Positions 1-64,000 of a stretch of 64,000 nucleotides of DNA are shown here, one piece after another. Below the pieces are notes generated by a model that saw only the letters and a list, made by a program, of their open reading frames with translations, was not told where the DNA came from and made no database searches. Origin of the DNA: Zoroaster sp. YZ-2022 (lineage: Eukaryota; Echinodermata; Asteroidea; Forcipulatida; Zoroasteridae); the NCBI GenBank assembly GCA_029582265.1, contig CM055837.1:8011926-8075925 (forward strand), in the 5' to 3' direction. Every line of letters starts with the position of its first letter. The stretch's first letter is position 1. The translations under genes and the position numbers were made by a program.

Positions 1-590
1 CGAGATTGTTGATGAATTTGGTCCTGGGAGTAGTAGGCTCCTAGCCATATTGTCTATAATATAGGTTTGTTTCATGTGCAATAATCACAAGATCAGCTTG
101 TTTGAAAAACAGTTCAAACCACTCACTTGGATTATTTGGTTGGGGACATTCAACCTCCTTGCCCAGTGAAGTCAGGCACAACCACATCACTATTGTCTAT
201 ATTCCAACCGTTATCGTTATCATTATCAGGCTGGATTCACGGCGCTAGCCAATTTACAACTGTAGCAGCCCTTCCGTGAGCCCCAGTCCTGTCCATGGGT
301 CTCCACGAGCCCGTCATGAACGCCCATGACCACCGCCATTGCCTTGAGATGGCCTAGTATTATTTCCAACAGGAGACCGAGACCTGCGTGTACTACTGTA
401 CTAGTATCACTGGTATCACTGCCATCACTACTGCCATTTGAATGATCATTTTGATAACGAAAATCACTGTCAAATTCGCTAAAGTCACTGTCCAGCTGAT
501 CTCCACTGTCTGTGATTCACTTTCAGATTCACTACCAGCTAAATCAGAATTTTGCTGTATTTCATCCAAAACTTCACGCATTGACATTCA
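1..590 (-). pseudogene. piggyBac-type transposase N-terminal remnant, runs off window start
   Basis: Read on the complement, this begins with a Met followed by an acidic Ser/Glu/Asp-rich stretch (DEIQQNSDLAGSESESES), continues in a second frame as DSDFSEFDSDFR, and further on reads DVVVPDFTGQGG and then NPSEWFELFFKQADLV and HETNLYY in changed frames. An acidic N-terminus followed by an FTG motif, an FF.Q.DLV helix and an ETN-Y-Y motif is typical of the start of piggyBac transposases (DDE_Tnp_1_7 family). At least three frame changes and an in-frame TAG after the RQYG residues show it is dead. The catalytic part would lie left of the window. The copy is unlike the piggyBac at 23.8-26.4 kb in sequence, so it represents another lineage. 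Confidence 0.6.
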
Positions 591-1022
591 TGATCGTGTA
601 CGTGTCGATCTGGTGGCTGCCATTTTAAAAACCATGTGTACAACAGACGATCGAGGTTGTTTTCGTTTTCCAGAATTTCATTGGCTGGAATGACACATTA
701 TATTGTGAATGAGCCAATCAAAAATACTTTTACATGAAGGATTAGGGTATCAACGATGCTAAATCACATCCGGCAGAAGGGGGTTAGTTATAATATTACA
801 ATAATTCAGGTCAGCGTAAGATTAGTCACGTGGATGTGGAATTTTGTACACGTACATGTACGTTGGCAGCAGTTAAAATCAAAATGTAAAATGTTGCAGC
901 CATATCAAAAGGGTTCAAAATCTATTTGATTATGTATTAATTTCGATCATGAAACATTTATTTTTGTTTAAAATATGCCAAAGATACCCTAAAACTTTGT
1001 GTTTAGGCAGTATATACTACTC
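591..1022. other. intergenic, no gene seen
   Basis: No coding signal is recognised. A GGCAGAAGGGGGTTAG stretch near 772-787 could be the eroded outer end of the piggyBac remnant to its left, but its TTAA is imperfect and I do not rely on it. Confidence 0.4.
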
Positions 1023-1165
1023 AAAACGATTTAGGGATCACCGGATTTTTAACATTAAATATGTTTGAAATGTTCCATGAACCGGGATTTTCATTTGCAA
1101 CCCCCCCTCTCTCTTTTAGTAGTTATGTCATGAAATGTGTAATCACTACATGCATCCTTTATCAT
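1023..1165. repeat. dispersed repeat, second copy at about 29853-29975
   Basis: The stretch with ATCACCGGATTTT, TGAACCGGGATTTTC and GTAATCACTACATGCATC reappears near 29853-29975 with small indels. It has no coding capacity and its family is not recognised. Confidence 0.6.
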
Positions 1166-1719
1166 CCGTTTCATTGTGCAGTTGTTTCTCATCAATTCTG
1201 TGAAACATTGTGTTTATCTGAAATAAATGATCTTGCTTTAACTGAGATTATTACAGTGTCCCCATTGTTTTTAGTATATTTTAAATCTCACATTGACATT
1301 GACATTTTTTTTGGACAGCTTGCAACAATTGAAATGTGAATGTTTTTTCCTTGTCTGTAAATTGCCTGTGTGAGATTTTCCCCTGTGGGGGTGGGAGGGG
1401 GGGTTAAGCAATCAGCAAATTTCCAAATTTTGTATATAAAGCACAACCTTTCCGACATAAAATTCAGAATATTTAGAATTTCCAGGCAACAATATTTCTT
1501 TTTGCATTATGACAATTTTTTTTTAATATAGCAAAATACTGGTCATGGGGGGTTTCCAGTGCACACGTGTCTGTGTGTCAGATGCCTTATATAACAAATC
1601 CTGACTAAAATTCTTGGAAAAAACGTACGATTTCCTCACATCGACATCCATTGTTCAGTGTAAACATTGACATGTGTTCGAGCCACAGCGCGAACATCTC
1701 TTGTTATTGTTCAGTTATT

Positions 1720-1812
1720 TTTCTAGTGACTACTCAATTGAGATTCCACATGGTGTCACCGCAATTAGTCTTACTTATCATCCTCACCATGCAAAGCTAC
1801 AAGTTTTACCTA
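1720..1812 (-). repeat. Penelope-like terminal fragment (GCGGTGACACCATGTG type)
   Basis: ACTCAATTGAGATTCCACAT followed by GGTGTCACCGCAATTAG and CTTACTTATCATCCTC matches the inverted form of the sequence at 12290-12350 and at 22165-22360. It looks like an isolated terminus of the Penelope-related family described at 12.3 kb. Confidence 0.55.
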
Positions 1813-1899
1813 GTTATTTTTTTTAGGTGTTCGAGCGACAGCGCAAACACCTCTTTATTGTTCGTTTTTTAAAGTTTTTTTTACTTTTTCTTCTCCTCA

Positions 1900-2520
1900 G
1901 TAAGACTTATCCAGAGCTAAAAACAGTTACAAAAGATATTTTCACAATCTTTGCATCATCTGAAAGATCTTGAATTATGTGATTTTTCGTACACAGACGT
2001 GACCCCAATCTGACTTCTTCCGGTTGAAACCGGAAGTTGAATATTTCAAAAAAATCATATCTCATGAACCACAGAAGATATTTTCACAATCTTTGCATCA
2101 TCTTAAAGACCTTGAACTATGTCAATTCGTTCACAGACATGACCCTAATCTGACCTCTCATTCCGATCGAAACCGTAAGTTTAAATGAACAACTATTCAG
2201 AATCACTGTTCTGTAAATGTATTTGTATAGCCAAAACATAGTTGCGGAGTTCAAAGAACCATAAAACTTAACATAGTTAGACCTTAACATATATTCCAGG
2301 TAACATTGTGACGTCATGGTGATGTAATCTAATGAATTATTACATAATTATAATTAAAACAATATATTTTATATCTCATAAACCACAATAGATACTTTCT
2401 TGATTCCTTCATAATCATACAGAACATGGAGGACTCGACATTTGATACACAGACATGATCCTATTTTGACCCTTACTTCTGGTCCAAACTGGAAGTTCAA
2501 GTTTAAAAAAAACTCTGAAA
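1900..2520 (+). repeat. diverged internal repeat (about 120-130 bp unit)
   Basis: Three loose copies contain a Ca-TCTCAT(G/A)AACCACA motif, ACAATCTTTGCATCATCT, a bearing of ACAGACATGA(C/T)CC and then CCGGTT..AACCGGAAGTT. The copies start near 1930, 2060 and 2370. No open reading frame is credible. Function unknown. Confidence 0.4.
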
Positions 2521-3224
2521 AGGTACTCGAAAAAAACATTCGGGTTTATATGTTAAGTGGGATCTGCTCTTTTCAAAAATATATTTGGTGACGCCATCGC
2601 TCTTAACAGCGCTCTCTAGCGGCAGGTTTTAAAAAAGTCACTTTTTGCTATCTTGAGAAAACATCAGACACAATTTTACAAAATTTGGCACAATTGACAC
2701 CCATATTATGAGGAAAACATTTTGAAATATGAATGACATCACATGATTGAACCGGAATTTATGTTTGGAAGAATTTAAAATTATATGGGATGACTGAACC
2801 GGAAGTTAATGTATTCAGTATATAGCACATTATGTTTTTTTAATTATATATTATGAAAACTCACATCTCCTGAAGTAACTCTTGTCTTTTAACAACTTTA
2901 GGTGATGACGTCATCACAAATGATGCACACTCGAACACCCAGAGTTTGTTTTCTACACACTCAATACCTCGAGTTGGAACTAATTTTGTCACTCCATGTG
3001 CCAACAAGGAAATTTTCAATGGTACTTTTGGCAACTATCTTTAAACAGCCATCAGGAATATGAATGGGCATGCACAGTTTGACAGTATTTCTACATTTTA
3101 CGGTAAAAAATTTCAGAAAACTAACACTAAGCTATCTTTTTAGAAGGTTATTTGGTGATTTATAGATTATTTGTGACCATAAATTGCATATTAGAATAAG
3201 TCCCTCAAACTGGTACAAACTGGT

Positions 3225-3885
3225 ACCAACTAGTTGTTAACCAAAAAATGGAACCAGGTAATGATAGTTTCGGTTGGGTATCAATGCATAAACCTGGCGC
3301 AGCCATCATAATAACTATAATCTCTATCAATTTCTATTTTTCATCACAATTTACTGATATCTCGATAAGTTGAAAAGTTCTCAATAACATAATCGCATAA
3401 AAGAACATGGCAGCTGGCACCAGTTTTATGTTTTGGCAATAAAAGCAGTTTCAAGACTGTGCCGTTCTATCACAAAGTTTTGTTTGCTTGTTTCATTTGA
3501 ATCTGTGTATAAAAGAATATTATCGTGATATAAAATTTATCACTCAAACTTAATATTAACTGATCATTCTGTTGATGTCAAATGAAGGCTCTATATTTCC
3601 AAGACTTGATCCATACATTTTAACAACTTAATTTGAAGGTTTAATATAGAGTACTAACAAGCCTACCCACATACAATGTAGTACAGCTTTTGAATACAAA
3701 CATTATTTCTGTTGTTTCTATGTCAGCAAACCTTTAAATAACTATTGCAAGACATTCAAGTAACCATTTTATAGACCTTGTGCATTTGACATGCAATCAT
3801 TTGGTTATCACCAAAATCAGACTGATGTCAGCTTTTAGAATTAGCCAGTACGTGAGGTGCAAACACAGTATTAAGCCTCTGACTA
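3225..3885 (+). repeat. 650-bp dispersed or duplicated block, partner at 34213-34985
   Basis: ATGGAACCAGGTAATGATAG, CAATTTACTGATATCT, TTTAATAT-GAGTACTAACA and GACATTCAAGTAACCATTTT occur in the same order here and at 34213-34985. The distant copy has an extra block of about 220 bp (about 34485-34705) that belongs to another repeat family. Whether this is a segmental duplication or a transposon family cannot be told from two copies. Confidence 0.7.
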
Positions 3886-3889
3886 CACA

Positions 3890-5712
3890 CGGCTGTTTCA
3901 CCTGTTATTAAAGTACGCCCTCTGTCGTCCGAATCTTTTCACCGCGTGTATGACGTCACTTATTTATGCATGCAGGTTGGTGACGTGTTGACCGTTTACC
4001 AAATACGCAGCTATTCAAAAATTCCTATTGTTTGATCCTACACAACATGTCACACATATTCATTGGGGTTACTATGATGAATAATAATTTATCTGACCCC
4101 ACAATGATTTTCCAGATGCCGTTCATCCCATGCCAGGTTGTTTTCGCTGATTCTTGCGGGGTTCTCCTTGCTTTAGTAGGCGCGATTTTATTAACGGTTG
4201 TCGAAGAGACGGCCTTTTTTCTAAATGAAAGTGGCTTACGAAGTCATTCAAATCGTCAGTGAGGACACTTTAGATGTTGCTTTCTACATTAACGCCAGTG
4301 GTAAGTGTAGGACATTTTATTTTGTTGAGGGAAAGTTGTCGTGAAATTGGCTATGAAATTGCTGTCGCTTGTACGTTCGCTCGCCCCTATGCGTGGATAA
4401 TACACGCCATATAATGAGGGGCGAAATTGAAATTTTGCAACCACACGCCACGCCGCATAAAATCCATGTAAAATTTAAAGGGCTAGGGCTAGGCGAACGT
4501 TACACAGTGAGGCTTACTATTTATTTTTTATTAACGTTGCTCGTTGACGTTGTTGCATGTTCATCCATAAAAATCATAGCTCTCAACGTTATGCATTGTT
4601 GTTGACGGAAATTTTCATGGTGTGGTAAAAGTGGTAGCCTAGAAAGAATTCCAACTTCCATAAAATATAAAATAAATAATGAACTTTAATTAACACAGTA
4701 ACACAGTTAAGTAACGTTAGATTAAGTTAGAATAGATGACTGTCATTTTTTGTCCATTAGTGAACTATGGAGGAGGAATACTTCCTCCTCCAGACCATGC
4801 ATGAACATTGTCAAATCCAAAATGACCTGTCCTTTGGCAGTTGGGGTTTGTCATGTCTGTCGTGTTGTTATCACTCATCAGGTAGGCCTAACGTCGCTGG
4901 GCTTAACGTTAGTTTGTGTTTTGGAAATAACGGGTTAAAACCATGGAGGTATAATTTAAAATGTGCTCTTCCAAGTTAAAGCAGGCTTCATTTAGTTCCT
5001 TATTAGGCCCTAGCCTAGGGCTAGTCTAATTAAATTAGAAAAAAAGAATGTAACTGTAAAGCTATGTGGGACGAATTAATATTTTTTACAATTATAGAGG
5101 GCGCTGTACAAGTAGCCGCAAAATATTGTTTAATTAAATTTAGCTGTGCCGCTAAATATCCACTTCTTTTGATTTATTTATAAGGTTGCAATACATGGGC
5201 AAGAAGTAAAGAATTGTCAACATTTTTACCCAGAACTGCGGAAGCATTACACTTACAGTTACAGAGACATGAAAAAAGTATGTATAGTCATGACTTGCGT
5301 GTAAAAGGGTTTGTGTGCATGGCATGCACACGGATGTGGTTACACTTAAATGGCTTCGTATTAATTTGTCTGCCGAATTAGTCAATGCAAGGGCAGCAGC
5401 TGTCAGCTGTCATTGGATAGACCATGGAGGAAGAGAACAGAATATCCCCTTTGCAGTTGATAACTTGATTTATATAACTCACACACAGATCTTTGTAATT
5501 AATGATTGGTGGAACACATCACGTGTTCTCCTATAGCGCAATATAGGATGGCTCGCGGTCATTGACCCGCGTGTGCATACTTATGGCGCGCGCGTCTAGA
5601 TCACGTGTGACATTGGAGAGGGGCTTGTTCTATTAACCAAGTGTTTCAAACTGTAATAAAATTGATTTAAAAAGCATCAAATGACAGGGATCTATATGTG
5701 AGTTAGATATAA
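3890..5712. other. gene-poor stretch with a few short open frames
   Basis: Contains moderately CpG-containing sequence around 3900-4000 with a TGACGTCA site, and short open frames near 4032, 4369, 4750 and 5315. One of them (4767-4890) ends at a plausible GT donor and carries Cys pairs, but I recognise no family and see no continuation exon. Treated as non-coding unless transcripts exist. Confidence 0.4.
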
Positions 5713-5876
5713 CAAAAATATTGGATGCCTTTCATTAAATAATCACAGAATGTAATCACTCGGTGACATCTGGACTGTTCCATTTCACTCGGCTTCACCT
5801 CGTAAAATGGAACAGTCCAGATGTCACCTCGTGATTATATTCTGTGACATTGCACTCATATGCATCCAATATTTGT
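5713..5876. repeat. long near-perfect hairpin just downstream of the RAG1-like gene
   Basis: Inner arms of about 50 bp (TCACAGAATGTAATCACTC and GTGACATCTGGACTGTTCCA on the left, their inverted partners on the right up to 5847) are separated by only a few bases. Outer arms ATATTGGATGC (left) and GCATCCAATAT (right) extend the foldback to about 165 bp. It ends about 40 bp past the stop codon of the complement-strand gene. It may be a foldback MITE, a transposon end or a 3' processing structure. Confidence 0.8.
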
Positions 5877-5915
5877 ATTTATAATGAGGTATTTTGTACA
5901 TGTACATGACATATA

Positions 5916-8900
5916 TCATGCTAATCGGTTCTTTTTCTGTAGCTTAGTTATTGGCTTGATGACTCTTGCTCTGACTTCTGGTGCTGTACTTATGTGGTTA
6001 CGTTTCATGATTGTCATCAGCCTCTGCAGGTCATCTCGCATACCATGAACAGTTCGTCCTGTGCGGTTAAAAGCTGTACGGATGAGCTCCCCTTCTTGCT
6101 CATTTAGGAAGCCAAAGCCAACCTTGAACCTTCGAAGCTGCTCAATTGCATGGTCCTCGAGTAAGTGTAGTTTCGGTGTCACATTTTGACCGTGGAACAT
6201 TTGTCGATATGTATACATGAATTCTTTAATGGCGATCTCTGCAGTTTTGGGAACAAATAAGAATAAATCATTTTGAAAAGGGATTTTTGAAGAGCATAGT
6301 TCAGGTCATTTTAGTACAACTGTAATGCAAGTACTGTCATGTAATTGCTTTGGGGACACATACCCGTTCGATGAATGTTCACTTCTTCAATGTATTCTGC
6401 ATGGTTAATAGCTTGATGCACATCAGCAAATTTCAAAAATATGTTTTTGAAATTGCTACCGCAAGTTGCTGCTTGGCGTAGTAAGTGCATCTGTACTGCT
6501 ATAGGAATATTGTCCATGTCTTTCATATGTTCCTCAACTCTTTGCCGTGGAACCGATGTTAATGCATCTATTACTTCAAGCTGAAATTTATAATCAAGAT
6601 GATGGTAGGAATTATGACATGTGATGATACATTTAACAAGATAACACATGAAGATGTAATCATTCCTAAGCATTCATTACCTTGCAGCATTTTTGGACAT
6701 GGTTGCCCACGAAAGACTTTCCGTGATACGCCTGTCTGTAGATCTTGAAAGTTGAGAGCACTTTATCCAGTGAACTGGCTACTGGACCTGTACCGTAGCG
6801 CAAGACTGCTGTTGCTGCTTCAGTTTCCTTTAAGAATATACACCAGACAATAATTTAATTTGTGTACTGTAAAAAACAAATTAAGTGAACATGGAAATGG
6901 AAGCAAGCAACTCGATTTGCTATTGCTGTCGCAGCAAATCATGTATTTATTTTGATTGTAAGCATTATTGTCCTTACATGTTTTTCTATTTCCTGCCTCA
7001 ACTTAAGGGCTTCATTTGCTACATGCTGATGTTCTGCTGCCAGACTGTCATGAATAACGTGCAGAGGTAGTTCCTCCTCTATCTCCTCAAGACGTTCACG
7101 TTTCTCGTTAAGTTGCCCTTGGATCAGTTCCTGTCGTTTGACTTCAGCAATAACTTGTTCCTCAAAACTGGTCGGAGAAGGCTCTTCAGTTGTTTCATGC
7201 TCTGCTTGAATTTGGCACAACTGTATGTCAAGCTTGTGACAGGAATTTTCGAACAAATCAAAGAGTTTCTTATAAACTCCAAGGGAAATATGGAGAGTAG
7301 GAAGAACCACCTGTAAAATGACCAGGCCAATAAAAAAAATAAGGTTATGTTTCACTTGCAGATACATTGTAACCCGACAAAAACTAAATGTTTGATTGTA
7401 TATAGGGTTGGCACTAATAATTAAAATAAATATTGAAAAACAATGTCCCCGCAAACAATGACTGGAAAAAGTATGGCAAAAGTACCTACAAGTAATAAGT
7501 AACATTTTATTTATGTACAGTGTATTATAATACACAGTACATAAATAAAATGTTACTTACCTGCTTAACTTACCTGCTCTTCCAGTGTTACTGGATACAC
7601 ATTTCTTTTTTGGGCCCAAGTAACATTTGTGTGTAAATAATCCAATACATGTACATTGTACTGTGTAAGGATTAAACAAATTATTACAACTTCAACTTAC
7701 ATGGTCAATTTCAATGGGCATCATTGTCTCACGAACAACACTGAAAGAGACATCTTTTGCTCGTTGTTTCTTTGCACCATCTTCTTGAAATGCTTTCAAA
7801 TCAGATTTCATTGAATCCAGCGTCCTTGCTATACATGGGCTCCGCTCTTGGTATGAATACTGCATGTCTTGCTTGCTGGCTTTACAGTAGATGCAGCAGT
7901 ATCTTGCTAGGAAGATAAGAAATACAAAAATAAAAATTAACAAGTGAATTTACTGAGACCCTTCGTTGATTAATGTTAATATTGACAATTCTGCTATGTG
8001 AACTTACCATTACATCCGTTGATGCCATACAGCTTCGTTAGAAGCTCATAATCTCCAAAATGGAATAATCTCAGTGTTCGGTCCCTAGAAAGAAAAAAAA
8101 AACATGGGAGAATACCTGTCACAAACTTGGTACCATATAGAAACATGTGTTCGTACTTCAGTACTTATTATTAATAACCCTCATCCTAAGTAAAATAATG
8201 AGTGGTTATGATTAAAGTGATTCCATTATGCATTCTTACCGCCATCTTAGAGTTGAAAGTAGTGCAATCTGTTCCAGTATTGGTGGAAGTGTGCGCTGCA
8301 GGTTGGCCAGAGAGTCTGTTCCTTCAAAGCATGCGAATACGACCGTGTTGACTAGGGAGTTTGGATGAAGAACGTTGGCAATTTGGAAGTTCATTTTAAA
8401 TGAATTTCCCCCTTTGTCGCCACCGATCTTTAACCATACCTCATTCTTTGGAATTAAGCCATCATGCCATGTTAGCATCCCCTCGCTGGAAGTAATGACA
8501 AAGAAATCAATCCTCTAGCTAATTTATATTAGTGATTCACCTGTTAGATCATTTAAAAAATCAAATCAAAATCAAAATAAACCATGCCATTTTTAAACTA
8601 GAATATACCTGTCAAGACGATCCAGGTAGTCTGTAATCATAATGGCTAGATCCTTCACATGAACAAAAGGCACATCTTTCATCTCCAGACCATTGATCGC
8701 TGCTGCTGCGGTACTGCTAAAAAACAGCTGAACTCTCTTCCCAACAAGATTATCCTTCAGCAGCGTCTCTTGTTTTCTTCTCATTTTCCGTTCAGAACAT
8801 ATTGGGGTCTGGCTGTTACTCTTCATGTATCTGTTTATAAAAAATGTTTTCTGTTTTAAATGTAGTAGCAAGTGAATTTACTATTTTTAAACTTTAATGT

Positions 8901-10919
8901 ATTTATTTATTTTCGTTTTAATAATGAAAAACAATATTTGAAGTGACATTTTGCTGTTTATGCACATTGCAATATGTCGAATTACCGTCTGAATTTTCTC
9001 ATTTGGTCCCAGCCCAGGTGGCAGTCATGCATCATGGCTAAAGAACCATCAGCAGTGGAAGTTCTTTGATGGTCTTTCTGTGACGAACTGGTTGGCAGAC
9101 ACTGGAGTTCATCGGCCTGCTGAGTTTCGGAAGCTCCTTTGCTGATAATTTGCCGGAAAGATGATATTGCAGCAGTTCGCTGTCGCTTGTATGATGTGGA
9201 GATATTTTCACTTGACTTTGATGGCTTAGTGACCTTTTGAATATGAGCAGGCTGGGGGAAAAATTATGCATTATTAGAGAAAAAAAATGGTTTTATACTA
9301 CAGAAACAATACAGCAGATGTAATGACATAAACCTGATCTCTCCTGGATCACTCCAAATGTCTGTTTACATAATTATTCATTTTTCTGTAGTTTAAATTT
9401 ATTGCAAACTTTTATTGGAGATTTTTAATTTTATATTGTGAATATTGTATGTGTTTAACCCTAACCCCCTAAGCATTGTTTCTGAACAATAGAAATCACA
9501 CAAAATCACACAACTTGCTTTGTTGTCTAGGGGGTTAGGGTAATAGATGTAACAATTGCATCGGGGATAAAGAATGCGAGGGTTCGAATCCCACCCGAGT
9601 AGCCTGTGGATTTTTCCACAGTACTCGAAAAGCACGGAGTATACAATGCTTATCAATATCAAACATCAGTGTAAGGGTAAAACCAAATTAATATTGTATG
9701 TATTGTTTTGAAATGTTAAAATATAATGAAATGAACTTGAACTTAACTAAACTGAAATGACATGAAATGAAATGAAATAATATTCATGAAATTAAATAAT
9801 ATTTATGAAATTACATCTTGAAATCATGTTAATTTATTTGTAAGGTAAAATGACAAAGTATTTACTTACCCGACCTCCAGTGCGTATTGGTATGGCCATT
9901 CCTGGCTGGGCATTTTGAAGCTTGAGCCACACCCACTTGTCAGTGGCCTCTTCAATTTCAGTGGGAATTGGATTGCCAGCTTTGTGTGATTCAGCCAGAC
10001 GTTTAAGTAAACGGGCCGCATTGGTTGGATTTAGATTTTCAGTCTGCTGCTGTTTCCTTGGGCTTACTGGCCATTGTGGTGAAGGGCAACTGATGAGTGT
10101 TTAACATACATAACTTGACAGTCATGATGCAGCAATCGTTGAACTTTGCCAATAGCATTACACCTGGTACAGTTCACATTCAGGTTTTCCAGCTGAAACT
10201 TGAGGACCCGGGGACTTTCAGTTACATCTTGGAATCTGATCTTTTGATTGCATATGGGGCAGTTTATTACTTCATTTGCTGCATGCCTGTAACACAGTGT
10301 CAAACATTGTGCACAGTAATTGTGCTGGCATGGTGTTTGTACACAAGGTTGTCCAATGATGCAAAGGCAAATTCCACATGTGAAGAGTGACTGCTCCCAA
10401 TCATGACCAATGATGTCAAACTCTGCAGGGTATTCAATATTGTCTGTTTTTACAGTTACATGTTGGAAGATGTTGCCTTCAATCAGTGAAAATGGGAGGG
10501 GAGGAGAGGGGCTGCAACTTTGTGTTGCTTTTGGTCTGCCACGCTTTGGTTTGCACTGTACATGTGATCCTGCTGAAATTTGTTTATTGTACAAATCACA
10601 TACGAAACAGTGGCCAGTTCTTGTATGCTTTGGCCAAGTTCTTTGAATGTGCTGTGTTTTAGTCAAAGCGCTCGGAGTGTAACATCTCGTAGACAGATTT
10701 ACAGTGCCTTAACTTTCTGCAGCACTTTTCGCACAAATTTGACGGATGCTGATCTGCACTGTCCTCCCAAGTATTTATTTCAAAGATGCTAAACAACTCC
10801 TTTCTGTACTCACACACTTCGGGTATTTTACTCCTGGATCCACGGAGAGTAATTTTAATTCTATTGGCACAAACTCTGCAGATTTTTCCTAGTGCGACTT
10901 GATGAAATTTAAAACTCAT
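5916..10919 (-). CDS. N-RAG-TP-like protein: RAG1 N-terminal zinc module fused to a non-RAG transposase-like body
   Basis: Ten exons on the complement: 10919-9870, 9251-8986, 8830-8609, 8485-8240, 8084-8008, 7906-7701, 7310-6978, 6827-6681, 6580-6364 and 6238-5916; all nine introns are GT-AG and keep phase. Exon 1 shows CRVC, HPSNLCEKC, HTRTGHCFVC, an AT-hook-like KRGRPK, a RING (CGIC...PCQHNYCAQC...CPIC) and a CTRC...HH finger, the order and spacing of the RAG1 N-terminal region. Later exons carry KIGGDKGGNSFKMNFQ, HFGDYELLTKLYG, YCCIYCK, LPTLHISLGVYKKLFDL, a coiled coil, RQAYHGKSFVGNH, TPKLHLLEDH and VGFGFLNEQEGE, hallmarks of a widespread invertebrate transposase-like family. GGDKGG, FGDYE and NEQEGE hold candidate acidic catalytic residues (inference). 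Exon 1 has two apparent 1-base frameshifts, near 10668 (extra T) and near 10085. RAG1 core motifs are absent. Start chosen at the first ATG before CRVC. Confidence 0.85.
7497..7558. repeat. 62-bp palindrome in intron 6 of the RAG1-like gene
   Basis: AAGTAACATTTTATTTATGT and its inverted partner ACATAAATAAAATGTTACTT flank a GTGTATTATAATACAC centre. It would form an almost perfect cruciform or RNA hairpin. No target duplication is obvious. Confidence 0.8.
9459..9540. mobile_element. 82-bp MITE with CCCTAACCCCCTA inverted ends
   Basis: CCCTAACCCCCTAAGCA at the left is mirrored by CTAGGGGGTTAGGG at the right. The left flank is TTAA; the right flank is TAAT, so the duplication is eroded. The same ends bound the element at 41376-41628. 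It lies in intron 1 of the RAG1-like gene. Confidence 0.6.
9545..9655 (+). repeat. tRNA-derived SINE fragment (family B)
   Basis: GGGTTCGAATCCCACCCGAG is a pol III B box in a tRNA-like context, followed by a TTTTTCCACAGTACTCG stretch. The same arrangement appears inverted at 41030-41155. Only the B-box half is recognisable here; it is not a functional tRNA. Confidence 0.6.
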
Positions 10920-10924
10920 TACAC

Positions 10925-11600
10925 TGATAAAACTTTGAAAATGTATGCAACGCTTAATACAACTTCAGAATAGAAAGAAAATATTTTGCTGTGTGTAGTT
11001 TGTATTACCCGCCGTCGCGTTTCCAACTGCATCGCTGGTATCCACCAACGAGCGTGCTAACTTAATAGGTCGATTGGGAGCCAACACGCGGACTAATCGC
11101 GAACGTCCCGCGCGGTTTTGTGTTTACGTGGTTTCTGGGCACATTTAACAAAGCTAAAAAGACACTTAAATAAAATGTCCTACATTTTTATTCATGATAC
11201 ACGTATAGCAAATATCATGAACTTTACTCCTACGAATTTATATCGAAGGATTGAGCCTTGCTTTATTTTTACGGGTCATTTTCAAGCGCCAATAATTATT
11301 TAGCGATCGGTATGACCAAAGTCATAATGCATCCAAAGGTCATCAAAAAACCGTTCTGTGTAAGGATTTTACATATGCAGAAGTGAAACGTTTGTTGATT
11401 GTTAAGCTTTTGTAATTTAAAGTGTTTTTAAAGTGTTTTTAAAGTGTTTTTAAAGTGTATGTTAGTGTTGTTACGTTTTTTATAATTTTGTTTATTGTAA
11501 CTACGCGCCATGGGCGCCGCCATCTTTGCATTTGATACTACAGAACTCTTGAGGGCGCTGCATGAACACTCTTGACTTTATTAGTACACGTCCAATGCGT
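10925..11600. promoter_or_regulatory. CpG-containing upstream region of the RAG1-like gene
   Basis: Immediately upstream of the complement-strand start codon lies a locally CpG-rich stretch (about 11005-11130) that stands out from the AT-rich surroundings, followed by a run of three AAAGTGTTTTT units near 11418-11455. It could hold the promoter, but no TATA box or initiator is convincing. No coding sequence is seen. Confidence 0.25.
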
Positions 11601-11604
11601 GTGG

Positions 11605-11873
11605 ATCAGCCGTGTACAATAAGGGTCAAAATCAGTCAAAATTTTTATATAATTGCCAAGGTATATCTAGTGCACTTAAAAGTCGAACACTGTCAAACCT
11701 TACGTGTAGTAAGTACATTTACATGTCAAAATGAGTCGACCGATTTTTGACTGGTAAAAGCAAAGTCAAAAAATGCCCCTATGTGCACATTTGGGTCAAC
11801 ACTCAAAACAGGCAGTTGACTAGTTTTGACCTCTGTAGCAACTTCCCACTAAATTACAGCTATAGTAGGAGGG
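11605..11873 (-). mobile_element. TTAA-type MITE, truncated copy
   Basis: The right end reads AGTAGGAGGG followed by TTAA, and the body matches the complete copy at 52078-52391 in inverse orientation (shared blocks include GTATATCTAGTGCACTTAAA and GCACATTTGGGTCAAC). The left terminus has been lost near 11605. Confidence 0.6.
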
Positions 11874-12155
11874 TTAATGAGCCAAATGAGAGTACATACA
11901 TTTACTTTGTCTTTGTGTTTAGTTGGTGTTTTGCATCACACTGATGACTCACGCGCTAAGAAACAAATTCTTTTACAAAAACAAATCTTAGTTGCACAAT
12001 ATCTATCAGTGGCGTGATTTGACAAAAGTAAAAAATGAGTAGCGGGTCTGGGTGTCCCTTTGGTCTCGAGGACAAAACCCCCTGAACCTCCTGGATGTTT
12101 AATTTTGGAGGATTTACAGACTCTCCACATCCCCACAAACAAGAAACCTGAGACT
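11874..12155 (+). repeat. dispersed repeat shared with 35362-35650 and 45870-46010
   Basis: TTAATGAGCCAAATG, TTGCATCACACTGATGACTC and CTGAACCTCCTGGATGTTTA occur in the same order in the copy near 35.4-35.6 kb; the part around 12000-12120 recurs near 45.87-46.01 kb. Non-coding, family unknown. Confidence 0.6.
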
Positions 12156-12289
12156 TTTAATTTTCCTTTGCCATTTACTGAATTAAGAGTAAAACACTTA
12201 CCGTTATCAAGATATTCTCTTCTCTAGATCCACCTCTAAGATGAAAGAACTTGATGCTGTAAAACCTGTAGCTTTGCATGGTGAGGAGG

Positions 12290-12420
12290 ATAAGTAAGAC
12301 TAATTGCGGTGACACCATGTGAAATTCTCAATTGAGTAGTAATTAGTTCTGAAAAGAACTGGAGGTACAACTCGACGTTTCGATCAGTGTGCTCTGATCG
12401 TCCTCAGGATAATGCCGGAC
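12290..12420 (-). ncRNA. Penelope-like terminal region with hammerhead-ribozyme-like core
   Basis: On the complement, 12408-12374 reads CTGAGGA, then CGATCAG - AGCACA - CTGATCG as a perfect 7-bp stem with a hexaloop, then AAACGTC. This resembles the hammerhead core CUGANGA, stem II, GAAA and a GUC cleavage triplet, with a minimal stem III (AC/GU) as known for ribozymes of Penelope-like elements that act as dimers. Stem II as drawn uses the G of GAAA, or otherwise leaves a bulged C, so the fit is not perfect. It lies downstream of a Penelope-type coding remnant on the same strand, the expected place. Confidence 0.45.
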
Positions 12421-12599
12421 TCTGGGAAATGCTTCTGCTTAGTAAGCTGCTGGAAGATTAGTTCGTTGAGGCGTGCAGGCGGGAACTGTGGATCCTAGGA
12501 GTTGGAAGGAATGTGTGCTCATTGAACCGAATCAGTTGTTGACAAGCACGGGGAATGAGGGTGGTTAACTTAGGATATAGGAGATCCTCAGTCTGGGGG

Positions 12600-12840
12600 G
12601 GGGGTGGACTTTGGATATAGAAGATCCTTCAGTCCATATTAGTGGTCGCCAAATATCACTGATGTAGAAGCCGATGTCCTGTGGCACAGTGTCGTGCTTG
12701 ACGATCTCGATGGCCTCTCTGATGCGTCTGGGGTGCCATGTGTCAATGGGTGTGATGAGTTGGGCTGCCTGCCAGTCGATTTGGTGGTCCTTGATGTGTG
12801 AGTGCTTGACGATGGCTGATTTCTCAGTCAGTTGTTCAGG
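12600..12840 (-). pseudogene. Penelope-like element endonuclease-end remnant
   Basis: The complement frame from 12837 reads EQLTEKSAIVKHSHIKDHQI, then DWQAAQLITP, RRIREAIEIVKHDTVPQDIG and FYISDIWRPLIW. The pattern (SA..KH....H.IDW..A.LI, then RR.REAIEI, then G......W.P) is that of the C-terminal part of Penelope-like reverse transcriptases that carry a GIY-YIG endonuclease. Only the last 70 or so residues are present; a stop lies just before the E. It is followed, about 200 bp on, by the ribozyme-like sequence. Confidence 0.65.
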
Positions 12841-13390
12841 ATTGGAGTATTGTTATGGTTGATGCATCCTTTCTGAAGAAAATTACAAATGAGTAAATGA
12901 ACATTTATTTTTAAAGATTTTTGAAATGATTTTAAGGGAACATACGGTACAACATTGGTATTATCAGACAACAAAATAACAGATTTTTTATTCAAAAGCT
13001 AACATGATGTGCTATTGGTACCAAATCCCCTGTCAAATTATTCTGTCTTAAGTACTTTTACTTCAGAGCAAATGCACAAAAAAAGTGCAAATTGATAAAA
13101 AGGTGCTCCTAGTACTTTCTATAAAACTTTTAAATGCTTTTTCACACTTTTCTATTAACTTAGCATCCTCATGGAACCTGTTTTTACCAACATTACCAAT
13201 GTTGTACCTTTGGTTCAATGTCTATCTTGATTCAAAGAGAGTAAGCATACTCATAGTTCTAAGCAGTTTTGCCAACATTACCAATGTTGTACCTTCCCTT
13301 CAATGTATATCTTGATTCACAGAGAGTAAGCATACTCATAGAAGCAGTTTTGCCAACATTACCAATGTTGTACCTTCCCTTCAATGTATA

Positions 13391-13692
13391 CTGAGACGCA
13401 ATAGAAACTTACCACTTGTTTTGGAATAGCATAAAATTGTAATGGTTCAAAATAAGACATCACGTGCTGCTAATTAAAATCACATACCCCTTGAGCAATC
13501 GCTGATGGCCAAACCAGGTGTTACGCACCTGGGCCATGAAGAGAACGACTCAAAGATCACGTGACCATGTGTGACCGATTTGTCTGTAGGGGGTACACTG
13601 ACTTGCCAAAATAAGTGCACATATTACATTTGTGCATTGTGATTACTGATAATTTAAGGTCGAAAAAGTGGTAAGTTTCTATTGCGTCTCAG
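13391..13692. mobile_element. 302-bp TA-target MITE with 27-bp perfect inverted ends
   Basis: CTGAGACGCAATAGAAACTT at the left is mirrored exactly by AAGTTTCTATTGCGTCTCAG at the right, with the match continuing into ACCACTT. It splits one 81-bp satellite unit at a TATA stretch, consistent with a TA duplication as in Tc1/mariner-type elements. No coding capacity. Confidence 0.85.
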
Positions 13693-14129
13693 TATATATC
13701 TTGATTCAAAGAGAGTACACTGTAAACATAAATTAGTCATTTTGACTAATAAAAATTAGTCCTGCCCTACGTCTGAAATGACTAATAAAAATTAGTCAGA
13801 CAAGCCAGATGACTAACATTAATTAGTCAAATACAAGACAAATATTAGTCAAATGTGACTTATTTTAATTAGTCATCTGACAATCCAAAAACGTCTGAAA
13901 TGACTAAACGTTAGTCATCTGACTTTTGCAATTAGTCATTCAAAGTGATGACTAATCACATTAGTCACACGACTAAGGCTTCATTTCATGTAAAAACAAA
14001 AGAAATTAAGCAAATTAAATCATAATTTTGTCAAAAATATTTATTTCAATGTAATCGGGTTTTACCTTCACTTAACTGTGTAACAAAATGTGTATACTCT
14101 TAAAACAAAGTTTGAATACATTGCATCTT

Positions 14130-14326
14130 CACAAAGACCTTGTATTAAGGGTTACACCTCGTTGAGATATTATGCAGCTTTAAAAGTGTATTTTTTTCTT
14201 AGATATGTGATGTGTCATACATCACATACCGGTATCTAAAAAAAAAAGGGAAAAAAATAATAAACACTTTTAAAGCTGCATGATACCTCAACGAGGTATA
14301 ACCCGTAATACAAAGTCTTGTTCTTT
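14130..14326. repeat. foldback of about 190 bp inside the 4.5-kb element
   Basis: AAGACCTTGTATTA..GGGTTA, ACCTCGTTGAGATAT and GCAGCTTTAAAAGTGT on the left are mirrored on the right by ACACTTTTAAAGCTGC, ATACCTCAACGAGGT and TAATACAAAGTCTT. The loop region holds a further ATGTGATGTGT...ACATCACATAC inverted pair. It looks like a small foldback element nested in the larger one. Confidence 0.75.
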
Positions 14327-15203
14327 GGTTTGAATAAAAGTACATTAATAAAACATAATAACTATAAAGTAAAAAAAGTAAATTAAATATATCCACAAGT
14401 TCAGCTTCAGTGAATCTCTTCAAATTGCAATAAGTGGCAAAACAGCAAAACAAATGTAGACACGAGGAATATATGCCACATCTGTTTATTACCCCACCCC
14501 AGTAGTTGGGTTGCAACAGCAAAGGCGGAGATAATGCGCACCCCCCCCACACACACACACACACAATAGTAGTACATACATTTTGCAATCCAGGTTTCCA
14601 GGTTTCAGGTTTCTTAGTGGCAAGTAAATTTAGTAACTTACAATTTGTGCAGTAAATATAAAAACCATGTTCAAATATAATGCAACTATAATGTAGCACA
14701 AGTTATTGTAAAAATAAAAGTATAACTGGTTTGCATTTAAACTTATAAACTGAGTGATAAAATGACAAATGTAATCGAATGAGTCAGAGTGTAACAAACC
14801 TCATACATGTACCACTACTCAAATTAAATTACAAATTGAAATAAGGTTTGGCCCTTCCAGACATTGCTTATTACCTTATAAAATTAGGGTGGTATTGCAA
14901 AGGAACATTATTTTGGCAAGTGATTTTCCGTTTTAATGAAAAAGGCAAGAATAAATCTCACGAATAGCACCATAACTGATTCCAAATGTGTTGTCAATTG
15001 AAAACCAGGGAGTCTTAATTATTTTCACACATTCAGTGAATTCAAAAGACACCAAGACAACCCTCTGGCTAAAACCATGTTGTTGGTCACATTACTCGTC
15101 AAGATGCTGGTTTAATCTCTCAAGTAATGTGACCACTGCACGTTCGATCTTCACATTATCCTGTACATTCAGGATAACTTTCTAGAAGAAGGTTAGCGTC
15201 TTC

Positions 15204-17525
15204 TTAAAACTTGCTGGATATGCCAAGTTGAAAATATAAAAACAGGCCAGGTATCTGAGAGGTCCGAATCGTCTCATTTAATGTATGGTGCGCCATCTTC
15301 CTGTATATCAATGAGAACATAAAACCAAAAAATACTTTACAATTAGATTGTGCGATGTCTTTTAGGCAAATGATGTCTTTTAGGCAAATGATATTCAACA
15401 GATGTTTTGTAAGCGCAACAGCTCCAGTTCCAATGTAGCAGAAAAGGAGGTCACAACCAAAAACCAGTGGTTGAACTGCCACTATGCTTTTGAACAGCTC
15501 TCAACATGAATCAGGAGACAGCTCCTCATTGAGGTGTAAAGCATGAAAGAGTAAATCTTGCTGGAATGCCCATGAACTACAGGGCTGGTGTTACCACTGC
15601 TGTAAAAAGTTCAAATTGGGTATAAGCATTCTCAGAGTATACTGACTGGAATGTCAAATATAAAAAATTCTCAAAACCACTTCACTCCAAAGGAGTATAT
15701 GCAGTTTCACAGCGTTGCATATAAGGTACCCGAAAACTCCTTAGATTGTTTATAAACTACAGAAGCCTCAATTTATTTTTAAATGTTTAATTTATTCAAT
15801 ACAATATTTTCAAGCTACACTGTAGTTCTTTGCATATCAAACACAACACACATTATGTACTTACACTCTCCTTAGCAAGTAGCAACATACTGCTTGTCTT
15901 TTCTCTTAACAAAGCCGGAATACCAAGTATGACTGCGACAGAAGTTGCCTCTGAAACAACATGTTTATAAAAGACCACATTTAGTACAAAATATAATCAA
16001 TCATTTGACAAAAGCTTCTTATTTAAAAGCCCCTCTACAATATTATTTTGGCAACTCTGATTGACTAACTGTGCTTAAGTTTCACCCAAGTGCAAATGTG
16101 CTCACATTATGGATAAAAACCTAGAAAAACTGAAATGGTGATTGTTGAGGTGAATCATAAGACAGCAATTTCGCAGATTCTGTTTTCTGTCTGAATCTTA
16201 TTTTCATAATTTCTCTTAAATGTCTGCACTTCAGGCAGAATAACTTTAAATCACATAATCTTCACATCAATTAAGACTTGCTTACATTTATTTTATTCTG
16301 GAATGGAACTAATAATGTTGTATAGGGGCTTTAACTAGGTTTATCATCCTAAAACCAACTGACCTTTTCTAGCAATTCCATCCCATTGCAGAGGGATGTT
16401 ATCCAGAGCCTTCTGGTGCAAGTCTTCCAATTTCCTGGCCGACCCAAACAGCTTCAGGATGGCACTTTCATACTTCTTCAGGCCTTCATCCAGAAGTTCT
16501 TCTACTCCAGCTCTTGTTCCCTGCAGTCTCTTGAACTCGGATAGCATCTGTTAATATCAAATCAAGAAAAAAAAAACATAAAATAAAATTACAAATCGAA
16601 ATATGAAACCCACATTTGCTCTTTAAGTTACAGGCCTCTTTACATGTAATGTCCACTTTATATTTAATCATTTTATTATTATTTCTGTAATAAATATTTA
16701 TTTGCTTTTTAGCACTGATTGACTGAATATACATTTTTTTTTAAATGGAAGCGATATAAAGCTCATAAAAAGTAGTACGCCTAGGAGTCTGCATTTCTTT
16801 ATTTAATGAAAAAACAGTAACAATTATATTTACATTTATTTTATGCAATTAAATTTTTCTAAGTCATTGACCAAGCTAAACAAATGTATTTATCAAAACT
16901 AATGAAATAAAAAATAAAAACAATAGAAAATAATAGAAAATAATAAAGAAATAAAGAAACTTAAATAAAGAAATCAAATAAAGAATTGAGGAAATAAGGA
17001 AGTTAAATAAAGAAATGAGTAAAAAAGGAAATTAAGAAATAATAAAAAACAAAAGCAAGATTATAATGTGGGTCATTCCCAACCCCTACAAACGTAAACA
17101 GTGACAAAAACCTAACACAATGGTGCGGTCTGATGTCATTGCGCAGGCATCTTCGGACGGAGAAAATCGGTTATTTTTACGAAGAAAAAAACTATTTTTT
17201 CCTTGAAAAATAAGTATGCATGCAAGTGCAAATAATGTTGAGCCGTGTTTCCAGATACACTCTGGCAATAAATACCGCATTTGAAGGTATTTTGTAACTT
17301 GTTGTCTTGAGTTGTCGTGGAGTCGTATTGAGTTGTCGTGAAACCGCGAGTTGGCGCTAAATAGTGTGACCGAAAATAAGGCCTCAACTAATAAAACATT
17401 CACTTAATACAACGAAAACTGAACTTACCTTGCAGTTGATGACATTCCTGAGTTCGTTGACATTATTTTGATGTTTGATGGCTTTGATGAATGCAAGATT
17501 GCAGTGGATTATGACAGCGTTCTAG
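15204..17525 (-). pseudogene. unidentified spliced gene fragment inside the 4.5-kb element
   Basis: On the complement there are exon-like segments with consensus splice sites: about 17516-17432 (ends NELRNVINCK before GTAAGT), 16548-16364 (LSEFKRLQGTRAGVEELLDE...LQWDGIAR, AG before and GTCAGT after), and about 15948-15870 (ATSVAVILGIPALLREK, GTAAGT after). An open stretch at 15482-15204 may continue it. The segments read like one protein, mainly helical, but I do not recognise it with confidence; a distant similarity to uncharacterised SAMD3-like proteins of fish is only an impression. It may be a host gene fragment captured by the element. Confidence 0.35.
16890..17050 (+). repeat. A-rich simple repeat (AATAAAG / GAAATAAAG)
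   Basis: Short A-rich words such as AATAGAAAATAATAGA and AAAGAAATAAAGAAAC recur for about 150 bp. No other signal. Confidence 0.8.
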
Positions 17526-18509
17526 CAAACAATATCGCTTTGCACACAATAAGCAATCGCACAATGCATTAACACGTCGATACAATGGCGGCCAATAATG
17601 CAAACATGGCGCGGTTCAATTTCAATGGTACCCGTTCAACGCATGGACAATACGTGAAACCGCAAAACTACCAGTTGCGTTCAACCAATAAGGAACTTAG
17701 CAGTTGCATAACCGTACCAATTTCGTTTTTCTTAGTCGTATGACAGACACATTAGTCATTGACGGCAATAATGTTCCATCCAGGCAATTATTTGTGATTT
17801 TGTCACCGATTTGAAAGAAATAACATTCAATTATCACTGAATGAATCAAATGGTGCACAAAATGTATCACAAAAATTATCATGACCATTTTCATATGAAT
17901 TTAATACTACAAAAATGTTTAAAAATATGTGTTAATGAAAAGATCATAAGTCCGAATGACTTGAAATAAACCCTCAGCGAAAATTCATTCTGAAAGCAAT
18001 TATAAACTTGAAATAATCAAATTTTGTTCATAACGAATGACTTATTTTATTAGTCACAAACATCAGCAATGACTAACCTAAATTGGTCATTTGTGACTAA
18101 ACATTAGTCCTACGTTGATTTAATTAGTCATTGAGACTTGACTAATCTAAATTAGTCGTTTTGACTAATTTATGAGCACCAATGACTAACTTATGTTTAC
18201 AGTGTAAGCGTACTCATAGAAGCAGTTATGCCAAAATTACCAACACAGTACCTTCCCTTCAATGTATATCTTGATTCAAAGAGAGTAAGCATACTCATAT
18301 AGAAGCAGTTTTGCCAACATTACCAATGTTGTACCTTCCCTTCAATGTACATCTTGATTCAAAGAGTAAGCATACTCATAGAAGCAGTTATGCCAAAATT
18401 ACCAATGTTGTACTTTCCCTTTGATGTATATCTTGATTCAAAGAGTAAGCATACTCATAGAAGCAGTTTTGTCAACATTACCAATGTTGTACCTTCCCTT
18501 CAATGTATA

Positions 18510-18947
18510 TGACATAAAACACAATAAAGGGGGCCACTTTGCATCCGTCATGTTAGCAGTTTTTCCAATGGTTGTTATTTATTTTTAAGTACCTGAAACC
18601 GACCAAAAAGTGTTTCAACATGTGAATGGACATGCAGGCTTATACTAGAACTAATTTGAGTTGATTTATTTGATTTTATTATTCTTTATTTTTTTACCCT
18701 CAAATTTCCATAAAAATTGGACGGAAAAAGTTACCTCACTTTTCGTCCATTTGTTGATGGAAATTTTAAGGTGATTAAAAAAATAGTAATAATCAATTCA
18801 AATTATCTTTTGGATAAGCATGCATGTCTATTCAAATGTTGAAATTATTTTTGGGTGGTTTCAGATACTAAACAAAAAATTACAACCATTAGAAAAACTG
18901 CTAACGTGACGGTAGGAAAGTGGCCCCCTTTATTGTGTTTTATGTCA
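18510..18947. mobile_element. 438-bp TA-target MITE with long perfect inverted ends
   Basis: TGACATAAAACACAATAAAG then GGGGCCACTTT at the left are mirrored at the right by AAAGTGGCCCC and CTTTATTGTGTTTTATGTCA. Flanking TA on both sides restores the satellite unit CAATGTATATCT when the element is removed. No coding capacity; a third TA-target family in the array. Confidence 0.9.
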
Positions 18948-19030
18948 TATCTGGATTCAAAGAGAGTAAGCATACTCATAGAAGCAGTTTTGTCAACATT
19001 ACTAATGTTGTACCTTTGGTTCAATGTATA

Positions 19031-19578
19031 TTGGAGTGTCGTGGCCGAGCGGTCTAGCGCACCGAACTCAAGTTCTGGTGTTGCCAGCAGCAGGGTGTGG
19101 GTTCGAGCCCCGGTCATGACATTTGTGTCCTTGAGCAAGGTACTTAACCATAATTGCTTCGTCCTTCGGATGGGACGTAAAGCCGTAGGTCCCGTGTGTT
19201 GTATAATGCACGGAAAGTGGATTGTCGTGGCCGAGTGGTCTAGCGCACTGAACTCAAGTTCTGGTGTTGCCAGCAGCAGAGTGTGGGTTCGAGCCCCGGC
19301 CGTGACACCTGTGTCCTTGAGCAAGACACTTAACCATACGCTTCTCTCCACCCAGGGGTTAAATGGGTACCTGTGAAGGCAGAGATGGTTTGCTCTATAT
19401 GTGCTAGAAATGGCAGCAATTGAGCTGTATACTCCCCAGGGAGCTGAGATGGTTTCAGGAATGATTTATGAGCCTTATGAGCCTTATGAGCAGGGATAAT
19501 AATATAATGCGCCTTGAGCGCCACTTAGTTGGTGGATACGTGCGCTATATAAATCTATACATTATTATTATTATTATT
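19031..19578 (+). repeat. two head-to-tail tRNA-derived SINEs inserted in the satellite
   Basis: Two heads, at 19032 and 19223, carry a tRNA-like A box (TGGCCGAGCGGTCTAGCGC; TGGCCGAGTGG) and a B box (GGGTTCGAGCCCC). The long variable-arm-like spacing recalls a tRNA-Leu/Ser ancestor. The first copy has a different 3' part (CTTCGTCCTTCGGATGGGAC) and is cut short; the second runs through GCGCCTTGAGCGCCACTT and TGGTGGATACGTGCGC to an (ATT)n tail. Satellite sequence resumes directly after the tail. Confidence 0.85.
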
Positions 19579-20171
19579 ATATCTTGATTCAAAGAGAGTA
19601 AGCATACTCATAGAAGCAGTTTTGTCAACATTACCAATGTTGTACCTTTGATTCAATGTATATCTTGATTCAAAGAGAGTAGCCTAAGCATACTCATAGA
19701 AGCAGTTTGCCAACATGACCAATGTTGTACCTTCCCTTCAATGTATATCTTGATTCAAAGAGAGTAAGCATACTCATAGAAGCAGTTTTGCCAACATTAC
19801 CAATGTTGTACCTTCCCTTCAATGTATATCTTGATTCAAAGAGAGTAAGCATACTCATAGAAGCAGTTTTGCCAACATTACCAATGTTGTACCTTCCCTT
19901 CAATGTATATCTTGATTCAAAGAGAGTAAGCATATTCATAGAAGCAGTTTTGTCAACATTACCAATGTTGTACCTTTGATTCAATGTATATCTTGATTCA
20001 AAGAGAGTAGCCTAAGCATACTCATAGAAGCAGTTTTGCCAACATTACCAATGTTGTACCTTCCCTTCAATGTATATCTTGATTCAAAGAGAGTAAGCAT
20101 ACTCATAGAAGCAGTTTAGCCAACATTACCAATGCTGTACCTTGTATGTATATCTTGATTCAAAGAGAGTA

Positions 20172-20830
20172 CCAGAATTTCCGCGATAAGACGCGGGCTT
20201 ATCTGACTTTCAAAGGTACGAAACGCCACTGCGCCTTTATCTAATGGTGCGCCTTTATCTGGTGTCGCTTGAGATCAAAGTGATGATTACCGCTTGTGTA
20301 ACTTTCTCGGTGGACCTCAACCTAACAAAGCGCCGTGTTTTCCAATGAAGGTCGTTAGCGCAAGATTTTCATGCCATTCATTCACCGTAAATAATACTCA
20401 CGAAAAGACTCGTGTGTGACGCACCAAAAGCAGAATTCCCTGTTTCTAAAAATAGCATGCCCAACATCGTGACACCATCGCGCATTTTTATCTACAACGC
20501 TTTCTAATGACTAAGTCTCTATGCGATGTGTGCAAGGTTGTCAACTTTTGCCGTGTCTGTTTTTCACCTCGATTATTAATCACAGTGTATTACGCACAAC
20601 TTACCAAGGATCACTTGGCCGCAACCAGACTACTTTCCTAGTACGACGCGCACAAGTGGTGGTGGCGGCATGGTCGTGCTATAGCGCTTCTGGCATGCAC
20701 TGCACTACTGAGCGGTCATAGTGCGCCTTATACGGCGGTGCGCCTTGTACGTTGACACTTTAATCACATTCCCCCGATTCTGGGGTAATGCGCCTTATAC
20801 ACCGAGCGTCTTATACGCAGGAAATTACGG
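20172..20830. mobile_element. 659-bp TA-target element (pogo/mariner-like ends)
   Basis: The left end CCAGAATTTCCGCGATAAGA and the inverse of the right end, CCGTAATTTCCTGCGTATAA, share the AATTTCC-GCG-TAAGACGC pattern. TA flanks both sides and the insertion disrupts the GAGAG-TA-AGC site of the terminal satellite unit. The interior is GC-richer than its surroundings and repeats the motif GCGCCTTAT(A/C), but encodes no transposase. Confidence 0.75.
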
Positions 20831-21036
20831 TAAGCAAACAGTTTAACCGACATTTCTAATGATTTAATGTATTTATCTGTGCTGTCAAAAAACTTGCTAA
20901 TGTAAAACAAATTATATCAACTCTAATTCTGTAAAAGAACTGACCTTAACATTTGAGTTTATGAGTAATGATATCTAAGCTACTAGCCCGCTTTCCCTCA
21001 TACTACGTCAGGGTCATACCTATAAAACCTGTACAT

Positions 21037-21395
21037 GGAGTGTCGTGGCCGAGCGGTCTAACTTACCGGACTCAAGTTCTGGTGTTAGCAGCAGAATGTG
21101 GGTTCGAATCTCGGCCGTGACACTTGTGTCGTTGAGCAAGACACTTAACCATAATTGCTGCTCTCCACCCAGGGGTTAAATGGGTACCTGTGAAGGCAGA
21201 GTTGGTTGATTAGCCCTATATGCGCTGTAATGGCAGCAATTGAGCTGTATATCCCAGGGAGCCGAGATGTTTTCAGGAATGATTTATGAGCCTTATGAGC
21301 AGGGGTAATGATATAATGCGCCTTGAGCACCACTTAGTTGGTGGATACGTGCGCTATATAAGTCCACACATTATTATTATTATTATTATTAATAT
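21037..21395 (+). repeat. full-length tRNA-derived SINE (family A)
   Basis: Begins GGAGTGTCGTGGCCGAGCGG, has a B box GTGGGTTCGAATCTCGG, the conserved GTTGAGCAAGACACTTAACC, a 3' domain GCGCCTTGAGCACCACTT and GGTGGATACGTGCGC, and ends in an (ATT)n tract. It matches the copies at 19.2-19.6 kb and, inverted, at 47.8-48.2 kb. Confidence 0.9.
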
Positions 21396-21399
21396 TAAA

Positions 21400-22064
21400 T
21401 ATGTTGAATAAAATGATGCCTTTTCCCACCATTTCCCTTCCTGTTTTCGCCTGTTAAAGAACACTTTCTGTTTCTATGTTATCTCACAATAGGCTTTTGA
21501 CTCGCCCGCCGCTATTTTCACTTGCATTTAGCGACCGGGCGACCGCTAAGGTCTAGCACTGACAATGTGTTCGCATGAACTTCCAGTTCAATGAAATTAT
21601 CATTGATGACGTCACAATCATATTTTTGAAATTATCAAAAATTTTGTATTATAACATCAATTTCTGCTTCAAAAGACATCAATTTTGCAATTAGATTATG
21701 AGCAGTAATATAACACTAGGTGAAGAAAGTGTGACCCACATGGTAAAAAATTAATAACTGTCGGGAACTATGCAGACACTATTTCAATGTTTATACCTCA
21801 AGCAAGCTACTTAAAATGGGTCAAGATAGTTCGTCGATAGGAAGTCCACTTTTTTAGCATTCAAAGTTAACTAGTTGCATTTCTAACATATGTAACACAG
21901 TGTCTTATAGGTGTATGGTGTACAGAAAGGTTAAGCTCCCTTTGACTTTGTACATGTCTCACTATGAGCAGACAAGGTACAAACAAGAAAAATATTCAGA
22001 TGTTTTTCAGTTTGAGATATAACCTTCAAATCTTGGGCATGCTACTTTAAAATGTATTTGGGCA
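21400..22064. other. intergenic, nothing recognised
   Basis: No coding, RNA or repeat signature was recognised in this stretch apart from AT-rich unique sequence. Confidence 0.5.
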
Positions 22065-22612
22065 TAAACAGACACTGTTAAGAAATATTGTCGTTCTTAT
22101 ACAATGCAAAGCTAACCACCAAACTCGCAACATATAGATATGAGTAAAACTTGTAGCTTTGCATGGCGAGGATGATAAGTAAGACTAATTGCGGTGACAC
22201 CATGTGGAATCTCAATTGAGTAGTAATTAGTCCTGTAGTAATTAGTCCCGAGGACGATCAGAGCATACTGATCGAAACGTCGAGTTGTACCCCCAGTTCT
22301 TTTCAGAACTAATTACTACTCAATTGAGATTCCACATGGTGTCACCGCAATTAGTCTTACTTATATAGATATGACAAACATGTGAGAAATGATCACGCAT
22401 GAATGTCTTTCCGTTACGACCAAAATTGACATTCACATTTGTTGCCGTTTACAGACAAACAGACACTGTTAAGAAATATTGTCGTTCTTATACAATGCAA
22501 AGCTAACCACCAAACTCGCAACATATAGATATGACAAACATGTGAGAAATGATCACGCATGAATGTCTTTCCGTTACGACCAAAATTGACATTCACATTT
22601 GTTGCCGTTTAC
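22065..22612 (+). repeat. tandem duplication of about 160 bp, first copy split by an insertion
   Basis: The block from CAGACACTGTTAAGAAATAT through ATGTCTTTCCGTTACGACC to ACATTTGTTGCCGTTTAC occurs twice in direct order, ending near 22450 and 22612. The first copy is interrupted at ATATAGATATGA by the 219-bp insert, the second is continuous and therefore shows the empty site. Confidence 0.9.
22144..22362 (+). mobile_element. 219-bp Penelope-related insertion with 12-bp target duplication
   Basis: Bounded by the direct repeat ATATAGATATGA (22132-22143 and 22363-22374). The insert is a partial foldback: ACTAATTGCGGTGACACCAT and TACTCAATTGAGATTCCACA-type arms face each other around a centre with GAGGACGATCAGAGCATACT and GATCGAAACGTCGAG, the ribozyme-like motif also seen at 12.4 kb. 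Here the first core box is CCGAGGA, not CTGAGGA, so activity is doubtful. Confidence 0.8.
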
Positions 22613-22619
22613 TTACAGC

Positions 22620-23204
22620 TCATACTCTAACACCGTTACATTGTGGCATTTAAGATTGGCGATTCTGCCACGAATTGCACTCAAATCTTCAGTTTACTTT
22701 TGAGAATTAATGTTTGCAACATTATTACGGTAAAATCCAGCATTGGCAGCCATTGGTACAATAAAAAAATCCGCTTCAAACAAACTTTACGACATCATAG
22801 AGGGGAAATTTTATGATAAATTTATTTAATAGTATCTTGGCTTTCTGTATCGACAAACATCAAAGGCCGATGGCCAAAAATCAGGATGTAATTTAGACGA
22901 TTTTCATTTGGGTTTAAGCGTTGTTAACGTACGCAACACAGCTTAACTGAACAGACAACAACGTCATGACCTTTATCCTCGTCCCCAGGACGCGCAATCT
23001 GATTATTATACGGACTACATACAGGAACATTGGTTGTCATTATCCGTGTTTACGTTCCGCCGGAAACCATCGAGACAAGCTGCATGTCTTACGATCGTAA
23101 CAAAATGGACACAGAACTAGGACTCGCAAATGATTTTGCGTTTTTTCGTAATTAATTAAAACATTACAAAGTGTTCTCTTGAAACAATCTTTAATGAAAA
23201 ATAT
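22620..23204. other. intergenic, nothing recognised
   Basis: No gene or repeat signature recognised; several CG and ACGT words but no open frame of interest. Confidence 0.45.
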
Positions 23205-23769
23205 TACCCCTCCCTTTTGAAAATGCCCATTGGTTTTGTACACACATGGTGATACCATTTGAACAGTGTTGGTAGCAAGCTTTACTACCATTCAAATCCA
23301 TTCAAATTGTTTTAAATGGTCGATACACTACACCTTGGTGTTTCCATCGCCGAATGGTTAAATGGTGAATGTACTACAGTGGTTTATCATTCAAATGGTT
23401 TTGAATGGTGGATACACTACACCTTGGTGTGTTTCACATAGCTGAATGGTGTCAAATGGTGAATGTACTACACAGTGGGTTATCATTCACTGGATACTGG
23501 TTAGTACACTTTTGTTTTTTGTATAGTCTCGCCTTATCTTTGGTTTTTACCCTCGAGTACCACACACAGTCTTGGAATAAATTATTTAAAAACAAAACCT
23601 GCAGTGTTTGCAAAAACATTATGTAGATAAAGTGGACTATCCATCATCTCAGTACCCTATGGAGTTTTAACACATGGTGGCCAGTGTACAAGTAATTGAT
23701 CTACCACTTAAAAATGGCACTAGGATCTTCAGGGTATAGCAGACCTGTCATTCAAAACCATTCACTTAA

Positions 23770-26389
23770 CCCTTTGCATGCTATTGGCGCAAATTTGCGC
23801 CAAGCTTCCTATTCCCACACGCTTAACGGCGCAAATATGCGCCCGGAGTCTGTGCCCACCTATTTATGCAAAATTCAAGAATCTCTTAACCCCTGACCTA
23901 CATCCGGGTATTTTATGATAATATCGTTGTATGGACGCCATTTTGCACATGTAATCTTCAAAACTTTTCTCACAAAATCTTTCAAAAATCATCAAAAATC
24001 ATCGTCAAAGCGTTGCGATTCTGATTAGTGTAAAACAAAGGGGTGTGTACCATGAATGAGGAAGCTTTTAGAGAGATTTGAGGACTCGGATTCGGATGAT
24101 TCGGACTTTGATGAGGTTTTGGTGAGTGATAATGTTGATAGTGATGGTGATGTGTACATGACCAATGATGAAACCGTATCGGACAACGAAGCGGCAGAGC
24201 TAGCACCGAACAGCGACCAACCTCCGGCAGCGGGTGATCGGCAGCGGGCACGTAGGGTGCAAGGTGGCGGAGACGCTTACCGGGTTGCTTTGCACAGGGC
24301 GTATCAGCATGACTGGCTCATGGATTTCAACCAGCCACACGGGCAGATGATTTTTGACAGGGAAGATGCCGATGATATTTCAGAGTATGGTATTTTTTCT
24401 CACTTCTTCGACTCTAATGTCATTGATTTGCTTGTAATTGAAACAAACAGATACGCAGCAACTACAATTGCAAACAAAGGCGGTTTTGACAGTCTTAGTA
24501 GTCACTCAAGGCATTTCTAGCAATATTGCTGCTTATGGGCATAGATAGACGCCCAAATTATGACGCCTATTGGACCACGGAATGGACAATTCAAGCCCCT
24601 GGTATTCGTGCCATTCTCTCTCGGGATAGATTCTATCTAATTCTGCAACTTTTCCACACTACGAACAATGCACTTTTGACTCAAGCAGGGGACCCTCATC
24701 ATGATCGTCGTGGGAAAATCAAACAAGTAATGGAAATGCTGGTGTCCCGATGGCAGTTAGCATATTACCCCGGCCGGGAGATATCGGTGGATGAGACCAT
24801 AATTCCTTTCAAAGGAAGAACCAGTATGAAGGTTTACAAGCCAAACAAACCGCACAAATGGGGGCTCAACTGCTGGAATGTTGCAGAAGCCAACACAGGA
24901 TATATATGGAACTCGGAACTATATCAAGGTAAAGCCAACAATGAAACAGAAGTGGGGCTATACAAAAATGTTGTGCTCCGATTATCTCAGCCCTTGAACA
25001 ATAAAAGGTCATCATATTTATATGGATAATCTATTCTCCTCCAGATTTGTTTAGTGCGCTTGCGAAAACAATATTGAGCTTGACACTAGTGTAAATCGTA
25101 GGCACGCCACAAGAAATCAAGGCCACCAAAATGAAAAGGGGATCCTCTTTGTGCAGTGCGAGACGGTGACCACTTGTTTTGTCTTGGTATGATAAGCGGC
25201 AGGTAAATGTGATGACGTCAGTTCATAATCAATCTACATTTGAGAAGGATGTTCGCTACCGTGGTCAAGTACAGCCTCGTACAATTGACAAGCCCGTTGC
25301 CATTGAGTGCTACACGAGATATATGGGTGGTGTTGATAGAGCCGATCAAGGCATGTGGTACTATCTAAACCTTCATAAGACACTAAAGTGGTGGAAGAAA
25401 GTTTTTGTATACTTGCTCGAAGTATCCTTCGTCAACAGTTGGATAATTTGGAAATCACTTCACGCCGGAACACGCCAAAAGCCTGAGAAATTTCGCTACT
25501 CGATTGTCCATGGTCTTTTAGAAGGACACGTAAGGCCAAACATGAGACCTGGACGTAGATCCCTTGACCAGCCTGCACGTCTGACGGATCGACACTTCAT
25601 GAAGCATATAACGGCTGTCACAGCAGCTGGCCGTAAAAGCAGACCAGACTGTGTTGTCTGCTCAAACCGCAGCGTAAAGCGCCACCAAACAGAATTTTCT
25701 TGTGAGGAATGTGACCTACCGATGTGCCCATCTCCATGCTTCCGCAGGTACCACACACTTGTGGGTTACAAAGCAGACTGTGTACCAGGATACCACTAAC
25801 ACTTGAAGACCTGAACATAACATTCTGTTACATTATTATTTATGCGTGTGGTAAAGTTCCAAGACTTATCAAGAAGCGTATTGTTTGCTTTGTTTTTTTT
25901 CTGTTCATATATTATCACGCGGAATAAAATAGTACATCTACAACATGCACAAACACAATAATTACACGAGCACGGAGAGAACTCTTTTGGATTTGGTTTT
26001 TATTATACAACCAAAAACAATGGACAGTTTATAGCATGAACAGTAGTTCCACTACCCATGTGTTGTGTGTGTGTTTACAATATGTACATGTACATGTATG
26101 CACATGTGCATGCACAATAGTATGCTCAACGTAAGGTTTGAACTATTTGTAATTCCATATTTTCAAAGTTGTGTAACTTCCACATTTTATATCCCACACA
26201 TCTGATTTTTTGACTGATGTTTTGCAAATTTCATACTCTACAATCTTTTTATTTTGAGTTTTGTAATACAAATACTCCTTCATATAGAAAAAAGCTTGTG
26301 AATGCATCCATGCCTATTTTGTGTGTCTGTGCAGAAATAATGCAGCGGGGAGGGAATAGTCAGTGCACTGAATGGTAGCATGCAAAGGG
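23770..26389 (+). mobile_element. piggyBac element, 2,620 bp, TTAA duplication
   Basis: Perfect 14-bp inverted ends CCCTTTGCATGCTA and TAGCATGCAAAGGG are flanked by TTAA at 23766-23769 and 26390-26393. The left subterminal region has palindromic GGCGCAAATTTGCGCC and a GGCGCAAATATGCGCC copy, likely transposase sites. It carries a broken transposase. Well-preserved ends suggest it could still be mobilised in trans. Confidence 0.95.
24050..25799 (+). pseudogene. piggyBac transposase, frameshifted
   Basis: Three overlapping-frame blocks together cover a PGBD-type transposase. Block 1 (24056-24520) has an acidic start (LERFEDSDSDDSDFDEVLVS) and ETNRYA. Block 2 (24526-25029) has LLLMGIDRRPNYDAYW, VDETIIPFKGR with the first catalytic Asp, and HKWGLNCWNVAE. 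Block 3 (25179-25799) has GGVDRADQ with a later catalytic Asp and a C-terminal Cys-rich zinc ribbon (CVVCSNRSVKRHQTEFSCEE, CDLPMCPSPCFRRYH). Frame changes lie near 24500 and 25005, and the 25030-25178 bridge is also shifted; the YMDNLFSS motif survives there in another frame. Not functional as it stands. Confidence 0.9.
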
Positions 26390-26631
26390 TTAAGTCACCA
26401 GCATAGAGGGTCCATTGATTCACCACTTGGAAGTATCCAAACAAGGTTTTGTATTAGCTGTACTACCATTTGGAAAGATCCAAACAAGGTTTTGTATTAG
26501 CTGACCTACCATTGAAAACCATTTGGGGAATCAATACTGTACAGTTATTTCACCATTCAAAACCACACAAGTGAATGGTTTCAAATGGTGCATCAACTGT
26601 ATGAAAAAGGTACCAAAAGTAGGAGGGTTAA

Positions 26632-29459
26632 CCCATATGTACCGAACTACGGATTTTCCGTAGAACGCGCAAATGCTGAAAGTACCGAACTACGGATTTT
26701 CCCGTAGAACATTCTACAACAAACTGAATTACATCATCAGGGAAACCCGTTACCATATATGGGCATAAGCTATCCCATAAGCCTCTTGGAGGTTTCTCTT
26801 CACAGACGCCATTTTATTTCAATCGTTTTCCGCTTTTGAGGGCTTTTTCCGGGACTTTTAGTAAAATTCTTTGAGTTTTGCGATTTTCGTATCCCAGATT
26901 ACGTATATACCCAGCCACCACTAGTGTATTTTCGGAGATACGGTGTTGTAATTTGACGGTTTTTGCCATTTTCTACTGGATAAACGTGAAGGTAACGGAA
27001 CCAAGGTAACTACCGGTAGTCTATGAATATGTGTAGCCTACATCATGTATTTCAATTTTTTTACAATGTTCGCATAAACATTGCATGACTACGGGTTTCG
27101 CATGTCAAATTTATATCCATGTAAACAAAACGCTTGTTACGCACGATGGAAGGAGATTTATGATGTAATTTTGATGCTTCCTAATCCTACATGTATCTTC
27201 GATAATGAGTGAACAATACTAACACTCACAACAATACAAAAATACTAACATTTAGGCTATCCATATTTATCATTTTATGGTAGTGTGAGTAGGCTCATCG
27301 TGTTGGTAGGGCCTATCAATATCATAAATTTCTGTAATTGTTAGCGCATGCTATTTGGCAAACATTGTTAGTTTTATTACTTCAGCGCACATGTACAAAG
27401 TACCTGCTTGGTCGATGATGCTGATGTACATGTAACGTTAGGACAGGTCTAACGTTAGGCTACATCAAAACATGTAAATAAATTTATGACATTTTATTTT
27501 TCTTCCAAACAGGATTGATTTGTCTTGGGAACTTACACGACACCTAACGCATATTTTGTGGTTGGAAAAGATTATACCAGGCCATTACTCATTATACTAG
27601 CCTAGATACTGGCGCTGGTGGATGAAACTGATGCCAAGCTGAAGGTAAATTATTTACATTTTGTTTATCACATCAGTAGGCTTATGCAATCACTCCCTTT
27701 GTAATTTGTTCTGCAATGTTTCAGCTGTAAAACATTTGAAAAATTGAAAACACCGATAGGCCTCAGCCCTGCCTACATGTAGATGCCTATATCGTATGCC
27801 TACATGTACATGTAACTGTTACTAATGTAACAATTACTGCACCATGGGAATCGTGGAACTTCCGCAGGTAACCCACGTAATGCTACATAACAGATTTACC
27901 CAACCCGTTTGCATTTATTTACCGACCCATGGCACTTCCGCTGTGAATGGTGAATGGCGCCTGTTCTCTGTAAATGCCACCATGCGCTACATAGTCTGTA
28001 TGTACATGTATGTCACAGTGATACACACACATGCTATACAAATTAGGGCTACATTGTCAATAAATGATGTACATATATTTTACATTTCTTCAGGATTGAC
28101 TTTGTGTTGTTTGACATCGCATCATGGCGGCATCCATTGCTACTCTTCTGATTCGGATTCGGACACTGTTCCCTTGAATATTGTTCGGCGATACTGCACA
28201 GAAATTCTCAATTTGCTAACAAACTAAACGCCGGATCATACGTTACCAATGCTGATATTTTTGGTGACACTGAAAGTGAAAGCGATGACGAGGCCGATGA
28301 CATGAGTGACTTTGATTTTGGACCCGTCTCAACATCATGACAGCGGCAGCGGCAATGACAGCGATGTAGGACCAACATCTGTTCCTACATGTATTGTGCC
28401 ATCATGTAGCACAGTTATGGCTGCTGAGCCAATGCCATCAGATGACGACAGTGACGGGTTGCTAACTAAAGTTTGCGGTGGTACCACAAGGTTTTTTGGT
28501 ACATGTTAGATATTGCTATATTGAATAGCTTTATTATTTATAACAAATCTCACAATCAAACCATAAAATTGCGCCTAGTTTCGGGAGCCGCCTATGTTCA
28601 CAGCTCATTGACGGAATACTTATCGTAAATGGGAATACTGTAGCCGTGCGGATCACACAGCACGATGAACTGCACTCCCTAAATCATGCCCCCAAAAATG
28701 TCAGTTGGCACCACATGCAAGGTACACATTCAACGTGTTGACACCATATATTCATGTACAATATGTAATGTCCACATGTGCCCGGATCCATGCTTTTGCT
28801 CGATATCATTATATGGAGAAGTTTCCATATGATGATCCCAATAAAAGCACGAACAACTGAAACTAAAAGCGACATGAGTACATGTAGAAATGCAAGAAAC
28901 AAGTCTTGTTATATCGTAAGAGGTCTTTGGATGATAATGGTTCATGGACATTACATATTGCACATGATACAAACCCCTGTTTTATTTTTGCATTCTATCT
29001 GTTGAATTGAAATACATTGTAGTAGAAAAGTAAAACAAATTGTTTCGCTTATATTGTACTGTAAATTCCATATTCATGGGTCAATATAAAATTATATGCC
29101 ATTTTGAAGCTACTGAGGAGGGGTTTCTAATAAATTGATTTATTCACATGTAACTGCTAATAATATTTTATATTGTGAAAATATGTAAATAGATATGAAT
29201 TTTCACATGTTATTTCATTAATATTTCAGATTTGGACACCATAATTTCAATTTCCAGTGGAAACATAGGTTGACCAAATATATGTGAGAATAAAGACAAT
29301 TCCATACTCTTTCAAATGATATAAAGGTTGTTGTAGTTTTATTTGTAGACTCCAGTAATTTAATAAAATTAATTAGCATACTGCACAGCTAGTGTGTGTG
29401 GCAATGGCTTAGGTACCTAATAGTTTTTGGCGTGGGTTTTATGGCTTAGGCAATATGGG
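26632..29459 (+). mobile_element. second, decayed piggyBac-type element, 2,828 bp
   Basis: The left end CCCATATGTACCG follows TTAA (26628-26631) and the right end AATATGGG precedes TTAA (29460-29463). The interior keeps acidic N-terminal pieces (about 28256-28330, FGDTESESDDEADDMSDFDF) and, near 28750-28795, the zinc-ribbon motif ICNVHMCPDPCF of piggyBac C-termini. Most of the catalytic domain is missing. A duplicated TACCGAACTACGGATTTTCC motif lies just inside the left end. It shares its left TTAA with the right border of the preceding MITE. Confidence 0.7.
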
Positions 29460-29463
29460 TTAA

Positions 29464-29850
29464 TGTTAATTATCATTTTCATTTCAGTATTTATCACGAA
29501 ATGGTAATGCATAGGCCTATAGAAAGACACCATGAGTTACGATCGTTAGTATGATCTTATTGATATGGTTTGGAAGATAGTTGAAGAGTCAGTTGAAGGG
29601 GGTCATAGCAGGTCATAATATTAACACAAGGACAAGTAAATATCAGGTAGCAGTGCTCTCAGTTAATGGAATTCATTTAGATCATTTAAAAATGTCACAT
29701 TTTTGTGTCTTTTTTCCTGGGGATGATACAAATAAAATACTTGAAAATCACAGCCTAAATATATTTTATATATCAGACTGATATGTAAGATAACACATCA
29801 AGAAAAATGGGCTATAATAGTCTCCATTAATGCATTATTATTATACTACT
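29464..29850. other. intergenic, nothing recognised
   Basis: AT-rich sequence with no recognised element; a short open frame at 29581-29781 has no family features. Confidence 0.4.
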
Positions 29851-29852
29851 CA

Positions 29853-29985
29853 AACAATTTAGGAACACCGGATTTTAACATCAAATAGGTTTGAAATTTC
29901 CCATGAACGGGATTTTCATTGCAACCCCTCTCTCTTTCAGTAGTCATGTCATGAAATGTAATCACTACATGCATCTATATCAAGC
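29853..29985. repeat. dispersed repeat, partner at 1023-1165
   Basis: CACCGGATTTTAACATCAAA, TTTCCCATGAACGGGATTTT and GTAATCACTACATGCATC match the copy at 1023-1165. Here it runs directly into the GCGGTAACACCATGTG repeat. Confidence 0.6.
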
Positions 29986-29989
29986 TGGT

Positions 29990-30335
29990 TTGCGGTAACA
30001 CCATGTGTTTATCTCAACTAACGTGAAGCTGAGGTACAGGTTCTGAAAAGAATCAGACAGTACAACTTCGTATCTCAACCTTCGTATGAGAAAGGTTCAA
30101 GGAGAACCAATTTCGGGCAACCCTCGTTTTTCTCTACTGTCGCTAAGGAAATCATGTCTGTCCTTTTGGGGAAAACTTGCCCAACTTGTTTCGAAACCGG
30201 TAGTAGACCTTAATGTCAGCTTCCCTCAGGATACGCTGAATTTGTGTGAAGTGTGGCCGATGTACACGTGGGTTTTTCGCCGCGCCAGAGGATCGTGGAG
30301 AGCTCCTATTCGGGAGGAAACTTAAGTTTATCAGG
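29990..30335 (+). repeat. GCGGTAACACCATGTG repeat, second Penelope-related subfamily
   Basis: TTTGCGGTAACACCATGTGT and GAAGCTGAGGTACAGGTTCT, GAAAGGTTCAAGGAGAACCA and ATTTCGGGCAA also occur at 34485-34705. The terminal motif is close to GCGGTGACACCATGTG at 12.3 and 22.2 kb, suggesting related ends with different bodies. Non-coding. Confidence 0.5.
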
Positions 30336-31375
30336 TCTGTACCCATTGTCTCTTAACACGGCAGGAGGATGGCAAGTGCTTCTTATCACTGATAGTAGTG
30401 TGCCCTTCAAGTAGGGTGCGTATTCATTTGAGGATTTCACGGATGGTGGTGGAAACCGGCATTTAGGTAGCGTGTGTGTGTGGGTTTTCTGTAAACCGAA
30501 TGCATTTTATTGTATTTAATATTATTGGTGACTTTTTTATTTTATAAAATTTTTGTTTCGAGTTTTTTTCAGATAAAAAATACCGGTTAACCCGTCAAAT
30601 GTTTTTAATTTTTAGAAGTGATGCTGCTATCAACAAATTTTTGGAAAAAGGTTCGACCTCACCAAAATTATACTAACCCGGCCCTTCAAATTAGTTCATA
30701 TTTGGTATGGTAATTTTGACTAAAAAATCTAATATTTCAAGTTTTAGCCCCATTGGACCAACAGTTTGAGCTATTACTAGGCTGGCCATTTTTAAAATTT
30801 GGTCAAAATGGAATCCAAATTATTTTTGATGTAGAAGCCAAATAGAAGTATTATGACCGAGATGAACTTGGGTGAAAATTATACCCCAACACAGTTTTCT
30901 ACAAAATATCAACTTGATGCAAAATGGCATACTCTTGTGTACTATGTAAATCTATGGGACATCAAGTTTACCATGTAGTCTTTATTGCAACCTGATTGAG
31001 AATGAACACCGACTTTAAAGTGCATTAGCAATCTTTAATGATCCTTCGTTGTCTAAAGATTCATCATTTTGAATTTTTAAGGTACAGTGTCACAACCAAC
31101 CCGTGAGGGTTCTAAGGAAGCAAAACACATACTGCAGAAGTAAAACCACCACAAAGAAATCCAGAACATATATTTACATTAATTTAAAATTTATTTACAA
31201 ATTAGTTATTTATTTTACAATTCATTTATTCCTTTCAAATATTAATCTAAATCACTATAGGCCTAATATAACCATTAATTCATGAAATTATTTTATAAAT
31301 CGTATTCTTGATCTCTAATTTTTGGAACACAACGACTAACCAACGTATCATTATAATCCTTGACAACTTAGTTAT
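30336..31375. other. intergenic, nothing recognised
   Basis: Unique-looking AT-rich DNA leading into a tandem array; no open frame or RNA gene recognised. Confidence 0.45.
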
Positions 31376-31379
31376 TCCA

Positions 31380-32345
31380 TTCCAATTATTTCATTCCAAT
31401 TAGTTCATTATTTATACAAATCACTAATGAAATTACTTTATACTTCAACCAACTATAATCTAGATCTATTTATCCAATCCAATATCAATCACTGAATAAT
31501 TATATTCCAATTATTTATACAAATCACTAATGAAATTACTTTATACTTCAACCAACTATAATCTAGATCTATTTATCCAATCCAATATCAATCACTGAAC
31601 AATTATATTCCAATTATTTATACAAATCACTAATGAAATTACTTTATAAAAACCAACTATAATCTAGATCTATTTATCCAATCCAGTATAAATCACTGAA
31701 CAATTCTATTCCAATTATTCCATTATTTATACAAATCATTAATGAAATTACTTTATACTTCAACCAACTATAATCTAGATCTATTTATCCAATCCAATAT
31801 CAATCACTGAACAATTATATTCCAATTATTTATACAAATCACTAATGAAATTACTTTATACTTCAACCAACTATAATCTAGATCTATTTATCCAATCCAG
31901 TATCAATCACTGAATAATTTCTATTCCAATTAGTTCATTATTTATACAAATCACTAATGAAATTACTTTATACTTCAACCAACTATAATCTAGATCTATT
32001 TATCCAATCCAATATCAATCACTGAACAATTATATTCCAATTATTTATACAAATCACTAATGAAATTACTTTATACTTCAACCAACTATAATCTAGATCT
32101 ATTTATCCAATCCAATATCAATCACTGAACAATTATATTCCAATTATTTATACAAATCACTAATGAAATTACTTTATACTTCAACCAACTATAATCTAGA
32201 TCTATTTATCCAATCCAGTATAAATCACTGAACAATTCTATTCCAATTATTCCATTATTTATACAAATCATTAATGAAATTACTTTATACTTCAACCAAC
32301 TATAATCTAGATCTATTTATCCAATCCAATATAAATCACTGAACA
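31380..32345 (+). repeat. AT-rich tandem repeat, about 103-113 bp unit, nine or so copies
   Basis: Each unit has ACTTTATACTTCAACCAACT, ATAATCTAGATCTATTTATC, CAATCACTGAACAATTATAT and TATTTATACAAATCACTAAT. Starts at 31435, 31538 and 31641 give a 103-bp period; other units are about 6-10 bp longer because of an added TTCCATTA or TTAGTTCATTA piece. Copies are very similar, so amplification is recent. Confidence 0.9.
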
Positions 32346-34200
32346 ATTCTAATCTAGACTCGATTCAATCCGCACCACCTTAATACATAGATTAATTTCT
32401 CAACATCCACCACCTCAACATTCTTGCATAAGCGGTTGCATCCTGAAGCCGTTATAAAAGTACCCCTCCTTCATTACGTTTATAAACCCGCAGTGTATTT
32501 TTGTTTATAAGTACTACGTTGAGCCAGTTGTTCCTCCACTTGATAGATGTTTGTAGTCTGCGTAGTTTGTGGACGGGTAAGACGCTTACTGTGACCTTTC
32601 TGGACGTCTAGCCTCCAAACACATAAAATTCATTGCGTTCTCGAAAGGTGAATGTTGAAACAAGGCAGTCGTTGATAAAGCAGTCATGAAAACGGTTACA
32701 CAAGGGCCATCTATAATAATTACAAATTACAGTTCACTAGTAATGTTGTAATCAATTAAGACAATGAGTTCTAATTTCAAGTAAATTAAAAGCAGTTTCA
32801 TTTCCATAAATAAACTTCCAAATTGAATGAATAAAAACAACTTACGATTGTCTGAATTCTCAAGATTCCATTCAATGCCCCTCCGAGCCAAGCTTCTACA
32901 GATCTTTACTATCTATGCTGGTGGCCTGGGCATCAGTGGGGAGAAGGATCGACACTCATGTACTGAAGCACATGTACACACCACAACCACTATCTGGCAT
33001 ACTGACAAACCTCCCACACACACTCCTGCTTTTTTATCTTACAATAGACTCGCTGCTCGCTCAAGCACGGCGCTGCATACCAAAAGGACTCCCCATACAA
33101 AAGTACAATTGTAAATAATATAAAAAAAACAGATAAATGGTCAGTTGTAACAAAAACAATTATTATTATGCAACCATGACCCTTAAAGAAAATACACTAA
33201 AAGACTTTTAAATCACTCAATCTGGGTCGAGATGTGACATACAGTTTATATTTAAAGAATCGACTTTAGAGCAATGGATGATGATCTCTGTAACAGGCTA
33301 TTCAATAAATAAACTTCACCTCTTAGAGACTTCTCATTTTACTGAAAAATTTGGGAATTTCCAGGCCAGAATTTCAGTGAAAAGAAATTGGAAATTCCAC
33401 TGCTATAACAATGACTTTTTGGGGTGTAATTAATTTCTGAAATACCCAACCTGTGAAAAAGAGTGAATAAACAATTTCACATAATTTATTATCTATTTAT
33501 ATTGTCAAGTTGGTCCCACAATCCCAGTAAATCTGCCCCTGCCCTGCCCCTCCCGCCCCCCCCTGACAATGTTGGCTCTCATTCCAAGGTCTGTGCTCCG
33601 GCTGGAGATAACATTGGTGGGGGGTGCGGGGAGTGGGTGACAGGGGAGGGTATGTTTATTGTCACGTGTCCCAACCATTTTTGGCCGGGATTGTAGGTTT
33701 TGGAATCATCCCTAATTTGAACGGTTTTAATCAATTGTATGGCATATATTAATTTTGAACGTCAGAATGGGAAGATGAAATGGGGAAATTAAATTCTCAT
33801 GAGCAGGAGGGACCAAATTTACAAATGATATGATAGCTCTCAGCTATCAATCAAATGTGACCGGATCTTATGAAATGAGTCTTAAGGTGATGTCAGCACA
33901 AATTGAGTTTTTATGTGGTCCTGAAAGAGCACATTCTCCTCTTCCATTTGATAAAAAAAATTAAGTTCATACGTTATAAAATACGGAAGTTATACCATAA
34001 AACACATTGCCTCGGCCTGCAGTGTCAGAGGAAAAAAACCCTTAAAAAAACAAACGGGAATATCATACTATTTCTGGTTTTATTTACATCATTCTTTACA
34101 ACCATTTGTTTTTTAAGTCAACATGGCTGCAAAATACACAAAAAAGTATACTTCTATTTGTGTTGCATGCATGTGCAGTCAGAATTTTAAAAAGTTGTTT
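32346..34200. other. intergenic, no gene supported
   Basis: Short open frames at 32827-33114 and 33463-33696 show no family features; the second is a C/G-rich low-complexity patch bounded by ACAATCCCAG and its rough inverse GGGATTGTAG, possibly a small degraded inverted-repeat element. Confidence 0.4.
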
Positions 34201-34212
34201 ACGGGTAATTGG

Positions 34213-34982
34213 AACCGAAAAATGGAACCAGGTAATGATAGTTTCGGTTGGGTATCTGGGTACACAGATACCTGGCACAGCCATAATAAGTATCTCAATC
34301 AATTTATTTTTTTCATAGTGATAATTTTTTTCATCACAATTTACTGATATCTTGATAAGTTGAAAAGTACTCAATAACATAATCAAATAAAAGAACATTA
34401 TTGTGATATCCGATATCACTCAAGCTTCATAATCATTCTGTTGTCAAATGAAGGCTGTGTTTCTAAGGTTTTTCTACAGATATCGTTTCGGTTTGCGGTA
34501 ACACCATGTGTTTATCTCAACTAACGTGAAGCTGAGGTACAGGTTCTGAAAAGAACCGTATCACAACTTGTATCTCAACCTTCGTTAAGTGAGAAAGGTT
34601 CAAGGGAGAACCAATTTCGGGCAACTCGTTTTTCTCTACTGTCGCTAAGTGAGAAATATGGTTCAGGGAGAACCATGGGGACTTCACGGGTTATTCTCTA
34701 CAGACTTTGTTTTTTATGCATACATTTTAACAATTTAATTTGAAGGTTTAATATCGAGTACTAACAAGCCTACCCACATAGTACAACTTAGAAACATTAT
34801 TTCTGGGATTTCAATTTCAGCAAACCTTTAAATAACTATTGCAAGACATTCAAGTAACCATTTTATAGACCTTGTGCATTTGACGTCATCTAAACACATG
34901 CAATCATTTTGGTTATCACCAAAATCGGACTTGTGTCAGCTTTTACAATTAGCCAGCACGTAAGGTGCAAACACAGTATTAA
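34213..34982 (+). repeat. copy of the 3225-3885 block with an internal insertion
   Basis: Same order of shared blocks as at 3.2-3.9 kb. About 34485-34705 is extra and is itself a GCGGTAACACCATGTG-type repeat like 29990-30335, ending near TTCTCTACAGACTTTG. The block ends at the TTAA used by the next MITE. Confidence 0.7.
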
Positions 34983-35361
34983 CCCTTCTACTGTTTGACC
35001 ATTTGAAACCATTCAAAATTTCCAAAAATTTTCCACCAAAATGCCCATTGGTTTTGTACACACATGGTGATATCATTTGAACAGTGTTGGTAGCAAGCTT
35101 TACTACCATTCAAATCCATTCAAATGCATAGAGGGTCCATTGATTCACCACTTAGAACCAATAGAAGTATCCAAACAAGGTTTTGTATTAGCTATACTAC
35201 CATTTGGAAAGATCCAAACAAAGTTTTGTATTAGGTGACCTACCATTCAAAACCATTTGGGAGAATCAATACTGTACAGTTATTTCACCGTTCAAAACCA
35301 CAAAAGCGAATGGTTTCAAATGGTGGATCAACTTATGAAAAAGGTACCAGAAGTCGGAGTG
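34983..35361 (+). mobile_element. 379-bp TTAA-type MITE
   Basis: CCCTTCTACTG at the left and AGTCGGAGTG at the right are flanked by TTAA at 34979-34982 and 35362-35365. The interior matches the flanks of the piggyBac at 23.8 kb. The ends resemble those of the 52078-52391 element (CTCTCCTACT / AGAAGGG), so these MITE families may use the same transposase. Confidence 0.75.
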
Positions 35362-35365
35362 TTAA

Positions 35366-35660
35366 TGAGCCAAATGCGAGTACATATGTTAATTTTGCCT
35401 TTGTGTTTAGTTGGTGTTTTGCATCACACTGATGACTCGTGCGCTAAGAAACAAATTCTTTTACAAAAACATCTTAGTCGCACAATATCTATCAGGGGTG
35501 TGATTTGAAAAAGTTTTTAAAAAAATATATAAAAAATCCTGAAAAATGGGTAGCGGGCCTGGGTCTCCCTTTGGTCTAGAGAACAAAGCCCCTGAACCTC
35601 CTGGATGTTTAATTTTGGAGGATTTACAGACTCTCCACATCATAACAAACAGGAAACCTG
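35366..35660 (+). repeat. dispersed repeat shared with 11874-12155
   Basis: Matches the copy at 11.9-12.15 kb over most of its length, including GTGTTTAGTTGGTGTTTTGC and GAGGATTTACAGACTCTCCA. Function unknown. Confidence 0.6.
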
Positions 35661-36500
35661 AGGTTTGGACACAATACAGGCAAACCCAATAGTCTGGAAC
35701 CCATCATGTCAATCAATCTGTGTAACCAGTCTATTTTGACTCGTTTAAGAATGGGTGTCCCAAATTTCCTATGTAAAAGTCTGTAGCTCTAAGGTCTGAT
35801 TCGACCCATTGACATGAATAAGACCTTTGATATACAGTCACTGCAGCTACGTTAAACAACATGTAAATTTGACTGGTAGTACTACTGTAATTGTAAATGT
35901 AATAGGCCTACTACTAGTACTACTACAAAGTACTAGGTTCTGTCACCGAGATTTTAGGTGCTCGCATTTCCCCAAATTGTTTGTCAAACTGTACGTTCTT
36001 ATAGCATACTTACATCTATAATGTAATAATATATTTATATAATGTACATGTATATAAAATCGAAAAACTTTTTTATGCCTAAATTTGTCACACAAAATTC
36101 GTAATTTTGAAATACTCACCACGTGGCGACTCAACCTGTTACGTCTTCAGTTCCCAACTGTAAAATGACCAACGCATGACTTTGGTCCGTGAGTACTTAC
36201 ATGTACGTACGGTGAATGACATTGGTCACATGGAGTACAAGAACCTTCATCCATGATTCAACCCAGGGGTCCGAACTGAATAAACTCTCAAAATACATAA
36301 ATGTTCTCTTTTTCCTCAGTACTACGTAGCCTCAGCAATCGAAATGCACATTAAAATGTTGATTTACGCCTATTTTCTTTTAAAATGTATTTTGGGTTGT
36401 CCTGCCGGGTCTCTGGATATACATTTGGTACTGTTCCCCTCCGAAAATAAATCACCCCAAAATAAATGCTAATTTCCAAAGTAATGCAGAAAAATTATAG
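35661..36500. other. intergenic, nothing recognised
   Basis: No gene or element recognised; mixed unique-looking sequence. Confidence 0.4.
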
Positions 36501-36511
36501 CAACATAGGAC

Positions 36512-36748
36512 CAGCAGCGTAGCCAGGACTTTTTCAGTGGGGGGGTGGGGGAGGGGGGGGGGCACAGGGGATTGCTTTTCAGTGGGGGGGCCCAGGGGTA
36601 TGGGTTTTTTCCCTTTTCTTTTTCTTTTCTGTTTTTTGGGGCACTATGAGGATTTTTCGTGGGGCAGACACCTGGGGGGGGGGCACTGGAAATTTGTGGG
36701 GGGGACACGTGTCCCCCCAGGGCCCCTCCCCCCCTGGCTACGCCGCTG
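36512..36748. mobile_element. 237-bp hAT-type MITE with 8-bp target duplication
   Basis: Ends CAGCAGCGTAGCCAGG and CCTGGCTACGCCGCTG are inverted repeats of the hAT style, and CATAGGAC is duplicated exactly on both sides (36504-36511 and 36749-36756). The interior is dominated by G runs and CCCC runs that would pair with each other. Confidence 0.9.
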
Positions 36749-36907
36749 CATAGGACCATTTTTAACGGGATTGTTTGTCCAAAATGATAAAAACGGTAAT
36801 CAAATAATCTAAAGACATGATACTTTACCGTATTTCCACAATTCCTTCATTGATCTGAATAGCCCTAAAAACCTTTTTCGACAGAAACAAGTTGGCCACA
36901 CGCCAGT

Positions 36908-37135
36908 TCGCGCCTAGACTTGGTTCCAAGTCTGTGGTTGTGGTTTTTTATCTGCCTGAAGCCAATACAGTATCGCTTTAAATAGCGCCATCTTGTGTAG
37001 TTAACCTCCGACATTAACCTGAGAGCGCGAGTTAGGGCTGTGATAGCCAGCAGGGGTAAACAGCGTTTTGCGTGGCTGATGCAAACAAAATAACTGCGAT
37101 CTCAGACTTGAAATCAAGTCTAGTTCGCGCCAGGA
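36908..37135. repeat. inverted-repeat element with CTAGACTTG..CAAGTCTG ends
   Basis: CGCGCCTAGACTTGGTTCCA at the left is mirrored by TGAAATCAAGTCTAGTTCGC at the right. A related GACTTGATTTCAAGTCTAAC lies at 52884. No target duplication identified. A G run of 18 follows directly at 37141. Confidence 0.55.
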
Positions 37136-37525
37136 TTTTCAGGGGGGGGGGGGGGGGAGGCCTTTATGTATTAGAAAGATTAGGTTTACGAGTAACTAAT
37201 TAACAACATGTTTTATAATCTCATTTGGAAGAAGTGGGGTTATGAAAAGAACCGGTAGTGAAAATGGTTCTCGACATTTCAAACAGTGTGCTCTGTCACA
37301 TGCATCCTCCTGACAAACCAGTGTCAGTGTGGTGGTGGTGGGGGAAGAAGGGATGGTCCCCACTTGTTGCCAAAATAGTCACTATTTGTTTGTTGGTAAA
37401 TTCACAGGCTTGTTGGTATTTCTGAACTGGGTTTTGTGTCAGTAAAATTACCTCCAAACCAGGTCCCCCCACTTACAATTCCATTCTTTGGGCTCACTTT
37501 TACCAATAGTATACAATACCATTAA

Positions 37526-37735
37526 AGGGGCAATATCGTCACGATCAGAGCAGACTTTCAACAGGGCATGGAATTGGTGTTTTTGTTTAAGATGAACACA
37601 GAAAATTACTGGCTCATTTATGCAGCAGCAACAGTAATATGACCTTATCGTGTGGGGTATTATTTTCAGTCACTGAGTTAATCTGAAACTAGCACTCTGA
37701 TTCCATGCCCTGTTGATCATGCCGATACTGTCCTT
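37526..37735. mobile_element. TTAA-type foldback MITE (ATCGTCACGATCA family), copy 1
   Basis: Flanked by TTAA on both sides. Left AGGGGCAATATCGTCACGAT and right TGATCATGCCGATACTGTCC are imperfect inverted ends; inner arms AACAGGGCATGGAATTGG and GATTCCATGCCCTGTTGA also pair. Further copies lie at about 44545-44758, 47084-47291 and 49808-49980. Confidence 0.75.
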
Positions 37736-37864
37736 TTAACCCTTACTGATACCAAGAAACCAATCTATTTATAATTATCATCATATCAATTTACTAATCA
37801 AGTTTATTGACATTCTAATGAACAAAGTGAATTATAAAGATACATTTCTGATTCTAACTTATCT

Positions 37865-38050
37865 GACATAAGTCAAGACTGTTTGCAGTGACACCATGTG
37901 ATCATGAAATTCTCAATTGAGTAGTAATTAGTTCTAAAAGGAACTAATAGTTACAACTCAAGAGTTTTAAAATATTGTATTTTGTCCATATTAAACTGAG
38001 CTGTAAAACTGAAAAATATGATTATCTTGCTTATAATGAGTATTAACAAT
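37865..38050 (+). repeat. Penelope-like terminus and shared tail (partner 40755-41370)
   Basis: TTTGCAGTGACACCATGTGA and ATTCTCAATTGAGTAGTAAT belong to the 12.3-kb family. The following TTTGTCCATATTAAACTGAG and GTAAAACTGAAAAATAT recur near 41300-41345, and an inverted terminus TTTCACATGGTGTCACCACA lies at 40766. Confidence 0.5.
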
Positions 38051-38786
38051 TTATTAATTAAGATTTTCTTAAATAAAATTATTGCTTTCCTTATTAATGT
38101 AATACTGTTAACATAACAGACCTTTGACAAGGATGGTTTCAGGCGCGTAGCCAGCCCTGTCGGTCCGGGGGGGCAAAATTAAGATGATCGTCCCGATTTC
38201 ATGGTTTAAATTTAATTGCGAAATACTGAATAATATTGAATCAAAACAATCGATATATTGTACAAACATGATCATCTGTGATTTATTGTTCTTTCCTTGG
38301 ATCTATACTGTCTGAACTGTTGCTATTAATTTCTACACTGTCATGACTGTGATGAACTTAAACATTCATAATTAATCGTATTCGTAATCACCGTTTACAA
38401 CACACATTACACTGAAAGTTATTTGTGTACATGTCGTATAAAAACCTTTAATAAAATGTTGTAAGACAAGTTGTAAATACGTTCTGCACGTAACCCGAGT
38501 ACATACTGGTTCATTGTATTGATTCAAATTTCAAGTTTTTAATGTTTTAATGTTTGTTTCTATATAAATTCGTCTCTAATTAACAAAAAAGTTGAAAGAT
38601 CCATCTGTAAGGTCCATATTTTATGAGCAATTTATATATCTCTCATTAGTGCATTTTGTTGCCTTTCTTGTAATGTCAAAATATATTTTTGCTGCCAATG
38701 GCGAGCGTTTCTATCCTGGGTTCCTATTCAAATGAAACAAAAAAAAAATGATTCACCACATCTCCTGTTTATCAGCAACTATTATA

Positions 38787-39125
38787 CTAAATTTGAGTTG
38801 CCATTCGCCGAGGAACAGACATCATACTAAAGTCCTCAATGACTGCGTCAAAATCAACGTGCTCTGCGAAGTCGCGTTCTATGCTGAGAAGTGCCAGTGA
38901 TGACAGCCTCTGCTCCGACATAGTGGATCTTAAATACGACTTCGTTAGCTTCAATCGACTGAACGACCGCTCACTTGAAGCAGAGGAAATTGCGATTGTA
39001 CCAAAAATTCTATACAGAGTACATAATGTCGGATATGCTGTATTAATGTCCCATTCCTTGATCTTCTGCAACATTTCTTCAAGAGAATTCAGATTAGCAT
39101 CGGCAAATTCCAGTTTGAAGTACAT
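38787..39125 (-). pseudogene. hAT transposase C-terminal dimerisation domain fragment
   Basis: The complement frame reads NTAYPTLCTLYRIFGTIAIS, then SASSERSFSRLKLTKSYLRS, TMSEQRLSSLALLSIERDFA and ends VPRRMATQI. The S-SSSERSFS-LK..K..LRS.M...RL..L.L..I pattern is the hAT dimerisation domain as in ZMYM/TTF-type transposases. It is an open 113-codon remnant; catalytic and zinc-finger parts are gone. The transposase DDE residues cannot be assessed. Confidence 0.9.
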
Positions 39126-39414
39126 GTACGTTCTTCCTGGAAGTTGTGAGGTAATGCAATGCTATACTGTATATTCAACAGTGTCAACAGACAAAACAAT
39201 TTAATTTCACGGCAACTTAATTTAGCGAATTGGCATTTCTTCACTTTTTGGAGGCAATTTAATTTCACTAATTTACATCCTCTTGCTATATAAAACCATA
39301 AAAAATATTATATTTGGCAGCAATTTAATTTAGCGAATTGGGCCTCCTAGCGAAATTAAATTGCTAGCGAAATTAACTTGTTTTACAGTATTTGATAAAG
39401 TGATTTCCGGGACA

Positions 39415-39955
39415 AAAACCGGGTATAAAAACTTCAGATCTAACTTCCCTTCCTCAATCCTCCCTCTCCCGTCTCCCTTTATCAATTATTCACTCCCTTT
39501 ACCATTCCCTAAATCATCCTTTCCTCCCTCCCTAAATCTGCCTGCCTCTGCATCCTTCGTCCCAGGTCCGTCCTTCCCGCCCTTTCCGGTCCCTTACCCT
39601 CTCCGGCTCCCTTCCTTCCCTTACCCCTGCCCTACCGCCGTTTCCACCCGCCCTAACCTTGCCTGCCTTAAGTTAGGCTGCCTTGGTACTCGTCCCAACG
39701 GTCCTATCCATCCTTTCTTCCATTACCAAGGCCCACATTTCCTTCTCTCCTCCCCCTCCCTCCCTCCTCCGTCCTCCCTCATTTCGTCAATAATCCCTAC
39801 TCTTCTAATTTCTTTCTTTACCTCTTTCGTTTTTTCTCCCTCGGAGTCCCTCCCTCAATTTTCCCTCCTTTTCTCTCTTCCTTTCCTTTTCTCTTTTCTT
39901 TATTTTTACCGTCCCGATTTTACTTCTATTTTTTTTCCGGGGTCGCAGTCTGCCC
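39415..39955 (+). repeat. pyrimidine-rich low-complexity tract inside the hAT element
   Basis: Dominated by CCTTCC, CCCTCC and TTTCTT words on this strand for over 500 bp. The long open frame across it is a by-product of composition and is not called a gene. Confidence 0.85.
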
Positions 39956-40189
39956 CCCCCCCCCGCTGGCTACGCTACTGGATGGTTTAAACTCCAATGC
40001 ACATATAATGGGCATACAATACTTTGGTGCTCCATGTTATATCAAATGGCAGAAACATGGGAAAATTTGGCAAGGTGCACAGGTGTTTATCATGGATTCA
40101 AACGGTTACGTCTCTTGGACTGCTAGCTGAAAAAAATACATGTGAACATGTCTGATCTTATAGCTTGAAACCAGACTTCACATAGTGAG

Positions 40190-40745
40190 GGCTTACAAAA
40201 GACACCCGATACCAGCCAGGACTAGTCAAACGGTTGGTACCACCATGGGCGGATCCAGAATATTTTTTTGGGGGGGGGCTGAGAATCAAAAACAATTATT
40301 TTTCAGTACTACAAAAATTACAATGAAATAATCAAAGGGAGTGAAAAACAAAGCACACTGTGGGAATGGGAGTGCGTTCTCCCCTCCCCTCCCCTCCCCT
40401 CCCCTCCCCTCTCTCTCTCTCTCTTTTGCTCTTTCTTTTTTGCTCTCTCTTTTTTGCTCTCCCTTTTTTTTTTTTTTTTAATTAAATTTTTTTAATACAA
40501 TTTTAGGGGGGGCTACAGCAGCCTTAGCCCCCCCCCCCCGGATCCGCCAATGACCACGTGCAGCTAATTCACTATCAAGGGTACACATACAGACATACAA
40601 GCTATGCACTAGCACTAGTTTACAGCGCATATGCACCACATCACCAACCAATGAAATTCAGCATGTGACCTGAAATTTGTACAAAATCTTTTCTCACAAA
40701 ATCGTTTTTAACAAAATAAAAAGGACAGGTTCCCAGTCTGACTTG
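40190..40745 (+). repeat. block duplicated at 41640-41815, carrying an insertion
   Basis: CTAATTCACTATCAAGGGTA, CATACAGACATACAAGCTA and ACCACATCACCAACCAATGA recur at 41660-41760, where the insertion at 40244-40552 is absent. Confidence 0.85.
40244..40552. mobile_element. 309-bp inverted-repeat element with CA(T/T)GGCGGATCC ends
   Basis: The left end is CATGGGCGGATCCAG and the inverse right end is CATTGGCGGATCCGGG. ACCAC flanks both sides; the empty paralogue at 41651 reads GGTACCACGTGCAG, so the duplication is 5 bp (ACCAC). The interior has G and C runs and CCCCT/CT microsatellites. The ends resemble hAT elements, but the duplication is shorter than the usual 8 bp. Confidence 0.75.
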
Positions 40746-41029
40746 CTACTCAACAATTGATAATTTCACATGGTGTCACCACAGTCTTTACTGACATTAT
40801 AGATTGTCCAAAATATATTTACAAATTGAATTATAAAAATACATATCTGAATCTAACTAATCCGACATTATATAGATTATTCAAAATGTTAAATTATCAA
40901 CAATTTGGAAGTGAAATACAGTTTTTCTTAAAAAAATAAATAAATACATTGGAATTATTAAAATTAAGTACTCATTAAAAGAATAAACAAGTTTAGATCA
41001 ATTGATTTAATTTTGCCCTACACCGACGT

Positions 41030-41155
41030 GCATAGGCCTACTCAGTACTTTCCGAGTGTCTGTGAAAAAAACTCTCGGGCGGGATTCGAACCCTCTACCT
41101 CCTGCTTAGTGGTGCAGATGTCTTAACCTCTCGACAACCGAGCTTGCCTGATGAC
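41030..41155 (-). repeat. tRNA-derived SINE (family B), complement
   Basis: On the complement, GTTGTCGAGAGGTTAAGACA resembles an A-box region and GGGTTCGAATCCCGCCCGAG a B box, followed by TTTTTTTCACAGACACTCGG. The fold of the mature tRNA arms is not kept, so this is a SINE head and not a tRNA gene. Same family as 9545-9655. Confidence 0.65.
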
Positions 41156-41375
41156 GATTGGCTGGCTAAAATCCTATATAGCAGCGGGTTCCGTGATATT
41201 TATAGATTGATGAAATTCTTGCATCGGGTGATAAATAGTTTATATAGTTTATGTAGTAAAGTTTATATCACAAATTATAACTGGAGTTTCAAAGTATTGT
41301 ACTTTGTCCATATTAAACTGAGCTGTAAAACTGAAAAATATTTATTTATATTATCTCGCTTACATTGATTATTAA

Positions 41376-41628
41376 CCCTAACCCCCTATGTATTCTGGCT
41401 AGGAACCTTCCTGAATCCTCCAAAATCCATCAGTGCCCTTATCTTCAAAATGCACCATGCATTTTCATTGATCTTTCATATTCAGCAATCAGCACTTATG
41501 GCCTGTACTTCTTGCCAGGTAGTAATTTTGCCCCATTTGAAGCGGTGAAAGTACCAGTTTCCAACAGTGCTGAATTTTACCCAAAAAGTGCCCCATGGAG
41601 GATTTTGTAGGATTTGGGGTGGTTAGGG
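41376..41628. mobile_element. 253-bp TTAA MITE with CCCTAACC ends
   Basis: CCCTAACCCCCTATG at the left and GGGGTGGTTAGGG at the right are flanked by TTAA at 41372-41375 and 41629-41632. Inner words TCCTCCAAAATCC and GGAGGATTTTGTAGGATTTG also pair. It lies in the second copy of the duplicated block region. Confidence 0.8.
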
Positions 41629-42239
41629 TTAACAATTTAGTCAAATGGTTGGTACCACGTGCAGCTAATTCACTGTCATACATGGTACACATACAGACAT
41701 ACAAGCTACGCACTAGTGATAAGTTTACAGTGCATATGCACCACATCACCAACCAATGAAATTCAACAAAATAAAAAGGGCAGGTTCACAGTCTGACCTG
41801 ATTTGAACCCAAACTTGTCAAAATTTGTCCAAGATCGAAATAGTTTTACAGGAATACAAGAGGCTCTGTACAAATGTATCATTAGTTTGTTCACCAGTTA
41901 CTAACAACCCTTTTATACAAGATAGTTTGAATACAATGCTACAGAAAAAATGAGAAAGTGACAATAAAAAATGGGAAAAAAATTTAAAATTAATAGACAA
42001 AAGTTGACTAAAATTGTACATCTCACAAATAACATGATAATTATGTAGTACATTTTACACTAGAAAAAACTGAATTGTGGATCCAGTCTCCTACCCGAAA
42101 TAAGAAAAGAAAAGACGACGAAGAAAGTATTGAATTAATTATCATAAACTTTGTCCATATATACCTCCACCGTTTCACTGAACAAAAACAGCAGATTACT
42201 TAATGATTTCATACTGTTACAGGATTAAATGGATGTTGA

Positions 42240-44095
42240 TTGCAATGAGGATGATTAGCCACATCATGAATATTCATTAAACCAGGGCTGATGAACATCA
42301 TCTTGAATATTAATTATACTAGGGCTTGATGATGAGCCTCATCAATAGTATTTATATTAAGGCTAATGTGCCTCATCATGAATATTCATTATGCTAAGGC
42401 TGATAAGCCTCATCATTGTCAGAGCATTCCATTTTTTTTTAATTGTTGAAGTTTTCTTTGTGTACATAGTTAATTTCTTGTTTCTCACCCCCCCCCCCCA
42501 TAAATGGATCATGCCAACTTGCACTTTCACAATAACCCGAAGATGTCTTTAGAAAGTGTGGTCTGATCTTTGGTACACCCAATGTACACCCCTATTTCCT
42601 TTGTCAAAAAGCACCTAGTAGCAAGATGCAACCCCAATAATGTAATTGAAACCTGGAGTTTTCACTTTAAAATATTTGATTAGGCTATTGCCGTTATTAT
42701 AGTGTCGAATGATTTGTGCATTAATTAATCACCGTGCTGGGATTAATGGCTGGAATATTATGTTGAAACAAATGTTGGTTGAGTTTAGGAAATTCTTTAA
42801 TTTTAGATGACCAGTTACCCCGGGAACACAACCCCATTAAAGACAAGAATCCTTGACCCGTGAGGCCGAGTCTCGATGTGACGGCAGGGACCAGTAGGGC
42901 CAAGACAAGGCGACAGAGTCGTCCAGATCACGTCGATCATCCGCCCGCCCGATCTTGTCGTGGGGAAGGTTGTGGAGAAGGTTGTGGAGAAAATTTGAGA
43001 AATTCATTTCATCTATTTTGTTTCAAGTTCAGCATGTAACGTTCAGTTGATGATATGTTTTCATTTTAGAATTGATTTTCTTTGAGTTGACTGACTAAAA
43101 TTGATTTAGATTGAAGAAGTTATTAATCCATGTGGTTGAGTTTATTTGCTAGGGCCATTTCATAAGTTTGATTACATTTTTTATCAAACTTGCTATATCA
43201 TAATTGTTGTATTAATTGCTGATTTAATTTCATTTTCATCAAATTAATAGCTCCTCACGCTTTCAATCAGTGTACTAAGCAGAAGTTTGAGTTTAAATTG
43301 AGTTTATAAGTTTAAGTTAATTCATTGAGGAAAGCGACCTCACCATTCATTTCATTTGATTAATTGTAAATATTGTAAATCTTTATTTTTTTATAATTTT
43401 GAATAATAATACTCTTGAATGTAATGTTCATTTGTGTCTTAGTGAGTTATTTTGGTCTGTCTCGTGATATCATACGTATTGTCCCTAAGTTAAAAGGAAC
43501 GAGGTGACAATCATGAATATTCATTATACCAGGACTGATGAACCTCATCAGGAATATTCATTATACTAAGGTTGATGATTGAGCCTCATGAACGTTAATT
43601 ATACCACGGCTGATTAACATTATCTTATTCATGATACTAAGGCTGATAAGCCTCATCATGAATATTAATTATACCGAGACTGATGAACCTCATCATGAAT
43701 ATTCATTATACTAAAGTTGATGATTGAGCCTCATTATGAACATTAATTATACCAGGGCTGATGAACCTCATCATGAATATTAATTATACCGAGACTGATG
43801 AACCTCATCATGAATATTCATTATACTAAAGTTAATGATTGAGCCTCATTATGAACATTAATTATACCAGGGCTGATAAGCCTCATCATGAATATTAATT
43901 ATACCGAGACTGATGAACCTCATCATGAATATTCATTATACTAAAGTTAATGATTGAGCCTCATTATGAACATTAATTATACCAAGGCTGATGAACCTCA
44001 TCTTAAATATTATTTATATTAAGGCAAATGAACCTCATCAAGAATGTTCCTTTTTACTAAGGCTGATGAGCCTCATCATGAATATAAGTTTTACC
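42240..44095 (+). repeat. about 37-41-bp tandem repeat (CTCATCATGAATATTCATTATACTAAGG-type), split by a solo LTR
   Basis: Units contain CTCATCATGAATATT, CATTATACTAAGGCTGAT or AATTATACCAGGGCTGATGA. Array parts are 42240-42416 and 43510-44095. Within the second part a higher-order block (TTAATGATTGAGCCTCATTA) recurs about every 120 bp. Confidence 0.9.
42417..43509. mobile_element. solo LTR, 1,093 bp, with 5-bp target duplication ATCAT
   Basis: Starts TGTCAGAGC and ends GAGGTGACA, i.e. TG...CA ends with a TGTCA/TGACA inverted pair. ATCAT flanks both ends (42412-42416, 43510-43514); removing one copy and the LTR restores a normal tandem unit (CCTCATCATGAATATT). No gag or pol coding is present, so two LTRs probably recombined. 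A Gypsy- or BEL-like origin is likely from the 5-bp duplication, but not proven. Confidence 0.85.
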
Positions 44096-44159
44096 AACAA
44101 GAATCAGACGTCAAAGTGAGACCTTAGTTGAGGGTTTATGTCAACGCAACCATTGGGGA

Positions 44160-47100
44160 CTACATGTTGGTATCCAGCCACATGGCAATGGTGTCCTCAT
44201 TCTTAGCAAGCCAGTTGATGTTTGTCTTTATGCGTTCAACCGCCTGCAGTCTTCCCCTGGCACCAGCCCCTGCGTCAGGATACTCCGCCCAGAAGGACTC
44301 CAACTGATGAGAAAATCATACATTAGGGTTTTCCAATCATTTTCCATTGGGACAATTATCTGCGATCTTCACACGGATGAGACATCCAGTGACAGGATTG
44401 GATGAACTGTTTGGGTTTTGTGTTAATCAAGTCCCATGGCCTCTGCAGTGGCCCCTGCTTTAGGATTATTACTTGTGAAAAGAAAATATTTCTCACCAAT
44501 GCCAGGATTTGACAAGAAAAATTATTTTCAAAAGCTTGTTTTCTAGGGACTATATCGTCACAATCAACAGGGCATGGAATCTGAATGCTAGTTTTAGATT
44601 AACTCAGTGACTGAAAAGAAATACCCCTAATGATAAGGTCATACCATTGCTGCAGCATAAATGAGCTGGTAATTTTCAGTCACTGTGTAAATCTTAAACT
44701 AAGACATCGATTCCATGCCCTGTTGAAAATCTGCTCTGATCGAGACAATACTGTTTCTTTAACCGTAATTAAGTACACAAATATTTTTTTAAACTTTAAA
44801 ACCAAGATCCTCTTGATTATTTTATTAGAATATTTGTTTTCCTTTTCTTAATAAAAAAAAGCAATATTTGGATTAAAAAACAAATTTCTGGTAAAAGTAC
44901 CCCAAAAACCATGTGTTTATGAAGAATTCTTATGAAGAATTTTGTTAATATTATCAGTCTCACGTACCTCCTGCAATTTCTGCTCTGTGTTCCAGTCGTC
45001 TGTGAAACCAGGGACCATCTGCCCAAGGTACCGGTTACTCACACCAAATCTGCCAAAAGCAATGGAGACAACTGTGAGAATTACATGAGCGTTGATCGCT
45101 ACATAGAAGGTGAGGGAGGGGGTGGGGACATAATAATAATAATAATACAGAAGATTTATAATGCGCACATATCCACCAAGAAGTGCTCAAGGCGCTTTAC
45201 AGTAAACAAGATAATCATACAATAGCATAACAATACAATAGCAAATGAAATATAATACTAAACAAAAGAAAAAAAATGCATAAATGAATGTTAGTAGTCC
45301 TTATAGGACAATACACATAAGATGAGTTTTTAAGCTTTTCTTGAAGGAGTCAACAGATTGAGATTCACGAATGTACAGAGGTAAATCATTCCAAAGGCGT
45401 GGAGCCACAACTTCAAAAGATCTGTCACCCCAAGAATGTTTTGACATGGCAAAATGTTGTCATTTAAAAGCACTCAGTAAGGCATTTTGAGTGCTTTTAA
45501 ATGACAACCTTTTTGTGTGGTGATCCAAGAAGAACTGTAGCATACTCCTCAGGATTCAGGGTAGGCTTATATGATTATTTGTGCGATTCATCTATTTGTA
45601 TGGGCCGTCACAAAGCTAAGATTGTACCTGTCCACAAGGTTAGTCATAGTTAGCTCGAACCCAGTCCCATACGAGGAGATTCCCAACAGGATTACCCGCG
45701 ATGTATCCGACCGTCGAGAAGAAATCCTGTTCACGGATCTTATTGGTGTCTTGGCAGTATTCTAGATACCTAAAGATGAATGGGAAATAATAGCAGACAC
45801 GTTAAACTGATTATGTTAGATAATTGACCATTGGCAGATCTAAGGGGGGCAAACTTCACATAAATGTACGCAGGGGTGTGATTTGACAAAAGTAAAAAAT
45901 CCTGAAAAATGGGTAGCGGGCCTGGATCTCCTTTTGATCTAGAGGACAAAGCACAAAGCCCTTGAACCTCCTGGATGTTTAATTTTTGAGGATTTACAGA
46001 CTCTTCACAAACAAGAATCGAGAGGATTGGACATACACGCTACTTCTTTATTTCCTTGGTGGCTACTTCTCTTCTTTCAAGAAAAGTTTGAGGCAAAGGG
46101 AGATTTGTAAAAAATCAGGATAAATCCTAAGAAATCACAGGCCTGCATACGTTTTTGAGTGTGCCCATCCCGTTTTTGCTGTGTTCCCTCCTTTTTTTAG
46201 ACCCTGGATCCACCCCTGTAATTGACCTCTCGCAACTAAGCCATGTCCCTACAACAACTTGTTCATACATAAAATGTGGGCATATTTTACACTATGTCCA
46301 TTTCATATGAACCCATCTGGCTGTACATGAAGACACACGCACAGATGTAGCTAAGTTTCTAATTAGTAAAGACAAAATAATGGTCTCCCATCCAGGTTCT
46401 GACCACAGTATGAGTATGAGCCAGGATTTGGAAATAGGTGTCCAAATTTATTGCTCTTCGAAATACAGGGTGTCCAAATATTTCAATTATAATACATTTG
46501 CATGTTTATTGCAAATAAAACATGGTGTCCATTTAGCAAACAGGGCGTCCATTTAGCAAACAGGGCGTCCATTTAGCAAACAGGGCATCCATTTAGCAAA
46601 CATAGTGTCCATTTAGCAAACAGGGCGTCCATTTAGCAAACAAGGCGTCCATTTAGCAAACAGGGCGTCCATTTAGCAAACAGGGCGTCCATTTAGCAAA
46701 CAGGGCGTCCATTTAGCAAACAGGGCGTCCATTTAGCAAACAGGGCGTCCATTTAGCAAACAGGGCGTCCATTTAGCAAACATCGCGTCCATTTAGAAAA
46801 CAGGGCGTCCATTTAGCAAACAGGGCGTCCATTTAGCAAACAGGGCGTCCATTTAGCAAACAGGGCATCCATTTAGCAAACAGGGCGTCCATTTAGCAAA
46901 CAGGGCGTCCATTTAGCAAACAGGGCGTCCATTTAGCAAACAGGGCGTCCATTTAGCAAACAGGGCGTCCATTTAGCAAACAGGGCGTCCATTTAGCAAA
47001 CAGAGCGTCCATTTAGCAAACAGGGCGTCCAAAAGACACCCAAAGGTATTGCTGCCCGATGAACCTCAGTCAACGTTGCTTAAACATTGCTATATCGTCA

Positions 47101-47593
47101 CGATCAACAGGGCATGGAGTGCTAGCTTTAGATTAACTCAGTCACAGAAAATAATACCTCTTAGATAAGGTCATAACCACTGTTGCTGCATAAATGAGAC
47201 AGTAATTTTCAGTCACTGTGTTCTTCTTAAACTAGGACACCAATTCCATTCCCTGTTGAAAGTCTGTTCTGATCATGATGATATTATCCATTTAAACTAT
47301 GGCAATCATGGTACTGGCTTTTCCATTGAGCTAACCTCCCTGAAACCAAATTCTGATAAAAACAAAACAGATCAGCAAGAGGAAATGTAACCCTGTGTCT
47401 GCCCCTGGGGTGACATACTGACCTTGAGAGTAGCCACACCTGGCGAGTACGTGCCATGGCATAGCGTAGGACAGTCCTCTCTAAAGCCACATCGCTGTTC
47501 ATGTAGTTCTCCCACAGGCTGTCCCATGCATCCTGGTTCCCGATCTCTTCCATTCCAAAGCGGTAAACGTGGTACTTGAGATTCACTGGTATG
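44160..47593 (-). CDS. M1-family aminopeptidase, C-terminal exons (ERAP1-like C domain)
   Basis: Four complement exons: 47593-47423 (IPVNLKYHVYRFGMEEIG, WENYMNSDVALERTVLRYAM), 45769-45628 (YLEYCQDTNKIREQDFFSTV, VGNLLVWDWVRANYD), 45049-44968 (FGVSNRYLGQMVPGF) and 44303-44160 (ARGRLQAVERIKTNINWLAK, ending at a TAG after WLDTNM). Order and motifs match the helical C-terminal domain of aminopeptidase N, ERAP and related gluzincins, which closes over the active site. Introns are GT-AG and in phase. Exon 45769-45628 has a one-base excess near 45641, giving a premature TAA after RANYD; the LVDR residues follow in another frame. Catalytic HExxH exons are not found in the window; they should lie upstream, to the right, but I see none before 54 kb. 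Could be a pseudogene, a partial copy or an assembly error. Confidence 0.8.
44545..44758. mobile_element. TTAA-type foldback MITE (ATCGTCACGATCA family), copy 2
   Basis: ACTATATCGTCACAATCAAC to GATCGAGACAATACTGTTTC, with the AACAGGGCATGGAAT and GATTCCATGCCCTGTTG arms. TTAA lies at the right border; the left is eroded. Located in the last intron of the aminopeptidase gene. Confidence 0.65.
45129..45427 (-). mobile_element. CR1/L2-type LINE 3' end
   Basis: The complement frame 45427-45301 reads GDRSFEVVAPRLWNDLPLYI then RESQSVDSFKKSLKTHLM and stops. A-PRLWN-LP..IR.S.S...FK..LK is the hallmark C-terminus of CR1/L2 clade reverse transcriptases. The 3' untranslated tail reads CTTGAGCACTTCTTGGTGGA and TATGTGCGCATTATAAAT then (ATT)n, nearly the same as the 3' part of the window's tRNA-SINEs. 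It lies in an intron of the aminopeptidase gene. Confidence 0.8.
45870..46015 (+). repeat. dispersed repeat fragment (same family as 12000-12120)
   Basis: GTGTGATTTGACAAAAGTAA and CTGAACCTCCTGGATGTTTA-like words appear in the order seen at 12.0 and 35.5 kb. Non-coding. Confidence 0.5.
46521..47030 (+). repeat. 20-bp minisatellite, about 25 copies
   Basis: Unit GGCGTCCATTTAGCAAACAG repeats with an exact 20-bp period for 510 bp. Variants are point changes only (e.g. GGCATCC, AGTGTCC, CATCGCGTCC, TTTAGAAAAC); no unit has an indel. Related single words (CAGGGTGTCCAAATATTTC) just upstream may be the seed. It is located in an intron of the aminopeptidase gene. Confidence 0.97.
47084..47291. mobile_element. 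TTAA-type foldback MITE (ATCGTCACGATCA family), copy 3
   Basis: TTAA at 47080-47083 and 47292-47295. ATATCGTCACGATCAACAGG at the left and GATCATGATGATATTATCC at the right are imperfect inverted ends. Confidence 0.7.
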
Positions 47594-47762
47594 CTGCATT
47601 GTGAATTCAATCAAAGATCAGAGGATACACTCATGTAAAATGCATTCTTACATTAATCAAATCTGGATATTACGTATATGTACTGCATTCACATTTACCA
47701 ACCAAAAGCTTCATAGAATTGTGTGAGAACTTTAGTCCAACAAAAATGTTTACAGCCAATGC

Positions 47763-47833
47763 ATAATAATAATAATAATAATAATAACAACAATAACAAT
47801 AACAATAACAATAACAATAACAATAACAATAAC

Positions 47834-47888
<55 letters not shown>

Positions 47889-48221
47889 GGACTTATATAG
47901 CGCACGTATCCACCAACTAAGTGGTGCTCATAAGGCTCATTATATCATTACCCCTGCTCATAAGGCTCATAAATCATTCCTGAAACCATCTCAGCTCCCT
48001 GGGGAGTATACAGCTCAATTGCTGCCATTACAGCGCATATAGGGCTAATCAACCAACTGTGCCCTCACAGGTACCCATTTAACCCCAGGGTGGAGAGAAG
48101 CAATTATGGTTAAGTGTCTTGCTCAAGGACACAAGTGTCACGGCTGGGATTCGAACCCACATTCTGCTGCTAACACCAGAACTTGAGTCCGGCAAGCTAG
48201 ACCGCTCGGCGACGACACTCC
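47763..48221 (-). repeat. tRNA-derived SINE (family A), complement, with long AAT/AACAAT tail
   Basis: On the complement it starts GAGTGTCGTCGCCGAGCGG, has the B box GGGTTCGAATCCCAGCC, GAGCAAGACACTTAACCA, and the TTGGTGGATACGTGCGC domain. The tail (47763-47884 on this strand) is unusually long, a mixture of (AAT)n and (AACAAT)n. Confidence 0.9.
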
Positions 48222-49805
48222 TCCGCTTACCCATTTTTCAGGATTTTTTATACTTTTGTCAACTTTTTTTTATAAACGGTTAGTGCAGTTTTGGTCGGTT
48301 AACCGTCCCATCACTAATCATCACTAATCAACACTAAGTAATCTCAATCCCCAAAACTTCAGCCTTAAATCTTCAGTTTTATGACAAACATGTAAGATAA
48401 TTCTTGTAATTGTAGATGGCAAATTGGCTACATATACAATGTAAACGCACAATGCATTATGACACACTCAATCTATTTATACTGCATAATTGTTTGGAAC
48501 GCGTAGATCGCGTCACAACACATGTACAGTATCATAGCAGCAAATATGACATGAGGTGCATAATCAACTGAAGCATGTTAAAAAGCACCCTATTCCAAGC
48601 AAACAGCTGTCACATATTGCTCTGCTTTACCATCCGTTAATACACCTTCACATGATTAAGTTTTGTCCAATCAGATTTGTTAAACTATCTTTGGCATTTA
48701 TGAATGCAGGACGCAGACATTGGGGTCATGGCTACGGGCCATAAAGAACCACACCTTTGTCTCAGTCCTTTATCACCCGTGACCATGACCCTCAGTCTTC
48801 ATCCTGAGGTTAAGACGATGTGACAAACTTTTATTCCATTAATAATAAATAATGAAACCAAATTCCCTCATCAATTTTCTGAGATTGTTTGACTTTATAA
48901 TCAACATTTATTGGCCTTAAGTAAGAACAATCCAAGCAGAAATTTCAGTCGGGTATAATTTGTTTTTATAAAAACTTACAGATAATGTCAGGAATGCCAT
49001 TAGCTGTGAGCTGCCTCTGATGAGCCTGCAGAGGGTACCCGAGTTCATCAAAATGATTGCCTGGGTTCATCAAGTGGGTGGGTGCCTGGGTTCATCAAAT
49101 GGGTGATTTTCCCTAGCAGTTACAGGTTGCTGGAGGTTGAATCTACTTGCAGATGCATCATCTGTGTTAAAAACATACAAATAATTTCATTACCTATTTT
49201 GACCAGTTTTTAGAAGCCGAGTATAGACGATGTGACCAATGACATCACAATGTTTCCAAAAGAGCCCCAAAGGTCAAAACTGCGACAGGCTCAAAATATA
49301 CATTGGTCTATGACAAGAAACCATATAACCATTAGTTGTTTTTCTCTTTATTTAATAATATAAAAAAAGATAATTTACAGAATACAGGAGTGTATTCTGT
49401 AGAAAGGAGGCAAATAACTTTCAATTAAGTCATTCCATATAATAATTCTCTGGGCATGGATAGAGTAATGAATTCAATAAAATAATTTACTAATCAGTGT
49501 GAACCGTTAGTCTAAAAATGAGTACAGTGATGTCTTATTCATAAAGCCCACAGTATTCAACATTGACCCACCACATTTTTTACACTGAAAATACCTTTTA
49601 ATCTTAAATGTTAAAAAAAAAAATTGGTTTTTGAATTAAATGAACTATTTCCTTTAAAAAAAATTGGTAAATTTAATTCCTTTTTTCTAAGACGAAAGCA
49701 CTTCAGTTGGAATACTTTCTCAGGAAGATGTATACTTGTACCAAATTTACACCAAGTAACTTTTACAAACATGTATAATAGTTTGTGAAATTGATAATCT
49801 AATAA
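48222..49805. other. no gene supported
   Basis: A complement stretch at about 49140-48978 (GYPLQAHQRQLTANGIPDI before a GTAAG donor) reads like a possible exon but matches no family I know and fits neither neighbour. Two near-identical GGTTCATCAA-TGGGTG words lie next to it. Otherwise AT-rich. Confidence 0.35.
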
Positions 49806-49807
49806 TG

Positions 49808-49982
49808 ATAATTGATAATCGGAGTGCATGGAATTGGTGTCCTAGTTTAAGATGAACACTGTGATTAAAAATTACTGGCTCATTTATGTAGCAGCAATGG
49901 TAATACGACCTTATCATGTGGGGTATTATTTTCATTGAATGAGTTAATTTAAAACTAGCAATCCGATTCAATGCCCTGTCCC
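49808..49982. mobile_element. TTAA-type foldback MITE, copy 4, truncated
   Basis: GCATGGAATTGGTGTCCTAG through CGACCTTATCATGTGGGGTA to GATTCAATGCCCTGTCC follows copy 1 closely, but the outermost arms are missing. Confidence 0.6.
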
Positions 49983-50039
49983 TATGCATTTTTACTAGAA
50001 ACCTTCCTCAACCTGTCAAATCCCAACACGGTTGACTGT

Positions 50040-50590
50040 TGCTGGTTTACAGTACTCAACCCATCAAACTCCAACAGTCCACTTGCCATAACAGTACTCA
50101 ACCCGTCAAACTCCAACAGGCCCTTAGCTGTTAGATTTTGATTGAGTGGGGACACATGGCCCAAAGTAAAGTACTGGAGTCACACAGTACTCAACCCATC
50201 ATAATCCAACAATTGTTTTCATGCTAAAAAAACTTAACTACACAAAAACTAAAACACCCTATGGAATAAATGGTAGGTTCTAGTTATATGATGTTAGACA
50301 CAATGCCAAGCATACCTACATGTAAGTACAATATTTGCCTTTATCAGTTGTTCATTACAGCAGGTTGCATACACACACACTCTCCACTCAAAGTCTAACA
50401 ATGTTGCATGCTAGTAGAACCACTGTCCTCACTCAATCAAAATCCAACACTGTTACTGCATACATACAGTACTCATCCAGCCATATTCCAACACTTTACA
50501 CATGCCATATCAGAAGTACACAGTACTCAACCCATCAAACTCCAACAATCCCTGGTGTTAGAGTTTGGCTGGATGGGGATCGTTAGGGTT
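50040..50590 (+). repeat. diverged tandem repeat (CAGTACTCAACCCATCAAACTCCAACA-like)
   Basis: ACAGTACTCAACCCATCAAA and CTCCAACA variants recur about nine times at irregular spacing, with connecting pieces such as CATACATACAGTACTC. The last unit is followed by an inverted relative (GTTAGAGTTTGGCTGGATGG), so the array may be the interior of a degraded foldback. Confidence 0.6.
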
Positions 50591-50599
50591 AAGGCAAAA

Positions 50600-52070
50600 A
50601 AGGGCTTCAAAATCGGTGCGGTGACGTGCTTTTTTTTGCCAAGCAGTGAAATACGTGATACATGTACATGTATGTACGTGGTTATTGGAACCAGACCAAA
50701 TTTCCCATACACAAATTATGGTGGCTAAGAGAGGCCACACAAATCAGGCAAAGGTTTAAACCCCTACATCGTATGTGAAAAAGTCGTTTAAAGCAGAATT
50801 CCAATCGATCCAGTAATTTTGGCTGCAATGAATACCCTGCATGCGGGTATGAGGGGACGCATGGAGACCAGAAAATGGAGACTTTTTTTGACATGATAGA
50901 AATATGTGAACCTACCTATAAATACATGATAAGGCATGTAACTGGTTGACCCTCATGCTTTTCCTGGCAACACTGTTGAAGGCTGATGAGGTGTGGTAGT
51001 TGTCACTTGTTGGTTGAGCTGATGATCCTTCCATTAGTAGTATATGTAGACACAGCATCTCTGTGATGTCATCATGGTCAATTGTGACAGAAAACAAGAA
51101 TATTCTATTGTCCTTTGTTATATAAATGGCAAAACCATCAAAATCAGTTGAATGCCAGAACGGTATTTTAAATCCCACTTTAATGTATTTTTATTTTGCT
51201 TGCCCAAAATTTTTATTAAATTCAGCAAGTTTCCTACAGTAAAAGTATGTGGATTATTTGATGTTTTAGAGCTACATGTAAATATTAAAGATGTGATCGT
51301 GTGTGTGTGTGTGTGTGTGTGATTGTGTGTTGCATACGCTGTGTGGACTTGAGAACAAAAGATGTCCACACAGTGTAGGAACTGGATACACTGTGTGGAC
51401 TTACACACGTCCACACAGTGTTTTCGGACATCAGAAAAGTTTGATTTTCTCGGAAAGTAAGCATTTGTCTAGGCAGGTTTTTTGACTTAAATTGGAGGAT
51501 ATTATGAAATGGGAAAACTGATACGATTCATACGAAATCAGCTCCAAAAACACTCTTCTGTGGAAATGGCAACGGTTTTAAGAATTTCATATCCTTAAGT
51601 ACACGAGAACAAAAGTTTGTGTGTGTGGGTAGGCCTTCGCAAGGTTGTGGGGACTTATAACAAAAAGGCAGGCAAGAACATTTTCATGTCCCCATAGCAT
51701 TTTTGGTCCCCACAACTGTGTCTAAAAGCGAGTGCATGTCCCCACAATTACAAAAAAAAGTCTACAAGTGTGTGTGTGGTTTTTTTTTAAAACTATTTCA
51801 TCAACAAAATTTCAATTTCTTTTTTTTTTAAATTAAAATTCATTCATTCAAGTATGGTCTTCAACAGGGTTGGGACAATGACACGTTTAAGTTTTAACAG
51901 GGGAAAAAAATTGTGTAACTTATTCAAATTTATGAAATAATCCACATACCTTATTACCTTCTATTTCTGTGAATATTTGCTGGTTCTTTTATTTCACAAA
52001 GCACTGCCAGAAACCTATTGTATGTTCACAATTCCCACGTACATGTAATTCATTTGATACATTTTAATTA
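50600..52070. other. no gene supported; GT microsatellite at 51297-51330
   Basis: A complement open frame at 51178-50912 ends at a GTAGGT donor (NSVARKSMRVNQLHALSCIY) but has no recognised family. 51340-51420 holds several inverted CACTGTGTGGAC words. Nothing else is supported. Confidence 0.35.
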
Positions 52071-52077
52071 CCCTTAA

Positions 52078-52391
52078 CTCTCCTACTCTAGCTGCACTTC
52101 AGTAAGAAGTAGCTATTGTGATCAAAACCAGTCAACTGCCTGTTTTGACTGTTGACCCAAATGTGCACACATGGGCATTTTTGACTGGTTTTTACTGACA
52201 TTTTGACCACCCTGAACGATACCAGACAATGCTTTTACCAGTCAAAAATAGTTGACTCATTTTGACCTGTAAATGCACTTACTACATGTAAGGTTTGACA
52301 GTGTTCGACTTTTAAGTGCACTAGATATACCTTGGCAAGTATATCAACATTTTGACTGATTTTGACCCTTGTAGTAGTAACATTAGAAGGG
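52078..52391 (+). mobile_element. 314-bp TTAA MITE, complete copy
   Basis: TTAA at 52074-52077 and 52392-52395; ends CTCTCCTACTCTAGC and CATTAGAAGGG. The interior has several TTTTGAC/GTCAAAA words in both orientations. A truncated inverse copy is at 11605-11873. Confidence 0.75.
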
Positions 52392-52519
52392 TTAACGTAA
52401 CTAAAAATTTTAATAAAATTTCACAAAAATTACCTATCTCACAATACTTAGTGAACATTATGCCAAAAGTATCTGCTTGGGCAAGCTTACCTTATCACAA
52501 CATTTTAGATTGTAATAAT

Positions 52520-52708
52520 TAGCAGGTCAAAAGTTGAAAAATTGTCCCTTTTTTGTACATGTGGGAAGGATTCCAGTGTATTGGCCCTAATGTTAACATG
52601 GTGCTCAGGACAATACACTGGACTCCCTCCATATCCTTGGCCCTAGCCTAGTGTCACATGTACAAAAAAGGAGCAATTTTCCCTCTTTTCAACTTTTGAG
52701 CTGCTAAA
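52520..52708. repeat. foldback of about 185 bp
   Basis: AGCAGGTCAAAAGTTGAAAA, CCTTTTTTGTACATGTG and CCAGTGTATTG at the left are mirrored by CAATACACTGG, CACATGTACAAAAAAGG and TTCAACTTTTGAGCTGCT at the right. A half-copy (GCAGATCAAAAATTGAAAAA ... CCAGTGTATTG) lies at 53783-53870. Confidence 0.75.
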
Positions 52709-52709
52709 C

Positions 52710-54180
52710 ATTTGCCAAGTCAGGGAACAGAATGTATGAGCTCATGCAAGAGTGCGCACGCGCACGTTCCATTAGACTCAGGGACAAGTCGTTAGACAGT
52801 CGTGTTTTGTCTGTAGCTGCCGCCGCATATACCAGCACGGAACACTGTTGAAGGTAGCGGCACCTAAACTCGGCTAATTATCGACTTGATTTCAAGTCTA
52901 ACGTTCCATGAATGACGTGATTTCTCACAACCACATGTACGTAGACAGCTAGCTGCATGATAATAAAACCACTGTAAACATGTTCAATGTCTTGTCCAAC
53001 ATGTTTCTTTCATTAGGGCCTATTGTGTGTTTAAACAGTGGAAAAACCAATGGTAGTTTGAAATTTAAAAAAGAATGGCGGCCATCTTGAAAATATAAAA
53101 TAAAAAATAAAAAGCCCCTCCTTCCTTTTTTTCAGAAACCCAGATGCCAAACATGTTTTTTTTTTTACTCAGCCTGTGTTAGGGCCTAGTATGGGTAGAA
53201 TGTCGAATCTGGCTGCCACTATTTTTCATTAATTTATATAACCAATAATGTAATCTTACCTACATGTACCTGGTAAGGTGGAGAACATATGGATGATGAT
53301 TGACATATACTTCAAATTATTCCAGGATATTTATTTCATGAAAAATCAGGCATTTTTGGTATACGATGACTTCCTCAGTCATGTCAGTCTGATCTTGTAG
53401 TTGTAAACTCCACAATTAGTGACCAACACAGTCATTGTACATGCGTAGTGGCAACTATAATAGGATCCTTCTATTTTCTGAAGGGGAGGATTTTTTTAGA
53501 AGGGAAATCAAGTCCGAAAACCATCATAAAAGTGCATTTTAAAGATAGTTTTTGCTTTCTGTACCACCAAAAATCAATAGAATGATTTTTTGACTGGTTA
53601 GTGGTTGCAAAAAAATCCAAAAAAGCCCTTAAAAAGTTGCGGCCGGATAGGACATTCTTTCCCCTAGTATAATTATTTCACCAAAATTACTGATCTCACA
53701 ATAGCAAACTTTATGCCAAATAAGTGTCTGCTTGGGCAAGCTTACCTAATCACAAAATTTTAAATTGTAACAATTACTGAATTAGCAGATCAAAAATTGA
53801 AAAATCGCTCTATTTTTGTACATGAGGGCCAAGCCTAAGGATACATGTACGGCGGGAGTCCAGTGTATTGCCTATTGGCCCTAACTAGACTGGAGTCCAG
53901 TCTCACTCAGGTAAGGCCATGAGAATGAAAGTCATAGATTTGCGTCCACCGCCCACATGTCCCGAAAGCTACCGCCTAAATTTTTCATTATTTGCCAAAA
54001 AAATCATTATTTGCACAAAAAACGTATTTCCACCAAACAAATTTAGTTCCAAATCATCCACATCGGTAAAACGAAGTTTTTACCAAATTTCCACCACTGT
54101 GCGCTATAATCATTATAGCACATGTTCTCTTAGAGTCTTAATACAGTCTTAGTCCCGCATACGTATGGTGGCCCTAAAGG
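52710..54180. other. intergenic, no gene supported
   Basis: Apart from the partial foldback copy at 53.78-53.87 kb, no element or coding region is recognised. Confidence 0.4.
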
Positions 54181-54189
54181 GACATCAAA

Positions 54190-54612
54190 CATATATATTT
54201 ACGTGAATATTTACGTAAATATTCACGTTTTTTGCCCCAAATCGCAAATATTCACGTAAATATTCACGTAAATATTTGCGATTTGTGCCCCAATCGCAAA
54301 TATTTACGTGAATATTCACGTAAATATTCACGATTTGTGCCCCAAATCGCAAATATTTACGTGAATATTTACGTAAATATTCACGATTTGTGCCCCAATC
54401 GCAAATATTTACGTGAATATTTACGTAAATATTCACGATTTGTGCCCCAATCGCAAATATTTACGTGAATATTCACGTAAATATTCACGATTTGTGCCCC
54501 AAATCGCAAATATTTACGTGAATATTTACGTAAATATTCACGATTTGTGCCCCAATCGCAAATATTTACGTGAATATTTACGTAAATATTTGCGATTTGT
54601 GCCCAAATCGCA
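54190..54612. repeat. 52-53-bp tandem repeat built of nested ACGTAAATATTCACG palindromes
   Basis: Seven to eight units of the form ATCGCAAATATTTACGTGAA / TATT(C/T)ACGTAAATATTCACG / ATTTGTGCCCCA. GTGCCC recurs at 54285, 54337, 54390, 54442, 54494, 54547 and 54599. Each unit has staggered TACGTGAATATTCACGTA-type palindromes, so both strands read almost the same and even encode similar open frames (NIYVNIHVNI). These frames are an artefact of composition. Confidence 0.9.
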
Positions 54613-54702
54613 AACCCAGTCATCCGTGAATATTTGTGTTTTTTTAGCAACCTAGGTATGCAAGCACGCAGTTTAGTCTGGCACCCTGTACCATACACGT
54701 TG

Positions 54703-54842
54703 GCCGTATCCGAATTGGCGGCTACAGTTACAGCTACGTCTACGCTGTTGCTAAGGGCGTTGCTAAGGACGTCTTATACTTCAACACATGATGACGCGGC
54801 GATCCAGCCGTAGCCGTAGCCCGTAGCCGCCATTTCGGCTTC
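54703..54842. repeat. inverted-repeat element with TGGCGGCTAC ends
   Basis: CCGAATTGGCGGCTACAGTT and ACAGCTACG at the left mirror CGTAGCCGTAGCCCGTAGCC and GCCATTTCGGC at the right. It sits 40 bp upstream of the SAM-HECT start codon and so forms part of that gene's promoter-proximal DNA. Confidence 0.6.
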
Positions 54843-54882
54843 GAGTTTACGCACGCTCTGCACTTGAGAAGTTGTTGACATC

Positions 54883-57800
54883 ATGGCGAAGGAAACCCCG
54901 GTAAATATAATAGGCCCCCTATGTGTTTCTTATTTTAGTTTATATTTTCACCAAAATAACCCCAAATGAATTGTACCGGGGGAGAGAGGGGTCCTGTTTT
55001 GGATTAATTTAATAGACCTTATGCACATGACGTCATTTGAGTAGGGCGCCCTCGGCTAGAGGTCAAAAGAAGGTTGCTCATTGGCCCAATCTGTGCGCCG
55101 CGCGTGTATAGATGTGTGCTTTCCATTGTTTCATCATCGTTTTACCTCTAAGATGGCGGCGTGATGACGTCAATGCATAAGGTCTATTGGGGCCTTGCCT
55201 GGGCTGGGCTGCGTTGCCGTGGATGCGTGATGCACTGTCGGAAATTCTGTGTGTCATGGTCGGAATTACCGTGTCATGTGTGTACTGTGGTGCAGCTAGC
55301 TGTTCGTGATGACCACACAAAGTCGTTGCCAAAACCACGGGGGGAAAACTCCACAAATAAGAGCACATCACATGGGGACATAAATTGACTCATAACTCTC
55401 CTTTTCAGTTGACATTAACCCCCAGATAACTGAGAAGTACATGGACTTTTTCGAGCATTGTTTTACTTCAAAATATCTAACTATTCTAAGCCATGCTTAC
55501 AAATGGCCATGGGCAAAAATGGGGCTCCTCTCTGACTCTGAGTCTGAGTCAATCCTCAAAGTGATGAAGTATTTATGAAGTGCAATGTAAACAGATGGTA
55601 TGCATACACACAGGTACATGAACATTTGTTAAACTCCACTTCCGGCTCCAAAACGTCACCAACACAACAGTATAAACCCTATCGGATCACAGTTTAATCT
55701 TGCTCACGGTGCAAAATTGTTGATTTTGAACACTCGTTGCTATCTGTGTATGGGCGCTCAAAATTCCCATGCTCTCCAGACGCTTGCGTGAAGTTCAAGC
55801 GCCCTGGTGGTGCAGACTAGCAACGAATGTTTGAAATCAACACTTTTCCCCAGTGAGCATGATGGCGCATTACTGTGAAAGTATTTATTGATGATGTAGG
55901 GTTATGAATCACCTCGAATTGGCAACATCAATGGCAATCAATTTTTAAAAGGAGTGAGAAATTACTGGGTTTTAAATTTGAGACATTTAGGTGTAGGCCT
56001 ATCGTTTGTGTACATGTACATGTACATACATAGACCAACGTAAAATTAGTCTTGCTTGTGTACTTGGCCCAATTTCACCGAACATGGCACATGTAGCTGC
56101 TTAGCACATAAAAATACTGCTTAGCATAGGTTACCTTACCAGCCGAAATGCCATATTGAAAGACTGAAAGTTATTGCAATTTTTTATATATACAGATTTA
56201 TCTTCAATGTTTAATTTGGTTTTGCTGGCAGTACTTTAAGGAGATCCACTTGATTGTAATTCAGTTCGCATTTGGTAATCCTACAGGGGGGTACTGTCAA
56301 CTGGTTTTAACTGGTTTTAATTTGTATTATTTTGTCTTGTGTAATCATTGTATCATTTGATCATATTTGTTTTTTTAATGTCTTTTTTGTACCCTGTGAA
56401 ATAATAAATGAAATGAAATGAAATGAAATTGCTTGTGACTGGTTCCTGTTAATTTATGCTGAGCAGGTACATTTTTACAGCAATCTGCTTACCAGCTTTG
56501 AATTCATAAAACTGGACACTGATTGAATACTAAATTTACATGCATTTTTTTTTTGTGGGGGGAATCAAATTGGTGTAAATTGCAATTCTTCTTAAGGCTG
56601 GTGACAGATGTAAATGGGATACATGTTTTTTAGCTTTGTGCTTCTGTTTGTTTTCTGTAGATTGGTGATATTCTACGGCGGCTTGGGCTTGATGAGGTCA
56701 TAAATATGTTTGAAGAGGAAAGGGTAGGTCAATGTTAGGTATTTCATTTAAATAATGAAATTACTATTATTTCCATGTGTGTTATATATTATTTTGTAAA
56801 AATCCTATTTCGTGGGGCCTTTAAATATGTTTTAGGTTGTGCCATGTTGATCAGTGAAAGGTACTTTTAATTTGGGATAGTATTTGTAGTACTAGTAGTT
56901 AAGTTCATTCATGTTTATAATGCTACTGGTTGGATCTTAGAGATGTAAGCACCTTTATCAATGCTGAAATGTTGTGATCTGCAATTCTGGACAATGGCAG
57001 TATTGTTGTTGCAATTTCACTCATTGGTGAAAGCCCCATGATGCACTCATGCATGTAATTAATTTCAGTCCCTACAGTACCTGGCACTTTTATATCCTTC
57101 CCATTGAAACTACTATTCCCCCTTTTCAGTGTCTTGTTTGTGCAGCATTTATACTAAATAGTTTATGTTTTTCTTAAAGGTGACTTCCTCCATGGCTCCA
57201 CATATGTCAGACGAGGAACTAAAATCATTGGGGATAAACAAAATTGGTGACAGATATGAATTGCGAAACCAGTGCCAAGCTACAGGTAACTTTTCATCAT
57301 GGAAGATGGATATTTGACAATTTATTAACTGTTATTTTCTTTTTTCTCTGTTAATTAAATGTTCACAGCTCACAGTTTTCATATATATTTTGAAAACTAC
57401 ATGATTGGAATGAATATCTTCTAAAAACGAATGATGTGACACAACTAAACTTTGATGTATTTCCTGATTTTGACACCCTGTTGTCAAATCCTTGCTAAAA
57501 CATTGCTACCTTGGAATAGAATTGACTATGGGATAGTAGTTTCAATCATTCCAGCTATTGTTTGCCTCAGGCCATGCATGCACCCCTGCTCCGATTCATC
57601 AATCATCAAAAGTGGGGTAGGCGTTAAAAAGAAAACTACATTTATGTTATTAATGCCTGAATTTTTTTCCTATGTTGTACAATGTTCCCCTATGTTGTTT
57701 TGGTATATGGTGATCAGGTGCTTTACTATCAAGGACTAACTGGCTAATAACAGGTGCTACATTGTTCTCGCAATTTGTAGTCTACAAGCCATGTAAAAAG

Positions 57801-58873
57801 CTCGTAAAACATGGAGTGAGTTAACATGGTTGGAAGGTTAAAACAAGTCCTGCTTGAAAAATTTGTTATGTTATACCTAAAGACTACCATCATTTGTTTA
57901 CTATAAAAGCAAGTGTACCCCTAATAATTGAACCACAGGTGCAAAATTAACTATGATTGAATGCAATTGTTTTTCTTTCTAGGAAACTCATCCCCGCCTA
58001 AAGATATCTTAGGGTTAATAAGCCAAATTGGGAAAAGAAAAAAGAAGAGGGCTCTATGTTCTTCCCAAGGTACGAGTTCAACAACAAGTTCCACAAGTGC
58101 TGGAGTTGGTGAACCTGCACAACAAAATGTAAGTACATATACTTTATTATTTATACTTTCAAGAATTAGTCTAATGTGTTCTTCTTGGGCACATACAGTA
58201 CATGTATAATTATGTGTATAAAATTTAAACCTCCAGAAGATCTGCCTAAATTTGATAAAATGCCATTATACATATGGACATGTACACATTTGTATGCATT
58301 CCAAATGGCCCTTTTAAAATTTGTCTTAAGTTCGGCTTGAGATCACTTTGAAACTGCATTCGAAATGTGGGCTCCTGCCTTGGACAAGTATGCCATTAAA
58401 TAGAAAATTAATTAAGGGAACAGTTCTTGAGGGCATGCATTTGAATATGAAAAAGTAATTAAATATTGACGTCATTATTCTTTCATTCATTCATTTTTTT
58501 TGGGAGAGCTATTGCCTTATTCTGTGCATTGTGAAAGGGTAATGCAGTTTTTCTGATTTCTTACCATTTGTCTTTTACCTTAGGTGTAATCTGTGTTGAT
58601 GGCAAATCAGTATCTATGAAAGATGTGCTGTCTTTCTTGACTGGTGCCCCATGCTACCCAGTGACAGGATGGCCAACTTCACCATCTGTTGAATTCAAGC
58701 GTGATTGCTTTGAACGCCATATTCCACTTGACAACCAACCCTGCAATTGCTACCCTACTGCTTCGACGTGTACTTTCATCTTGACGCTCCCCCTTCACTA
58801 CAAGTCATATGACTCATTTCAGACAGCCTTTGCCAAAGCTATTTTGTATTGCAAAGGATTTGGACATGTGTAA
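54883..58873 (+). CDS. SAM-like domain plus HECT C-lobe protein (short ubiquitin-ligase-like)
   Basis: Five exons with GT-AG introns in phase: 54883-54900 (MAKETP), 56661-56723, 57180-57285, 57983-58069 and 58584-58873; about 187 residues. Residues 7-60 (IGDILRRLGLDEVINMFEEE, MSDEELKSLGINKIGDRYEL) resemble a SAM domain. Residues 95-187 (SMKDVLSFLTGAPCYPVTGW, YPTASTCTFILTLP, AKAILYCKGFGHV) match the C-lobe of HECT ligases, including the Cys in the (L/Y)P-A-TC motif that accepts ubiquitin, closest in style to G2E3-like proteins. The N-lobe that binds E2 is absent. A stronger donor at 58129 would extend exon 4 with a Ser/Thr-rich tail (SSTTSS-type) but throws exon 5 out of frame, so exon 4 may be alternatively spliced or an exon is missing. 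No frameshift is seen. Confidence 0.75.
55011..55188. mobile_element. 178-bp MITE in intron 1 of the SAM-HECT gene
   Basis: AATAGACCTTATGCACATGA at the left is mirrored by CAATGCATAAGGTCTATT at the right, both adjoining TGACGTCA. Related ends (TATAGACCTTGTGCATTTGA) lie at 3774 and 34865. Target duplication not clear. Confidence 0.75.
56280..56440 (+). repeat. likely LINE 3' tail (GAAAT)n
   Basis: A non-coding stretch ends TGTACCCTGTGAAATAATAA followed by four ATGAA units. This looks like the 3' end of a non-LTR element; a similar ATGAAATGAAATG tract is at 9758. Lies in intron 1 of the SAM-HECT gene. Confidence 0.35.
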
Positions 58874-61580
58874 ATGTCATGTAAAATCATCAAAAGATAT
58901 TTACATACATGTAAAGTCAAGTTGTTATAGTCAGTATTAAAGTTTAAATTTTCTAAATTGTTTCCGAAAATTAACACCTAAATTTTTCAATTCTTTTCAA
59001 ACAGAAGCACAAAATTAAGTTTGATTGACAGTTTCAAATACAATTTCAAATACTTAATCATAAGACTTTTCAATGAAAGGAAAAAAGGAAATAAACACCA
59101 TTTCTTATAGATCACAATTGTTTAATGTATAAGTTGTACACATGATTGTTATATATCCAACAAATAATATGCAGATCATTTTATTCAAAATTCTACATGT
59201 AATTCTAAATGTAAAAACAAAATAGATCATCGATTATGACAAGTGCATTATACTGGTGATGCACATTTTTTAAAGACTATTTTAAGAGTCTTATTTCATA
59301 ATACTAATAGAGACAATAATTTCAATGTATAGAAGGTACATAAAAAAGTAACATGTACTTTCTACTTCAGTGATTGCATAATAGCCCTGCATTTAAAATA
59401 CCTTTAGTTTGTTTTGATAAATCAATATTTGAAATTATGAGTCATTCCAGGACCCTCATCAGGATCACTGTTTATGCTGATAATCCTTTGGAAGCTGAAA
59501 TAGCTCTCGATTAAGGTTCTGTTATGAAAAACAAGAAGCATGTAGCAGAGCTGACATTTATTGTTTTTAATGTATAAACCAATATCAATCAATGATTATT
59601 GTTAAAGTAATTATCAACCCTTCGGTAGAATGAATATTTGTCACAACCTACCTGACATAATTGGTAGTTACCCTGGAAGCTTCTTGTAGAAATCCATGTT
59701 TACAGATTGTGTTGATTCGAGCATGTAGGCAGAATTAAAGTTAAACTATACCTGTGCACGTTCTCCAAAAACCTAACATTACACTGGTACGGCCTCAGGT
59801 CCGTTTTAACAATTCAATCTACACATGTACTCACTTAAATTCTGCATCCATGCTCTAGCCAATGTAATCAGGACACATTAAGCAGAAAATACTGCTTAAC
59901 ACATTTTGTTCAATTTGTGCTACATATGGACATGCCTGTTGAAGCAGCTCATATTTTTAAGAGTTACTTGTTCTACCTTTAACCTGAGGGTTTATATTAT
60001 ATTAATTGTTTTCTTGAATAAAACTTTAGTTACCTGTTTTTCAACTCATAAATGCATGCTCCGACACTGACATGAAAAATTGTAGTTTGTTCATGTCTTG
60101 CACTGTATTTTTATAATCGTAAATCTGTATTCATTTTATATTTCTATATTCATGTAACTTTTTTAGTGTTAAGTGTTTTATTGTTAACTCAAATATGAAG
60201 TACCAATGTGAGAGAATTTCTGTCGATATCGTTGTGATAAAACTTCTTTTTGATTTAGTGCTAACCTGAGGTTTTATATTACATCCTTTCAGATGTGAAG
60301 TCATTCAAAGTTTAAAATTTGTCATAACTTGCCAGCCACTGTACATTATATAAATAATACAAGCACACACAAAATGCAATACAAAAATATATGTATTTTT
60401 CAAATAAAACTTTATTCATCTGGTTTTAAACTCACAAAATGCCTTCCCAAGCACTCAAATGAAAAATTGAAGTGCCTTCATGTCTCAAAATTATTTTTAT
60501 AATCATAAATCAGTAAATAGTGCAATTGATGATCATGTTGTTATTTGTTTAGTGATTTGGTGTTAACTCATAATCATTGTATCAAAATAGGTCATCCAAA
60601 TTGAATTTGTATGAAAAAGTTATAACCGAGTCAACTGTCAGCATGGTAAAGAGGAAGTATATGCTTTCCAATAACATGTACTTGCATCTCTGTTGGCATG
60701 AATGACGGAGTGCCAATGTTTAAAAAATGTCTTCCAAATGTCCTTTTGGGCTCATGAAAGCATGTGTGTTAACAAAAACCATTGCTACTTGAAATCTGCT
60801 CAAACTTTCAAAACACTGGCACTCTGCAAGTAAGGTATCATTGTAAAGCAGATATTTCCCTTGATACAGTTGATTAGGTTTGAACTTTGTCATACTAAGC
60901 CACCAAAGTTGGATTACTGGTACCTTTTTTATTTGTACTGTAGTACTTGATCTGTGATCAAAAAATAACAAACAATACACATTTCAACAATTGTATGTCA
61001 ATGGGCTGTTGTGTTCCAGGGGTGTCCCTCAATATTGGCAAAGGATTACTTTTAATTGACAATCATGATCTTGGGAAAAAACGGATGCAATCTAATTGGC
61101 CTTTTCACAAAACGAATGAAAAAAAGGTGTCAATGTAGGTACCATGCTGCTTTCAGCACAAAAAGGTTCTACACTGTGAAGGTTTTAATACAAACTACAG
61201 TAGATGATGTTCATTGAAGTATTCTTTAAAAAACATAATTATGTCATACCAGTGCATATGAATGGTATCCCAGGCAATTTTCAAAGAATAGTTTTTCTGG
61301 CTCTATTAATAATAGGTATTACAGATTCCACTATTAAGGGTGTACCAGTAAAAATTGGCATACCAGATTTTGTCTAGTGCGAGTATAATCTTAATTTTAA
61401 TCTGCTTATTTATTACTGTAAACTTGAGTATGATAGAATCACAACTATGACAGTTTCTAAGCAACTGCAAGCACTTTATCATCTTTGGTATACAACTTCA
61501 TGAAGACATACTGAAAATGAAAAAGTACAGATAAATGTGGGCTACAGGGGAGCAATATGACATTCTCTCTCGGCAGTCAA
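58874..61580. other. 3' flank and intergenic DNA, no gene supported
   Basis: AT-rich with several AATAAA signals (for example near 59090), any of which could end the SAM-HECT transcript. Two loosely similar blocks near 59990-60260 and 60260-60560 (AAACTTTA.TTA.CTG.TTTT.AACTCA) suggest an old tandem duplication. No open frame is convincing. Confidence 0.45.
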
Positions 61581-61584
61581 CGTG

Positions 61585-63679
61585 TTAATTCAAGAATTCC
61601 TTCTTTAGACCTAAATAGAAACGAACGGCTTCTTGAGGAGTATGTGGCATGGCAAGTCCATTACGTTGTACAACATATTCAGCTACCTCCACAAACTCTT
61701 GAGAACAACCGAATCTGTTCAGTTTTACATATACCTTGCACCGCTTCCACATCAGTCAATGTTACATCATGTTTTGTAGTCGTGGTATCTATGAATGGGA
61801 TAAGTCATCATTAAAACCAATACCAGATTTACTAAACAGTTGTTCACAATAAGATTCATTTGCAGAGTGATCAAAGTGGTGGTCACATACTTTTGAAAGA
61901 TTAACCCTATAGGGGCACTTCACAGCCATTGAGTGTCAGGTCAGATTGATTCAGTGACAGTTTGCATATGTTTCATCTTGTCTTATTGATCAGGGTTAAA
62001 TTAAACATCTGCAATTTTATAATTTTAATGGCTAATGCAGGGTATGGTCAGTTTTGTTTTTCATAGACCGATCATTTACATTTAAATCAACCTTGAATAC
62101 ATAATTGTGTGGAGTGAACAAATATCACCATTATATGGCCCAATTTTTAGCTTTATCAGAAATTGTGCAAATGCGACGACTGTAATAATAAAACATTTTA
62201 TCATTGAGTTTATATATTTTAATTGGTAACGTCTCCTCTACTTAATCATGTTTGTGTTAAAAAAAATTAATTGAGTTACCAAAAGCTTACATACCATAAA
62301 GTTCTGGTAAGAAATACATCTCATCTGGTTTCCCATGAGAAGCAACACTGTTCTTGCATGGACGGATGTGATGCTCGTTCCATAGTTGTCCAACTTGATG
62401 TAGTTCTGCACGCAGCAACCCAGTAAAGGAGAATCTCATGCACTCTCTAAAGTGCAAAAAGCAAACCAAAATGACCACTACAATAATAAGCACGCAATAA
62501 AACCATTTCAACTTACTTAAAAGTCAAGTGGTATCAACAATTTGGAATAAAGACAATCTAGAATTACAGTGACATCCAACTAAGAGTGAGTGGTAACCAA
62601 AACTGGTCATATACATCAAAGGGTTTCAACAAATTTATAAAGTGAATTTGGTTTAAGGTAGCAGAAAATAAACTGGGGGTACTTACAGTTGCCACACAGA
62701 TGAATTATCCAATAACCCACTGTCACGCATGTTTTTGAAGAGCCTCAGCCAGAAATCAATTGAACCAGATCTCATACTACCCCACCACCGCTCAATTCGC
62801 TGTGAAACAAAATGTCACAATAAATTAAGATTTGTCTTGTTATTTACTGTGAAGCAAGATCACATTAAACAAAATATATTCCCCTCTCATGATAGCTACA
62901 GACAAAGGCATTCAGCAGAAAAATTGAAACATGCTGGATCACAAACGGGTTACTGAAACCTGAAAAATCAATTTAAAACAATTTTGACACTCACTGGTTT
63001 TGCAACGGCTAATACCGACTTAAAAGTAGAAGAGAAAACACACCTGGTTTGAGGTCGACTTCCCATATAAGAAGCTATTGAATCCTGCCCGTTCGTCTTC
63101 ATGGTAGTAACGAAATGCTATTTGGATATCTTCAATCAGTGTGTATTTTCGGTTCCACGATCTGTTCTTATGACATGTGGAACCCCTACAACAAATTAAG
63201 AAGTAAACAAGAAATGGAATACTTATTACATGTTCATGACAACAGACCAAGGTCCAATTTCATGTCGTTGCTTACCCAGAATTTGGGGCTTACTGGCCAA
63301 GCTAATGCACTGGACTCAAGTTCAGATGTTTTCATAGTGTGGGTTCGTGATCTGTCGTGGTGGCACATGTGTCCTTTAACAAGACACATGACCATCATTA
63401 CTCTGTCCTTCAGATGAGATATTAGGTCCGTGGGTCCTGTATGTTTTGTAATGCACAATACAGAACCCAGGACACTTATCGTGAAAGAGAATAGGCAGGC
63501 AAATATCCATCCTGTAAATGGGGCTCTTGCGCTGTTGGCTGTTGAATAAATAAATAATGGATTGCTTTGTCATTTCCACTACCTTCGTTTAACTCCATGT
63601 CTGTAAAACAGAAAAGAACATATCACTGGAACTGTATATCCAGCGGTGAAGTAGTCAAACAGAAGCCGTTGAACATCAT
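61585..63679 (-). pseudogene. integrase-like DDE protein gene, broken
   Basis: Complement exons: 63679-63583 (VQRLLFDYFTAGYTVPVICS), 63185-63044 (VIRTDRGTEN, then FNSFLYGKSTSNQ), 62803-62690 (RIERWWGSMRSG), 62446-62295 (RFSFTGLLRAELHQVGQLWN, KPDEMYFLPELY) and 61788-61585 (GCSQEFVEVAEYVVQRNGLA, stop after KKEFLN). Motif order matches an uncharacterised metazoan family with an integrase core, common in fish and marine invertebrates. D of TDRGTEN and E of RIERWW would be the second and third catalytic residues. The exon with the first Asp is missing: the gap is filled by a SINE. Frame breaks lie near 63135 and near 61732, so the gene is dead as assembled. Remaining introns are GT-AG and in phase. 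Confidence 0.75.
63256..63562 (+). repeat. tRNA-derived SINE, diverged, in the integrase-like gene
   Basis: CTTACTGGCCAAGCTAATGC is an eroded A-box region, GTGTGGGTTCGTGATC the B-box region, and CTTTAACAAGACACATGACC, GTCCTTCAGATGAGATATTA and TCCTGTATGTTTTGTAATGC match the 3' part of the truncated SINE at 19.13-19.22 kb. It ends in (AATA)n. Confidence 0.7.
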
Positions 63680-63699
63680 CTGTAGAGACATGGTCAGGA

Positions 63700-64000
63700 A
63701 AAGTATGAACTGACTTGAACAAATGTTACCAGGACAACAAAGTGAGGGGATAAATAACCTCTGGACTCGTGCTCCATCCAGTTATTATCATAGTAGAGCA
63801 GAAGAGGATATCTGGAATGATTTCACATTGGCTTAAATACATTTGAAATTTAAACAAAGGATACTATAAGTCAGAGCTCCAAGTCCTTCCACCGCAGCCG
63901 ACAGTAAACCGGGAAACACCTACACTTCCAAGGGTCCTTTGAACATGAACAGCAAAACCTACAGTGTAGGAAAATGAGGAAGATATCTGTCTACATAAAT
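63700..64000. other. window end, nothing recognised
   Basis: Would be intron or 5' flank of the integrase-like gene. No further exon is recognised before the window ends. Confidence 0.35.

Follow-up and report, generated by a model that had tools for sequence, protein, structure and literature searches.

A coding-damaged Chapaev-type transposon in a starfish genome whose transposase is very probably colinear with RAG1

In the passages cited here from Kapitonov and Koonin (PMC4411706), two subgroups of the Chapaev transposons are described as having a RING behind a Chapa domain, as RAG1 does, and a fusion in a common ancestor is argued; for these subgroups that article cites Kapitonov and Jurka 2007. 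The parts of further articles used here attribute to Chapaev elements CAC/GTG ends, duplications of 3 to 4 bp, and the C(2)C, LH, and H(4)H motifs (PMC4079192), join EnSpm, Mirage, Chapaev, Transib, and RAG1 through zinc motifs in a CMCT grouping (PMC12730594), describe the same N-terminal zinc motifs in invertebrate RAG1L, with echinoderm RAG1L being devoid of the RING (PMC7204232), and give the RAG1/RAG1L family a 5-bp target-site duplication (PMC8355894). Here we describe a locus in a window of 64,000 nt (the whole stretch of starfish DNA that was analyzed), which we are highly confident is a full-length, coding-damaged cut-and-paste transposon of the Chapaev type (CMC) at 3888-11614, with a ten-exon gene encoding a RAG1-colinear transposase. 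The order of parts in that transposase is three Cys pairs, a RING, a zinc finger, a GGRP linker, and a DDE nuclease of the RAG1 fold with the same triad and an inserted zinc site. The features are as follows.

3888-11614, minus strand: whole element, 7,727 bp, a Chapaev-type (CMC) DNA transposon with a single recognized gene, delimited by its termini and duplication and the flanking repeats and classified by DUF1280
3884-3887, no strand: left target-site duplication TACA, from a scan for CAC termini flanked by perfect duplications
3888-3903, no strand: left terminal inverted repeat, beginning CACGGCTG; against the right end the first 8 nt are identical, 12 of 16 overall
11599-11614, no strand: right terminal inverted repeat, reading CACGGCTG... 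along the minus strand
11615-11618, no strand: right target-site duplication TACA, from the same CAC-end scan
9870-10919, minus strand: exon 1, RAG1-type N-terminal module with three Cys pairs, a RING, and then a zinc finger; two frame changes
10250-10378, minus strand: RING finger within exon 1, full C3HC4 ligand set
8986-9251, minus strand: exon 2, whose first residues PAHIQKV directly follow exon 1's TGGR; GGRP motif where RAG1 has its nonamer-binding domain
8609-8830, minus strand: exon 3, from its splice borders
8240-8485, minus strand: exon 4, first catalytic Asp in GGDKGG (codon 8418-8416, RAG1 D600)
8008-8084, minus strand: exon 5, second catalytic Asp in FGDYE (codon 8053-8051, RAG1 D708)
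7701-7906, minus strand: exon 6, C(2)C zinc pair (codons 7895-7893 and 7886-7884, RAG1 C727 and C730)
6978-7310, minus strand: exon 7, LH motif (His codon 7292-7290, RAG1 H795)
6681-6827, minus strand: exon 8, containing RQAYHGKSFVGNH, which is kept in relatives
6364-6580, minus strand: exon 9, from its splice borders
5916-6238, minus strand: exon 10, H(4)H (codons 6167-6165 and 6152-6150, RAG1 H937 and H942)

The termini are of the CAC..GTG kind, with CACGGCTG at 3888 and its reverse complement running to 11614 (ends CACGGCTG/CAGCCGTG), and the 4-bp duplication TACA, seen at this one locus only, flanks both. In 400 randomized sequences, with several duplication lengths tried, the match count of the 3888/11614 ends was reached 11 times, their terminal run 25 times, and both together 5 times. 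The flanks provide further information: repeat similarity stops at 3878 on the left and starts at 11615 on the right, and the stretches flanking the element, 3606-3878 on the left and 11864-12152 on the right, correspond to 34713-34986 and 35352-35662 with order and strand kept. The two flanks are thus halves of one older repeat that has been split, which fits boundaries at 3888 and 11614 and not at 4702 and 14080. At the matching place, the paralogue (34713-35662) has about 365 bp of different sequence and hence offers no clean empty site. A second repeat also starts at 11615 and matches 52376-52074 at 77%. The competing pair 4702/14080 (11 identical nt, with TAA as the duplication) is rarer by chance (4, 0, and 0 of 400) than the ends at 3888/11614 and was set aside only because half of the flanking repeat would then fall inside the element. 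Two other candidate pairs were rejected: the inverted pair 1723-1809/12259-12346 is a dispersed repeat with further copies at 22144 and 22364, and the pair 4303/11187 appears, among the rows shown, only with a 2-bp TA. With ctaca before 3888 and tacaa after 11614, the duplication does not extend to the 5 bp of RAG1/RAG1L. A repeat comparison found no second copy of the element within the 64,000-nt window. The ends look movable by an intact relative.

Between the left end and the transposase gene lie a hairpin (5711-5879, 78-nt arms 81% complementary), which directly follows the transposase stop codon and is possibly a small inserted element, and two plus-strand frames at 4764-5381, which are convergent to the transposase gene and splice to about 103 aa. 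We rejected the latter as a second gene, the splice product matching no convincing Pfam family. A search for RAG2-like Kelch sequences gave no match in 10 of the 41 frames of at least 30 aa in 3800-5910 and in one spliced reading. Elsewhere in the window, we observed pieces of a piggyBac-type transposase spread over several frames (24056-25799, plus strand; DDE_Tnp_1_7, E = 1e-13; C-terminal zinc finger, E = 3e-8), a hAT dimerization domain (38787-39161, minus strand; E = 7.7e-12), one tandem unit of 79 to 85 bp arrayed at 13162-13390, 18204-18510, and 19578-20171, and long tandem arrays at 31407-32348 (103-bp unit), 46518-47031 (20 bp), and 54195-54614 (52 bp). Two tRNA-Leu(CAA) genes are predicted (21042-21123, plus strand; 48135-48216, minus strand), of which the second overlaps a further CACGGCTG at 48139.

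The gene runs on the minus strand from an ATG at 10919 to a stop codon at 5918-5916, with GT-AG at all borders of its ten exons. Exons 2 to 10 provide 678 open codons that are colinear with two starfish proteins, and the counterparts of exon 1 and exons 2 to 10 form one predicted protein in Asterias. Exon 1 switches frame at 10704-10690 and at about 10100-10064 when compared with the relatives P0001 and P0002, and its ATG frame stops after 86 codons. This copy is broken in exon 1 and open in the remaining exons and, because of the two frame changes, cannot encode the whole protein. The catalytic Glu lies in exon 10 (codon 6089-6087, RAG1 E962), and the residues beside it are altered in the window copy (NEQEGELIR versus NEQGGELIH). 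For the second catalytic Asp, that of GTDSL was also considered and rejected; the alignments place FGDYE at this position.

The N-terminal module is homologous to that of RAG1. The initial annotation had proposed that zinc pairs and a RING of the RAG1 N-terminal type occur here apart from any RAG1 gene, and this holds, the module being part of a transposon. All the motifs that it quoted are on the minus strand in 10919-9870, namely, CRVC (10880-10869), HPSNLCEKC (10748-10722), HTRTGHCFVC (10627-10598), the RING (10378-10250), and CTRC...HHDC (10171-10118), and the exon limits that it gave are correct, with the ATG at 10919 and a GT donor after 9870; it did not mention that exon 1 fails to form one open frame. 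A search with exon 1 recovered two starfish proteins of about 1,000 aa (E = 1.2e-110 and 3.1e-84), with the pieces 44 to 63% identical. The RAG1 N-terminal zinc region was recognized by profile comparison: in hhalign, using 23 of the 120 RAG1 proteins listed, the modules of the relatives and the window matched RAG1 N-termini with E = 5e-31, and reversed controls on the two module halves gave E = 0.68 and 0.22. The upstream Cys pairs without the RING matched RAG1 with 99.2% probability (reversed control, 0.1%). By Pfam, the window piece scored 16.8 bits for PF12560, under the cut-off of 23.3, which was passed by three of the nine relatives scanned; PF12560 was absent from the reports for the exon-1 read-through and for P0001, P0002, P0010, P0016, P0022, and P0027. 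The best PDB match of an 86-residue piece was the RAG1 N-terminal chain 21wb, a weak one (E = 0.019). We also observed that the first Cys pairs weakly resemble zf-AD (10880-10722, minus strand, E = 0.015; residues 24 to 81 of P0016, E = 0.00044), a sequence similarity that may be a sign that the C1-C2 region of RAG1 belongs to a broader family.

By sequence family, the core encoded by exons 2 to 10 is that of a Chapaev transposase, with 83.1 bits for PF06918 (DUF1280) against a cut-off of 25; the D-D-E triad and the C(2)C, LH, and H(4)H motifs are present in the window and its relatives. The RAG1 catalytic core family PF12940 went unreported at E values up to 10 for exons 2 to 10 and likewise for P0001 and P0002. 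In sequence comparisons, the likeness of the core to RAG1 is weak: hhalign probabilities were 20.6% and 12.9%, the best match of a family profile was BbRAG1L at only E = 0.22, identity to RAG1 is 15 to 21% over matched columns, and a PDB sequence search with the window core gave no match. With an AlphaFold model of the Asterias protein P0001, which is the chain that was modeled and is 61% identical to the window over the core, the best 48 PDB matches in Foldseek were RAG1, RAG1-like, and Transib chains, the whole-length superpositions being loose (root mean square deviation of 8.2 to 17.7 in the RAG1 rows). RAG1 structures were included in AlphaFold training. The catalytic residues and the zinc ligands are in register with those of RAG1. 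The G of GGRPR is invariant in 13 of 13 sequences (alignment A3, 14 rows, of which 7 are RAG1, with P0028 excluded). P0028, being truncated, was also left out of the core comparisons, and P0029 was excluded from alignment A2. We rejected a RAG1-type nonamer-binding domain after GGRP; only the motif is shared, and in hhalign the whole region is not significantly like that domain of RAG1. Thus, the earlier statement that the downstream exons are not RAG1 core is right as to sequence family and wrong as to fold, the fold predicted for the relative being that of the RAG1 core. Nor do we find support for a module uncoupled from a RAG1-type core, as had been supposed, since the nine downstream exons encode a Chapaev transposase for which the model of the relative is RAG1-like, and with a core fold of this type the locus is no direct witness to separate travel of the two halves.

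The histories of module and core were compared by identity, stem, and tree tests with 13 of the 120 RAG1 proteins listed, all from vertebrates, and with 7 Chapaev proteins in the trees. Over hhalign-matched columns, the modules of the four non-starfish Chapaev proteins are as far from one another (25.1% identity) as from RAG1 (24.8%), and a second alignment with five proteins gave 24.8% and 25.1%; the cores of the same four are much closer to one another (36.4%) than to RAG1 (17.5%). The zinc ligands impose a floor on identity in the module. In the starfish group, including the window, the core is 36.8% identical to other Chapaev and 19.0% to RAG1, and the module is marginally closer to other Chapaev (24.7%) than to RAG1 (22.9%). 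The maximum-likelihood stem between Chapaev and RAG1 is shorter for the module (1.0 to 1.4) than for the core (2.9 to 3.2) despite faster evolution of the module (about 2.1 times the core rate in Chapaev and 4.2 to 4.3 times in RAG1), with distances near 4 substitutions per site approaching saturation and, in a RAG1 set limited to vertebrates, a core stem that may be stretched by domestication and the RAG2 partnership. Modules simulated on the core stem reached the observed identity in 3 and 6 of 200 runs (two models), those on a rate-scaled stem in 0 and 1, and those on the fitted stem in 83 and 85, where the simulated data need no alignment and the real data were aligned to maximize likeness. 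With the same 20 proteins (7 Chapaev and 13 RAG1), AU tests reject the Chapaev topology of the core on the module data (P = 0.033) and that of the module on the core data (P = 0.008), a conflict that lies inside Chapaev, does not by itself concern RAG1, and is partly due to the long branch of P0016 and to the window, P0001, and P0002 forming a near-trichotomy. In the unrooted trees from which branch supports were taken, the window module groups with P0002 (support of 93) and the window core with P0001 (support of 89); this switch of partners may be a mark of past shuffling among related elements.

The divergence and tree tests suggest, rather than demonstrate, different histories of the two parts. 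Accordingly weighed, an exchange of the module between lineages with the RAG1 fold (Chapaev and Transib/RAG) after the split of their cores comes close to an even chance in our estimate; this is a modified form of the separate travel proposed in the initial annotation. It would account for the equidistant modules, the short module stem, the rarity with which simulations on the core's or the rate-scaled stem reach the observed identity, and the conflicting topologies, and it is weakened by the starfish module values, near-saturation, the identity floor, the alignment asymmetry, the vertebrate-only RAG1 sample, and the sources of the tree conflict given above. We hold it slightly above co-inheritance, by which the ancestor shared by Chapaev, Transib, and RAG already had module and core fused, the module being lost later from most Transibs, a reading that we consider a serious possibility of lesser probability. 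In favor of co-inheritance are an arrangement of parts that is the same throughout in the two lineages, the RAG1-type core fold in the model of the relative, and an earlier proposal from domains (PMC4411706); the locus fits that scenario, in which, in the passages cited, a fusion of module and core is expected already in the common ancestor. The divergence and tree comparisons point the other way, and co-inheritance requires a loss, since Transib is described in the part of PMC7204232 cited as devoid of a region like the RAG1 N terminus. The tree conflict moved our estimate for the exchange slightly up to its present level and moved that for co-inheritance slightly down from the same starting level. 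It also raised a little, at a level still well short of an even chance, our estimate for the more specific proposal that the front half of RAG1 was swapped between RAG1-fold lineages, being neither co-inherited nor derived from the host, and that Chapaev elements would be living carriers of the donor or a sister module, still shuffling.

That the locus is instead a host gene or domesticated transposase might be argued from the 678 open codons of exons 2 to 10 and their clean splice sites, and we rejected this as very improbable given the transposon ends, the duplication, the interrupted host repeat, and the two frame changes that break exon 1. The RING alone is ambiguous, with TRAF6, TRIM, BRCA1, and RAG1 all matching: the scores of the window RING against TRAF6, TRIM30, and BRCA1 equal or exceed that against RAG1, TRIM21 ranks first for P0001, and in the predicted fold of the RING region of two relatives the RAG1 dimerization domain 1rmd is the top row, with TRAF6 tied within 1 Z. 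An ordinary TRIM- or TRAF-type RING fragment resembling RAG1 by chance, for which these scores and the weak zf-AD match could be cited, is nevertheless the least credible reading, as the three upstream pairs match RAG1 with the RING removed, three relatives pass the PF12560 cut-off, and 21wb is the top, if weak, PDB match; a TRIM-only outcome, which the initial annotation had named as counterevidence, was not what we found.

From family and fold, we would expect two transposase subunits to pair the CAC..GTG ends and the D-D-E site to cut within the RNase H fold, the insert region being tied by a C(2)C-H(4)H zinc, with insertion at a 4-bp stagger. The N-terminal half would probably dimerize through the RING region, and the RING half may have ubiquitin-ligase activity and may exert control over the enzyme, as in RAG1, for whose RING ligase activity has been reported (cited from others in the part of PMC4411706 used here).

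Where RAG1 obtained its front half is a standing question about how adaptive immunity evolved. The element described here helps trace it, its protein being laid out like RAG1 along the whole length: the locus is a bounded element in which the front half and a RAG1-fold core occur together outside Transib and RAG. The question shifts from the source of the module to whether it was co-inherited or swapped between RAG1-fold lineages, which is answerable with more sequences. The locus also gives candidate residues for RAG1-type chemistry in a Chapaev transposase. In the passages considered from PMC4411706, PMC12730594, PMC3985635, and PMC4455052, neither a superposition of Chapaev on RAG1 nor a module-versus-core divergence test appears, and we do not claim their absence from print.

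Among the known systems, the N-RAG-TP of Aplysia (Panchin and Moroz 2008) is, as described in the part of PMC8355894 cited, also a transposon carrying a region like the RAG1 N terminus; proteins named for Aplysia were absent from the 2 and 29 matches of our two protein searches. Transib is described as having no N-terminal zinc module (PMC4411706 and PMC7204232, in the parts cited). For HzTransib, the number of matched residues was lower than for RAG1 (465). Jawed-vertebrate RAG1 and ProtoRAG RAG1L share with the element the order of C1 to C3, the RING-zinc dimerization region, GGRP, the core fold, the catalytic residues, and the core zinc ligands; they differ from it in core identity (15 to 21%), in the RAG1 catalytic-domain Pfam match that the element lacks, in having a 5-bp and not a 4-bp duplication, and in RAG2, for which no similar gene was recognized in the scanned part of the element. 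Chapaev (CMC) shares DUF1280, D-D-E, C(2)C, LH, H(4)H, the CAC..GTG ends, the 4-bp duplication, and the RAG1-like zinc module with its RING. Among the features tested, nothing that defines Chapaev differs; the gene here has ten exons, is near starfish proteins, and is damaged in exon 1. The kind of element is therefore already known, and the locus described here is one further copy of it.
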